Shown here piece by piece: positions 1-64,000 of a DNA stretch of 64,000 nt. Positions within the stretch are counted from its first letter, which is position 1, and each line of letters opens with the position of its first letter. Origin of the DNA: Mesostigma viride (taxonomy: Eukaryota > Streptophyta > Mesostigmatophyceae > Mesostigmatales > Mesostigmataceae); contig RPFO01001996.1 in the NCBI GenBank assembly GCA_009746045.1, positions 1 to 64,000 on the forward strand, written 5' to 3'. Made by a program: the position numbers and the translations under genes. Below the pieces are notes generated by a model. It was not told the origin of the DNA, did not search any database, and saw only the letters and a list, made by a program, of their open reading frames with translations.

Positions 1-374
1 TAAGCGTAAGCGTAAGCGTAAGCGTAAGCGTAAGCGTAAGCGTAAGCGTAAGCGTAAGCGTAAGCGTAAGCGTAAGCGTAAGCGTAAGCGTAAGCGTAAG
101 CGTAAGCGTAAGCGTAAGCGTAAGCGTAAGCGTAAGCGTAAGCGTAAGCGTAAGCGTAAGCGTAAGCGTAAGCGTAAGCGTAAGCGTAAGCGTAAGCGTA
201 AGCGTAAGCGTAAGCGTAAGCGTAAGCGTAAGCGTAAGCGTAAGCGTAAGCGTAAGCGTAAGCGTAAGCGTAAGCGTAAGCGTAAGCGTAAGCGTAAGCG
301 TAAGCGTAAGCGTAAGCGTAACCGTAAGCGTAAGCGTAACCGTAAGCGTAACCGTAAGCGTAAGCGTAACCGTA
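1..374. repeat. (TAAGCG)n hexanucleotide array
   Basis: The sequence is an uninterrupted head-to-tail array of the hexamer TAAGCG that begins before the window. From about 320 on, some units become TAACCG, and the array ends abruptly in AAGAGGGATGGAGGG purine sequence. The same edge pattern recurs at the second array (33239-33796), so the two are copies of one structure. The complement, TTACGC, is not a telomere repeat I know. Confidence 0.97.
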
Positions 375-757
375 AGAGGGATGGAGGGATGGAGGGAGGG
401 AGGGAGGGAGGGATGGATGGAGGGGAGGGAGGGAGGGAGGGAGGGAGGGAGGGAGGGAGGGAGGGAGGGAGGGGGGAGGGAGGGAGGGAGGAGGGAGGGA
501 GGGAGGGAGGAGGGAGGGAGGGAGGGAGGGAGGAGGGAGGGAGGGAGGAGGGAGGGAGGGAGGGAGGGAGGGAGGGAGGGAGGGAGGGAGGGAGAGGGAG
601 AGGGAGAGGGAGAGGGAGAGGGAGAGGAGAGGGAGAGGGAGAGGGAGAGGGAGAGGGAGAGGGAGAGGGAGAGGGAGAGGGAGAGGGAGAGGGAGAGGGA
701 GAGGGAGAGGGAGAGGGAGAGGGAGAGGAGAGGGAGAGGGAGAGGGAGAGGGAGAGG

Positions 758-848
<91 letters not shown>

Positions 849-965
849 AGAGGGAGGAGGGAGGGAGGGAGGAGAGGGAGAGGAGAGGGAGAGGGAGAGA
901 GGGAGGGAGAGGGAGAGGGAGAGGGAGAGGGAGAGGGAGAGGGAGAGGGAGAGGGAGAGGGAGGG
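375..965. repeat. Purine-rich microsatellite (GGGA / GGGAGA / GA)
   Basis: The + strand carries only G and A apart from a few T near the start. It passes in order through GGGA tetramers, GGGAGA hexamers and pure GA dinucleotides, then back to GGGAGA. Long open frames through it (Arg-Glu-Gly repeats on +, Ser-Pro-Leu repeats on -) are artefacts. Runs of GGG could form G-quadruplexes, and the homopurine strand could form triplex H-DNA. Confidence 0.96.
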
Positions 966-1002
966 TTTAGCCACATCGTGTTTTGTTCTTGGATTGATGA
1001 CG

Positions 1003-1830
1003 CACCGCACGCAACGCTCGTGACCTGCACCCGCAGGCGAAAAAGAACGAACCACAATGATAGCATGGTTGTGAGTGACAATTGACGACATCACGCTACA
1101 AGGAGCATGACGCAAAAGGGATTAAAAATCGGCATGAAAAACCTGGTGAAAAATAAGAGGGAGAGGGGGGGAGAGGGAGAGGGAGAGAGAGTCGTCGTTC
1201 AGGAAGCCGGCATGACGCAAAATGGGATGAATACTCAACATGACAGGTGAAAAAACATGAGAAAAACAACGTACATAAAATCCCGCAACTCACTCTTGTT
1301 GTTGCTGATGCTGCTGTCGTTGTTCTTGTTGTCAGGCCCGTTGTTCTTGATTTAATGATGTAAGTGCTGCTCGTACGCAACGCTCGTGACCTGCACCCGC
1401 AGGCGAAAAAGAACGAACCACAATGATAGTATTGTTGTGAGTGACAATTGACGACATCACGCTACAAGGAGCATGACGCAAAAGGGATTTAAAATCGGCA
1501 TGAAAAACCTGGTGAAAAATAAGAGGGAGAGGGGGGGAGAGGGAGAGGGAGAGAGAGTCGTCGTTCAGGAAGCCGTCATGACGCAAAATGGGATGAATAC
1601 TCAACATGCCAGGTGAAAAAAAAAATAGAAAAACCACGTACGTAAAATCCCGCAACTCACTCTTGTTGGAGCTGATGCTGCTGTCGTTGTTGTTGTTGTC
1701 AGGCCCGTTGTTCTTGATTTCCAAAGAAGAAAGCCGTGAAGCTGCTCGTACGCATTATGGGGGCTGCACCCGCAGGCGAAAAAGAACGTGGACCACAGTC
1801 GGTCACTGGACGTGCGGTGGCGGGCGTGGT
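1003..1830. repeat. Tandem repeat of about 370 bp, two full units plus a partial third
   Basis: The phrase CTGCACCCGCAGGCGAAAAAG occurs at about 1026, 1392 and 1766, and the sequence between occurrences repeats. Each unit holds a short purine tract (GGGAGAGGGGGGGAG) and a CTGCTGTCGTTGTT-type stretch. The second copy has matching units starting near 43331, 43707 and 44080. No credible coding frame spans the units. Confidence 0.88.
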
Positions 1831-1890
1831 GGGCGCATCCGGCGGTGCGCGCCTGCAAAACACCGCATCAATTACCTGGGCGGGCTGGGT

Positions 1891-2555
1891 GCGCACCTTC
1901 CAAAGTCCCTGGTGTGTGTCAGTGCAGCGTCGACATGGCATGCGAGGATATGTGCGTACGTACGACGAATCATGTGAAACGACTGGTCCAACCTGAAAAA
2001 TTTTAAATTTTTGCCGTGTCCAGTAACGGTCCTAGGTTGCACCCGCGGGACGTTCCGACAGCTGTACAGAAAAGATCACAAAGATACGCCGCGCAACGAC
2101 GCCTGTGCCCGGCAAATCATTTGTGAGCCCGGAACTGAACAGTCACTGCAAATGTCGAGTATTTATTGCTCCATCCCCACAAAAAAGCGTTCCGGACCTG
2201 TTCGAAGCGAAGAGCACTGACAGGGATCGGACCCGAGCCAGATTTGTGTGCGGACCATGATGGCTGGCCTCCCTCACTCCGCAACCTCACTCTGGACGCA
2301 GGTTCGATCCTGTCAGTGCTATTCGCTTCGAACAGTTCCGGAACGCTTTTTTTGGGGGGGTGGAGCAATAGATTTTCGACGTTTGTAGTGACTGTTCAGT
2401 TCCCGACTCACATTTGCCGGGCACTGGCGTCATTCCGCGGCGTATCTTTCTGATCTATTCTGTACAGCTGCCGGAACGTCCCGCGGGTGCAACCTAGGAC
2501 CGTTACTGGACACGGCAAAAATTCAAAATTTTTTTAGGTTGGACCAGTCGTTTCA
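1891..2555. repeat. Fold-back element with tRNA-like centre, right arm truncated
   Basis: The left arm (about 1891-2230) is complementary to the right arm (about 2300-2555). Matching landmarks are TCCAACCTG with CAGGTTGGA, CCTAGGTTGCACCCGCGG with its complement, and CTTCGAACAG on both sides. The centre contains GGTTCGATCC (2301-2310), a match to a Pol III B box / tRNA T arm, and AGCACTGACAGG pairs with CCTGTCAGTGCT around it. The right arm stops at about 2555, whereas in the second copy it continues to 44971. A mobile element derived from a tRNA or a tRNA-like SINE is one reading. Confidence 0.7.
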
Positions 2556-3149
2556 CACCAAACGACTTTTTGCACCAATAGGAGTCGACACTGCGTGTTC
2601 AGACTCCCAAGTACTCGGGCACCCACACCTGCCGGGGGAGTACATTGTAATGCTATTCACTAGAACAGTTCCGGATGTAGCGTTAGTGATGATGTTGTAC
2701 AATATATTTCAATCACGTTTGTCAGAGTGTGCGTTTTTCCGACATGTAGGGCAGGTTGTACAACATTCTGTGCGCCAACCATGTGTACTACATGTATCGA
2801 TTAGTATCACTACATGTATATTCCGTCATGATCGCAGGATTAGTAACTACTGGGCTACATGTTAGTGTACCCTTACTAGGCTACTATGTAGAACCTTCAG
2901 AACCTGATTCTACCTTCCAAAATTCTAATTATGCGCCATGGATCAGTTTTGAAATGTAGAACGAGCCTACGTGGAGGGCATGACATCAGTCCAGCTGGCA
3001 CCGCCGCGCACCATGACCGAGGGAACACGCCGTCACGTGCATGTAATGCAATGTTTGGAGACGACGGGCATGCATGCATGGTTAATTTTTGGCGGCGAAT
3101 ATTTTCCGCGCCAAAAAAATTCCGCGGTACCCTCCGTACCGTGAAAAGT
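2556..3149. other. Unique spacer without recognised gene
   Basis: Both strands lack a convincing coding frame; the open frames here are under 112 codons and show no domain. The same sequence occurs at about 45105-45686. It contains short repeats of CTACATGT and a TTTTTGGCGGCGAATATTTTCCGC-like inverted stretch near 3085-3125. No RNA gene was recognised. Confidence 0.6.
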
Positions 3150-3326
3150 GGGTGCACGGTGCGCGCACCCCTTGCGGAAGTGGCCATGGCGACTGCTTTT
3201 AGACGAAACGTGACAAATCTGGCTCGCGGAAAGCAGAAAAAATGCTCGATTCTTGGAGAAAATTAGTTACTGATTCTAATTTATGGTGGGATAGTTGCGA
3301 TCTATAATGTCGCGGGCTCTTTTTCT

Positions 3327-3701
3327 TTACCATCGGCAGGGGGGGTCCGGCCTGAATTTCTGTCGGGATGAATAAAGTATAATTGATGCCTGCAGGTGTG
3401 ATTGTCGATTGTTGCCAGTTTTGATGGTCCTAATGGAAGCTAGTTTAATGATGTTTCTAAAGCCGTAAAAATTCCCGCTGCTATCTTTACCTTTCCCGTC
3501 ATTTTGCGGTAAGATAACATTAGGCCTGCGCCATGCGCGCCCGACCTCTCCATGAAAGGGTGGCCTTTCTTGTGCGCCTGGGCACGAATAAATGCCCGTT
3601 ATGGTACGTTCTTGTATTAAACGTCCTAAGATAGCGCTTTCCTGCTTTCTTACCTCGTTGAGCGTAAGCTTTTTGCCTTCTTTCCGGCCAGATGCAGCCA
3701 T
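3327..3701 (-). CDS. Hypothetical ORF in inverted-repeat arm (124 aa)
   Basis: The ORF begins MAASGRKEGKKLTLNEVRKQ; I recognise no domain. A TATATAAAG box lies about 440 bp upstream on the same strand (4142-4150), which is the main argument for transcription. The duplicate at 45839-46237 is intact except that its poly-G tract is one base shorter, giving a different C-terminus (132 aa). In the opposite arm (16319-16741) the frame is broken by small changes, so there is no sign of strong constraint. It may be a chance ORF or the remains of an element-encoded gene. Confidence 0.3.
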   Translation of the reverse strand: MAASGRKEGKKLTLNEVRKQESAILGRLIQERTITGIYSCPGAQERPPFHGEVGRAWRRPNVILPQNDGKGKDSSGNFYGFRNIIKLASIRTIKTGNNRQSHLQASIILYSSRQKFRPDPPCRW

Positions 3702-4141
3702 GAAGTTGCGGGTCCTGGCGCTGCATCGCTGGATTCCTGGATGTTTTTAAGCAAGTTCGTCTGTGACGTGGCTGGCTTGCTGCAGCGCGTGGCCCACAAC
3801 CTGTCGGGAAGGTGTAATGCTTTTATTTCCATGCTTCTCTGAAATTTCTTTTGCTTTATAGACAGTTGTGTTCGAGGAAATTCACGCGGTCTTCCTAAGC
3901 AGCGGCATCATTTTCCCCAGACACTGACGAGCTGGCACCTGTCTCCTAAAGAGAGCGGCTCGTGCTTGTTAGAAAGGAGGCAGTGTGCATTTTGCGGGAC
4001 ACAATGCTTTGGTGGCACATGCGTCAGGTAGGCTGTTCCAATGGTCTCTTCACCTTTCCCACTGAGTAAATGTTAGCATTTGTCATGCTAACCAGAGCAG
4101 CTAGCCACAGGTTGGCTGGATAAAAAGTCAGCTTATTTTCT

Positions 4142-4150
4142 CTTTATATA
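4142..4150 (-). promoter_or_regulatory. Candidate TATA box in left arm
   Basis: The minus strand reads TATATAAAG in a moderately GC-rich context, with the only ORF of the arm downstream. It is conserved in the other arm copies (15861-15869 on +, 46678-46686 on -). Position and sequence fit a Pol II TATA box; no transcript evidence is available. Confidence 0.4.
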
Positions 4151-4372
4151 CTGCGTGTGTGGTCCTCCACGTGTCCGGCTTGTTGGGCATTTTGGAAGAG
4201 GGTTTATAATGTGTTGTTGGGTGGAACAACTTGGTTGTTGGCACAAAATCACACATTATTAGCCTGAGATAGGCATGACATATGCTGCTCAGGCGTGTCG
4301 TCCTACCAGCCTTGTTGTTAAGGGTAGACTCACAAGGCTGGCTGTGCCGATGGAGGGGTGGGGCGTGCTAGC

Positions 4373-5147
4373 CCCCCCCCACACCCACGCATGCATGCTA
4401 GCCCACCCCCACACCCACGCATGCATGCTAGCCCCGGCCCCGGCCCCCCCACACCCACGCATGCATGCTAGCCCCCCCCACACCCACGCATGCATGCTAG
4501 CCCACACTCACACCCACGCATGCATGCTAGCCCACCCCCACACCCACGCATGCATGCTAGCCCCCCCACACACCCACGCATGCATGCCAGCCCCCCCACA
4601 CACCCACGCATGCATGACCGCCCCCCCCCACACCCACGCATGCATGCTAGCCCACCCCCACACCCACGCATGCATGCTAGCCCCCCCACACACCCACGCA
4701 TGGATGCCAGCCCCCACACACACCCACGCATGCATGACAGCCCCCCCACACACCCACGCATGCATGCTAGCCCCCCACACACACCCACGCATGCATGCCA
4801 GCCCCCATACACACCCACGCATGCATGCCAGCCCCCCCCCACACTTACGCATGCATGCTAGCCCCCCACACACACCCACGCATGCATGCCAGCCCCCCCC
4901 CACACCCACGCATGCATGCCAGCCCCCCCCCACACTTACGCATGCATGCTAGCCCCCCACACACACCCACGCATGCATGCCAGCCCCCCCCCACACCCAC
5001 GCATGCAGGCTAGCCCAACCCCACACCCACGCATGCATGCCAGCCCACCCCCACACCCACACGTGCATGCCAGCCCACCCCCACACCCACGCATGCATGC
5101 CAGCCCACCCCCACACCCACGCGTGCATGCCAGCCCACCCCTAGCTT
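4373..5147. repeat. Minisatellite of about 31 bp with GCATGCATGC core
   Basis: About 25 units of ACACCCACGCATGCATGC followed by a short C-rich linker. The alternating purine-pyrimidine core GCATGCATGC is self-complementary and of the kind that adopts Z-DNA or cruciform structure. The many His-Ala-Cys-Met open frames here are repeat artefacts. Inverted and direct copies lie at 14873-15650 and 46906-47680. Confidence 0.95.
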
Positions 5148-5411
5148 GAGCGTGCTTGTAAAGTTTTTGCATGGTTTATTAAAATGAGTGGAATATGTAT
5201 TTATTGCATTAAATGTTAATTTTATTGATCATGAATGAAAATGGTCAACATTGCCGAAGTGCCCCTAAATTGCTCAATATTGTGTGCTCAAGAATTCAAT
5301 GAGGATTGTCATCATGGAAACCCGCACAAATTCACGATTCCGGGCATGCATGTGAAAGTATCAAGAACAATTTTCAATTAAGAATGGTATCTCATTGTTC
5401 CATGAATCAAT
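5148..5411. other. AT-rich unique link between minisatellite and satellite
   Basis: A roughly 260-bp AT-rich stretch with no ORF. It is preserved in all three arm copies (reverse complement at 14598-14870; direct at 47685-47950), so it belongs to the arm. Confidence 0.7.
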
Positions 5412-6452
5412 ATGACTCCATGTACGTAGACAAGCCATGATGACCCCATGGGAGCCTAAATCCTCATCATTAAATACATAAATGCCACCCATGTACGTAG
5501 ACGGGCCATGATGACACCAATGGAGCCTGAATCCTCATCATTAATTACATAAATGCCAACCATGTACATAGACAAGCCATGATGACACCATGGGAGCCTG
5601 AATCCTCATCATTAAATACATAAATGCCAACCATGTACGTAGGCCAGCCATGATGACACTATGGGAGCCTGAATCCTCATCATTAATTTCATACATGCCA
5701 ACAACACGTAGACGGGCCATAATGACACCACGGGAGCCTGAATCCTCATCATTTATTTTATGAGACATCCATGTACGTAGGCCAGCCATGATGACACCAT
5801 GGGAGCCTGAATCCTCCACATTTTTTTTCTGAGACATCCATGTACGTAGGCCAGCCATGATGACACCATGGGAGCCTGAATCCTCATCATTAAATACATA
5901 CATGCCATCCATGTACGTAGACAGGCCATGATGACACCATGGGAGCCTGAATCCTCATCATTAATTACATAAATGCCAACCATGTACGTAGACGGGCCAT
6001 GATGACACCATGGGAGCCTGAATCCTCATCATTTTTTTTATGAGACATCCATGTACGTAGGCCAGCCATGATGACACCATGGGAGCCTGAATCCTCGTCA
6101 TTTTTTTTTCTTTGACATCCATATACGTAGACGGGCCATGATGACACCATGGGAGCCTGAATCCTCATCATTAATTACATACATGCCATCCATGTACGTA
6201 GACGGGCCATGATGACACCATGGGAGCCTGAATCCTCATCATTTACTATTCCTTGACATCCATGTACGTAGGCCAGCCATGGAGACATTATGGGAGCCTG
6301 AATCCTCCTCGTTAATTACATAAATGCCAACCATGTACGTAGACAAGCCATGATGACACCATGGGAGCCTGAATCCTCATCATTTACTATTCCTTGACAT
6401 CCATGTACGTAGACGGGCCATGATGACACCATGGGAGCCTGAATCCTCATCA
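5412..6452 (-). repeat. 71-bp satellite, minus polarity block, locus 1
   Basis: Tandem monomers of about 71-72 bp with a conserved core (on the minus strand GATGAGGATTCAGGCTCCC, then TGGTGTCATCATGG, then CTACGTACATGG) and a linker that comes in several classes: AATAGTAA, TATGTAATTAA, or an A-rich tract. The block is read on the minus strand here and reverses at about 6453. Open frames repeating Asn-Asp-Glu-Asp-Ser-Gly-Ser-His are a by-product of 72-bp monomers and are not treated as genes. Confidence 0.97.
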
Positions 6453-9400
6453 TTAATTACATGGATGGCATTTATGTATTTAATGATGAGGATTCAGGCT
6501 CCCATGGTGTCTCCATGGCTGGCCTACGTACATGGATGTCAAGGAATAGTAAATGATGAGGATTCAGGCTCCCATGGTGTCATCATGGCCTGTCTACGTA
6601 CATGGATGGCATGTATGTAATTAATGATGAGGATTCAGGCTCCCATGGTGTCATCATGGCTTGTCTACGTACATGGTTGGCATTTATGTAATTAATGAGG
6701 AGGATTCAGGCTCCCATGGTGTCATCATGGCTTGTCTACGTACATGGTTGGCATTTATGTAATTAATGATGAGGATTCAGGCTCCCATGGTGTCTCCATG
6801 GCTGGCCTACGTACATGGATGTCAAGGAATAGTAAATGAGGAGGATTCAGGCTCCCATGGTGTCATCATGGCCCGTGTACGTACATGGATGGCATGTATG
6901 TAATTAATGAGGAGGATTCAGGCTCCCATGGTGTCATCATGGCTGGCCTACGTACATGGATGTCAAAGAAAAAGAAATGATGAGGATTCAGGCTCCCATG
7001 GTGTCATCATGGCTGGCCTACGTACATGGATGTCTCATAAAATAAATGATGAGGATTCAGGCTCCCATGGTGTCATCATGGCTTGTCTACCTACATTGTT
7101 GGCATGTATGTAATTAATGATGAGGATTCAGGCTCCCATGGTGTCTCCATGGCTGGCCTACGTACATGAATGGCATTTATGTAATTAATGATGAGGATTC
7201 AGGCTCCCATGGGGTCATCATGGCTTGTCTACGTACATGGTTGGCATTTATGTAATTAACGAGGAGGATTCAGGCTCCCATGGTGTCTCCATGGCTGGCC
7301 TACGTACATGGATGTCAAGGAATAGTAAATGATGAGGATTCAGGCTCCCATGGTGTCATCATGGCCCGTGTACGTACATGGATGGCATGTATGTAATTAA
7401 TGATGAGGATTCAGGCTCCCATGGTGTCATCATGGCCCGTCTACGTACATGGATGTCAAAGAAAAAAAAATGATGAGGATTCAGGCTCCCATGGTGTCAT
7501 CATGGCTGGCCTACGTACATGGATGTTTCATAAAAAAAATGATGAGGATTCAGGCTCCCATGGTGTCATCATGGCCCGTCTACGTACATGGTTGGCATTT
7601 ATGTAATTAATGAAGAGGATTCAGGCTCCCATGGTGTCATCATGGCCCGTCTACGTACATGGATGTCAAGGAATAGTAAATGATGAGGATTCAGGCTCCC
7701 ATGGGGTCATCATGGCTTGTCTACGTACATGGTTGGCATTTATGTAATTAACGAGGAGGATTCAGGCTCCATTGGTGTCATCATGGCTGGCCTACGTACA
7801 TGGATGTCAAGGAATAGTAAATGATGAGGATTCAGGCTCCCATGGTGTCATCATGGCTTGTCTACGTACATGGTTGGCATTTATGTAATTAATGAGGAGG
7901 ATTCAGGCTCCCATGGTGTCTCCATGGCTGGCCTACGTACATGGATGGCATTTATGTATTTAATGATGAGGATTCAGGCTCCCATGGTGTCATCATGGCT
8001 TGTCTACCTACATGGTTGGCATTTATGTAACCTGAATCCTCTCATTAAGAAAATGAAGAGGATTCAGGCTCCATTGGTGTCATCATGGCTGGCCTACGTA
8101 CATGGATGTCAAGGAATAGTAAATGATGAGGATTCAGGCTCCCATGGTGTCATCATGGCCCGTCTACGTACATGGATGTCAAGGAATAGTAAATGATGAG
8201 GATTCAGGCTCCCATGGGGTCATCATGGCTTGTCTACGTACATGGTTGGCATTTATGTAATTAACGAGGAGGATTCAGGCTCCATTGGTGTCATCATGGC
8301 TGGCCTACGTACATGGATGTCAAGGAATAGTAAATGATGAGGATTCAGGCTCCCATGGTGTCATCATGGCTTGTCTACGTACATGGTTGGCATTTATGTA
8401 ATTAATGAGGAGGATTCAGGCTCCCATGGTGTCATCATGGCCCGTCTACGTACATGGATGGCATTTATGTAATTAATGATGAGGATTCAGGCTCCCATGG
8501 GGTCATCATGGCTTGTCTACGTACATGGTTGGCATTTATGTAATTAATGAGGAGGATTCAGGCTCCCATGGTGTCTCCATGGCTGGCCTACGTACATGGA
8601 TGTCAAGGAATAGTAAATGATGAGGATTCAGGCTCCCATGGTGTCATCATGGCCTGTCTACGTACATGGATGGCATGTATGTAATTAATGATGAGGATTC
8701 AGGCTCCCATGGTGTCATCATGGCTTGTCTACGTACATGGATGGCATGTATGTAATTAATGATGAGGATTCAGGCTCCATTGGTGTCATCATGGCTGGCC
8801 TACGTATGTACATGGATGTCAAAGAAAAAAAAAATGATGAGGATTCAGGCTCCCATGGTGTCATCATTGCCCGTGTATGTACATGGTTGGCATTTATGTA
8901 ATTAATGATGAGGATTCAGGCTCCATTGGTGTCATCATTGCCCGTGTATGTACATGGTTGGCATTTATGTATGTAATTAATGATGAGGATTCAGGCTCCA
9001 TTGGTGTCATCATGGCTGGCCTACGTATGTACATGGATGTCAAAGAAAAAAAAATGATGAGGATTCAGGCTCCCATGGTGTCATCATGGCCCGTCTACGT
9101 ACATGGATGTCAAGGAATAGTAAATGATGAGGATTCAGGCTCCCATGGTGTCAGATGTCATGGCCTGTCTACGTACATGGATGGCATGTATGTAATTAAT
9201 GATGAGAATTCAGGCTCCATTGGTGTCATCATGGCTGGCCTACGTATGTACATGGATGTCAAAGAAAAAAAAATGATGAGGATTCAGGCTCCCATGGTGT
9301 CATCATGGCCCGTCTACGTACATGGATGTCAAGGAATAGTAAATGATGAGGATTCAGGCTCCCATGGTGTCATCATGGCCTGTCTACGTACATGGATGGC

Positions 9401-12400
9401 ATGTATGTATTTAATGATGAGGATTCAGGCTCCCATGGTGTCATCATGGCTGGCCTACGTACATGGATGTCTCAGAAAAAAAATGATGAGGATTCAGGCT
9501 CCCATGGTGTCATCATGGCTGGCCTACGTACATGGATGTCAAAGAAAAAAAAATGATGAGGATTCAGGCTCCCGTGGTGTCATTATGGCCCGTCTACGTG
9601 TTGTTGGCATGTATGAAATTAATGATGAGGATTCAGGCTCCCATAGTGTCATCATGGCTGGCCTACGTACATGGTTGGCATTTATGTAATTAATGATGAG
9701 GATTCAGGCTCCCATGGTGTCATCATTGCCCGTGTATGTACATGGTTGGCATTTATGTAATTAATGATGAGGATTCAGGCTCCATTGGTGTCATCATGGC
9801 CCGTCTACGTACATGGACCGTGGCATTTATGTATTTAATGATGAGGATTCAGGCTCCCATGGGGTCATTGATGATCATGGCATTTATGTATGTAATTAAT
9901 GATGAGGATTCAGGCTCCATTGGTGTCATCATGGCTGGCCTACGTACATGGATGTCAAGGAATAGTAAATGATGAGGATTCAGGCTCCCATGGTGTCATC
10001 ATGGCCCGTCTACGTACATGGATGGCATGTATGTAATTAATGATGAGGATTCAGGCTCCCATGGTGTCATCATGGCTTGTCTACGTACATGGATGGCATG
10101 TATGTAATTAATGATGAGGATTCAGGCTCCCATGGTGTCATCATGGCTGGCCTACGTACATGGATGTCAGAAAAAAATGATGAGGATTCAGGCTCCCATG
10201 GTGTCATCATGGCTGGCCTACGTACATGGATGTCAAGAAAAATGATGAGGATTCAGGCTCCCATGGTGTCATCATGGCCCGTCTACGTTGTTGGCATTAT
10301 GTAATTAATGATGAGGATTCAGGCTCCCATGGTGTCATCATGGCTGTCTACGTACATGGTTGGCATTTATGTAATTAATGATGAGGATTCAGGCTCCCAT
10401 GGTGTCATCATGGCTGTACGTACATGGTTGGCATTTATGTAATTAATGATGAGGATTCAGGCTCCCATGGTGTCATCATGGCCCGTCTACGTACATGGAT
10501 GGCATTATGTAATTAATGATGAGGATTCAGGCTCCCATGGTGTCATTGGCTGATACATGGCATATGTATGTAATTAATGATGAGGATTCAGGCTCCATGG
10601 TGTCATCATGGCTGGCCTACGTATGTACATGGATGTCAAAGAAAAAGAAATGATGAGGATTCAGGCTCCCATGGTGTCATCATGGCTGGCCTACGTACAT
10701 GGATGTCAAGGAATAGTAAATGATGAGGATTCAGGCTCCCATGGTGTCATCATGGCCCGTGTACGTACATGGATGGCATGTATGTAATTAATGATGAGGA
10801 TTCAGGCTCCCATGGTGTCATCATGGCTGGCCTACGTACATGGATGTCAAAGAAAAAAAATGATGAGGATTCAGGCTCCCATGGTGTCATCATGGCCCGT
10901 CTACGTACATGGATGTCAAAAATAAATGATGAGGATTCAGGCTCCCATGGTGTCATCATGGCTGTCTACGTACATGGGCATGTATGTAATTAATGATGAG
11001 GATTCAGGCTCCCATGGTGTCATCATGGCTGGCCTACGTACATGGATGGCATTTATGTAATTAATGATGAGGATTCAGGCTCCCATGGTGTCATCATGGC
11101 CCGTCTACGTACATGGATGGCATTTATGTAATTAATGATGAGGATTCAGGCTCCCATGGTGTCATCATGGCTGTCTACGTACATGGATGGCATTATGTAA
11201 TTAATGATGAGGATTCAGGCTCCCATGGTGTCATCATGGCCCGTCTACGTACATGGATGGCATTTATGTAATTAATGATGAGGATTCAGGCTCCCATGGG
11301 TCATCATGGCTTGTCTACGTACATGGTTGGCATTTATGTAATTAATGAGGAGGATTCAGGCTCCCATGGTGTCTCATGGCTGGCCTACGTACATGGATGT
11401 CAAGGAATAGTAAATGATGAGGATTCAGGCTCCCATGGTGTCATCATGGCCCGTCTACGTACATGGATGGCATTTATGTAATTAATGATGAGGATTCAGG
11501 CTCCCATGGTGTCATCATGGCTTGTCTACGTACATGGTTGGCATTTATGTAATTAATGAGGAGGATTCAGGCTCCCATGGTGTCATCATGGCTGGCCTAC
11601 GTACATGGATGTCAAGGAATAGTAAATGATGAGGATTCAGGCTCCCATGGTGTCATCATGGCTGTCTACGTACATGGATGGCATGTATGTAATTAATGAT
11701 GAGGATTCAGGCTCCCATGGTGTCATCATGGCTTGTCTACGTACATGGATGGCATGTATGTAATTAATGATGAGGATTCAGGCTCCATGGTGTCATCATG
11801 GCTGGCCTACGTATGTACATGGATGTCAAGAAAAAATGATGAGGATTCAGGCTCCCATGGTGTCATCATGGCCCGTGTACGTACATGGTTGCCATTTATG
11901 TAATTAATGATGAGGATTCAGGCTCCCATGGTGTCATCATGGTGTATACATGGTTGGCATTGTATGTAATTAATGATGAGGATTCAGGCTCCCATGGTGT
12001 CATCATGGCTGGCCTACGTATGTACATGGATGTCAAGAAAAAAATGATGAGGATTCAGGCTCCCATGGTGTCATCATGGCCCGTCTACGTACATGGATGT
12101 CAAGGAATAGTAAATGATGAGGATTCAGGCTCCCATGGTGTCATCATGGCTGTCTACGTACATGGATGGCATTATGTAATTAATGATGAGGATTCAGGCT
12201 CCATGGTGTCATCATGGCTGGCCTACGTATGTACATGGATGTCAAGAAAAAAATGATGAGGATTCAGGCTCCCATGGTGTCATCATGGCCCGTCTACGTA
12301 CATGGATGTCAAGGAATAGTAAATGATGAGGATTCAGGCTCCCATGGTGTCATCATGGCCTGTCTACGTACATGGATGGCATGTATGTATTAATGATGAG

Positions 12401-14597
12401 GATTCAGGCTCCCATGGTGTCATCATGGCTGGCCTACGTACATGGATGTCAGAAAAAAATGATGAGGATTCAGGCTCCCATGGTGTCATCATGGCTGGCC
12501 TACGTACATGGATGTCAAGAAAAAAATGATGAGGATTCAGGCTCCCATGGTGTCATCATGGCCCGTCTACGTGTTGTTGGCATGTATGAAATTAATGATG
12601 AGGATTCAGGCTCCCATGGTGTCATCATGGCTGGCCTACGTACATGGTTGGCATTTATGTAATTAATGATGAGGATTCAGGCTCCCATGGTGTCATCATG
12701 CCCGTGTATGTACATGGTTGGCATTTATGTAATTAATGATGAGGATTCAGGCTCCATGGTGTCATCATGGCCCGTCTACGTACATGGATGGCATTTATGT
12801 ATTTAATGATGAGGATTCAGGCTCCCATGGTGTCATTGATGATCATGGCATTTATGTAATTAATGATGAGGATTCAGGCTCCATTGGTGTCATCATGGCT
12901 GGCCTACGTATGTACATGGATGTCAAAGAAAAAAAATGATGAGGATTCAGGCTCCCATGGTGTCATCATGGCCCGTCTACGTACATGGATGTCAAGGAAT
13001 AGTAAATGATGAGGATTCAGGCTCCCATGGTGTCATCATGGCCCGTGTACGTACATGGATGGCATGTATGTAATTAATGATGAGGATTCAGGCTCCCATG
13101 GTGTCATCATGGCTGGCCTACGTACATGGATGTCAAAGAAAAAAAATGATGAGGATTCAGGCTCCCATGGTGTCATCATGGCTGGCCTACGTACATGGAT
13201 GTCAAAAATAAATGATGAGGATTCAGGCTCCCATGGTGTCATCATGGCTGTCTACGTACATGTTGGCATGTATGTAATTAATGATGAGGATTCAGGCTCC
13301 CATGGTGTCATCATGGCCTGTCTACGTACATGGATGGCATGTATGTATTTAATGATGAGGATTCAGGCTCCCATGGTGTCATCATGGCTGGCCTACGTAC
13401 ATGGATGTCTCAGAAAAAAAATGATGAGGATTCAGGCTCCCATGGTGTCATCATGGCTGGCCTACGTACATGGATGTCAAAGAAAAAAAAATGATGAGGA
13501 TTCAGGCTCCCGTGGTGTCATTATGGCCCGTCTACGTGTTGTTGGCATGTATGAAATGAATGATGAGGATTCAGGCTCCCATAGTGTCATCATGGCTGGC
13601 CTACGTACATGGTTGGCATTTATGTAATTAATGATGAGGATTCAGGCTCCCATGGTGTCATCATTGCCCGTGTATGTACATGGTTGGCATTTATGTAATT
13701 AATGATGAGGATTCAGGCTCCATTGGTGTCATCATGGCCCGTCTACGTACATGGACCGTGGCATTTATGTATTTAATGATGAGGATTCAGGCTCCCATGG
13801 GGTCATTGATGATCATGGCATTTATGTATGTAATTAATGATGAGGATTCAGGCTCCATTGGTGTCATCATGGCTGGCCTACGTATGTACATGGATGTCAA
13901 AGAAAAAAAAATGAAGAGGATTCAGGCTCCCATGGTGTCATCATGGCCCGTCTACGTACATGGATGTCAAGGAATAGTAAATGATGAGGATTCAGGCTCC
14001 CATGGTGTCAGATGTCATGGCCTGTCTACGTACATGGATGGCATGTATGTATTTAATGATGAGGATTCAGGCTCCCATGGTGTCATCATGGCTGGCCTAC
14101 GTACATGGATGTCTCAGAAAAAAAATGATGAGGATTCAGGCTCCCATGGTGTCATCATGGCTGGCCTACGTACATGGATGTCTCAGAAAAAAAATGATGA
14201 GGATTCAGGCTCCCATGGTGTCATCATGGCTGGCCTACGTACATGGATGTCAAAGAAAAAAAAATGATCAGGATTCAGGCTCCCGTGGTGTCATTATGGC
14301 CCGTCTACGTGTTGTTGGCATGTATGAAATTAATGATGAGGATTCAGGCTCCCACAGTGTCATCATGGCTGGCCTACGTACATGGTTGGCATTTATGTAA
14401 TTAATGATGAGGATTCAGGCTCCCATGGTGTCATCATTGCCCGTGTATGTACATGGTTGGCATTTATGTAATTAATGATGAGGATTCAGGCTCCATTGGT
14501 GTCATCATGGCCCGTCTACGTACATGGGTGGCATTTATGTATTTAATGATGAGGATTCAGGCTCCCATGGGGTCATCATGGCTTGTCTACGTACATG
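6453..14597 (+). repeat. 71-bp satellite, plus polarity block, locus 1
   Basis: Roughly 110 monomers by length. Higher-order structure is visible: the stretch at about 9.1-9.9 kb recurs at about 13.3-14.4 kb, including the rare variant with GACCGTGGCATTT at about 9825 and again about 3.9 kb later. Monomers in about 10.1-13.3 kb have unusually short homopolymers. A 12-bp inverted fragment interrupts the array at about 8031. No gene is supported. Confidence 0.97.
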
Positions 14598-14872
14598 GAG
14601 TCATATTGATTCATGGAACAATGAGATACCATTCTTAATTGAAAATTGTTCTTGATACTTTCACATGCATGCCCGGAATCGTGAATTTGTGCGGGTTTCC
14701 ATGATGACAATCCTCATTGAATTCTTGAGCACACAATATTGAGCAATTTAGGGGCACTTCGGCAATGTTGACCATTTTCATTCATGATCAATAAAATTAA
14801 CATTTAATGCAATAAATACATATTCCACTCATTTTAATAAACCATGCAAAAACTTTACAAGCACGCTCAAGC

Positions 14873-15650
14873 TAGGGGTGGGCTGGCATGCACGCGTGGG
14901 TGTGGGGGTGGGCTGGCATGCATGCGTGGGTGTGGGGGTGGGCTGGCATGCACGTGTGGGTGTGGGGGTGGGCTGGCATGCATGCGTGGGTGTGGGGTTG
15001 GGCTAGCCTGCATGCGTGGGTGTGGGGGGGGCTGGCATGCATGCGTGGGTGTGTGTGGGGGGCTAGCATGCATGCGTAAGTGTGGGGGGGGCTGGCATGC
15101 ATGCGTGGGTGTGGGGGGGGCTGGCATGCATGCGTGGGTGTGTGTGGGGGGCTAGCATGCATGCGTAAGTGTGGGGGGGGCTGGCATGCATGCGTGGGTG
15201 TGTATGGGGGCTGGCATGCATGCGTGGGTGTGTGTGGGGGGCTAGCATGCATGCGTGGGTGTGTGGGGGGGCTGTCATGCATGCGTGGGTGTGTGTGGGG
15301 GCTGGCATCCATGCGTGGGTGTGTGGGGGGGCTAGCATGCATGCGTGGGTGTGGGGGTGGGCTAGCATGCATGCGTGGGTGTGGGGGGGGCGGTCATGCA
15401 TGCGTGGGTGTGTGGGGGGGCTGGCATGCATGCGTGGGTGTGTGGGGGGGCTAGCATGCATGCGTGGGTGTGGGGGTGGGCTAGCATGCATGCGTGGGTG
15501 TGAGTGTGGGCTAGCATGCATGCGTGGGTGTGGGGGGGGCTAGCATGCATGCGTGGGTGTGGGGGGGCCGGGGCCGGGGCTAGCATGCATGCGTGGGTGT
15601 GGGGGTGGGCTAGCATGCATGCGTGGGTGTGGGGGGGGGCTAGCACGCCC
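14873..15650. repeat. 31-bp minisatellite, inverted copy
   Basis: Reverse complement of the array at 4373-5147, with the same unit order, including the single unit with GCATGCAGG and the GGCCCCGGCC interruption near its inner side. Preservation of unit order shows that the arms were copied as blocks and did not expand independently. Confidence 0.94.
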
Positions 15651-15860
15651 CACCCCTCCATCGGCACAGCCAGCCTTGTGAGTCTACCCTTAACAACAAG
15701 GCTGGTAGGACGACACGCCTGAGCAGCATATGTCATGCCTATCTCAGGCTAATAATGTGTGATTTTGTGCCAACAACCAAGTTGTTCCACCCAACAACAC
15801 ATTATAAACCCTCTTCCAAAATGCCCAACAAGCCGGACACGTGGAGGACCACACACGCAG

Positions 15861-15869
15861 TATATAAAG
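15861..15869 (+). promoter_or_regulatory. Candidate TATA box in right arm
   Basis: TATATAAAG on the plus strand, the counterpart of the box at 4142-4150. The downstream ORF equivalent (from 16319) is disrupted in this arm. Confidence 0.35.
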
Positions 15870-16318
15870 AGAAAATAAGCTGACTTTTTATCCAGCCAAC
15901 CTGTGGCTAGCTGCTCTGGTTAGCATGACAAATGCTAACATTTACTCAGTGGGAAAGGTGAAGAGACCATTGGAACAGCCTACCTGACGCATGTGCCACC
16001 AAAGCATTGTGTCCCGCAAAATGCACACTGCCTCCTTTCTAACAAGCACGAGCCGCTCTCTTTAGGAGACAGGTGCCAGCTCGTCAGTGTCTGGGGAAAA
16101 TGATGCCGCTGCTTAGGAAGACCGCGTGAATTTCCTCGAACACAACTGTCTATAAAGCAAAAGAAATTTCAGAGAAGCATGGAAATAAAAGCATTACACC
16201 TTCCCGACAGGTTGCGGGCCACGCGCTGCAGAAAGCCAGCCACGTCACAGACGATTAACTAGCTAAAAGACACCCAGGAATCCAGCGATGCAGCGCCAGG
16301 ACCCGCAACTTTCTGGCT

Positions 16319-16741
16319 GCATCTGGCCGGAAAGAAGGCAAAAAGCTTACGCTCAACGAGGTAAGAAAGCAGGAAAACGCAAGCTTAAGACGTTTAACAC
16401 AAGAACGTACCATAACGGGCATTTATTCGTGCCCAGGCGCACAAGAAAGTCCACCCTTTCATGGAGTGGTTGGGCAGTACGCATCGCGCAGGGCTAATGT
16501 TATCTTACCGCAAAATGACGGGAAAGGTAAAGATAGCAGCGGGAATTTTTACGGCTTTAGAAACATCATTAAACTAGCTTTCCTTACGACCATCAAAACT
16601 GGCAACAATCGACAATCAACCCGGCAGGCATCCAATATACTTTATTCATCCCGACAGAAATTCAGGCCGGACCCCCCCTGCCGATGGCAAAGAAAAAAAG
16701 CCCGCGACATTATAGATCGCAACCATCCCGCCATAAATTAG
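16319..16741 (+). pseudogene. Disrupted copy of the arm ORF
   Basis: The sequence aligns with the 124-aa ORF of the left arm but is split by small indels into shorter frames (parts at 16288-16497 and 16466-16741). If the ORF ever encoded a protein, this copy is broken. Confidence 0.35.
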
Positions 16742-16858
16742 AATCAGTAACTAATTTTCTCCAACAATCGAGCATTTCTGCTTTCCGCGTGCCAGATTTG
16801 TCACGTTTCGTCTAAAGGCAGTCGCCATGGCCCCTACCGCAAGGGGTGCGCGCACCAT

Positions 16859-17180
16859 GCCGACATAGCTTTTGGGCCTCAATTTGCACCGAAATTTGGT
16901 CCGTACCGTCCAGCTCAGTCGGATTATGTATGTGGATCGGCCGTGTTGGTTGCATACGCAGGTATATTAATTCTTGCATTCGCCCCGGACCTTCCCCAGG
17001 ACAGGTCAGGATATAACAATAATTCTTGCATTCGCCCCCGCCCTTTCCTATGGCCTGGTCAGGTTTGGGCGCGACGCCACTAGCGCGGCGCCCGCGACAG
17101 AGTGGCCAGGCTCGAGCACGTTTTCTGGATCCCAAGCACCGGATTGGACACTGTCCGAGGACTGGACAGGAATTGGCTGA
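16859..17180. other. Unique flank of the gene island
   Basis: About 320 bp between the right arm and the candidate promoter. It contains a short direct repeat (TTCTTGCATTCGCCCC near 16973 and near 17022) and GC-rich sequence. No gene was recognised. Confidence 0.5.
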
Positions 17181-17223
17181 CCAATCGGATGCTTGCTCGT
17201 CGTCTCCAAAAACATATATAAAG
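17181..17223 (+). promoter_or_regulatory. Candidate promoter: CCAAT and TATA boxes
   Basis: CCAAT at 17181-17185 is followed 30 bp later by TATATAAAG at 17215-17223 on the plus strand. This is a textbook core arrangement and the only one found upstream of the rightward gene, but it is about 1.4 kb before that gene's ATG. It would require a long leader or a 5' intron that includes the hairpin-motif array (17950-18515). Confidence 0.4.
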
Positions 17224-17496
17224 AGCCAAATCGCGCGAACTACGCAAGGATCCTTTAAGCAGCGTTACTCTGCCGAAATGTCAACCTAGGCCGGTCAAGT
17301 GACGCCGAGGTGTTCACCGATAGTTCAGGTCAGCCACAGCGCGCCTTCGAATGTAGGCACGGTCGCATTTTTTTTTAGGAAATGTAGAATTGTTGTCGAC
17401 CAGCTACCAACGCCCGACCGGACCCATACAACGGAAACATCAAGGCGATGTGATGTAGGTGTGTCTGATATGTCATTAATACACAGAGCATCGTGA

Positions 17497-17650
17497 ATAT
17501 AATATATAATATAAATTATATAATATACTATAATTAATATATAATTTTAATTTTATGTTAATTTTAATGTTATTTCATATAACATAATATAGCATAATAT
17601 AATATAATATAATATAATATTATATAAAGTAGTATATAAAAAATTAAAAT
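17497..17650. repeat. AT-only low-complexity tract
   Basis: Almost pure A/T built from ATATAAT and TAATATA units, contrasting with the GC-rich gene downstream. It would melt easily. Nothing else was recognised in it. Confidence 0.85.
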
Positions 17651-17949
17651 GTAAAAGAAAAATATCTACCTTATTGGGGTTTAATGTTCCTTTCCAGTTC
17701 AGCATAAGTACACTCTTGAGTGTGTGCAATGTTTGGTTATACGCCATTGTCTTAAAATAGCAACCAATGTAAACCTCCGTCCTAACCACATTTGGATACA
17801 ATAAAGACATTGATGCCTGACACATAGCATTCATTGCTTGAAATACCATGCATATTTTGTGTCAATGTTCTGCAGACCACAGCTTCAAGTGGGCATACTT
17901 CGCTTTCCTCAATATAATGGCGACATGGCATTTGGTGAAAGTGGTGAGT
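17651..17949. other. Unique sequence before the motif array
   Basis: About 300 bp with no coding frame of note and no repeat relation to the rest of the window that I can see. If the promoter at 17181 serves the rightward gene, this lies in its leader or first intron. Confidence 0.5.
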
Positions 17950-18515
17950 GCCATGAAGTTGCGCCGGCCGTCGTTATCCATGACGAACTGAATGGGTTTC
18001 GTGCAAATCAAGTTTTTTGTTTTGGTGTTCCAGTTGCGCCGGCCGGCGTTTCCAATGGTATCTTGCGCGCACTTGCAAAAGCTTGCACGCTTATCAACAT
18101 TTTGTGTTGGTAAACATTTTATCACCTCTGGGATTTCCGCCTTCACTACCTGAGTTGCTTCTTTGTGGTTTTCAAATGCAACCGAGTTACGCCGGCCGTC
18201 GTTACTCATGACAAATTGTAGGGGTTTTGTGCAAATCACTTTTGTATGGTTTATGTACATGCATCCAGTTGCGCCGGCCGGCGTTTCCAATGGTATCTTG
18301 CAGTTGCGCAATCAGGCCCCATTACCAAAAGTGTGTTTGTACATCTTTTTTACACCTGAAGGATTTCTGCCTGCATATCCTGAGTTGCTTCTTAATGGTT
18401 TTTAATTGCGCCCGAGTTACGCCGGCCGTCGTTATTAATGACAAACTGTATGTGTTTCATAAAATCACTTTTGTATGGTTTACATGTATCCAGTTGCGCC
18501 GGCCGGCGTTATTAA
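17950..18515 (+). repeat. Hairpin-motif array upstream of the transposase-like gene
   Basis: Six copies of the island motif start at about 17958, 18033, 18186, 18268, 18416 and 18493. They alternate between a GGCCGTCG form and a GGCCGGCG form, giving three units of about 230 bp. Shared text between motifs (for example GTGCAAATCA, TTTTGTATGGTTTA, CCTGAGTTGCTTCTT) shows true tandem duplication. The array ends about 80 bp before the splice acceptor at 18594-18595, so it probably lies in a 5' intron of the gene. Confidence 0.8.
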
Positions 18516-18656
18516 TGACGCTTGTCGTTCTTGTTTGATGCCCATCGTTTTCGTCGTGTCTTTAATGGTGATTATTTATCATTACTCATCCTCAGGGCTT
18601 TCGGTGCCGCGGGATTAAGAGGCGAAAAAAATCAGCTGCCGTCTGACCAAAGTCTG

Positions 18657-21600
18657 ATGGCGCGATCGGGGCGGGGGGCCGTTTCCGACGGTTCGCGTCC
18701 CTTGTCCAATGACGACCGGGAGCCTGCACTTCGCGGTCTCTGGAGCGACAAGTACATCGAGAACAAGGGGTACAAAATTGCCAATGACATCTTTCCTATC
18801 ATGGCGGAACGCGTGAAAGCAAACAACCACAGGACGCCAGAGATGAGCGCGGAGGTTCTGTCTTGCGCAGCTTCAAGACTAAATGCCATGGTGGCGGAGA
18901 GCAACGGCATTAAGAAGAGGAAGAACTGTGACGGCGGGCTTCCTGAAAATTGGGCGGAATCTCTTCGGGATAACATCAAGAAGGCTTTTGGCGACTTGGG
19001 AACATCTGAGAAGGATCGTGGGCTTAGGTGGGCCTTGTGTGGACTTGTTACGAAGGCAATGGAGGGCGTCCCGGACAGGATTGTGGAGCGCGCGTTCGGG
19101 ATTGACAGGCGCTTTGTCGCAACTGTTCGGGGTCACAGGGATGGAATGGAAGAAGGGGAGGACGACCTTTTGATGAGTGCGCCAGAGAGGAGGAGGAGGA
19201 AAGACGAGCTTCCGACGGAAGTCATTGCCCTGATACAAGCGTGCTGGAGGGATGATAACTTGACGCGGGCGTCTCCGAACATGAAGGATGTTCATTGTGA
19301 ATGGACCAGAAAGGATTACAAACATACACTAGCGTTTTCGGAGGGTGCGCGCTACTATACTGTCTCCAAGTCGAAGATTTACGAAGTGTTCATTTCCCGC
19401 CATCCGGAGTTGAAGCCACCGCGGCGGATGGACAGTAGGGAGGGGGGGGGGGGGGAGGGAGAGGAGGGTGTGAGGGGGGGAAATCAGGTGATTTTGGAGA
19501 CGGAGGCAGGGATGTCAATGCTACGCACGAATCAGAAGAGCACAGTTCATGTGGGATACACTACTTTTTGCAAGCATATGCCCGCATGCGTCAAGGGGCG
19601 GTGGAAAATGCGGAACTTGTGCGCATGCCAGCACCACACTACCATGCAGTCCATGGTTGGGGGGTTGGCCAAATTTCGTGCAACTTTTCATGCCAGATGC
19701 GAGTGCGGACCTGAATGCCACGCGTGCGATCATGGTAGCCAGCTCGACGTGGGGTCGTCCGTGCCCACATGTTCCATTTTCAAAGCCACTCACACGACAG
19801 AGTGGGTGAACAAGTTTACTTGTGAGGTGGAGGGGATGAGGGAGGGGGGAGGTTCGAGGTCGTCTGTGGGGTCGTCGCGGCCGCAGGTTCAGCCTTTTCA
19901 GGGCGAACTTGAGGATCTGCCCATGCATGGGAGGGTGCTGGACGACGAGGAAGGGGTGCCCGATCATGACCTGGGCGAGGAGTTGGGGGTTTGCTCGATC
20001 CGGCGTAAGGCTTGTGTGTTGGGCACTTGCCTGGCTCCCAAGTGTGGAATTCGGAACTTCATGTTATGCGAACGGGAGGAGGCTTCCAACCACCTGATTT
20101 CATGGACCAGATACGAGATGCAGGATGTGCCGCCGGGTGCGGTTCTTGGGCCAGAGGTAATTTTTAGTGGAGTGGTTGCGCCCCAAGGCGTTTCTTTTGC
20201 AATGTTTCCTGAAGTTCTTGGGCCAGAGGTAATTTTTAGTGGAGTGGTTGCGCCCCAAGGCGTTTCTTTTTCAATTTTTCCTGAGGTCCTGTCTTTTTTC
20301 TTTCTACAGGTCATTGGTGGGTCGAAGTTGATGTCTTTTCTGTATGTGCACACTGCGCATATGCAGGACGACTGTGACGAGATCGCAAAGGCTGGTGGGC
20401 AGCGATTGACGCAAGTCGACGTCAAGTCCACACCAACGGAGCTAAAGGAGGCAATTGTGGACAAGTGGCCGGACTTCATCCAGCATTGCTTCAACGCGTG
20501 GTGGCAAGCGGACGCCTCCAAGGAATGTCTCTCAAGGATGCGGGTGGGGGACCTTGTATGCCACACAGATTACGCCGAGAACTACCAGTCTTACACCTAT
20601 CACAATCTCCAAGCACAGTATTGGCATCCAGTCACATTCGTCCTTATGCCCTGGATCGTGCGCTACTTGGATCCAGCGTCGGGAAAGGTCGTGAGAAGGG
20701 AGTTTCACTTCATCGGACAGGGCGGAATGAAAAGGGACGGGCGGGCCCTCCGTTTTGCTATCCTCAAAATCCTGGCGACACTACGGTCAGAAGGGGTAGA
20801 GGTGAAGCGCTTCATTGGGTGGTCGGACAATTGCTCCATGCAGTTCAAGTCAAGGAATGTGATCGCGGAAGTGGCCCGGCTGCTGACGGAGGATCCGCAC
20901 CTGGAGTCATTTGAGTGGAATTACTTTGGGGAGCAGCACGGAAAGGGGGAGGTGGATGGAGCTGGTGGGACTGTGAAGTGCATGTTGAGGAGGTGGCACA
21001 TCAGGGAAGAGAACCAGGACAAACAGACGGCCGCCCAGTTGGTGGAGAATCTGGCGTCGGGGGCGGTGGGCGGGACCACAACGACCAGGCGTAACTTCTT
21101 CGAGTTCCCCGAGGTAATTAAGTGTACAGTCCTCGTTCAGGGAATAGTTACGCCGGCCGTCGTTTCTAGGGCGTTCTTGGAGTCCTGGCGATCAGGAGTG
21201 CTTAATAAAACACAACTAGCTCGATGGTCTCGTAACTTCAACTTTCCCTTGTGCAAATCTTGTCTTCGACGCGCAGGTGCTTCCTTACAGCCCAGGGCGC
21301 GGCGAAATCAAAGGAGTGAAGAAGGCGCACTGGTGGCGCATGGACAAGTCGAATGTGACGCGCTTAATGCTGCGCCAGTATTCCTGCTATTGTGGCGGTG
21401 CGTGCGCCGAGGAAAGGTGGTGGGATTGTCGAAAGGAGTGGACCGACATGGACGGCTGGAATGTGGGAGGTGCTCGGATGAAGCTCCACAAACTGGGGGA
21501 GCCAGTGCAAAGGAACCCAAACGGACAAGGGGGGCACGCAGGGACGCGACTGAACAGACTACAGGCAGAGAGGACGATGATGGGAAGGAGACTGAAGCTG

Positions 21601-22008
21601 CGAGACATTTTTGCCGTCGAGTCCTACTCTGGTGATGAGTCCCACGATCCAGATCATCCATATTGGCTAGCGGAAGTCTTGCAGGAGCCTTATCAGGTGG
21701 CCGCTACTTTCGTGAGGCGAGTGGCCGACAGAAACGGCAAGGTCGATAGGGAGTTGTTCCGTAAGGGACAATGGGTGGTGGGGGTGCGCTACTGGGACAG
21801 ATTTCCGGGTATGGCGACGATGTTCAAAATGGACGCCGATGCGCAAGCTGAACAGCCAAACTTGGTCAATTGCTACCTGTGCATGGACGCGGGGTTCGAA
21901 CACACCATTGTTGTCAACCCAGCTAACAATCGCCAGGCCATCTTGACCATTCCGACAGACGTCGAGAAACGGCTCACGAACTTGGCCAAGAAGAGACCTG
22001 TTGAGTAG
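18657..22008 (+). CDS. Transposase-like protein with DDE-type core, three exons (1011 aa)
   Basis: Exons are 18657-20156, 20310-21113 and 21277-22008, all joined in phase 0 by GT-AG introns. An upstream acceptor (TCATCCTCAG, ending 18595) precedes the chosen ATG. The core (about residues 587-716) shows acidic residues typical of an RNase H fold: Asp587 in DYAENYQ, Asp673 in GWSDNCSMQFKS, then EQHGKGEVDGAGGTVK with Glu708 and Asp716. This pattern matches a widespread but poorly characterised eukaryotic transposon-type family; I cannot name the superfamily. Cys/His clusters (residues 305-331, 348-358, 446-463) may bind zinc. Residues 896-945 (YWLAEVL, GQWVVGVRYWDR) resemble a Tudor/BAH-type beta barrel. 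A run of 14 G at about 19441 within exon 1 encodes glycines and is frameshift-prone. The third-residue assignment (Glu708 or Asp716) is uncertain. Confidence 0.75.
20157..20309 (+). other. Intron 1 of the transposase-like gene, duplicated donor
   Basis: The donor is GAG|GTAATT and the acceptor TTTCTACAG. A 72-bp unit, starting about 14 nt before the donor, is repeated, giving a second donor at 20229. Each copy carries one hairpin motif (20175-20194 and 20247-20266). The intron is 153 nt long and free of in-frame stops, so retention, or use of the second donor, would add 51 or 24 residues without a frameshift. Confidence 0.8.
21114..21276 (+). other. Intron 2 of the transposase-like gene
   Basis: The donor is GAG|GTAATT and the acceptor GACGCGCAG, phase 0, 163 nt. 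One hairpin motif lies at 21147-21166, about 33 nt after the donor. An alternative acceptor (CCTTACAG, ending 21290) would shift the frame and is not favoured. Confidence 0.75.
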
Positions 22009-22552
22009 GCCAGCTCGCCCGGGCTTGGTTGGACGAGGTGGACAGCCTTGAGAGCACGTGCTTCGTTGTGAGCACTTGCCTTTCAGCCGTGATTTGCAAA
22101 CGAGTTCCTTGTCCTGAATTGTAAAGCTCGATTCATGCTCTTTTAAGGAAGTGTATAATATTATCCAGATCATGTATATATTTAGATCTAGACCTGAGTT
22201 CAAATAACATTTCTTAGAGGGCTGAGATGCGCGAGGTCCAGCATACATGTATATATCCATGGAGACATGTTACAAACTCAAATGTTTCATTGTACGTACC
22301 ACTAGCTCGTCGACGGGGGTATCCCATGTAATGTATGATTTATGAATTAATTAATCGCTTAATTGTACAATTTAAATGGATCATGAACTTGTCAAGTGGC
22401 CTAATTTGGTTTATTTGGTTCATCATTTATTGATGTCAATCATTCTTAATTGAATCTCGAGCAATAGCAATCATGAAGCACATCCTAATCATGTGATTCG
22501 CATAATGAGAATAGGCAACAAGTGCTAAGTACTTTGAGGAATGCGGGGTTGG
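22009..22552. other. Convergent 3' region
   Basis: 544 bp separate the stop codons of the two convergent genes. The sequence is AT-rich in its second half. No third gene, hairpin motif or recognised RNA gene was seen. It presumably holds both 3' ends. Confidence 0.55.
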
Positions 22553-23181
22553 TCAGGTTATTATAGAGCTAGAGCTACAAACGGCACATATATTGCAAAC
22601 TTTGCGCTCCAGGCATGGAATTTCAAAAGTACCAAAATTGGAGCAGTAGATGTTGGGGACGCCCAACAGGCCGCGAGCCTGCTTCCTGCTGGCGATCCCC
22701 ATCCTCATCACAGATACGCCCGCCGGCGTTTCCAGTAACAGGCCGCGAGCCTCCTTCCTGCTGGCGATCCCCCTCCTCATCACAGATACGCCCGCCGGCG
22801 TTTCCAGTAACAGGCCGCGAGCCTCCCTCCCGCTGGCGATCCCCCTCCTCATCACAGATACGCCCGCCGGCGTTTCCAACGACAGGCCTCGAGTCTCCTT
22901 CACCAGCACGCTGGCGCTTACCTCCCCCCCTTTTGTCTTCATCCCCCCCCATTGTCTCCTCCCGCGAGCCTCCATCATCCCGACTGCGCTTTTTCCCTCC
23001 CCTTCCATCTCCTCCCCCGTCCCTCTCCCCCTCCCCCCTCCTCCCTCCTCCCCATCCCCATCCCCTTTCTCCCCCTCCGCCTGCCCCCCACCCACCCCGG
23101 GCGGGTGCCCCTCAGCAATATCCTCCTCCCCCTCTTCCTCCTCCCCCTCTTCCTCCTCGTAAACCTCTTCCTTCTCCGAGC

Positions 23182-23243
<62 letters not shown>

Positions 23244-26200
23244 GAATGATGATCCCCGTCGTCTTCGTCGTCCACGACCACGGCAAAGTCCATGTCGACG
23301 TCTTGCCACCCATCTTCAAGAAGCCGATATTTGATAAGTCGGACCAGGCGCTTCCACCGGCGGATATGGGCGGGTAACCCGAACACCAGCAGAACTCTGG
23401 AGGGTCCCTTCAACAGGGCCTTGGTGATCTGGTCAACCACATCCCACGCGGCATACCTCAAACGGGAGGAGGGTAAGGGTATCTGGCTGTCGACCGGAAT
23501 ACAGTCTTGATCCCACTCGCGCAGGTTCCTCCACTTCTCGTTGCTGTCAGCTGTCAGGTCCAGCACAGCAAACGCCTGGTCCTTCAGCTTCCCAGGAAGG
23601 TCTTCAGACCCCGTGTACAACTCGTCCACCACCTTCGTCACCACCAGATCCTTTCTTTTTTCGTTTTCCTTCCATGTCATTGTCCTGTATGCGATCCAGT
23701 CGGGTCCCATCTTCACCCCGTCCCAATAGGTGAAGGCTTCCAGCCTGTCCCACCACCCCCTCTTGGCCTTGGCAGTCCCCTCCTCCTTAGCCGCCGCCTG
23801 CACCTCCTCCTCCGCCGCCGCCTCCTGCTGTGGCACACCCAGCAGATGTTTGGTCTTCACCCCCAAATCGTCATACAAATGACGGGGGTGGGAAGCGAGC
23901 AGCCCTCTCGGGAACTTCCAGTCCTTCTGGTCGACCACTTTCCTTTTAGCCGGCGGAAGGTCCCTCAGCGTGAGAATGATCGCCCTCGTGGCCGTGACGA
24001 TCACCCGCCAAAAGTCTCTGGTCAGGCGGCAGTCGGCGATGAACTTGTCGAGGTCCGTGGCGACGGTGCCCTTCAGCTTCACGCCAAACACGTGCTCCCT
24101 CACCAATACGGGGTCGAAAGTCCCGTTTAGTTGTTTGCAAGCGGCCATCAGCTCGGGGTTCTCCAGGAACTTGATGTGGGCGAATTGCTTTGCCGCCTCT
24201 ATCAAATTCTTGGCGACTTCCATTATTTTTATCAGGTTGCTGGGAGGGGCCTCACAGGACATGATCGGCGCTTGGATCAGGCTGTCGAAGTACTGGAAAC
24301 TCGCAAGTTCCCGATGCGCGGTGAAAATGGACAGTTCGTGCGCCTTGTCTTTAGGGCGCGTGTCAAGGAAGTCTTGCCGAGCCGCGATATCCTGTGCGAT
24401 CGCCGGCTTGCCGTCGACAGCGGGCTTCAAAGGGTCCTCACACCAGAACAGCCAGCGCTGCATGAAGTTCTTCTGGTCCGGCCCCCACTTGTCCGTCTCT
24501 TCAGCCCCTCCTGCCTTGTCGCCTGCGCCGTCCCCTTCGGCCTTGGCTTGCTCTCCTTTCTGCCAAAAGGGCTTCACAATCGCCCAGATCTTGCCGTACA
24601 GAGGAGTTGGGAGAGACACGCCCTTCCCTCTCTTGACGGGTCCATATGCCTGGTAGGCCCGGTGCACATCCCCCAGCGCTGAGCCCCACGTTGCCTTGGC
24701 TTGGGCTGTGTCCTCGGCGTTCATGGCGTTCCCGAGCTGCCTGACAACTTCGATCATCTTGCCGACTTGTTCGGTAACCTGCATCCCCGTAGGGCAACAA
24801 CGCGCAGAGACACATCGACAGTCCTCCCAAATAAGCACAACTCAACTGAGAACAAGAATACGACTGACAGAAACGCCGGCGGTCGCATCTTGACCAAAAT
24901 ATGGCATGCTAAGGTGGAACATGAAAACCCCTTATAGAAACGCCGGCGGTCGCATCTTGACCGAACTAATGGCATACTGAAATTAACACAAGAAAACCAC
25001 TTATAGAAACGCCGGCGGTCGCAACCTGGCTTACCTTCTGTTCACGGATCTGCCACCAGGTCGGCAGGATGGTCTCACCCTTGAGCATCTGCACGTCCAC
25101 CCCCCCGAAATTCGTCCAATCAGTTGCCCACTCCTCCAGCTTCGCCGCGGCCACGGTCTTCGTGACCTCCTGCTCCTTCCCTCCCCGCGCAACGACCCTG
25201 AGCTTTTCCGCCTTCATGAAACCATTCAGCATTGCCTGGTACCACACAGATCTTTGGTCCACCGTCATATTGTCGGTGACCAGTTCGAATTTCACCGATT
25301 TGATGAGTGTGGTAAAGTGGTTCCCGTCCAGCACGAGAAAGCCGCAAATGGCTGGCGGCAACGGTGGCTTCTTCTCGAGTGGAGCCATCTCCCAGGCGGA
25401 CTTGCACAAACTGTCCAAAAGCGCGGCCTTTCTCACGTCCACGGGCTTAAGTGAGTCCAGAATATCGGCCGGTCCTGTCAGAACCGCGGTGGAAGCAGCT
25501 TCGGCCATTCCCTTGGCCGAGCTCGTTCGCAGGTAGATATCAATCTCTTTGTCAGTCATTGCGCGAGCGTAGCCAGCCTTCATTGTCCGTGCCCCCCCAT
25601 CTCCCCGAAGAGTTGCGCGAGCTGACGCTGGGTGCCTTCCTTTTTCATCCAGTCATGAAAACTGTTGGGGCACCGGTCAGCCAAAAACTGGAACGAGTAC
25701 CGCCACACAGGAATCACCAGCTTGTCGTGGCCGTAGTCGGACTCCGAGTTTGCAAAAATGGTGGCGTTCTGCTCGGCTCTAGACAGATGCAAGTCTCGTG
25801 CGAGGAGCTTCTGAGGCCCCACGAACAGGTTCCTTGTCCACACCCGATTTCGATGCACCAAGGCTTTGGACATCTCATCGAGGTCCCGAGGCTGAACGGC
25901 AAGCTGCTTCCGCAACCGTTTGCCCTTCGCGATCTCATCGTTCACATCCAGGATGTCATCATCATCCTGCGACACCGGGGACTTCTCCCATTTCTCAAGC
26001 AGAGACACGGGAGCATCCGCAACCTCCACCTCCTTTCCTTTCCCCTTTCCCTTCAGCGCCTTCCCCTTGTAGGTCGCAAGTGCTTCGGAGAGTCCCTTCT
26101 GGTGTTCGTCGACGGCAGCAGTCCACGTACTATCTATTTTCATGTTCTCGCGGCGCGCGTGCTGGTCGAGGCTGATTGAGTACAGGATGGCCGCGTGGGT

Positions 26201-28355
26201 CGCCCTCTCGGCCTGCACGTACTGCGTTGATGCGAAAAAATCAGGAAAGCATAACCAAAAGGAATAAAGTAAATGCCGATTGAGAAACGCCGGCCGTCGC
26301 AACCTACATGAAACCTGAACCTCAACATCAAAGCCCCCCTCACAACAGAGGTATACTTACCTCGTTCCCCTTAACAATGATATGAAAAAATCAGGAAAGC
26401 ATAACCGAAAGGAATAAAGTAAATGTCACACTTGAGAAACGCCGGCCGTCGCAACCTAGATGAAACCTAAACCTCAAGATCAGAGCCCCCCTCACAACAG
26501 AGGTACACTTGGCTCATTTCCCTCAACGATGCGAAATCAGGAAAGGAAGTAAGTGTTAGTCAAAAGGAAGTAAGTGTCACACTTGAGAAACGCCGGCCGT
26601 CGCAACCTACATGAAACCTGGACCTCAAGAACAAAGCCCCCCTCACAACAGAGGTAGACTTACCTCATTCCCCTCAACCGCTGCTGCTTCAGCCGCTTTC
26701 TTCGACCCCTTCGCGATCTTCGGAGACTTGTCCCGGCGGGCATCGTGTTCCTTCAACATCTTGATCAGAGTCTTGGCGTCCGCCATCGTCACCGTCTTCA
26801 GTTTACACTTCCTCTCCTTCCCTTTGCCCTCGAACAGGTTCTCCTCCATCCACTTTATCAAGGCCTTGGCGCTCGGGATCTCCTCAGGCTGTGTGGCGCC
26901 ATCGGGCGCGCACGCATTCTTCACGATCAACTCAGCGACTTGATGGAGAGTCATCATCTGGTTCCGTACCTCAGGTGGGGCTGTTTCCGTTCTCACCTCG
27001 GCCACAACCCACTTTGCCAACTTCTTCAGTTGATAAGCATCCGCTTGCTCCTTAAAGCGTGTCATTTTCGCAGTATCGCCGTCGCTTCCACCCGCGCCCT
27101 CTGACACAGGCTCACCGACAGCGATAGCCCCCTCTCCCTGGAGATTTGCCCCACCCTGACGACCGGCTTCCTGCAAGAACATTATCAACGGAAGATTTTT
27201 AATGTAAGAAAAGTGTAGAGAAACGCCGGCCGTCGTAACTCTGTCAATTGAGGACGAACCTAAACTTTCAATTTGTAAGTCAACGGTAACTTACCCTTCC
27301 CCCCTCTGCAGTGGAACCACCGTAAGATCCACTTCCCCTCCTGTCACCGCCCTCTTGCTGCTCGAACGGACTTCCCTGTAAAAATAGCAAACGCGATTGT
27401 CCATTCACAAGAAAAAAATTACTACAAAAATAAACAAGGATATACGCACGCAAACCTTTTCAATACAAGTAAACCGGAGAGGAATCTGACGCACTCATGT
27501 ACCTGGGTGCTTCCCGCCATTGAGCGGGCTTCTCTTGCACCAACATCCTCTTGCCGGCCCTGCGAACATTTCAACGGAAAGTAAAAATCCGCTTAGTTGT
27601 CGGAAATGACATGTCTGGCGAATATTGCAAAAAAATGCGTATTGTATTTCACGACATCAATTTAATGGGCGGAGACTTACGAAGATCGGCCCGCCACCTT
27701 CCAAATTGCCCAGCGTCATATCGAAAACATCGAGGACTTCCCCTCCATCGACCCCCTTCCCCCTTCCCCTCTGCCGCGGCGGGGGCATATCGCCCGTCGC
27801 GACCGGCTTGGAAGTCGCGGGGGGATCCCTTGCGGTTGAGGGCACTGCGGCCGACTCGTGCACACTCTCCCCCCTCTTTTGGGCTACTGCGGCAGGCGCG
27901 GCATGGGAGGGCGCGGCGGCTACTGTCTCTGGCGCATTCTGAGCCAACCGACGCAACCTTAGCTCCTGCTGGAGCAGGGTTTCGAAACGAGGCATGAATG
28001 TGCGCTTGGAGGTATAAGGCACCTTGGCGACTTCAGGTTTGTCATTAAGGATGTCTTGGTACAGCGCGAATTGCTGTTCACGAGTGCCATTCGCGAGTCG
28101 CTCAAACCGCTCAATCTGAATCCGCTTAACCGGATCGTCCACCATCTCAAGACCACCGTGGTACTCATCCTTCCCAGTGACCGCGGCAAAGCTGACACCA
28201 GATTCCACCATTGGGGGCGGCGTGCCCTCCCTTGCACGCTTGTGAGGAGGCTGTTGTGGGGAGGCGCCTTGGGCCTGAACTGGTTGCCCTTCTGACCCTT
28301 CCCCCCTAGGGGGAGAGTCGCCGACCACCTGCGATGTAGGGCCGCCCTTTTCCAT
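22553..28355 (-). CDS. Large hypothetical protein, six exons (about 1577 aa), one apparent frameshift
   Basis: Exons in order are 28355-27681, 27559-27503, 27375-27295, 27170-26664, 26221-25035 and 24778-22553. All junctions are GT-AG and phase 0. The ATG follows a TTGCAG acceptor directly. Exon 5 reads through only if one G is added to the G7 run at 25592-25598; its length then becomes a multiple of three, so a sequencing error or a recent lesion is likely. I recognise no catalytic domain. Visible features are a Gln/Pro/Ala-rich N-terminus, Lys/Glu-rich helical stretches, a run of about 20 Asp (about residue 1350) and Glu-rich sequence after it. Near the C-terminus (about 1468-1532) is a 24-residue repeat (LLETPAGVSVMRRGIAS) created by antisense copies of the hairpin motif. 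It is the last of six co-oriented ORFs. Confidence 0.6.
22690..22880 (+). repeat. 72-bp tandem repeat with hairpin motif inside coding exon
   Basis: Three units, with the motif at about 22713, 22785 and 22857 on the plus strand, antisense to the gene. Because 72 is divisible by three, they add a 24-residue protein repeat to the large ORF's C-terminus. The unit resembles the amplified intron units in length and composition. Confidence 0.85.
23182..23242. repeat. (CAT)n trinucleotide repeat encoding poly-Asp
   Basis: About 20 uninterrupted CAT triplets on the plus strand read as GAT (Asp) in the minus-strand gene. The frame is maintained on both sides. Such tracts vary in length among individuals in most genomes. 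Confidence 0.95.
24779..25034 (-). other. Intron 5 of the large gene, with triplicated motif unit
   Basis: The donor is CAGAAG|GTAAGC and the acceptor GGGGATGCAG, phase 0. Three motif units of about 67-69 bp lie in a row (motifs at 25006, 24937 and 24870), each followed by GTTTTC(T/A)TGTT-type sequence. An alternative acceptor (TTGTTCTCAG) lies about 60 nt upstream of the chosen one. Confidence 0.75.
26222..26663 (-). other. Intron 4 of the large gene, with triplicated donor-plus-motif unit
   Basis: The donor is AATGAG|GTAAGT and the acceptor ATCAACGCAG, phase 0, 442 nt. Three units of about 151 bp each begin with a copy of the exon's last roughly 15 nt. Donor-like GTAAGT is kept at 26663 and about 26360 but lost (CCAAGT) in the middle unit. 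Motifs lie at 26587-26606, 26436-26455 and 26284-26303. Confidence 0.8.
27171..27294 (-). other. Intron 3 of the large gene
   Basis: 124 nt, donor AGG|GTAAGT, acceptor GTTCTTGCAG, phase 0, with one hairpin motif at 27220-27239. The two neighbouring introns (27376-27502 and 27560-27680; 127 and 121 nt) have canonical ends but no motif, so the motif is not needed for splicing in this gene. Confidence 0.75.
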
Positions 28356-28577
28356 CTGCAACACAAAACAAAAAAATTGGAAAAAACATACGAGTCAGCA
28401 GGAAGATGCGCCCCACGTCGCAACTCAATACAAAAAATGCATCATTATGTCAAGGTACAAACAACGTTATAATTCAGAATGAACAGAGATTCATAACAAG
28501 AGAACGACGCACTAAAAGATGCGACCGCCGTCGCAACTTTCGTCAATTCACTCTCTATACAAACAACTCTATGTCCC
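28356..28577 (-). other. Inter-cistron spacer with two hairpin motifs
   Basis: 222 nt between the stop of the 244-aa ORF and the ATG of the large gene. Motifs lie at 28517-28537 (a perfect TGCGAC/GTCGCA stem around GGCG) and about 28404-28424. The spacer ends in a T-rich tract and TGTTGCAG immediately before ATG. It can be read as an intergenic region with a trans-splice acceptor, or as a 5' intron. Confidence 0.6.
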
Positions 28578-29312
28578 TCATAAAGAATCAATTGGCAAGG
28601 AAATGCAAAAAAATTCCGTTACCACCTCCGTCGACCCATAAGTGGTTCGCGAATGGGAAATCGCTGCTGATTTTCGGTCGAGCCCTTCACGGTATTTTCG
28701 AAATCTCGAGGCAAGGTTGCGCGGAAGAGGGCCCCCCTCAATCATGCGTGCGATCGGACTGGCCATGGAAACGGATACCTGGTTCCTGGACTGCCTTGCA
28801 CGGTCAACCATCTTGAAACTTCCCCGGAGAAGGAAATCAGACGTCAGACGGTTGAATATGCGAACGTCAAGATTTGACCAACCCATCATCCATTCCACCA
28901 CCTTCTCCGCGGCATCATGGAAGACCTGCCTCTCATCCGCCACTCCTCGAGACCCAAACACACAATCGGCCGTGTTATCGTCGTGCCTCTTAAGGCGAAT
29001 GTTCACGTCCTCTTTGTCATCATCCATTTCCGACAGCCGAATTACAGCCCTTTTGGCTCCGTCCACTCCATCCTCAAGAAGGACGTCCATCTGCGCCCCT
29101 CCCACACAATTGTTGTCAACGTATTGTTGCAAATGACGGGAAATCATGTCCTTTCCAAAAGCTACGATGTGTTCCCCACACAGACCCATGTCGGTAATTG
29201 ACAGCTTTTTACATTTCCTATCCCGGCACTTCTTTTCGGGATCCTTCTCAAAAATCCGGAAAACAGCGTCCTGATATGGACGTCCCCTTATGTCGACCGT
29301 CAGACTGGACAT
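28578..29312 (-). CDS. Hypothetical protein with C-X4-C-X10-C-X2-H motif (244 aa)
   Basis: The ATG directly follows the acceptor-like GGTTTCGCAG. Residues Cys29, Cys34, Cys45 and His48 form a probable zinc site with the same spacing, and the same CKK after the second Cys, as in the next upstream ORF (29593-30459). The rest is mixed charged sequence with no domain I recognise. A hairpin motif follows the stop within about 40 nt (28517-28537), and a second lies before the next ORF. No good splice donor interrupts it, so I treat it as a complete single-exon cistron. Low similarity outside the motif leaves open whether the two are paralogues. Confidence 0.6.
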   Translation of the reverse strand: MSSLTVDIRGRPYQDAVFRIFEKDPEKKCRDRKCKKLSITDMGLCGEHIVAFGKDMISRHLQQYVDNNCVGGAQMDVLLEDGVDGAKRAVIRLSEMDDDKEDVNIRLKRHDDNTADCVFGSRGVADERQVFHDAAEKVVEWMMGWSNLDVRIFNRLTSDFLLRGSFKMVDRARQSRNQVSVSMASPIARMIEGGPLPRNLASRFRKYREGLDRKSAAISHSRTTYGSTEVVTEFFCISLPIDSL

Positions 29313-29592
29313 CTGCGAAACCAGAACATACCGGCCGCGAGTAGTTTATATTATTAAAAAAAACTGGCATTTATTAAGTCATCTTCATCTATTTATGCGA
29401 GCTAAAATTTGAAGAAAATGCAACAAAGAAACGCCCTGGGGCGCAACTTCCTCAACAACCACTTTCTACGTACAAACGAATGGCAATCACATCGACTACG
29501 ATTGTCACTACATACGAATGTCCAGACAATATAATGTGTATGTAGAGGGGGGGCATTCAAGACCAGAGAAACGCCGGCGGGCGCAACTCATA
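29313..29592 (-). other. Inter-cistron spacer with two hairpin motifs
   Basis: 280 nt. Motifs at 29568-29587 (6 nt after the stop) and 29428-29447. It ends in GGTTTCGCAG directly before the next ATG. Confidence 0.6.
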
Positions 29593-30459
29593 TCAATATA
29601 GACTGTCCCGCGACTCGTTCCACTCTCTGCAGGTTTTGCAACAACCGATCGAGCGAACTCTCGGAACCTCTTTCGCCGCCATTTCATCGACACGAGCGAA
29701 CATCTCTTCTTTGGCGGCCACCAACTTTGCCTCCTTGTTGCCGGTGTCAGGATAGATTTCGGACCTCCTCGTCTTCATCGGGGCCACTCTCTCCAAATAC
29801 TCTGCACACAGAGAATCCTGCTCCTCCTCCACAATCGCCTTCACGCCGGATACAATCGCTTTGGCTTTTGTTTCCACGCGAAAATCGAACTCTCGTTGAG
29901 TTATCAGCGGAATGTCGGCGAGTGCAAAACACATACGCCGATAAAGTTCGCTTACATCCGTGTCACGCGAGTCGGCAAAAGGTGTCGTCATCAAAAAGCA
30001 TCTCAAGCTACTCCAACCATTTTCTTGGGCGCCGGCAACGTAGCCTCCCTTTGCCAAGTCCGCACCTGTCGCGGAGTCTTTGACTATCCAATCTTCAAGG
30101 AAGTACTCGTCTCCCCTGGTGAAATCAAAATTTACACCCACGACCTCTCCGACAGTCATGTCCAGGCGAAGTCGCAGGGCCCCCCCCGCCAATCCAGGTC
30201 CGAGGGCGCCCGCCATTCCAAGTCCGCGACTGAGGGCATTTTCGATGTGACGAGAATGTTCTTCGTGCTTTCGGCAATACAAGTCAAATCCGAGAGCGGT
30301 TTTCTTGCAAGTGGACACATCACACTTGCGCGGCGCCCCTATTGAGCGAGCAACACTCTGAATGACAGTGGCAACCGCTTGGTGTTGTTGAAGTCGTTGC
30401 CAATCCTCCATCAGGAGGTGACTAGACGAATCGGACGAATCTTCCGTCGAACCGGACAT
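29593..30459 (-). CDS. Hypothetical protein with C-X4-C-X10-C-X2-H motif (288 aa)
   Basis: The chosen ATG (MSGSTEDSS) directly follows ACTTGTCGCAG. Residues Cys46, Cys51, Cys62 and His65 form a probable zinc site matching that of the following ORF. The N-terminus is Ser/Asp-rich; later sequence is Ala/Glu/Lys-rich and probably helical, and a CCKTC cluster is close to the C-terminus. The motif loosely resembles zinc sites in plant-type or transposase-associated fingers, but I assign no function. The stop is followed within 10 nt by a hairpin motif. Confidence 0.6.
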   Translation of the reverse strand: MSGSTEDSSDSSSHLLMEDWQRLQQHQAVATVIQSVARSIGAPRKCDVSTCKKTALGFDLYCRKHEEHSRHIENALSRGLGMAGALGPGLAGGALRLRLDMTVGEVVGVNFDFTRGDEYFLEDWIVKDSATGADLAKGGYVAGAQENGWSSLRCFLMTTPFADSRDTDVSELYRRMCFALADIPLITQREFDFRVETKAKAIVSGVKAIVEEEQDSLCAEYLERVAPMKTRRSEIYPDTGNKEAKLVAAKEEMFARVDEMAAKEVPRVRSIGCCKTCREWNESRDSLY

Positions 30460-30623
30460 CTGCGACAAGTTACGATAACATACCGGCCCCGGAAAATAAA
30501 ATTCAAAAAACGTTTTGAAATTTTTTTATTGTACTTGTTTATTAATACGAAGGTTTAAATTTGGCGCAAAGAAACGCCCCAAGGCGCAACTTGTCGAACA
30601 GCAATATGGCGATAAAACATTAT
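30460..30623 (-). other. Inter-cistron spacer with one hairpin motif
   Basis: 164 nt. Motif at 30571-30590, with the CGCC-TTGG-GGCG form. The 3' half is T-rich and ends in ACTTGTCGCAG before the ATG. Confidence 0.6.
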
Positions 30624-30824
30624 CTATTCAATGTGCGATTGATGTGCTGAAACCTTCCAGACTTTGACACTGTCCGGTATCACCGGACTCGGACGAGGAG
30701 TCGAGTCGGAAGCGAGCCAGTAATCCTCGACTATTTTTTTGATGTACAATGGAAGACTCCTTCCATTATGTCGAAGTGTGTCGGTCCTTTGCCTTTTGGC
30801 CAAACTCTCCTTAACCTCCACCAT
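30624..30824 (-). CDS. Small hypothetical protein (66 aa)
   Basis: The chosen start, MVEVKESLAKRQRTD, lies 3 nt after a CCTACGCGCAG acceptor; upstream in-frame codons would read through the AT-rich spacer. The N-terminal half is strongly basic (possible nuclear signal KRQR); the C-terminal half is Pro/Ser-rich. No family was recognised. It is supported mainly by its position and by the shared acceptor-ATG layout. Confidence 0.4.
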   Translation of the reverse strand: MVEVKESLAKRQRTDTLRHNGRSLPLYIKKIVEDYWLASDSTPRPSPVIPDSVKVWKVSAHQSHIE

Positions 30825-30925
30825 TTCCTGCGCGTAGGAGGAAAATGATACGTTATAAACATTAAACATTAAACATTAAATATAACATCATATAAACAAG
30901 TTATTACTCTACATTTCAAGTTTTT

Positions 30926-31681
30926 CTAAGAGGCAGAGCCGTCGTGGAAGTTGAAGGAGAAGTCGACATCAGACCCCATAGTTTTATCCAGTATCGTCGT
31001 CACGTTAACCCCCCACTTCACCCCTGCCAGCACCTCCCTCGCTTGCCTCAGACGTTCGCATCTATCCTTATGCCTACTCCAGTCCGCACGCTGGCACTCC
31101 TCACTGCAATATCTGGCATCCCTACATCCTCTACACCACTTGATATGAGGTCCTGTTTCGCACCCACACCCCTCCTTGGAGCACTTTCGCGTACTACGCA
31201 TGCGATCCCCATCCCTCACGATCGGGTCAGAGAGCAAGAAAAAGTTCATGTTGAGGGGTACTGCCCCTACACATGCATCAGCCCTCACGCGCAGAGAATG
31301 CGTAACATTCGGGTAAAATGCGCGCCCGTAGGTGCACCCAAGCTGAGCCCCTTCCTCTTCCCCCAACTCTATCTTTGGCCCCTTTGTAATGAACGACACC
31401 AAAAGGCGGAACTCCGTCCTTGGGTCTATGGGCACTCTTAGATCCATCTGTGGTCTGAAAAAACCCTCTTGAATACAGAAGTTCATATCAGCTAGCTGGG
31501 CGTACATAATTCTCTCCATTTGGCTGAACGAATCAAACGCCAATAAAACGGCCAAGTGGCGGCCTGTCCTCTCCTGCGCGACTCGAACTTCCTCGAATAT
31601 GACACGCGACAGAAAGCGAACTTGTTTGAAAACGTTTTGAAGGACGCTTCCGTAGACTTCATTCACGATCTCGGACTCCAT
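30926..31681 (-). CDS. MYND-type zinc finger protein (251 aa)
   Basis: Residues 167-208 match a MYND finger: CSKEGCGC, then WCRGC, then YCSEECQRADWSRHKDRC with the expected spacing and the Trp before the last His/Cys. MYND fingers are protein-interaction modules found in transcriptional co-regulators and SMYD-type methyltransferases. No SET domain is present here. The N-terminal 160 residues are unrecognised. The ATG directly follows CCTGAAAAAG. It lies 101 bp upstream of the 66-aa ORF and 68 bp downstream of the next ORF, without a hairpin motif in either spacer. Confidence 0.75.
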   Translation of the reverse strand: MESEIVNEVYGSVLQNVFKQVRFLSRVIFEEVRVAQERTGRHLAVLLAFDSFSQMERIMYAQLADMNFCIQEGFFRPQMDLRVPIDPRTEFRLLVSFITKGPKIELGEEEGAQLGCTYGRAFYPNVTHSLRVRADACVGAVPLNMNFFLLSDPIVRDGDRMRSTRKCSKEGCGCETGPHIKWCRGCRDARYCSEECQRADWSRHKDRCERLRQAREVLAGVKWGVNVTTILDKTMGSDVDFSFNFHDGSAS

Positions 31682-31749
31682 CTTTTTCAGGGAAAAAACG
31701 AACAAAAAAATTCATAAACATTAATTTATTATTTTATAATAACAAGTTA

Positions 31750-31974
31750 CTATTCCTCGGAATAGTTTTTTTTTATCCATTCCACAAACGCGTTTGTCAC
31801 AAACACCTTCCATGCTTTCTCAAGAACTTGTCCCCCTGATGTTTTTGAGTATTCAAACTCGTCATCCGAAGAAACCAACTCCGGCACATCCTCCGAGAGG
31901 GTCTCTAAATTGTCATCGGCTTTCCTTTTGCGCTTGTGGTTTCCGAAGCATTTTTTTTGTTCTTCTTCTGACAT
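31750..31974 (-). CDS. Small acidic hypothetical protein (74 aa)
   Basis: The start chosen is MSEEEQ, which follows a GGTTGCAG acceptor by 5 nt. An upstream ATG at 31989 (MVAEQ) would add 5 residues but overlaps that acceptor. The protein has a basic patch (HKRKRKAD) and then an acidic Ser/Asp/Glu stretch. No domain was recognised. It is the first ORF of the leftward series, downstream of the five-copy motif array. Confidence 0.45.
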   Translation of the reverse strand: MSEEEQKKCFGNHKRKRKADDNLETLSEDVPELVSSDDEFEYSKTSGGQVLEKAWKVFVTNAFVEWIKKNYSEE

Positions 31975-32094
31975 TTGTTCTGCAACCATGGAGTCATTTC
32001 GAGGGGGGTGTGGTTTAACGGGTGCAGATTTAAAGTAATTTGTTTTAGGTGAACGATGGTAAAAACTTCATTAGATATTTTAAACGAACGAGAA

Positions 32095-32510
32095 GCAACA
32101 GAAACGACGGCGGGCGTAACTATCATGGGAAACTTTGATATCACAAGATCACAATGGACACGAACGCGCTGCAACTTTCACGACATATTCTTCGACATCG
32201 AAAATAAAAAAGAAACGACGGCGGGCGTAACTATCATGAAACATTGATCTTACAAGAAGCTGACGGGGATGCAACTTTCACGACAAACACTTCGACATCG
32301 AAGATGCAAAAGAAACGACGGCGGGCGTAACTATCATGGAAAGATTGAGCTTACAAGATGACAAGTTAACTGACGGGGGTGCATCTTTCCCGAGATATAT
32401 TTCGACATCGAAAAGGCAAAAGAAACGACGGCGGGCGTAACTAGCACAACCAATGTTGGTCATGTGCTCTTCCAGTAAGACAAGAAACGACGGCGGGCGT
32501 AACTATCACA
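32095..32510 (-). repeat. Hairpin-motif array upstream of the leftward gene series
   Basis: Five motif copies at about 32101, 32212, 32312, 32422 and 32484, in sense orientation to the minus-strand genes. Spacing is 100-111 bp except for the last (62 bp). Shared intervening text includes ACTTCGACATCGAA-type sequence and GCAACTTTCACGA. It mirrors the array upstream of the rightward gene (17950-18515), so the island is bounded by an array on each side. Confidence 0.82.
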
Positions 32511-32559
32511 CGGTCCAGGAAGAGTGACGTTGGCAGAATTATGGTGTTTGTAAAAGGGG

Positions 32560-33237
<678 letters not shown>

Positions 33238-33238
33238 T

Positions 33239-33796
33239 AAGCGTAAGCGTAACCTAAGCGTAAGCAAGGGTAAGCGTAAGCGTAACCGTAGGAGAGGGAG
33301 GGCGTAAGCGTAAGCGTAAGCGTAAGCGTAAGCGTAAGCGTAAGCGTAAGCGTAAGCGTAAGCGTAAGCGTAAGCGTAAGCGTAAGCGTAAGCGTAAGCG
33401 TAAGCGTAAGCGTAAGCGTAAGCGTAAGCGTAAGCGTAAGCGTAAGCGTAAGCGTAAGCGTAAGCGTAAGCGTAAGCGTAAGCGTAAGCGTAAGCGTAAG
33501 CGTAAGCGTAAGCGTAAGCGTAAGCGTAAGCGTAAGCGTAAGCGTAAGCGTAAGCGTAAGCGTAAGCGTAAGCGTAAGCGTAAGCGTAAGCGTAAGCGTA
33601 AGCGTAAGCGTAAGCGTAAGCGTAAGCGTAAGCGTAAGCGTAAGCGTAAGCGTAAGCGTAAGCGTAAGCGTAAGCGTAAGCGTAAGCGTAAGCGTAAGCG
33701 TAAGCGTAAGCGTAAGCGTAAGCGTAAGCGTAAGCGTAACCGTAAGCGTAAGCGTAACCGTAAGCGTAACCGTAAGCGTAAGCGTAACCGTAAGAG
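33239..33796. repeat. (TAAGCG)n array, second copy
   Basis: About 90 hexamers, with TAACCG variants and a short GGAGAGGGAGG interruption near its start. The right edge (about 33735-33800) has the same order of TAACCG variants as 325-376, which shows common descent. Confidence 0.97.
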
Positions 33797-34538
<742 letters not shown>

Positions 34539-34657
34539 CCCCAGGCACACCTGGATTTGTACTACAGCACAAGTACAAATTGATTTTTTTCAACTTTGTT
34601 ATTTTGTACCTCTCTTAGGTCCAAAGGTAGGAGGTAAGTGTCTCATCATGTTTTGAC

Positions 34658-35000
34658 ACCGTTGCACCGTTGCACCGTTGCACCGTTGCACCGTTGCACC
34701 ATAAAACTACCATTTTATGATTTTGTATGGTGTCATGAGGTAACATAACGTCCAATACTAATGTTATAATGTCCACAAGCACTGCCTAAAGTGGGGTGCC
34801 ACTGTGCCACCGTTGCACCGTTGCACCGTTGCACCGTTGCACCATAAAACTACCATTTTATGATTTTGTATGGTGTCACGAGGTAACATAACGTCCAATA
34901 CTAATGTTATGTTGCCCACAAGCACTGCCCAACGTGGGATGCCACTGTGCCACCGTGCCACCGTGCCACCGTGCCACCGTGCCACCGTGACATGTCTTGA
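34658..35000. repeat. 8-bp minisatellite GTTGCACC / GTGCCACC in two repeat blocks
   Basis: Two units of about 130 bp, each with four or five GTTGCACC octamers followed by a common stretch (ATAAAACTACCATTTTATG). They end in five GTGCCACC octamers (about 34946-34988). The same octamers appear at 38680-38940 and 41480-42890. Confidence 0.9.
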
Positions 35001-35204
35001 CACACACATTAATCCGAAAACCCATTTTCTTCCCCTGGAAATTATTTGGAGAAGGAATAATGGTCAGTTTGACCTCAAATTTGGCACCAAGGTTCCTTAT
35101 CAGATATCTTATGATGCCATGTGGTCAAAAAAAATTTTGGGAGTCGGCAGCATGGTAACATGGTGACATTTGCTAGCAAAGAATACCGTATTTTCAGCAC
35201 TTTC

Positions 35205-36500
35205 TGGCATGTACGCATATATAAAGACTCCAAATGAACTCAGTTGGGCCTGGGACTTTGCACATGTTCTAAACACATCCCATGCAGCATGCCCACAAAG
35301 TTGCAGGCTGGTTGGATGACAAATAGGTGACAAATGCTAGCATAAATACCCCCAAAATGCAGTTTTTCATGGTTTTTCAAGGGTTTTATCACACATATGC
35401 ATACATAATGACTCCAAATGAACTCAGTTGGGCCTGGGACTTTGCACATGTTCTAAACACATCCCATGCAGCATGCCCACAAAGTTGCAGGCTGGTTGGA
35501 TGACAAATAGGTGACAAATGCTAGCATAAATACCCCCAAAATGCAGTTTTTCATGGTTTTTCAAGGGTTTTATCACACATATGCATACATAATGACTCCA
35601 AATGAACTCAGTTGGGCCTGGGACTTTGCACATGTTCTAAACACATCCCATGCAGCATGCCCACAAAGTTGCAGGCTGGTTGGATGACAAATAGGTGACT
35701 GATGTAGCATAAATACCCCAAAATGCAGTTTTTCATGGTTTTTCAAGGGTTTTATCACACATATGCATACATAATGACTCCAAATGAACTCAGTTGGGCC
35801 TGGGACTTTGCACATGCTCTAAACACATCCCATGCAGCATGCCTACAAAGTTGCAGGCTGGTTGGATGACAAATAGGTGACAAATGCTAGCATAAATACC
35901 CCAAGAATGCAGTTTTTCATGGTTTTTCAAGGGTTTTATCACACATATGCATACATAATGACACCAATAGAGCTCAGTTGGAGCTGGAACTTTGCACATG
36001 TTCTAAACACATCCCATGCAGCATGCCCACAAAGTTGCAGGCTGGTTGGATGACACTAGGTGACAAATGCTAGCATAAATACCCCCAAATGCAGTTTTTC
36101 ATGGTTTTTCAAGGGTTTTATCACACATATGCATACATAATGACTCCAAATGAACTCAGTTGGAGCTGGGACTTTGCACATGTTCTAAACACATCCCATG
36201 CAGCATGCCCACAAAGTTGCAGGCTGGTTGGATGACAAATAGGTGACAAATGCTAGCATAAATACCCCAAGAATGCAGTTTTTCTTGGTTTTCCAAGGGT
36301 TTTATCACACATATGCATACATAATGACACCAATAGAGCTCAGTTGGAGCTGGAACTTTGCACATGTTCTAAACACATCCCATGCAGCATGCCCACAAAG
36401 TTGCAGGCTGGTTGGATGACAAAATGGTGACTGATGGTAGCGAACCCCCCCCCAAATGCAGTTTTTCTTGGTTTTCCAAGGTTTCCAACACATGGGTGCC
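35205..36500. repeat. 184-bp tandem repeat, about 7 copies
   Basis: The phrase ACTTTGCACATGTTCTAAAC recurs at intervals of about 182-184 bp from 35255 to about 36357. Each copy includes GGCTGGTTGGATGACAAATAGG-like sequence and AAATGCAGTTTTTC. Copies diverge toward the right end, and a degenerate copy may continue to about 36650. Open frames on the minus strand repeat with it and are not treated as genes. Confidence 0.93.
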
Positions 36501-36650
36501 TATATCAATGAACTCAGTCAAGCCTAGAAATTTGCACAGCTCATAAAAACATCTATGTTAACTGCCCACAAGAAATTCAGACTGTTTGCATGACAAATAG
36601 GTGACAGATGCTAGCAAACATAGCACAAAAATGGCAGTTCCTAGTAATTG

Positions 36651-36856
36651 TTTTTCGTGGGTTTCATCCCATAGTTGAATGTCAACCATTCCAGTTTGGG
36701 ATATATAGTCAGGTTCCCAACAACACATCTAGATGATATATTATGTGATATTGCAGGAAGGCAGACTTAGGGGCACACGCCCATGATACAACGTCAACAT
36801 GTACATCAACAACACACACGTAACTTAGCTAATCATCATAATAAAAAGCACACCTT
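36651..36856. other. Short unique stretch
   Basis: About 200 bp between the tandem repeat and the tetranucleotide arrays. No gene or structure was recognised. Confidence 0.5.
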
Positions 36857-37236
<380 letters not shown>

Positions 37237-38558
37237 CACACCATCCAAGGCTGCCTGCCTCCTGTGTGTCTTCCAGGTCCAGACCAGCCTGACCTGGTAG
37301 TGTCGTCAGCTTGCGAGCGTTCCCACGTGCCTACCTATGTGGCTGGCAACATGCGTAAACCCATTCATGCATGCGTGCATGCACGCATGCGACCATATTT
37401 GAACATATCTGTCCAGGCCTGCCAAAACATGACCATGCAAAGATACACGCAAACTAGCGTACCAGCGGCAAGCATGTGTGCAAATATAAACGGCTGTTCG
37501 CCTGCCCCTCTGCCTGCACTTCATCCTGCCTGTCAGTATGTCTGCCGACACAGGATGCAGGAGGGAGGCCGCCTTCCACAGGCTAATCCCACCAAGGAAA
37601 TGAAATAAAGCGCATGAAAGCAAAGCAACCAACAGCAAGAGGCAAAAGGTTACATAGATGAATGCCACATGCAAGACGTATGGACAACATGACAGTCAAG
37701 GCGCCATAATACCCTGAGCATCCATAACATTGACGCAGTCAGGTGCGGCAATTTATCAATGCAGGTGTTTGCGGCCGTCGAATCCACGGCAGCGGTGCCA
37801 GACGGAAGGACAGCACACATCCTAGGTCCCGCAAAGAATTTCTTCAGCGGCCACCGACAGCACCGGAAAATAAAATTCCAGCAAGAAACGCAACAAATAA
37901 TAACAAACCCTGACTAGACCTCCATTTTCAACCACCCTATCACCCTAAACCAGAACTGCGGCTCACCAGATGCTCCGGAGGTCAAGCAGTATCCAGTTTT
38001 CACTTACGCACGTTTCCGCAGTATTCTCACGGCATTCCCATCGGCAGCTACCTCGGTCCGCCCCAAAAATGCTGTACGATGGAGCCCATGGATGTATCCC
38101 GCATTCGACGCCTTTTTGAAGTGATCGCGTCACGTAGGCAGCTGTAGGCACACGATTCACACGATTCCGGATAGCCCAGTTTTTCATTCTTTGATCATCG
38201 CAATCGGTCGCTATATGCATGACTCCAACCTCAGCGTGGAGCGATGCAGACTGAGAAATGTAGCAATTATACACATAAGCACGAGATTTTTTCACAGATT
38301 TCTTTCTGAAACGATTGTTTTCGCAGCAAGAATGGGAAATGCCGTCTCCATAGCTCCACGAGCTGACGACCTCGCCATCATACTAATGAAGTGAGTTGCA
38401 TGTACTAATTACTCGCGTCGTTAGTGCTTTCGGATCGGATTTGGTCGGGTACGAATTGTCACTAATCAGTATCACCAGATTTCTCGGGTAAACCGTACTA
38501 ATGAACCGAAAATTGTCGCTAATTGAGGTGCCGAAATCACTAAGGAAGTGAGCTGACC
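37237..38558. other. Unique region without a confident gene
   Basis: Open frames are short and unrecognised (the longest is 122 codons at 37306-37674 on the minus strand). One possible coding exon is noted separately at 38331-38389. Around 38400-38540 there are repeated CACTAAT/ACTAAT words. No RNA gene was recognised. Confidence 0.5.
38331..38389 (+). CDS. Possible first coding exon with N-myristoylation signal
   Basis: An acceptor-like TGTTTTCGCAG precedes CAAGA and an ATG that opens MGNAVSIAPRADD. The frame stops after LMK, but a donor-like GAA|GTGAGT lies exactly there. MGNAVS fits the N-myristoyl transferase consensus (Gly2, Ser6). The acceptor-to-ATG distance (5 nt) resembles that of the island ORFs. 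No downstream exon was found, so this may be chance. Confidence 0.2.
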
Positions 38559-39062
38559 CTGTAAAGACCAAATGGTGGTGGCACGGAGTACAAAATTAAT
38601 GGTGGTGGCACGCCGCCATTGTTGTTGTTGTTGTTGTGTCCCACGCCGCACACAGGTGGAGTACAATTTGGTGGTGGCACGGTGTGCCGGTGCAACGGTG
38701 CAACGGTGCAACGGTGCAACGGTGCAACGGCCAGTGATTGGCCCGTTGCTGATTTTCTGATATGCAGCCTAGTAAAAATTGGCCGCAAATCTTGTGCCCA
38801 CGTGCGACCGGACGAATTTGCGGCCAATTTTTATTAGGCTGCATGTCAGCAAATCAGCAACGGGCCAATCACTGGCCGTTGCACCGTTGCACCGTTGCAC
38901 CGTTGCACCGTTGCACCGTTGCACCGTTGCACCGGCACACCGTGCCACCACCAAATTGTACTCCACCGGTGTGCGGCGTGGGACACAACAACAACAACAA
39001 CAATGGCGGCGTGCCACCACCATTAATTTTATACTCCGTGCCACCACCATTTGGTCTTCACA
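38559..39062. repeat. Fold-back (MITE-like) element of about 504 bp
   Basis: The left arm (38559-38790) is complementary to the right arm (38816-39062), with a loop of about 25 bp. Terminal bases are TGTAAAGACC against GGTCTTCACA. Inside each arm are a CAA/TTG trinucleotide run and a GGTGCAAC octamer array (about 5 copies in the left arm, 7 in the right). No clear target-site duplication was seen. Small palindromic non-coding elements of this form are usually mobilised in trans. Confidence 0.88.
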
Positions 39063-40660
39063 TGTAGGGGATATCGGACAGCACCAGCGCTGTGTATTTT
39101 GTTTACTCATGTCGTGTGCTCAACCAGCCATCCTTTATTTCCCTATGATGCATGTTTGCGGAATTCTGGCAACCTGCCATGTGGCACATGGCCAAACTCC
39201 TCAATGTCAGGGGTGCGAGGGGTTGTTTGTCAAGAGGATAGACACACGCACATGCTCAACAACTCTTGCTCCAATGCCACTGCCACTAACCCAGAAACTC
39301 GGGCACAACCACGCACGATCGCTAAGCTGCTAGCCAGAATCGCAGTCCTCGCCAAAGTGAGGGATGGGGCACCAGCTAGTTAGGCAGTCTGGTGGCTGAG
39401 GACGAGCAGGAGTTGAATGACATTTCTGAAGCAAGTAGTCACGGATGGCTTGGAGAAACATGGTGAAGCATGCAAGGGCGTGCATCTCATGCTGACAAGG
39501 GCCAGAGCAAGAGCATGAGCACAAGGCACGTGCCTGTGAAGAGGCCATTGGCCTTGCACTATCTGTTGAAGACAACTGCGGTATGGTGGCCAAGCGGCTC
39601 ACCGGGGTTGTGCAGTGGCTTCTTCATGCTAGGTATGATGGCGGCCAAGTGCAGTCCTTTGGTGGCACATTTCAAGCCGGCAACCTCGAGGTAGCAACTG
39701 AGCAGTGTATGAGCTGTCTGGCTATGCACCACAGCGCTGGCTGAGGAGATCTAGTCCAACTTGGAAGCTGCATCGCCAGCAACGTGAACCCCTATAACAG
39801 AGACAGGGACATGGGGACATCCATGGTGATGCAGAGGACCATGTGTGGCAACCTTAGTCAGGCGGGCCGGTTGCCAAGGGATGTGCTGCTACCGAATCAA
39901 GGCGCACAAAACACATCGCAGCCATGCCGACCGCCAAGATGCCTGGCATGATTAGATTACTACATTGCCAAGCTGAGTTTGCGACTACCGTGCATGCTGT
40001 GGGTTTGAACTGATCATGCTAGCGAACGTGACAGCTGGCAGTTCTTATCAAAGAGACAACCAGCGCAGGCCAGAAATCGGGAGAATCCGGACCATGGTAG
40101 CTCGAGCCTGCCGTTATCTTTTCCGCGTTTTCGAGTCGTTCAGGATGATGAAGATGAATGGTGATGGAAATGTGTATCCTTGTGCATTGAAATTATGGCT
40201 GGCTTACGTGTGGAGCGACTAGATGACCTAGACGGTGGGGCCGGAAACAGCATGCTTGATCAGGGCGTGTGTTTCTAGCCTAGCTGGCCGGGAGTGTCTA
40301 GTGGTGAGCACCATTGCTGCGATCGCTCTCCCACCATTTACGAGGAAATACCCGCAAATGGAAAACCACTGAAAAGGTCTAGCTAGTTCTTATGTCTAGT
40401 TCTTATGTCTAACAAGCCCCTACTTGAAAATTGCCTGAGCATGGCCACATGCACATATATACAGCCATGTCTAGCCACTGTTCATATTCATATATCTTTG
40501 TCTATGTGTCACAAAAGTTGTGTTATATTATCTGTGCAAGGTCTGAACAGTTAGCAACACAGTTGGTGGGAGTTGGCCATACCGTTACAAAAGAACTTTG
40601 TCATCCAAGGTTGAGTGATTAGCTGGAAACTGGCAGGTGTTGCATGGACCAGTGAACCCA
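39063..40660. other. Unique region without recognised gene
   Basis: About 1.6 kb of balanced composition with stops in all frames and no motif or repeat I recognise. The only local oddity is a duplicated phrase near 40390-40410 (GTTCTTATGTCTA). It could be decayed gene or transposon sequence. Confidence 0.5.
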
Positions 40661-41200
40661 ATGACACTTGATGGACCTGAATTAAGTTTTGTGCAATGTC
40701 TGAAATGATGATGATTAACATGCGCGCTTGTTTTCAGCCTCAACTGAGCACACCTGGCATGGGAAACTGCACTTGGAAATGTGGCGGAAATGCAAAAATC
40801 GCACATTTTTTCTCACATTTGGTAGCGAGCTGTCAATGAATGAAGTACAACGGACCTGAATTTTTGTGCAATGTCTACAATAATGATATTTAATATGCTT
40901 GCAAGTTTCCAGCCCCAACTGAGCACATCTTGTATGAAAACTGTCATGAAATGTGTCTAAAAAACGCGAAAAACGCACATTTTTGCTAGCATTTGGTGGC
41001 ATTTTGTTACCAAATACAGTACGATGGACCTGATTTTTTGTGCCATGTCTACATTTATGATGTGCAATGTGATTGCAAATTTCCAGCCTCGACTGAACAC
41101 ACCTTCTATGGAAACTGCAATGAGATGTGGTGAAACAGTGCGTTTTTGCTAGCATTTGGTGGCAGTTTGTCACCAAATGAGGTCAGATGACCATGGGACC
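40661..41200. repeat. Diverged tandem repeat of about 175 bp, three copies
   Basis: Each copy starts with a GGACCTGA(A)TTTTTGTGC(A/C)ATGTCT-like phrase (near 40673, 40852, 41026). Each continues with TTCCAGCC(T/C)CAACTGA and a CGCACATTTTT(T/G)CT run. Copies are clearly older than the 184-bp repeat. Confidence 0.75.
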
Positions 41201-41480
41201 TGGTGCACAGTTGGTAGACATGAGCATTAGCCTACCTGCAAATAGCCAGGCCAGGAGCTCTTTATTTGCATACTAAGTGGTATTTGTTTATATTAAAATC
41301 TGGAAAGTTGCTAAAAATAGACATGCCAAAAATAGACCAACCGATGTCGGAAAATTCTGGAAAGTCAAATTCCTTCTACTGGTGTCCTGGACATGCTGCC
41401 TACCAATATCTAGCATGTTTGGACTCAATTTGCTCCATGTAGGGCTTATAAGGGCATTTTTTGGCACTTTCATACCGTTG
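41201..41480. other. Unique stretch
   Basis: No gene, RNA or repeat was recognised. Confidence 0.45.
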
Positions 41481-42892
41481 TGGAGGTGGCACGGTGGCAC
41501 GGTGGCATGGTGGCTCCATGGATAACAATTGCATGTGCAAAGGTGTGTTCTGATCAGGCACTCCGCAAAGGTGAAAACCATTTGCGTTCAGTGCCGGGCC
41601 GCGGAAAACGCGGAAAAACGGAAAGGTGTGTGTTTATATGCAATTTGAGGTGCAACGGTGCAACGGTGCAACGGTGCCACGGTGCCACGGTGGCACGGTG
41701 GCACGATGCCACGATGCAACGGTGTCATGAGCATGTCTAGGTAACCCTTGCATGACCCAAATGTTACCCTTGATAAATCCCAATGGATAACCATTGTATG
41801 TGCAAATATGTGTACGTGTTTATATGCAACTTTTGAGGTGGCACAGTGGCACGGTGGCACGCTGGCACGATGCCACGGTGCCATGGTGTCATGAGCATCT
41901 AGGTAACCCTTGCATGACCCATCCACCTACATAAAACCCATGGATAACAATTGCATGTGCAAAGGTGTGTGTTTATATGCAATTTGAGGTGCAACGGTGC
42001 AACGGTGCAACGGTGCAACGGTGCCACGGTGCCACGGTGGCACGTGGCACGATGCCACGATGCAACGGTGTCATGAGCATGTCTAGGTAACCCTTGCATG
42101 ACCCATTACCCTTGATAAATCCCAATGGATAACCATTGTATGTGCAAAGGTGTGTGTTTATATGCAATTTGAGGTGCAACGGTGCAACGGTGCAACGGTG
42201 CCACGGTGCCACGGTGGCACGGTGGCACGATGCCACGATGCAACGGTGTCATGAGCATGTCTAGGTAACCCTTGCATGACCCAAATGTTACCCTTGATAA
42301 ATCCCAATGGATAACCATTGTATGTGCAAATATGTGTACGTGTTTATATGCAACTTTTGAGGTGGCACAGTGGCACGGTGGCACGCTGGCACGATGCCAC
42401 GGTGCCATGGTGTCATGAGCATCTAGGTAACCCTTGCATGACCCATCCACCTACATAAAACCCATGGATAACAATTGCATGTGCAAAGGTGTGTGTTTAT
42501 ATGCAATTTGAGGTGCAACGGTGCAACGGTGCAACGGTGCAACGGTGCCACGGTGCCACGGTGGCACGTGGCACGATGCCACGATGCAACGGTGTCATGA
42601 GCATGTCTAGGTAACCCTTGCATGACCCATTACCCTTGATAAATCCCAATGGATAACCATTGTATGTGCAAAGGTGTGTGTTTATATGCAATTTGAGGTG
42701 CAACGGTGCAACGGTGCAACGGTGCAACGGCGCCACGGTGGCACGGTGTCATGAGCATCTAGGTAACCCTTGCATGACCCATCCACCTACATAAATCCCA
42801 TGGATAACAATTGCATGTGCAAAGGTGTGTGCATATATGCAATTTGAGGTGCAACGGTGCAACGGTGCAACGGTGCAACGGTGCCACGGCCG
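41481..42892. repeat. Higher-order array built on the GGTGCAAC / GGTGCCAC / GGTGGCAC octamer
   Basis: Blocks of octamers alternate with a common spacer (GGTAACCCTTGCATGACCC, then ATCCCAATGGATAACCATTG, then TGTTTATATGCAA). A 524-bp higher-order unit is exact over long stretches (41721 aligns with 42245). Within a block the octamer types follow a fixed order: CAAC, then CCAC, then GGCAC. Confidence 0.9.
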
Positions 42893-43008
42893 CCGCCGAA
42901 CTTTTTTTTCCTCAAAGACTTTAGTTGAAACTTTAAATGCATGAAAATGCAACTTTCAAAACTGAAGTACAATTTGAAAAATGTAGTACAATTCCAGGTG
43001 TGCATGGG

Positions 43009-43286
43009 GAGGGAGAGGGAGAGGGAGAGGGAGAGGGAGAGGGAGAGGGAGAGGGAGAGGGAGAGGGAGAGGGAGAGGGAGAGGGAGAGGGAGAGGGAGA
43101 GGGAGAGGGAGAGGGAGAGGGAGAGGGAGAGGGAGAGGGAGAGGGAGAGGGAGAGGGAGAGGGAGAGGGAGAGGGAGAGGGAGAGGGAGAGGGAGAGGGA
43201 GAGGGAGAGGGAGAGGGAGAGGGAGAGGGAGAGGGAGAGGGAGAGGGAGAGGGAGAGGGAGAGGGAGAGGGAGAGGGAGAGGGAGG
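43009..43286. repeat. (GGGAGA)n microsatellite before segment A, second copy
   Basis: A very regular array of about 46 hexamers, more homogeneous than the tract at 375-965. It joins segment A at the same base context (GGGAGGGTTTAGCC) as the first copy. Confidence 0.96.
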
Positions 43287-44221
43287 GTTTAGCCACATCG
43301 TGTTTTGTTCTTGGATTGATGACGCACCGCACGCAACGCTCGTGACCTGCACCCGCAGGCGAAAAAGAACAAACCACAATGATAGCATGGTTGTGAGTGA
43401 CAATTGACGACATCACGCTACAAGGAGCATGACGCAAAAGGGATTAAAAATCGGCATGAAAAACCTGGTGAAAAATAAGAGGGAGAGGGGGGGAGAGGGA
43501 GAGGGAGAGAGAGTCGTCGTTCAGGAAGCCGTCATGACGCAAAATGGGATGAATACTCAACATGACAGGTGAAAAAACATGAGAAAAACAACGTACATAA
43601 AATCCCGCAACTCACTCTTGTTGTTGCTGATGCTGCTGTCGTTGTTCTTGTTGTCAGGCCCGTTGTTCTTGATTTCCAAAGAAGAAAGCCGTGAAGCTGC
43701 TCGTACGCAACGACCGTGACCTGCACCCGCAGGCGAAAAAGAACGAACCACAATGATAGTATTGTTGTGAGTGACAATTGACGACATCACGCTACAAAGA
43801 GCATGACGCAAAAGGGATTTAAAATCGGCATGAAAAACCTGGTGAAAAATAAGAGGGAGAGGGGGGGAGAGGGAGAGGGAGAGAGAGTCGTCGTTCAGGA
43901 AGCCGTCATGACGCAAAATGGGATGAATACTCAACATGCCAGGTGAAAAAAAATTAGGAAAACCACGTACGTAAAATCCCGCAACTCACTCTTGTTGTTG
44001 CTGATGCTGCTGTCGTTGTTGTTGTTGTCAGGCCCGTTGTTCTTGATTTCCAAAGAAGAAAGCCGTGAAGCTGCTCGTACGCATTATGGGGGCTGCACCC
44101 GCAGGCGAAAAAGAACGTGGACCACAGTCGGTCACTGGACGTGCGGTGGCGGGCGTGGTGGGCGCATCCGGCGGTGCGCGCCTGCAAAACACCGCATCAA
44201 TTACCTGGGCGGGCAGGGTGC

Positions 44222-44971
44222 GCACCTTCCAAAGTCCCTGGTGTGTGTCAGTGCAGCGTCGACATGGCATGCGTGGAGGATATTTGCGTACGTACGACGA
44301 ATCATGTGAAACGACTGGTCCAACCTGAAAATTTTTAAATTTTTTCCGTGTCCAGTAACGGTCCTAGGTTGCACCCGCGGGCCGTTCCGACAGCTGTACA
44401 GAAAAGATCACAAAGATACGCCGCGCAACGACGCCTGTGCCCGGCAAATCATTTGTGAGCCCGGAACTGAACAGTCACTGCAAATGTCGAGTATTTATTG
44501 CTCCAACCCCACAAAAAAGCGTTCCGGACCTGTTCGAAGCGAAGAGCACTGACAGGGATCGGACCCGAGCCAGATTTGTGTGCGGACCATGATGGCTGGC
44601 CTCCCTCACTCCGCAACCTCACTCTGGACGCAGGTTCGAATCCTGTCAGTGCTATTCGCTTCGAACAGTTCCGGAACGCTTTTTTTGGGGGGTGGAGCAA
44701 TAGATTTTCGACGTTTGTAGTGACTGTTCAGTTCCCGACTCACATTTGCCGGGCACTGGCGTCATTCCGCGGCGTATCTTTCTGATCTATTCTGTACAGC
44801 TGCCGGAACGGCGCGCGGGTGCAACCTAGGACCGTTACTGGACACGGCAAAAATTCAAAATTTTTCAGGTTGGACCAGTCGTTTCAGATGATTCGTCGTA
44901 CGTACGCAAATATCCTCCACGCATGCCATGTCGACGCTGCACTGACACACACCAGGGACTTTGGAAGGTGC
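44222..44971. repeat. Fold-back element with tRNA-like centre, complete copy
   Basis: Terminal inverted arms start GCACCTTCCAAAGTCC and end with its complement. Complementarity extends, with gaps, through both arms (about 330 bp each) to a roughly 90-bp centre. The centre carries GGTTCGAATCC (about 44634-44644), an exact B-box/T-arm consensus on +. It also carries GGGTCCGATCC, one change from consensus, on -. The 12-bp pair AGCACTGACAGG/CCTGTCAGTGCT closes the centre like an extended acceptor stem. No A box or anticodon arm could be fitted. Confidence 0.72.
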
Positions 44972-45838
44972 CGTAAGAATTGTCTTGCGAAATGAAAGCT
45001 TAGCCGTATGCACTGTTCTGAAAAATCTGATTTGTAAAAATGGAGAAAAAAAAAAAAAAGGGAAAAAAACTAAAAAAAAAGAACCCTGAAAACTGACAAA
45101 AATGCCTTTGCACCAATAGGAGTCGACACTGCGTGTTCAGACTCCAAGTACTCGGGCACCCACACCTGCCGGGGGAGTACATTGTAATGCTATTCACTAG
45201 AACAGTTCCGGATGTAGCGTTAGTGATGATGTTGTACAATATATTCCAATCACGTTTGTCAGAGTGTGCGTTTTTCCGACATGTAGGGCAGGTTGTACAA
45301 CATTCTGTGCGCCAACCATGTGTACTACATGTATCGATTAGTATCACTACATGTATATTCCGTCATGATCGCAGGATTAGTAACTACTGGGCTACATGTT
45401 AGTGTACCCTTACTAGGCTACTATGTAGAACCTTCAGAACCTGATTCTACCTTCCAAAATTCTAATTATGCGCCATGGATCAGTTCTGAAATGTAGAACG
45501 AGCCTACGTGGAGGGCATGACATCAGTCCAGCTGGCACCGCCGCGCACCATGACCGAGGGAACACGCCGTCACGTGCATGTAATGCAATGTTTGGAGACG
45601 ACGGGCATGCATGCATGGTTAATTTTTGGCGGCGAATATTTTCCGCGCCAAAAAAATTCCGCGGTACCCTCCGTACCGTGAAAAGTGGGTGCACGGTGCG
45701 CGCACCCCTTGCGGAAGTGGCCATGGCGACTGCTTTTAGACGAAACGTGACAAATCTGGCTCGCGGAAAGCAGAAAAAATGCTCGATTCTTGGAGAAAAT
45801 TAGTTACTGATTCTAATTTATGGTGGGATAGTTGCGAT

Positions 45839-46237
45839 CTATAATGTCGCGGGCTCTTTTTCTTTACCATCGGCAGGGGGGTCCGGCCTGAATTTCTGTC
45901 GGGATGAATAAAGTATAATTGATGCCTGCAGGTGTGATTGTCGATTGTTGCCAGTTTTGATGGTCCTAATGGAAGCTAGTTTAATGATGTTTCTAAAGCC
46001 GTAAAAATTCCCGCTGCTATCTTTACCTTTCCCGTCATTTTGCGGTAAGATAACATTAGGCCTGCGCCATGCGCGCCCGACCTCTCCATGAAAGGGTGGC
46101 CTTTCTTGTGCGCCTGGGCACGAATAAATGCCCGTTATGGTACGTTCTTGTATTAAACGTCCTAAGATAGCGCTTTCCTGCTTTCTTACCTCGTTGAGCG
46201 TAAGCTTTTTGCCTTCTTTCCGGCCAGATGCAGCCAT
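45839..46237 (-). CDS. Hypothetical ORF in arm, second copy (132 aa)
   Basis: Identical for most of its length to the ORF at 3327-3701. A one-base shorter G tract near 45874 changes the last codons to a different ending. A TATATAAAG box lies upstream at 46678-46686 on the same strand. Function unknown. Confidence 0.3.
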   Translation of the reverse strand: MAASGRKEGKKLTLNEVRKQESAILGRLIQERTITGIYSCPGAQERPPFHGEVGRAWRRPNVILPQNDGKGKDSSGNFYGFRNIIKLASIRTIKTGNNRQSHLQASIILYSSRQKFRPDPPADGKEKEPATL

Positions 46238-46905
46238 GAAGTTGCGGGTCCTGGCGCTGCATCGCTGGATTCCTGGATGTTTTTAAGCAAGTTCGTCTGT
46301 GACGTGGCTGGCTTGCTGCAGCGCGTGGCCCACAACCTGTCGGGAAGGTGTAATGCTTTTATTTCCATGCTTCTCTGAAATTTCTTTTGCTTTATAGACA
46401 GTTGTGTTCGAGGAAATTCACGCGGTCTTCCTAAGCAGCGGCATCATTTTCCCCAGACACTGACGAGCTGGCACCTGTCTCCTAAAGAGAGCGGCTCGTG
46501 CTTGTTAGAAAGGAGGCAGTGTGCATTTTGCGGGACACAATGCTTTGGTGGCACATGCGTCAGGTAGGCTGTTCCAATGGTCTCTTCACCTTTCCCACTG
46601 AGTAAATGTTAGCATTTGTCATGCTAACCAGAGCAGCTAGCCACAGGTTGGCTGGATAAAAAGTCAGCTTATTTTCTCTTTATATACTGCGTGTGTGGTC
46701 CTCCACGTGTCCGGCTTGTTGGGCATTTTGGAAGAGGGTTTATAATGTGTTGTTGGGTGGAACAACTTGGTTGTTGGCACAAAATCACACATTATTAGCC
46801 TGAGATAGGCATGACATATGCTGCTCAGGCGTGTCGTCCTACCAGCCTTGTTGTTAAGGGTAGACTCACAAGGCTGGCTGTGCCGATGGAGGGGTGGGGC
46901 GTGCT

Positions 46906-47680
46906 AGCCCCCCCCACACCCACGCATGCATGCTAGCCCACCCCCACACCCACGCATGCATGCTAGCCCCGGCCCCGGCCCCCCCACACCCACGCATGCA
47001 TGCTAGCCCCCCCCACACCCACGCATGCATGCTAGCCCACACTCACACCCACGCATGCATGCTAGCCCACCCCCACACCCACGCATGCATGCTAGCCCCC
47101 CCACACACCCACGCATGCATGCCAGCCCCCCCACACACCCACGCATGCATGACCGCCCCCCCCACACCCACGCATGCATGCTAGCCCACCCCCACACCCA
47201 CGCATGCATGCTAGCCCCCCCACACACCCACGCATGGATGCCAGCCCCCACACACACCCACGCATGCATGACAGCCCCCCCACACACCCACGCATGCATG
47301 CTAGCCCCCCACACACACCCACGCATGCATGCCAGCCCCCATACACACCCACGCATGCATGCCAGCCCCCCCCCACACTTACGCATGCATGCTAGCCCCC
47401 CACACACACCCACGCATGCATGCCAGCCCCCCCCCACACCCACGCATGCATGCCAGCCCCCCCCCACACTTACGCATGCATGCTAGCCCCCCACACACAC
47501 CCACGCATGCATGCCAGCCCCCCCACACACCCACGCATGCAGGCTAGCCCAACCCCACACCCACGCATGCATGCCAGCCCACCCCCACACCCACGCGTGC
47601 ATGCCAGCCCACCCCCACACCCACGCATGCATGCCAGCCCACCCCCACACCCACGCGTGCATGCCAGCCCACCCCTAGCT
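46906..47680. repeat. 31-bp minisatellite, third copy
   Basis: Same orientation and almost the same unit order as 4373-5147, with homopolymer C differences and one ACGTG-to-ACGCG change. Confidence 0.95.
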
Positions 47681-47950
47681 TGAGCGTGCTTGTAAAGTTT
47701 TTGCATGGTTTATTAAAATGAGTGGAATATGTATTTATTGCATTAAATGTTAATTTTATTGATCATGAATGAAAATGGTCAACATTGCCGAAGTGCCCCT
47801 AAATTGCTCAATATTGTGTGCTCAAGAATTCAATGAGGATTGTCATCATGGAAACCCGCACAAATTCACGATTCCGGGCATGCATGTGAAAGTATCAAGA
47901 ACAATTTTCAATTAAGAATGGTATCTCATTGTTCCATGAATCAATATGAC

Positions 47951-48118
47951 TCCATGTACGTAGACAAGCCATGATGACCCCATGGGAGCCTAAATCCTCA
48001 TCATTAAATACATAAATGCCACCCATGTACGTAGACGGGCCATGATGACACCAATGGAGCCTGAATCCTCATCATTAATTACATAAATGCCAACCATGTA
48101 CATACACGGGCAATGATG
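47951..48118 (-). repeat. 71-bp satellite, minus polarity, before the DNA insert
   Basis: Two or three monomers continuing from the arm, cut by the insertion at 48119. The satellite resumes at 49888. Confidence 0.95.
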
Positions 48119-49887
48119 TCCATCTTCCCAGTAAAAGTCCTAAATTTAGGACCAAGTGGAATTAAAAAATATATATGCAAACATTAAAATTTGACCCTGG
48201 CATTCGTGCCCATGACAGATAACACACTTTTTTAGTTTCTATCAAAAACCTGGGGTCAAATAATTACATTTAGTGCATGAATGGGCCCTGCCACCTGCCA
48301 GACCTCAAAGCGCGAATTTGGCCAAAATGTGGGTTTTAGGACCATTAGGACCAATTATTGTCAACGCATGACCATGCTATCCACACGGTCCCTTGAGCAT
48401 CTTACAAGCGCTAGGGGACCCTACGAGGCCTTGGGATGGCGGGGCAGCGTATAACAAGGCCATACCCTGCTGTGGCTGCCTCTCTATATACGCGTGATTA
48501 ACGGTGTCACAGATGGTGCAGGTAATGCAATATAGGGTTGCATGGTTGCTGAGGTTGCCCGGCTTGAACATGGCCCACCCCTTGCGGTAAACTTTCTCTA
48601 AGCATATGCCAAACCTTCTTTGACATCACGGACATGCTGGCCACCACCCAGCGATGAAAAAACATTGCATTTGCATTGCAACTAACACATGAATGCAGCC
48701 AAATCAAGTTACAAAACAACGTTGAGCTAACATGCAACGCTTTGTGAGCGAATTCAGGGTGCATGTAACACGTAAACCATACTGTATATACTGTCTGAGA
48801 ACACCCTGAACGACTGCAGGCCATAGGACCATGGTTTATAACTAACACATGAGTAAAACTGCTCTTACGCATGTGTGTTTTAGCTGCAGCGGACGACGAA
48901 GATAGAGACGTAAAAAATTGTATGACGTAAACCAACTATGTGTGACAGTTATGTGCACAGAGAGCGTCCCCTCTTTTTAGGCATAGCTGGCTGACTCAAA
49001 ACACCAGGACAGCGTTGCCAGTTACACTCATGATCTAGGACAACCCGGCACGTACCTGCTACTTACGTCGCCTCATTCCAGATGGTTGCAAAAAAGTCGC
49101 TGAAATCCGCAGCGAGGTCAGCTTTCCGAGAGCTGAGCGCACCAAAGCTGGCCAACCGGTTCGACAATGATATAAACCACGCTTGTGCTGCGTTCTAGGT
49201 CCAAGAAATACCGAAAGTGAAGACCTATAAGGTGCGCTCGCTGCCCAGCCTGAACGTCCCTAAAACATGGTCGACAATGGAAATCGGGCAAGAATATCAC
49301 GGCCCAGGCGCTCCCATGTCAAATACTCCGTTTCTAAACTCCAGACTATAATAAAAATCGTCCACAAAAATTTCCTGGCTTGATTCGCACCACCATTGCT
49401 AATACACTAACATGTTTGTGCCAAAATCGACCCTCCGCGAGCAGGCGATCTGCGACCCATTTGTGTTGTGCCGCTGTGATACAGCGCTACACATAAAAAC
49501 TTGCGCAGAAAATATTCACAGCCTTTAAGCATAACTAACAACCTTTCGTTTTTGCTACTGGGCGCCCGAAATGATAAACGCACGTGAAAACGCCGGCCAC
49601 GATTGTCAGGTCGCCATATCCACCTCACTTCATTCCCGCACCCACTTTTTCGCTCCAAAATCGGTTATATTTTTGGTCGAGGTACCTACTTTCCCGCCAT
49701 TATACCCGGTACCCGGGTACGGAATCCGGGTACCATGTGCCGGTACCACGGGTCGGGTACATCATGCCGGGTACGGTCCACATGGGGTACGGTCCATATA
49801 GTGACCCCCCCCCCCGGTACCTCGGTTATAGTGACCACTAGGACGATTTAGGACAAAGTCCTAAATTTAGGACCGTGGGATGATTAA
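48119..49887. mobile_element. DNA-transposon-like insertion (1769 bp) with 8-bp target duplication
   Basis: CAATGATG flanks it on both sides (48111-48118 and 49888-49895), and the satellite frame resumes across it, so the insertion boundaries are firm. Near each end is the palindrome GTCCTAAATTTAGGAC (48137-48152 and 49858-49873), with more TTAGGAC words inside both ends. The outermost inverted ends are only weakly alike (ATCTTCCCA against ATCATCCCA). No transposase ORF is present. An 8-bp duplication is typical of hAT elements, so a non-autonomous hAT-like element is the best guess. The 49680-49830 stretch is rich in GGGTAC/GGTACC words. Confidence 0.75.
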
Positions 49888-52045
49888 CAATGATGACACC
49901 ATGAAAGCCTGAATCCTCATCATTAAATACATAAATGCCAACCATGTACGTAGGCCAGCCATGATGACACTATGGGAGCCTGAATCCTCATCATTAATTT
50001 CATACATGCCAACAACACGTAGACGGGCCATAATGACACCACGGGAGCCTGAATCCTCATCATTTATTTTATGAGACATCCATGTACGTAGGCCAGCCAT
50101 GATGACACCATGGGAGCCTGAATCCTCCACATTTTTTTTCTGAGACATCCATGTACGTAGGCCAGCCATGATGACACCATGGGAGCCTGAATCCTCATCA
50201 TTAAATACATACATGCCATCCATGTACGTAGACAGGCCATGATGACACCATGGGAGCCTGAATCCTCATCATTAATTACATAAATGCCAACCATGTACGT
50301 AGACGGGCCATGATGACACCATGGGAGCCTGAATCCTCATCATTTTTTTTATGAGACATCCATGTACGTAGGCCAGCCATGATGACACCATGGGAGCCTG
50401 AATCCTCGTCATTTTTTTTTCTTTGACATCCATATACGTAGACGGGCCATGATGACACCATGGGAGCCTGAATCCTCATCATTAATTACATACATGCCAA
50501 CAATGTAGGTAGACAAGCCATGATGACACCATGGGAGCCTGAATCCTCATCATTTTTTTTAATGAGACATCCATGTACATACGTAGGCCAGCCATGATGA
50601 CACCATGGGAGCCTGAATCCTCATCATTTTTTTTTCTTTGACATCCATGTACGTAGGCCAGCCATGATGACACCATGGGAGCCTGAATCCTCCTCATTAA
50701 TTACATAAATGCCAACCAGGTACGTAGACAAGCCATGATGACCCCATGGGAGCCTGAATCCTCATCATTAATTACATAAATGCCATCCATGTACGTAGAC
50801 GGGCCATGATGACACCATGGGAGCCTGAATCCTCATCATTAATTACATAAATGCCATTCATGTACGTAGACGGGCAATGATGACACCATGGGAGCCTGAA
50901 TCCTCATCATTAAAAAAGTACATGCCATCCATGTACGTAGGCCAGCCATGATGACACCATGGGAGCCTAAATCCTCCTCATGAATTACATAAATGCCAAC
51001 CATGTACGTAGGCCAGCCATGGAGACACCATGGGAGCCTGAATCCTCCTCATTAATTACATAAATGCCAACCATGTACGTAGACAAGCCATGATGACACC
51101 ATGGGAGCCTGAATCCTCATCATTAATTACATAAATGCCATCCATGTACGTACACAGGCGATGATGACACCATGGGAGCCTGAATCCTCATCATTTTTTT
51201 TTCTTTGACATCCATGTACGTAGACGGGCCATGATGACACCATGGGAGCCTGAATCCTCATCATTAATTACATACATGCCATCCATGTACGTACACGGGC
51301 CATGATGACACCATGGGAGCCTGAATCCTCATCATTTACTATTCCTTGACATCCATATACGTAGGCCAGCCATGGAGACACCATGGGAGCCTGAATCCTC
51401 CTCGTTAATTACATAAATGCCAACCATGTACGTAGACAAGCCATGATGACACCATGGGAGCCTGAATCCTCATCATTTACTATTCCTTGACATCCATGTA
51501 CGTAGACGGGCCATGATGACACCATGGGAGCCTGAATCCTCATCATTAATTACATAAATGCCAACCATGTACGTAGGCCAGCCATGATGACACCATGGGA
51601 GCCTGAATCCTCATCATTAATTACATAAATGCCAACCATGTACGTAGACGGGCCATGATGACACCATGGGAGCCTGAATCCTCATCATTTTTTTTTCTTT
51701 GCCATCCATGTACGTAGACGGGCCATGATGACACCATGGGAGCCTGAATCCTCATCATTAATTACATACATGCCATCCATGTACGTAGACGGGCCATGAT
51801 GACACCATGGGAGCCTGAATCCTCATCATTTACTATTCCTTGACATCCATGTACGTAGGCCAGCCATGGAGACACCATGGGAGCCTGAATCCTCCTCGTT
51901 AATTACATAAATGCCAACCATGTACGTAGACAAGCCATGATGACACCATGGGAGCCTGAATCCTCATCATTTACTATTCCTTGACATCCATGTACGTAGA
52001 CGGGCCATGATGACACCATGGGAGCCTGAATCCTCATCATTAATT
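49888..52045 (-). repeat. 71-bp satellite, minus polarity block, locus 2
   Basis: The same monomer family as locus 1, about 30 units. The first monomers align with 5600-6100 of locus 1, while the middle contains extra monomers absent there. The block ends at the polarity switch at about 52046. Confidence 0.97.
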
Positions 52046-53304
52046 ACATGGATGGCATTTATGTATTTAATGATGAGGATTCAGGCTCCCATGGTGTCTC
52101 CATGGCTGGCCTACGTACATACATGAATGGCATTTATGTAATTAATGATGAGGATTCAGGCTCCCATTGTGTCATCATGGCCCGTCTACGTACATGGATG
52201 GCATTTATGTAATTAATGATGAGGATTCAGGCTCCCATGGGGTCATCATGGCTTGTCTACGTACATGGTTGGCATTTATGTAATTAATGAGGAGGATTCA
52301 GGCTCCCATGGTGTCTCCATGGCTGGCCTACGTACATGGATGTCAAGGAATAGTAAATGATGAGGATTCAGGCTCCCATGGTGTCATCATGGCCTGTCTA
52401 CGTACATGGATGGCATGTATGTAATTAATGAGGAGGGATTTAGGCTCCCATGGTGTCATCAATGCCCGTCTACGTACATGGTTGGCATATATGTAATTAA
52501 TGATGAGGATTCAGGCTCCAATGGTGTCATCATGGCCCGTCTACGTACATGGATGTCAAGGAATAGTAAATGATGAGGATTCAGGCTCCCATGGTGTCAT
52601 CATGGCTTGTCTACGTACATGGTTGGCATTTATGTAATTAACGAGGAGGATTCAGGCTCCCATGGTGTCTCCATGGCTGGCCTACGTACATGGATGTCAA
52701 GGAATAGTAAATGATGAGGATTCAGGCTCCCATGGTGTCATCATGGCCCGTGTACGTACATGGATGGCATGTATGTAATTAATGATGAGGATTCAGGCTC
52801 CCATGGTGTCATCATGGCCCGTCTACGTACATGGATGTCAAAGAAAAAAAAATGATGAGGATTCAGGCTCCCATGGTGTCATCATGGCTGGCCTACGTAC
52901 ATGGATGTTTCATAAAAAAAATGATGAGGATTCAGGCTCCCATGGTGTCATCATGGCCCGTCTACGTACATGGTTGGCATTTATGTAATTAATGAAGAGG
53001 ATTCAGGCTCCCATGGTGTCATCATGGCCCGTCTACGTACATGGATGTCAAGGAATAGTAAATGATGAGGATTCAGGCTCCCATGGGGTCATCATGGCTT
53101 GTCTACGTACATGGTTGGCATTTATGTAATTAACGAGGAGGATTCAGGCTCCATTGGTGTCATCATGGCTGGCCTACGTACATGGATGTCAAGGAATAGT
53201 AAATGATGAGGATTCAGGCTCCCATGGTGTCATCATGGCTTGTCTACGTACATGGTTGGCATTTATGTAATTAATGAGGAGGATTCAGGCTCCCATGGTG
53301 TCTC
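52046..53304 (+). repeat. 71-bp satellite, plus polarity block, before the LTR element
   Basis: Starts with the same switch sequence as 6453. Monomers here are closely related to 6460-7900 and also to 61300-62300. Interrupted at 53305 by the retrotransposon. Confidence 0.97.
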
Positions 53305-54048
53305 TGTCAAATATCTAGCGATGTTTCTCTACTTTTGTCACGCATTATGTTATCACGCATTATATGCGGGGAAAATTGACGCCGTCAGCTAGGTGTTTAT
53401 TTACACGACTTGTTGTTGGGTTTGCATCCCTATTAATTGCACCCACAGGTCGTTGACTAGTTTAATATCATATACAATGTTTGAGTGTACTAAAATCCGA
53501 ATGATGTTGCTCGGAATACAGCAAGCGTTACCTGTCAGCACCGTTACAGGTGCCGTAATTTACATCGGCTCTCTCCGGATCAGATCAGGTCCGCAGTTTG
53601 TGGTGCCGCCCTGGAGGCGATAGGACTTTGAGCCTATCAGACCACACACACAATGTACCATGATGTGGACAATAGATTACAGGCTGCAAAGTCGTTATTA
53701 TCTAGTGTTCTTTCCGTGGTTGTAGAGACGCTAAGCTGCAGTGCCGTCAGATGTAAATCAACGGTGCATAATGCATTAGCCGCCACTACTTTGTGTGCCT
53801 AGAGTCGTTTGCTTGCCCAGCCGTGTGTGGCCCCGACCCAGTGTTGGTCGTGTGACCCTGCCCAGTGTTGGCATTGTCATTTGCCCTGGCCCAGTGTTGG
53901 CTATGGTAGACTGCGCCCAGTGTTGGCCGCACCGTGTTTTCCACTCTCAGTAAACGTATTTTAATACAAGAAGTCTTTTCCATACACTTGTGCAATATCT
54001 GGGTCATAACAGGCAAAAGATCTTTCCTCCGAGCCCCGGTTTCTGACA
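53305..54048 (+). repeat. 5' long terminal repeat
   Basis: TG...CA ends. Contains four CCCAGTGTTGG words between about 53837 and 53930, a possible enhancer or stem-forming region. A 76-codon open frame inside is not considered a gene. Confidence 0.95.
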
Positions 54049-54065
54049 TGGTATCGAGTAGCGAG
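54049..54065 (+). promoter_or_regulatory. Candidate primer-binding site
   Basis: TGGTATCGAG begins directly at the LTR edge. The first seven bases fit the 3' end of initiator methionine tRNA, the usual primer of copia elements (TGGTATCAGAG); one A is missing relative to that form. Confidence 0.55.
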
Positions 54066-54067
54066 TG

Positions 54068-54466
54068 ATGCCTATGAACCCATATTTTCCAATTCCCAAC
54101 GACCGCAACCTGAGATCTGGAATTGAGCTTTTTCAATTTCCCGAAGAATCTTGCCCAGACTACCTCGCAAGAGCAAATCTGCTTTTTGCCCAAGTTGAAG
54201 ACATCTTCCCGGGCGTGTTTCCTGAATCTGCCTACTGCCGCTGGCTCCTGCGTGGCATTCGACAAGAATTTTTCAACTGTGTGTGTTTCAGCGAACTTCC
54301 AGACTTTTCAATCAGAAATCTACAGGATCTGCTCGACAACAACGCAGTATCTCTGGAGAGATTAAATCACACTTTACTTCACATTACAAATCTCCAACGC
54401 AATCAAGAACATGTCGGGAGGTGCGCCAGCTGTGGCACGAGAAGTCAAGGAGAGCAGCGTTCTTAG
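54068..54466 (+). CDS. Upstream ORF of the retrotransposon (132 aa)
   Basis: Starts 20 nt after the LTR (MPMNPYFPIP) and overlaps the gag ORF by 56 nt in another frame. Its sequence (FPEESCPDYLARANLLFAQ) resembles the helical part of a capsid-like domain but was not matched to a family. It may be the remnant of a longer gag, an accessory protein, or joined to gag by frameshifting. Confidence 0.45.
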   Translation: MPMNPYFPIPNDRNLRSGIELFQFPEESCPDYLARANLLFAQVEDIFPGVFPESAYCRWLLRGIRQEFFNCVCFSELPDFSIRNLQDLLDNNAVSLERLNHTLLHITNLQRNQEHVGRCASCGTRSQGEQRS

Positions 54467-55295
54467 TGCTCTCAAGAATCTCAACTTTGATGGGAGCGAC
54501 CCCAAGAAATTCACCGGATTCCGAATCAAGGCGGAAGGGCAATTCGACGCCCTCGGATATTCAGATGTACTAGCTGGAAAGGATCCGATCGTGGTAAAGC
54601 AGCAAAAAATTGGTTACGCTGCCCTGATTGCTGGCCTCGACGGCAACGCGCTACTGCATGCCGCTACGGCCCCCAACAAGTATATGCACGAGGCGTGGAC
54701 CGTCCTGGTTGACGTCTATGGACGTGACGAAACGACATCCACCCATCAGGCCGCGACACTTGAGGAACTGCTGTCAGCTGAGCAGATTCCCATGGATTCT
54801 GTTCCTGCAAATGTCAATCTCACCGAACGATTGTACCTGCAATATAATAAATTAAGCAACAATAAACTCCATGATTCCATCCTGGTGACATCACACCGCC
54901 GCAGACTTCCTGCCCAGTATGGCCCCGTCCTGGCGGCGTACAACCTTCCCCCCGACTTGACGTGGAAAGACTACAAGACCGCCGTCCTGAAAGTGGACGA
55001 CCATCTGCGTGTGCACCGCGCGGCCCAAGCTGGCAGCTCAGATTCCAGTGCACCAGTGTATCATACTGCTGCCTGCCCCCACTGTGCGGGTACTATCGAC
55101 GAATCAGTCTTCCTCACCAAGGGTGGGAAAGTGCTGACCTGCAAGCACTGCCACCGTACCGGTCACACTGAGGATCGCTGCTGGTCCAAGAAGGCGGAGA
55201 ACAAGTCCAAGAAACCTGAGGCGCACTTCACCATGGACGGCGAGCCACTGGCTGACGACGTGGCAGATGTTCCTGCTGGTTTTTTCATTGAGTAG
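54411..55295 (+). CDS. gag: Gag-like polyprotein with CCHC zinc knuckle (294 aa)
   Basis: The N-terminal two thirds (SALKNLNFDGSDPKKFTGFR and the helices after it) have the look of copia/UBN2-type gag. The C-terminal part has CKHCHRTGHTEDRC, a perfect C-X2-C-X4-H-X4-C nucleic-acid-binding knuckle, preceded by a CPHC pair that with CKHC could form a ribbon. Gag packages the element RNA into virus-like particles. The frame is intact and ends before the 3' LTR. No pol follows. Confidence 0.85.
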   Translation: MSGGAPAVAREVKESSVLSALKNLNFDGSDPKKFTGFRIKAEGQFDALGYSDVLAGKDPIVVKQQKIGYAALIAGLDGNALLHAATAPNKYMHEAWTVLVDVYGRDETTSTHQAATLEELLSAEQIPMDSVPANVNLTERLYLQYNKLSNNKLHDSILVTSHRRRLPAQYGPVLAAYNLPPDLTWKDYKTAVLKVDDHLRVHRAAQAGSSDSSAPVYHTAACPHCAGTIDESVFLTKGGKVLTCKHCHRTGHTEDRCWSKKAENKSKKPEAHFTMDGEPLADDVADVPAGFFIE

Positions 55296-55325
55296 CCGGA
55301 ATACGTGACATGCAGTACGGGGGTG

Positions 55326-56069
55326 TGTCAAATATCTAGCGATGTTTCTCTACTTTTGTCACGCATTATGTTATCACGCATTATATGCGGGGAAAATTGA
55401 CGCCGTCAGCTAGGTGTTTATTTACACGACTTGTTGTTGGGTTTGCATCCCTATTAATTGCACCCACAGGTCGTTGACTAGTTTAATATCATATACAATG
55501 TTTGAGTGTACTAAAATCCGAATGATGTTGCTCGGAATACAGCAAGCGTTACCTGTCAGCACCGTTACAGGTGCCGTAATTTACATCGGCTCTCTCCGGA
55601 TCAGATCAGGTCCGCAGTTTGTGGTGCCGCCCTGGAGGCGATAGGACTTTGAGCCTATCAGACCACACACACAATGTACCATGATGTGGACAATAGATTA
55701 CAGGCTGCAAAGTCGTTATTATCTAGTGTTCTTTCCGTGGTTGTAGAGACGCTAAGCTGCAGTGCCGTCAGATGTAAATCAACGGTGCATAATGCATTAG
55801 CCGCCACTACTTTGTGTGCCTAGAGTCGTTTGCTTGCCCAGCCGTGTGTGGCCCCGACCCAGTGTTGGTCGTGTGACCCTGCCCAGTGTTGGCATTGTCA
55901 TTTGCCCTGGCCCAGTGTTGGCTATGGTAGACTGCGCCCAGTGTTGGCCGCACCGTGTTTTCCACTCTCAGTAAACGTATTTTAATACAAGAAGTCTTTT
56001 CCATACACTTGTGCAATATCTGGGTCATAACAGGCAAAAGATCTTTCCTCCGAGCCCCGGTTTCTGACA
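55326..56069 (+). repeat. 3' long terminal repeat
   Basis: Same length and, by eye, same sequence as the 5' LTR. Preceded by ACGGGGGTG, a weak polypurine tract. Confidence 0.95.
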
Positions 56070-59000
56070 GTCTCCATGGCTGGCCTACGTACATGGATGG
56101 CATTTATGTATTTAATGATGAGGATTCAGGCTCCCATGGTGTCATCATGGCTTGTCTACCTACATGGTTGGCATTTATGTAACCTGAATCCTCTCATTAA
56201 GAAAATGAAGAGGATTCAGGCTCCATTGGTGTCATCATGGCTGGCCTACGTACATGGATGTCAAGGAATAGTAAATGATGAGGATTCAGGCTCCCATGGT
56301 GTCATCATGGCCCGTCTACGTACATGGATGTCAAGGAATAGTAAATGATGAGGATTCAGGCTCCCATGGGGTCATCATGGCTTGTCTACGTACATGGTTG
56401 GCATTTATGTAATTAACGAGGAGGATTCAGGCTCCATTGGTGTCATCATGGCTGGCCTACGTACATGGATGTCAAGGAATAGTAAATGATGAGGATTCAG
56501 GCTCCCATGGTGTCATCATGGCTTGTCTACGTACATGGTTGGCATTTATGTAATTAATGAGGAGGATTCAGGCTCCCATGGTGTCATCATGGCCCGTCTA
56601 CTTACATGGATGGCATTTATGTAATTAATGATGAGGATTCAGGCTCCCATGGGGTCATCATGGCTTGTCTACGTACATGGTTGGCATTTATGTAATTCAT
56701 GAGGAGGATTCAGGCTCCCATGGTGTCTCCATGGCTGGCCTACGTACATGGATGTCAAGGAATAGTAAATGATGAGGATTCAGGCTCCCATGGTGTCATC
56801 ATGGCCCGTCTACGTACATGGATGGCATTTATGTAATTAATGATGAGGATTCAGGCTCCCATGGGGTCATCATGGCTTGTCTACGTACATGGTTGGCATT
56901 TATGTAATTAATGAGGAGGATTCAGGCTCCCATGGTGTCTCCATGGCTGGCCTACGTACATGGATGTCAAGGAATAGTAAATGATGAGGATTCAGGCTCC
57001 CATGGTGTCATCATGGCCTGTCTACGTACATGGATGGCATGTATGTAATTAATGATGAGGATTCAGGCTCCCATGGTGTCATCATGGCTTGTCTACGTAC
57101 ATGGTTGGCATTTATGTAATTAATGAGGAGGATTCAGGCTCCCATGGGGTCATCATGGCTTGTCTACGTACATGGTTGGCATTTATGTAATTAATGATGA
57201 GGATTCAGGCTCCCATGGTGTCTCCATGGCTGGCCTACGTACATGGATGTCAAGGAATAGTAAATGATGAGGATTCAGGCTCCCATGGTGTCATCATGGC
57301 CCGTGTACGTACATGGATGGCATGTATGTAATTAATGAGGGGGATTCAGGCTCCCATGGTGTCATCATGGCTGGCCTACGTACATGGATGTCAAAGAAAA
57401 AGAAATGATGAGGATTCAGGCTCCCATGGTGTCATCATGGCTGGCCTACGTACATGGATGTCTCATAAAATAAATGATGAGGATTCAGGCTCCCATGGTG
57501 TCATCATGGCTTGTCTACCTACATTGTTGGCATGTATGTAATTAATGATGAGGATTCAGGCTCCCATGGTGTCTCCATGGCTGGCCTACGTACATGAATG
57601 GCATTTATGTAATTAATGATGAGGATTCAGGCTCCCATGGTGTCATCATGGCCCGTCTACGTACATGGATGGCATTTATGTAATTAATGATGAGGATTCA
57701 GGCTCCCATGGGGTCATCATGGCTTGTCTACGTACATGGTTGGCATTTATGTAATTAATGAGGAGGATTCAGGCTCCCATGGTGTCTCCATGGCTGGCCT
57801 ACGTACATGGATGTCAAGGAATAGTAAATGATGAGGATTCAGGCTCCCATGGTGTCATCATGGCCTGTCTACGTACATGGATGGCATGTATGTAATTAAT
57901 GATGAGGATTCAGGCTCCCATGGTGTCATCATGGCTTGTCTACGTACATGGTTGGCATTTATGTAATTAATGAGGAGGATTCAGGCTCCCATGGTGTCAT
58001 CATGGCTTGTCTACGTACATGGTTGGCATTTATGTAATTAATGATGAGGATTCAGGCTCCCATGGTGTCTCCATGGCTGGCCTACGTACATGGATGTCAA
58101 GGAATAGTAAATGATGAGGATTCAGGCTCCCATGGTGTCATCATGGCTTGTCTACGTACATGGTTGGCATTTATGTAATTAATGAGGAGGATTCAGGCTC
58201 CCATGGTGTCTCCATGGCTGGCCTACGTACATGGATGGCATTTATGTATTTAATGATGAGGATTCAGGCTCCCATGGTGTCATCATGGCTTGTCTACCTA
58301 CATGGTTGGCATTTATGTAACCTGAATCCACTCATTAAGAAAATGAAGAGGATTCAGGCTCCATTGGTGTCATCATGGCTGGCCTACGTACATGGATGTC
58401 AAGGAATAGTAAATGATGAGGATTCAGGCTCCCATGGTGTCATCATGGCCCGTCTACGTACATGGATGTCAAGGAATAGTAAATGATGAGGATTCAGGCT
58501 CCCATGGTGTCATCATGGCTTGTCTACCTACATGGTTGGCATTTATGTAACCTGAATCCACTCATTAAGAAAATGAAGAGGATTCAGGCTCCATTGGTGT
58601 CATCATGGCCCGTCTACGTACATGGATGTCAAGGAATAGTAAATGATGAGGATTCAGGCTCCCATGGGGTCATCATGGCTTGTCTACGTACATGGTTGGC
58701 ATTTATGTAATTAACGAGGAGGATTCAGGCTCCATTGGTGTCATCATGGCTGGCCTACGTACATGGATGTCAAGGAATAGTAAATGATGAGGATTCAGGC
58801 TCCCATGGTGTCATCATGGATTGTCTACGTACATGGTTGGCATTTATGTAATTAATGAGGAGGATTCAGGCTCCCATGGTGTCTCCATGGCTGGCCTACG
58901 TACATGGATGGCATTTATGTATTTAATGATGAGGATTCAGGCTCCCATGGTGTCATCATGGCTTGTCTACCTACATGGTTGGCATTTATGTAACCTGAAT

Positions 59001-62000
59001 CCACTCATTAAGAAAATGAAGAGGATTCAGGCTCCATTGGTGTCATCATGGCTGGCCTACGTACATGGATGTCAAGGAATAGTAAATGATGAGGATTCAG
59101 GCTCCCATGGTGTCATCATGGCCCGTCTACGTACATGGATGTCAAGGAATAGTAAATGATGAGGATTCAGGCTCCCATGGGGTCATCATGGCTTGTCTAC
59201 GTACATGGTTGGCATTTATGTAATTAACGAGGAGGATTCAGGCTCCATTGGTGTCATCATGGCTGGCCTACGTACATGGATGTCAAGGAATAGTAAATGA
59301 TGAGGATTCAGGCTCCCATGGTGTCATCATGGCTTGTCTACGTACATGGTTGGCATTTATGTAATTAATGAGGAGGATTCAGGCTCCCATGGTGTCATCA
59401 TGGCCCGTCTACTTACATGGATGGCATTTATGTAATTAATGATGAGGATTCAGGCTCCCATGGGGTCATCATGGCTTGTCTACGTACATGGTTGGCATTT
59501 ATGTAATTCATGAGGAGGATTCAGGCTCCCATGGTGTCTCCATGGCTGGCCTACGTACATGGATGTCAAGGAATAGTAAATGATGAGGATTCAGGCTCCC
59601 ATGGTGTCATCATGGCCCGTCTACGTACATGGATGGCATTTATGTAATTAATGATGAGGATTCAGGCTCCCATGGGGTCATCATGGCTTGTCTACGTACC
59701 TGGTTGGCATTTATGTAATTAATGAGGAGGATTCAGGCTCCCATGGTGTCTCCATGGCTGGCCTACGTACATGGATGTCAAGGAATAGTAAATGATGAGG
59801 ATTCAGGCTCCCATGGTGTCATCATGGCCTGTCTACGTACATGGATGGCATGTATGTAATTAATGATGAGGATTCAGGCTCCCATGGTGTCATCATGGCT
59901 TGTCTACGTACATGGTTGGCATTTATGTAATTAATGAGGAGGATTCAGGCTCCCATGGTGTCATCATGGCTTGTCTACGTACATGGTTGGCATTTATGTA
60001 ATTAATGATGAGGATTCAGGCTCCCATGGTGTCTCCATGGCTGGCCTACGTACATGGATGTCAAGGAATAGTAAATGATGAGGATTCAGGCTCCCATGGT
60101 GTCATCATGGCCCGTGTACGTACATGGATGGCATGTATGTAATTAATGAGGAGGATTCAGGCTCCCATGGTGTCATCATGGCTGGCCTACGTACATGGAT
60201 GTCAAAGAAAAAGAAATGATGAGGATTCAGGCTCCCATGGTGTCATCATGGCTGGCCTACGTACATGGATGTCTCATAAAATAAATGATGAGGATTCAGG
60301 CTCCCATGGTGTCATCATGGCTTGTCTACCTACATTGTTGGCATGTATGTAATTAATGATGAGGATTCAGGCTCCCATGGTGTCTCCATGGCTGGCCTAC
60401 GTACATGAATGGCATTTATGTAATTAATGATGAGGATTCAGGCTCCCATGGTGTCATCATGGCCCGTCTACGTACATGGATGGCATTTATGTAATTAATG
60501 ATGAGGATTCAGGCTCCCATGGGGTCATCATGGCTTGTCTACGTACATGGTTGGCATTTATGTAATTAATGAGGAGGATTCAGGCTCCCATGGTGTCTCC
60601 ATGGCTGGCCTACGTACATGGATGTCAAGGAATAGTAAATGATGAGGATTCAGGCTCCCATGGTGTCATCATGGCCTGTCTACGTACATGGATGGCATGT
60701 ATGTAATTAATGATGAGGATTCAGGCTCCCATGGTGTCATCATGGCTTGTCTACGTACATGGTTGGCATTTATGTAATTAATGAGGAGGATTCAGGCTCC
60801 CATGGTGTCATCATGGCTGGCCTACGTACATGGTTGGCATTTATGTAATTAATGATGAGGATTCAGGCTCCCATGGTGTCTCCATGGCTGGCCTACGTAC
60901 ATGGATGTCAAGGAATAGTAAATGATGAGGATTCAGGCTCCCATGGTGTCATCATGGCCCGTGTACGTACATGGATGGCATGTATGTAATTAATGAGGAG
61001 GATTCAGGCTCCCATGGTGTCATCATGGCTGGCCTACGTACATGGATGTCAAAGAAAAAGAAATGATGAGGATTCAGGCTCCCATGGTGTCATCATGGCT
61101 TGTCTACGTACATGGTTGGCATTTATGTAATTAATGAGGAGGATTCAGGCTCCCATGGTGTCATCATGGCTTGTCTACGTACATGGTTGGCATTTATGTA
61201 ATTAACGAGGAGGATTCAGGCTCCCATGGTGTCATCATGGCTGGCCTACGTACATGGATGTCAAGGAATAGTAAATGATGAGGATTCAGGCTCCCATGGG
61301 GTCATCATGGCTTGTCTACGTACATGGTTGGCATTTATGTAATTAATGAGGAGGATTCAGGCTCCCATGGTGTCTCCATGGCTGGCCTACGTACATGGAT
61401 GTCAAGGAATAGTAAATGATGAGGATTCAGGCTCCCATGGTGTCATCATGGCCTGTCTACGTACATGGATGGCATGTATGTAATTAATGAGGAGGGATTT
61501 AGGCTCCCATGGTGTCATCAATGCCCGTCTACGTACATGGTTGGCATATATGTAATTAATGATGAGGATTCAGGCTCCAATGGTGTCATCATGGCCCGTC
61601 TACGTACATGGATGTCAAGGAATAGTAAATGATGAGGATTCAGGCTCCCATGGTGTCATCATGGCTTGTCTACGTACATGGTTGGCATTTATGTAATTAA
61701 CGAGGAGGATTCAGGCTCCCATGGTGTCTCCATGGCTGGCCTACGTACATGGATGTCAAGGAATAGTAAATGATGAGGATTCAGGCTCCCATGGTGTCAT
61801 CATGGCCCGTGTACGTACATGGATGGCATGTATGTAATTAATGATGAGGATTCAGGCTCCCATGGTGTCATCATGGCCCGTCTACGTACATGGATGTCAA
61901 AGAAAAAAAAATGATGAGGATTCAGGCTCCCATGGTGTCATCATGGCCCGTCTACGTACATGGATGTTTCATAAAAAAAATGATGAGGATTCAGGCTCCC

Positions 62001-64000
62001 ATGGTGTCATCATGGCCCGTCTACGTACATGGTTGGCATTTATGTAATTAATGAAGAGGATTCAGGCTCCCATGGTGTCATCATGGCCCGTCTACGTACA
62101 TGGATGTCAAGGAATAGTAAATGATGAGGATTCAGGCTCCCATGGGGTCATCATGGCTTGTCTACGTACATGGTTGGCATTTATGTAATTAACGAGGAGG
62201 ATTCAGGCTCCATTGGTGTCATCATGGCTGGCCTACGTACATGGATGTCAAGGAATAGTAAATGATGAGGATTCAGGCTCCCATGGTGTCATCATGGCTT
62301 GTCTACGTACATGGTTGGCATTTATGTAATTAATGAGGAGGATTCAGGCTCCCATGGTGTCTCCATGGCTGGCCTACGTACATGGATGGCATTTATGTAT
62401 TTAATGATGAGGATTCAGGCTCCCATGGTGTCATCATGGCTTGTCTACCTACATGGTTGGCATTTATGTAACCTGAATCCTCTCATTAAGAAAATGAAGA
62501 GGATTCAGGCTCCATTGGTGTCATCATGGCTGGCCTACGTACATGGATGTCAAGGAATAGTAAATGATGAGGATTCAGGCTCCCATGGTGTCATCATGGC
62601 CCGTCTACGTACATGGATGTCAAGGAATAGTAAATGATGAGGATTCAGGCTCCCATGGGTCATCATGGCTTGTCTACGTACATGGTTGGCATTTATGTAA
62701 TTAACGAGGAGGATTCAGGCTCCATTGGTGTCATCATGGCTGGCCTACGTACATGGATGTCAAGGAATAGTAAATGATGAGGATTCAGGCTCCCATGGTG
62801 TCATCATGGCTTGTCTACGTACATGGTTGGCATTTATGTAATTAATGAGGAGGATTCAGGCTCCCATGGTGTCATCATGGCCCGTCTACTTACATGGATG
62901 GCATTTATGTAATTAATGATGAGGATTCAGGCTCCCATGGGGTCATCATGGCTTGTCTACGTACATGGTTGGCATTTATGTAATTAATGAGGAGGATTCA
63001 GGCTCCCATGGTGTCTCCATGGCTGGCCTACGTACATGGATGTCAAGGAATAGTAAATGATGAGGATTCAGGCTCCCATGGTGTCATCATGGCCCGTCTA
63101 CGTACATGGATGGCATTTATGTAATTAATGATGAGGATTCAGGCTCCCATGGGGTCATCATGGCTTGTCTACGTACATGGTTGGCATTTATGTAATTAAT
63201 GAGGAGGATTCAGGCTCCCATGGTGTCTCCATGGCTGGCCTACGTACATGGATGTCAAGGAATAGTAAATGATGAGGATTCAGGCTCCCATGGTGTCATC
63301 ATGGCCTGTCTACGTACATGGATGGCATGTATGTAATTAATGATGAGGATTCAGGCTCCCATGGTGTCATCATGGCTTGTCTACGTACATGGATGGCATG
63401 TATGTAATTAATGATGAGGATTCAGGCTCCATTGGTGTCATCATGGCTGGCCTACGTATGTACATGGATGTCAAAGAAAAAAAAAATGATGAGGATTCAG
63501 GCTCCCATGGTGTCATCATTGCCCGTGTATGTACATGGTTGGCATTTATGTAATTAATGATGAGGATTCAGGCTCCATTGGTGTCATCATTGCCCGTGTA
63601 TGTACATGGTTGGCATTTATGTATGTAATTAATGATGAGGATTCAGGCTCCATTGGTGTCATCATGGCTGGCCTACGTATGTACATGGATGTCAAAGAAA
63701 AAAAAATGATGAGGATTCAGGCTCCCATGGTGTCATCATGGCCCGTCTACGTACATGGATGTCAAGGAATAGTAAATGATGAGGATTCAGGCTCCCATGG
63801 TGTCAGATGTCATGGCCTGTCTACGTACATGGATGGCATGTATGTAATTAATGATGAGGATTCAGGCTCCATTGGTGTCATCATGGCTGGCCTACGTATG
63901 TACATGGATGTCAAAGAAAAAAAAATGATGAGGATTCAGGCTCCCATGGTGTCATCATGGCCCGTCTACGTACATGGATGTCAAGGAATAGTAAATGATG
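56070..64000 (+). repeat. 71-bp satellite, plus polarity block, locus 2 (continues beyond window)
   Basis: Monomers as in locus 1, organised in higher-order units. A rare variant (CTACTTACATGG) recurs at about 56591, 59403 and 62883, and an ORF-length segment recurs at 58148, 58821 and 62299. The last kilobase matches about 8.6-9.3 kb of locus 1. The window ends inside the array, so the expected right arm (as at 14598-16858) lies further on. Confidence 0.97.

Follow-up and report, generated by a model that had tools for sequence, protein, structure and literature searches.

Two copies of a giant DNA transposon, each present in part, make up the gene island described here; its non-coding DNA carries a 22-bp dyad, AG(T/A)TRCGMC-N4-GKCGYWTCT, that appears to serve the element as a docking site for protein. 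The window is the whole stretch of 64,000 nt of Mesostigma viride that was analysed (contig RPFO01001996.1, assembly GCA_009746045.1, positions 1 to 64,000, forward strand). As noted in the initial annotation, which counted about 29 copies confined to the gene island, all 29 sites lie at 17957-32504 and none elsewhere in the window; its consensus, GTTRCG..TTTC, captured a real motif but was too short, the full dyad being built from the half-site AGWWRCGMC. We consider it probable that the 22-bp site is recognized by a dimeric DNA-binding protein, likely encoded by the element, in introns, spacers and promoter arrays.

Parts of two giant transposon copies

The transposon ends consist of 27-bp TIRs and 4-bp TSDs, so that both features of a DNA transposon were found. 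TSDs were present in the two elements tried, which are those with both ends in hand, and read AGAT and ATCG; in the second pair the ends lie about 110 kb apart and are assumed to belong to one element. L110 contained no element end. A complete copy measures 34,173 bp, with a satellite core inside and the two arms in inverted orientation, and it is the entire element, 34 kb or longer, that moves as a unit. The motif arrays of this copy are internal and adjoin the satellite core, and no motif site occurs in its first 1.9 kb or last 1.5 kb. One core match within these site-free ends belongs to a gene 1 exon and was counted as chance. At least 150 genomic places match 251 aa of gene 1 exon 2 at 100% identity (150/150 scored places), and at least 150 places were scored at 92-100% identity for gene 3. 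The element family is recently expanded, with more than a hundred near-identical copies. The transposon link that had been suspected for the motif is thus borne out, and reading the island as a host gene cluster was rejected in view of the TIRs, the TSDs, the satellite core and the many genomic copies. The window contains the following parts of the element.

16859..22664, plus strand: arm A of element 1, with its motif array, gene 1 and the A-end terminus, from copy alignment
22638..22664, minus strand: A-end TIR, 27 bp, GGGCGTCCCCAACATCTACTGCTCCAA read inward
22665..32540, minus strand: arm B of element 2, bearing genes 2 to 6, from L091/L109, L099 and L105; its right limit against simple repeats is approximate

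Seven copies (L089/90, L093/94, L095, L100, L102, L106, L108) align with arm A as far as 22664-22669, beyond which their DNA differs. The 27 bases of the TIR are identical at the B-end of L099, of L105 and of the element that begins in L109, and the flanks differ between copies. The satellite to the left of arm A travels at least partly with the element, 14124-22669 being found at 99.97% in L102. Arm B is interrupted at 22665 by element 1; in other copies it runs outward to the B-end TIR, over about 1.9 kb in two copies and 3.9 kb in L105.

Placement and conservation of the 22-bp site

The sites are distributed among the genes of the two arms as follows.

17957..18513, plus strand: array of six motif sites (17957, 18032, 18185, 18267, 18415, 18492) upstream of gene 1, in 230-bp tandem units
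18657..20156, plus strand: gene 1 exon 1, an open frame with the start codon chosen by eye
20157..20309, plus strand: gene 1 intron 1 (GAG/GTAATT ... TTTCTACAG), motif sites 20174 and 20246
20310..21113, plus strand: gene 1 exon 2
21114..21276, plus strand: gene 1 intron 2, 163 nt, motif site 21146
21277..22008, plus strand: gene 1 exon 3, gene model
22712..22877, plus strand (opposite to gene 2): three motif sites (22712, 22784, 22856) in 72-bp units, probable last intron of gene 2
22928..28355, minus strand: gene 2, manual model with exons 28355-27681, 27559-27503, 27375-27295, 27170-26664, 26221-25035 and 24778-22928
24779..25034, minus strand: gene 2 intron, motif sites 24869, 24936 and 25005 (gene model, site scan)
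26222..26663, minus strand: gene 2 intron, motif sites 26283, 26435 and 26586, in 151-bp units that take in the exon end
27171..27294, minus strand: gene 2 intron, motif site 27219 (gene model, site scan)
28356..28577, minus strand: spacer between genes 3 and 2, motif sites 28404 and 28517 (gene model, site scan)
28578..29312, minus strand: gene 3, ORF of 244 aa with a C-C-C-H finger-like pattern
29313..29592, minus strand: spacer between genes 4 and 3, motif sites 29427 and 29567 (gene model, site scan)
29593..30459, minus strand: gene 4, ORF of 288 aa with a C-C-C-H finger-like pattern
30460..30623, minus strand: spacer before gene 4, motif site 30570 (site scan)
30926..31681, minus strand: gene 5, with a MYND finger (PF01753, E 2.3e-07)
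31750..31989, minus strand: gene 6, small ORF of 79 aa
32100..32504, minus strand: array of five motif sites (32100, 32211, 32311, 32421, 32483) upstream of gene 6, adjoining the satellite core

Intron 1 of gene 1 is 153 nt long, in frame and stop-free, so we infer its splicing; both of its sites lie in a 72-bp tandem duplication which takes in the exon end. Intron 2 is taken as spliced because the reading frame changes across it. Gene 2 is large, with an acidic tail, and its exon 26221-25035 contains a frame change near 25590. The end of gene 2 at 22928 is our own choice, next to a donor-like GAG/GTAAGC at 22927 that would open the probable last intron. Alternatively, the sites at 22712-22877 may be in-frame coding repeats. 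In L091, L096-99 and L104-105 the first 420 bp contain four core matches apiece, corresponding to this region, whose right edge varies between copies with a spacing that is not always a multiple of 3.

Gene 1 has no match in Pfam, NCBIfam, PHROG or PDB, and its exon 2 is a putative DDD-transposase core. Genes 3 and 4 show no likeness to each other by BLASTP, and gene 4 is missing in some copies of the element. Among the 10 proteins scanned against Pfam (E up to 1; gene 2 without two short exons, arm B without its outer part), and in NCBIfam, PHROGs and PDB, the MYND finger was the one usable match, weaker ones with E >0.01 being left unused. Such a finger is usually a protein-binding module. 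Searches for relatives of the element among viral contigs, prokaryote contigs and phages gave nothing useful.

The information content of the motif drops to background at both edges of the 22 bp. The core CGMC-N4-GKCG, a pattern identical to its reverse complement, was located 31 times, always within 17.9-32.6 kb and never in the remainder of the 64 kb. Two of these cores were dropped: one at 26896, inside a gene 2 exon and scoring below 8 bits, and another without the R/Y flank, which belongs to gene 1 exon 3 by likeness to the complete copy (offset 33466). The 29 sites score 24.8-35.2 bits, and the next best scores are 11.9 in the island and 15.8 outside it. Dinucleotide shuffles of the island (n=30) yielded a mean of 1.07 cores and a maximum of 4, and chance was rejected as the source of the motif. 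Exact half-sites number 50 in the window, with six outside complete sites. Excluding the WW pair, the two half-site profiles are alike (r 0.92, against 0.68 when it is included), the WW positions being asymmetric, TT on the left and AA on the right.

None of the 29 sites falls in an exon of the manual models, though exons make up 70% of 17950-32510; for the sites 22712, 22784 and 22856 this holds only if gene 2 ends at 22928. These same three sites are the exceptions to the orientation, which had been described as nearly always sense: 26/29 sites are in sense to the gene and the three point oppositely. That most introns, the spacers and upstream arrays carry the motif was confirmed. It is found in 6/8 putative introns, with the first site 8-56 nt from the 5' splice site in each of the six, and upstream of the translation starts of genes 2, 3 and 4; the gene 2 introns 27376-27502 and 27560-27680 and two short spacers have none. 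All five tandem arrays scoring at least 150 within 17950-32510 contain the motif. The regularity in the spacing of site clusters (CV 0.31, P 0.049) was too weak for use.

The motif is exceptionally stable between copies of the element, in keeping with its earlier description as a special conserved sequence. We aligned 14 of 16 arm B copies, covering 14 of the 29 sites; the sites of intron 6, intron 7 and arm A are outside the alignment, from which L096-99 and L104-105 were excluded because of large insertions. Among these 14 diverged copies, 4/308 motif columns are variable, compared with 193/1887 in other non-coding and 248/4136 in coding DNA, and sets of 14 random non-coding 22-mers had a mean of 31.2 variable columns and a minimum of 8 (5000 draws). 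At CpG cells the motif shows 0/934 changes versus 86/1409 in other non-coding DNA, and the 1-3 nt immediately flanking it change at 4.1%. These figures come from the stricter filter; a looser filter on the same alignment gives 10/3004 changed motif cells versus 662/19128 non-coding ones. Arm A copies have 0/198 variable motif columns versus 16/1712 in other non-coding DNA, with too few changes overall to separate the two. The loop and stem had been called variable, which is true between sites but hardly so at a given site across copies: the 4-bp spacer differs from site to site, yet it is as frozen as the stem, with no change in 515 cells.

In a genome-wide search, as proposed for the motif, GTTRCGMCN4GKCGTT gave 5590 matches and the reversed pattern 413. 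Of 100 matches listed, all on one contig, 91 lie in stretches examined and 90 of these 91 are inside copies of the transposon. Among the matches listed, the motif therefore looks nearly confined to this element. In viral contigs, at least 80 stretches showed one match each, which we read as chance. Word searches of the literature found no paper on this 22-bp motif.

Readings of the site

In the mechanism that we favour, the dimer would read double-stranded DNA at a pair of inverted 9-bp half-sites, AGWWRCGMC, separated by a 4-bp spacer. The binder probably comes from the element itself, gene 2 with its acidic tail and the finger-like genes 3, 4 and 5 being the candidates, and would bind about 30 sites, which are spread over the introns, the spacers between genes and both promoter arrays. 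Once bound, it may leave the arms that bear the genes transcribed and free of silencing next to a satellite core depleted in CpG, much like VANC in VANDAL elements, and the sites would have multiplied through the short tandem duplications carrying them. Papillomavirus E2 sites (ACCG-N4-CGGT) and the I-CreI target (9+4+9 bp) are likewise dimer-bound inverted half-sites around a 4-bp spacer; unlike in those systems, the spacer is frozen per site here, and no relative of either protein was detected. The CpG o/e of the arms is 0.88, the same in coding and non-coding DNA, against 0.02-0.37 in the satellites of the window and 0.58 in the core of the complete copy. Some non-satellite DNA of the window also reaches about 1.0, and the CpG content of the arms was accordingly downgraded from proof of lost methylation to weak support; the satellite deficit could also be a founder effect of the monomers, which speaks against an anti-silencing reading.

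Several observations were counted against the favoured mechanism. A dimer site would not need the sense bias, and the WW positions are asymmetric (TT/AA). Simple indirect readout does not predict a spacer that is frozen per site and different between sites. In the scanned element proteins no known DNA-binding family was found, the MYND finger being the one match. The site-free outer ends and the variable right edge at 22712-22877 were also set on this side.

That the motif acts at the RNA level, as a short hairpin or a linear signal within introns and leaders which serves splicing, export or cistron separation, is quite unlikely. The sense bias still favours an RNA role, and the position of sites near 5' splice sites and before start codons agrees with it, as does the folding of 14 representative sites, 4 of which do better than shuffles at z < -2. 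However, z is positive in another 4/14, and no stem forms at sites 17957 and 21146. The halves can pair, as the initial annotation stated, but the M/K stem position is Watson-Crick in 12/29 sites and not in the other 17, with 16.2 pairs expected from shuffled columns; M and K vary independently, and the stem positions show no covariation among the 29 sites, hence no compensatory changes. A loop conserved like the stem, large arrays upstream of genes, introns and spacers without a site, and the empty Rfam scan also speak against this signal; a tRNA scan found nothing either. The RNA processing hairpin was therefore rejected. The other earlier proposal, the conserved end of an introner, is close to excluded. 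In its favour, most introns carry the motif, and all six introns with readable phase are in phase 0 (two from gene 1 exon lengths). Introners, in the parts of the reports at hand, are whole similar introns in many genes (PMC9860276; Amoebophrya, PMC7789003); they share with our case a repeated sequence within introns with inverted-repeat character, whereas here 22 bp alone are shared, inside the introns of one transposon. End-to-end likeness was not found: pairwise comparison of 13 introns, spacers and arrays (78 pairs) gave a mean masked score of 9.84 versus 9.46 when shuffled, and the pairs above z 3 were two spacers with a common leader before the ATG (z 7.3) and two weaker ones (z 4.0, 3.2). 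Neither are TIRs or TSDs at the intron boundaries; the motif starts inside the introns and also occupies spacers and promoter regions, and what moves is the entire element, whose ends are TIRs with no sites nearby. The lack of stem covariation together with introns that share little else leaves both the hairpin and the introner readings without support.

It is unlikely that the motif is simply a host transcription factor site, exploited as a promoter or intron enhancer with no binder encoded by the element. The arrays directly upstream of both outer genes, the one or two sites that precede each of genes 2-4, and the location in the 5' part of introns would suit such a factor, but other targets would then be expected, and a single one of the 91 examined places (100 listed on one contig, 5590 in total) is outside the element. 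Sites bound by the transposase for transposition, recombination or copy maintenance, with a part in synapsis or in the replication of so long an element, are very improbable. Inverted arms, repeated arrays and strict conservation are in line with them; against this, the arrays are internal beside the satellite core, the TIR ends are separate, 1.9 kb and 1.5 kb there being free of sites, and introns are an odd location. Transposase end sites were rejected.

Comparison with known systems

The closest parallel to the proposed self-encoded dimer is found in the Arabidopsis VANDAL elements with their VANC anti-silencing proteins, as described in the available parts of PMC5735166 and PMC10398659. 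VANC21 sites are found in introns, intergenic and terminal non-coding regions as tandem repeats (PMC5735166), and VANC motifs are 8-9 bp long with fast turnover between related copies (PMC5735166, PMC10398659). As far as these accounts go, both systems place a short motif in introns and intergenic or upstream non-coding parts of a multi-gene DNA transposon, not in coding DNA, and multiply it as tandem repeats. They differ in that the Mesostigma viride element has a 22-bp dyad almost frozen between copies, a 4-bp TSD, sites away from the termini and a satellite core. The VANDAL hallmarks, a Mutator-type transposase VANA and a VANC protein with DUF1985, had no Pfam match (E up to 1) in gene 1 or the scanned pieces of gene 2. 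We put forward, tentatively and with more doubt than belief, that a self-recognition code arose independently in a giant, satellite-bearing element which does not belong to the VANDAL lineage of plants, with introns and spacers as pads for its own dimeric chromatin protein, and with 4-bp spacers, varying between pads yet frozen at each one, that tune or address them. If this is true, sequence-specific self-marking of a transposon, known from Arabidopsis VANDALs, would have arisen independently with a longer and far stricter site, and the housing of binding sites would give a selfish element a reason to keep and lengthen its introns. More than a hundred near-identical copies offer material for testing self-marking, and the 22-bp site could be a handle for finding the binder.

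Giant Sola-1/KDZ/EnSpm transposons of Ectocarpus also combine great size with accessory genes, one of which, ParB-like with a DNA methyltransferase, is proposed to bind and modify the DNA of its own element (PMC12477816); the available parts of that report describe no binding motif, unlike here, and the 10 element proteins scanned with Pfam (outer arm B aside) contain no ParB or methyltransferase domain. The likeness of the element to the Sola superfamily rests on TSD length, which is 4 bp here and, in the portion of the report at hand, 4 bp in Sola2 (PMC3627910).

The motif and its placement

The motif is a 22-bp dyad, AG(T/A)TRCGMC-N4-GKCGYWTCT, whose information falls to background directly beyond its edges (14 representative sites). 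We found 29 sites, all within 17957-32504, and none elsewhere in the 64 kb. They score 24.8-35.2 bits, and the best non-member reaches 11.9 bits inside the island (17950-32510) and 15.8 outside. The sites fall into 11 clusters, none of them exonic (0/29), while exons fill 70% of 17950-32510; these counts depend on our manual gene models.

Site clusters relative to gene 1 (plus strand) and genes 2-6 (minus strand)
5' of gene 1: 6 sites
Two introns of gene 1: 2 and 1 sites
Probable last intron of gene 2 (22712, 22784, 22856): 3 sites
Three other introns of gene 2: 3, 3 and 1 sites
Spacers preceding genes 2, 3 and 4: 2, 2 and 1 sites
5' of gene 6: 5 sites

No site was found in the short introns 27376-27502 and 27560-27680, nor in two short spacers. 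The motif lies in sense to the gene at 26 of the 29 sites. The initial annotation, which reported about 29 copies confined to the island, was accurate on that point; its near-constant sense orientation holds with three exceptions.

The segment 22709-22890 is probably the last intron of gene 2, an assignment less certain because the reading frame is open across its three motif units, which could be coding repeats. A donor-like GAG|GTAAGC (22927) precedes these units, and in other element copies they are not consistently spaced by multiples of three; the end of gene 2 at 22928 is our choice. Since intron 1 of gene 1 is in frame and stop-free, we infer its splicing from splice signals. The spliced genes point to a eukaryotic source. 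All six introns of 20157-28355 with readable phase are in phase 0.

A giant transposon carrying the motif

Genome stretches from the assembly (439.9 Mb, 2243 contigs) were fetched and compared with the window (C1706:1-64000) by Blast. Two arms of a transposon family with 27-bp terminal inverted repeats (TIRs), arm A (16859-22664, gene 1) and arm B (22665-32540, genes 2-6), lie mostly far apart in genome copies and adjoin at 22664/22665 in the window. Arm A stops at 22664 in seven copies, with differing DNA beyond, and arm B runs past 22665 in others, by ~1.9 kb in two and 3.9 kb in the stretch L105. The B-end terminus, GGGCGTCCCCAACATCTACTGCTCCAA, is the A-end sequence inverted. Both elements with two known ends carry 4-bp duplications (AGAT and ATCG). 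The former is a complete copy of 34,173 bp (C1:1332767-1366939); the ends of the latter lie ~110 kb apart and are assumed to belong to one element. From one end to the other, the element comprises the B-end TIR, then genes 2-6 (outward) and a motif array, the satellites, a second motif array, gene 1 (outward) and finally the A-end TIR. At 22664/22665, the A-end TIR of one element abuts the arm B interior of another, apparently because one is nested in the other; the other side of this insertion lies beyond the window. Positions 1-16858 and 32541-64000 are taken up by long arrays of satellites and simple repeats (71-bp, 184-bp, 30-bp, GAGGGA, GTAAGC), which are at least partly carried within the transposon and some of which form a large inverted repeat between 3154-6462 and 16860-13551 (95%).

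The genome-wide search proposed in the initial annotation was run as a pattern search: GTTRCGMCN4GKCGTT matched 2670 + 2920 times and the pattern read backwards 200 + 213 times (5590 vs 413). Placement was checked among the 100 matches listed, all on contig C1. Fetched stretches hold 91 of these, 90 within segments aligning to arms A or B; the exception (in L107) lies outside such segments and lacks the outer consensus bases. The remaining nine follow the arm A site order, as judged by order rather than alignment. The complete 34-kb element holds 35 core matches, of which 33 are taken as sites and two (offsets 6220 and 33466) as chance because of their flanks and exon location. Its outermost site (offset 1908) is degenerate, and no site occurs in its satellite core, first 1.9 kb or last 1.5 kb.

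The middle exon of gene 1 is 100% identical over 251 aa at all 150 scored places (at least 150; 681 candidates). Gene 3 has at least 150 scored places, most at 100% and others at 92-99% (423 candidates). The family appears large and, judging from the identity of these coding pieces, recent. The gene 1 product may resemble DDD transposases; its protein gave no match in Pfam, NCBIfam, PHROG or PDB. An ORF at 54369-55292 weakly matches an IS1595-type transposase zinc ribbon (E 0.00088, under the curated cut-off). Gene 4 is absent from some copies (L111, L113, L117, L104-105), where the alignment skips from 29595 to 30475. In gene 2, a 7-G run (25590-25596) marks a change of frame, being a sequencing error, a frameshift site or a gene border. 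A common leader (GGCCGGTATGTT...GCAG) stands immediately 5' of the ATG in genes 3 and 4 (29313-29340, 30460-30490), and that of gene 2 is similar (GTATGTT...GCAG); these GCAG-ending leaders are a possible trans-splice or mini-intron signal.

Conservation and the choice between DNA site and RNA hairpin

The alignment of fourteen copies (L091, L111-L123) spans 26170-32560 and takes in 14 of the 29 sites. Only 4 of 308 motif columns vary (4/2910 cells), versus 193 of 1887 in other non-coding DNA (555/18195 cells); coding columns vary at 248/4136. Fourteen random non-coding 22-mers gave a mean of 31.2 variable columns and a minimum of 8 (5000 draws). The 4-bp spacer is unchanged in all 515 cells, and CpG cells changed in 0/934 cases in the motif vs 86/1409 in other non-coding DNA; the first three flanking bases show 4.1% change. 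Arm A copies, with 0/198 variable motif columns vs 16/1712, are too alike to be informative. The sites of the probable last intron of gene 2 differ at their right edge among copies and are thus the weakest members. Copies differ by a few bases in inter-site distance and also in the size of the array (7 sites in L091, vs 5).

The motif had been proposed to pair as an RNA hairpin, with the spacer as loop, a reading that the data do not bear out. Its M and K positions are independent, with 12 standard pairs observed vs 16.2 expected. Folding of 14 representative sites was mixed: z was below -2 in four and positive in four, and the stem is absent from the fold of at least two. The half-site profiles are equal (r 0.92 when the WW pair is excluded, 0.68 when it is included), and the window has 50 exact half-sites, only 6 of which fall outside the 29 sites (chance expectation 3.7). 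By these sequence properties, binding of a dimer to double-stranded DNA accounts for the motif better than an RNA stem does. A dimer on DNA leaves the sense bias unexplained; selection on the T-rich sense strands of introns and leaders may account for it, although this is a guess.

A candidate self-recognition site

In Arabidopsis VANDAL elements, an anti-silencing protein, VANC21, occupies non-coding regions (introns, intergenic and terminal regions) via a short motif, which builds up as tandem repeats in introns and 5' of the transposase gene, and methylation is lost from the element (PMC5735166). The site layout of the present element is much alike in its non-coding placement and tandem repeats. 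All five tandem arrays scoring at least 150 within 17950-32510 contain the motif, and in two of them an exon-intron border is duplicated together with it. CpG observed/expected is 0.88 in the arms, equal in coding and non-coding DNA, 0.02-0.37 in the window satellites and 0.58 in the core of the complete copy. This contrast agrees with protection of the arms, and other causes are possible. The likeliest reading is therefore that the motif is a self-recognition site: a predicted element-encoded dimeric protein would recognise sites across its own transposon and, once bound, would maintain the activity of the element's genes. A related idea concerns a giant Sola-1 element of Ectocarpus, whose accessory proteins are proposed to bind and modify their own transposon (PMC12477816).
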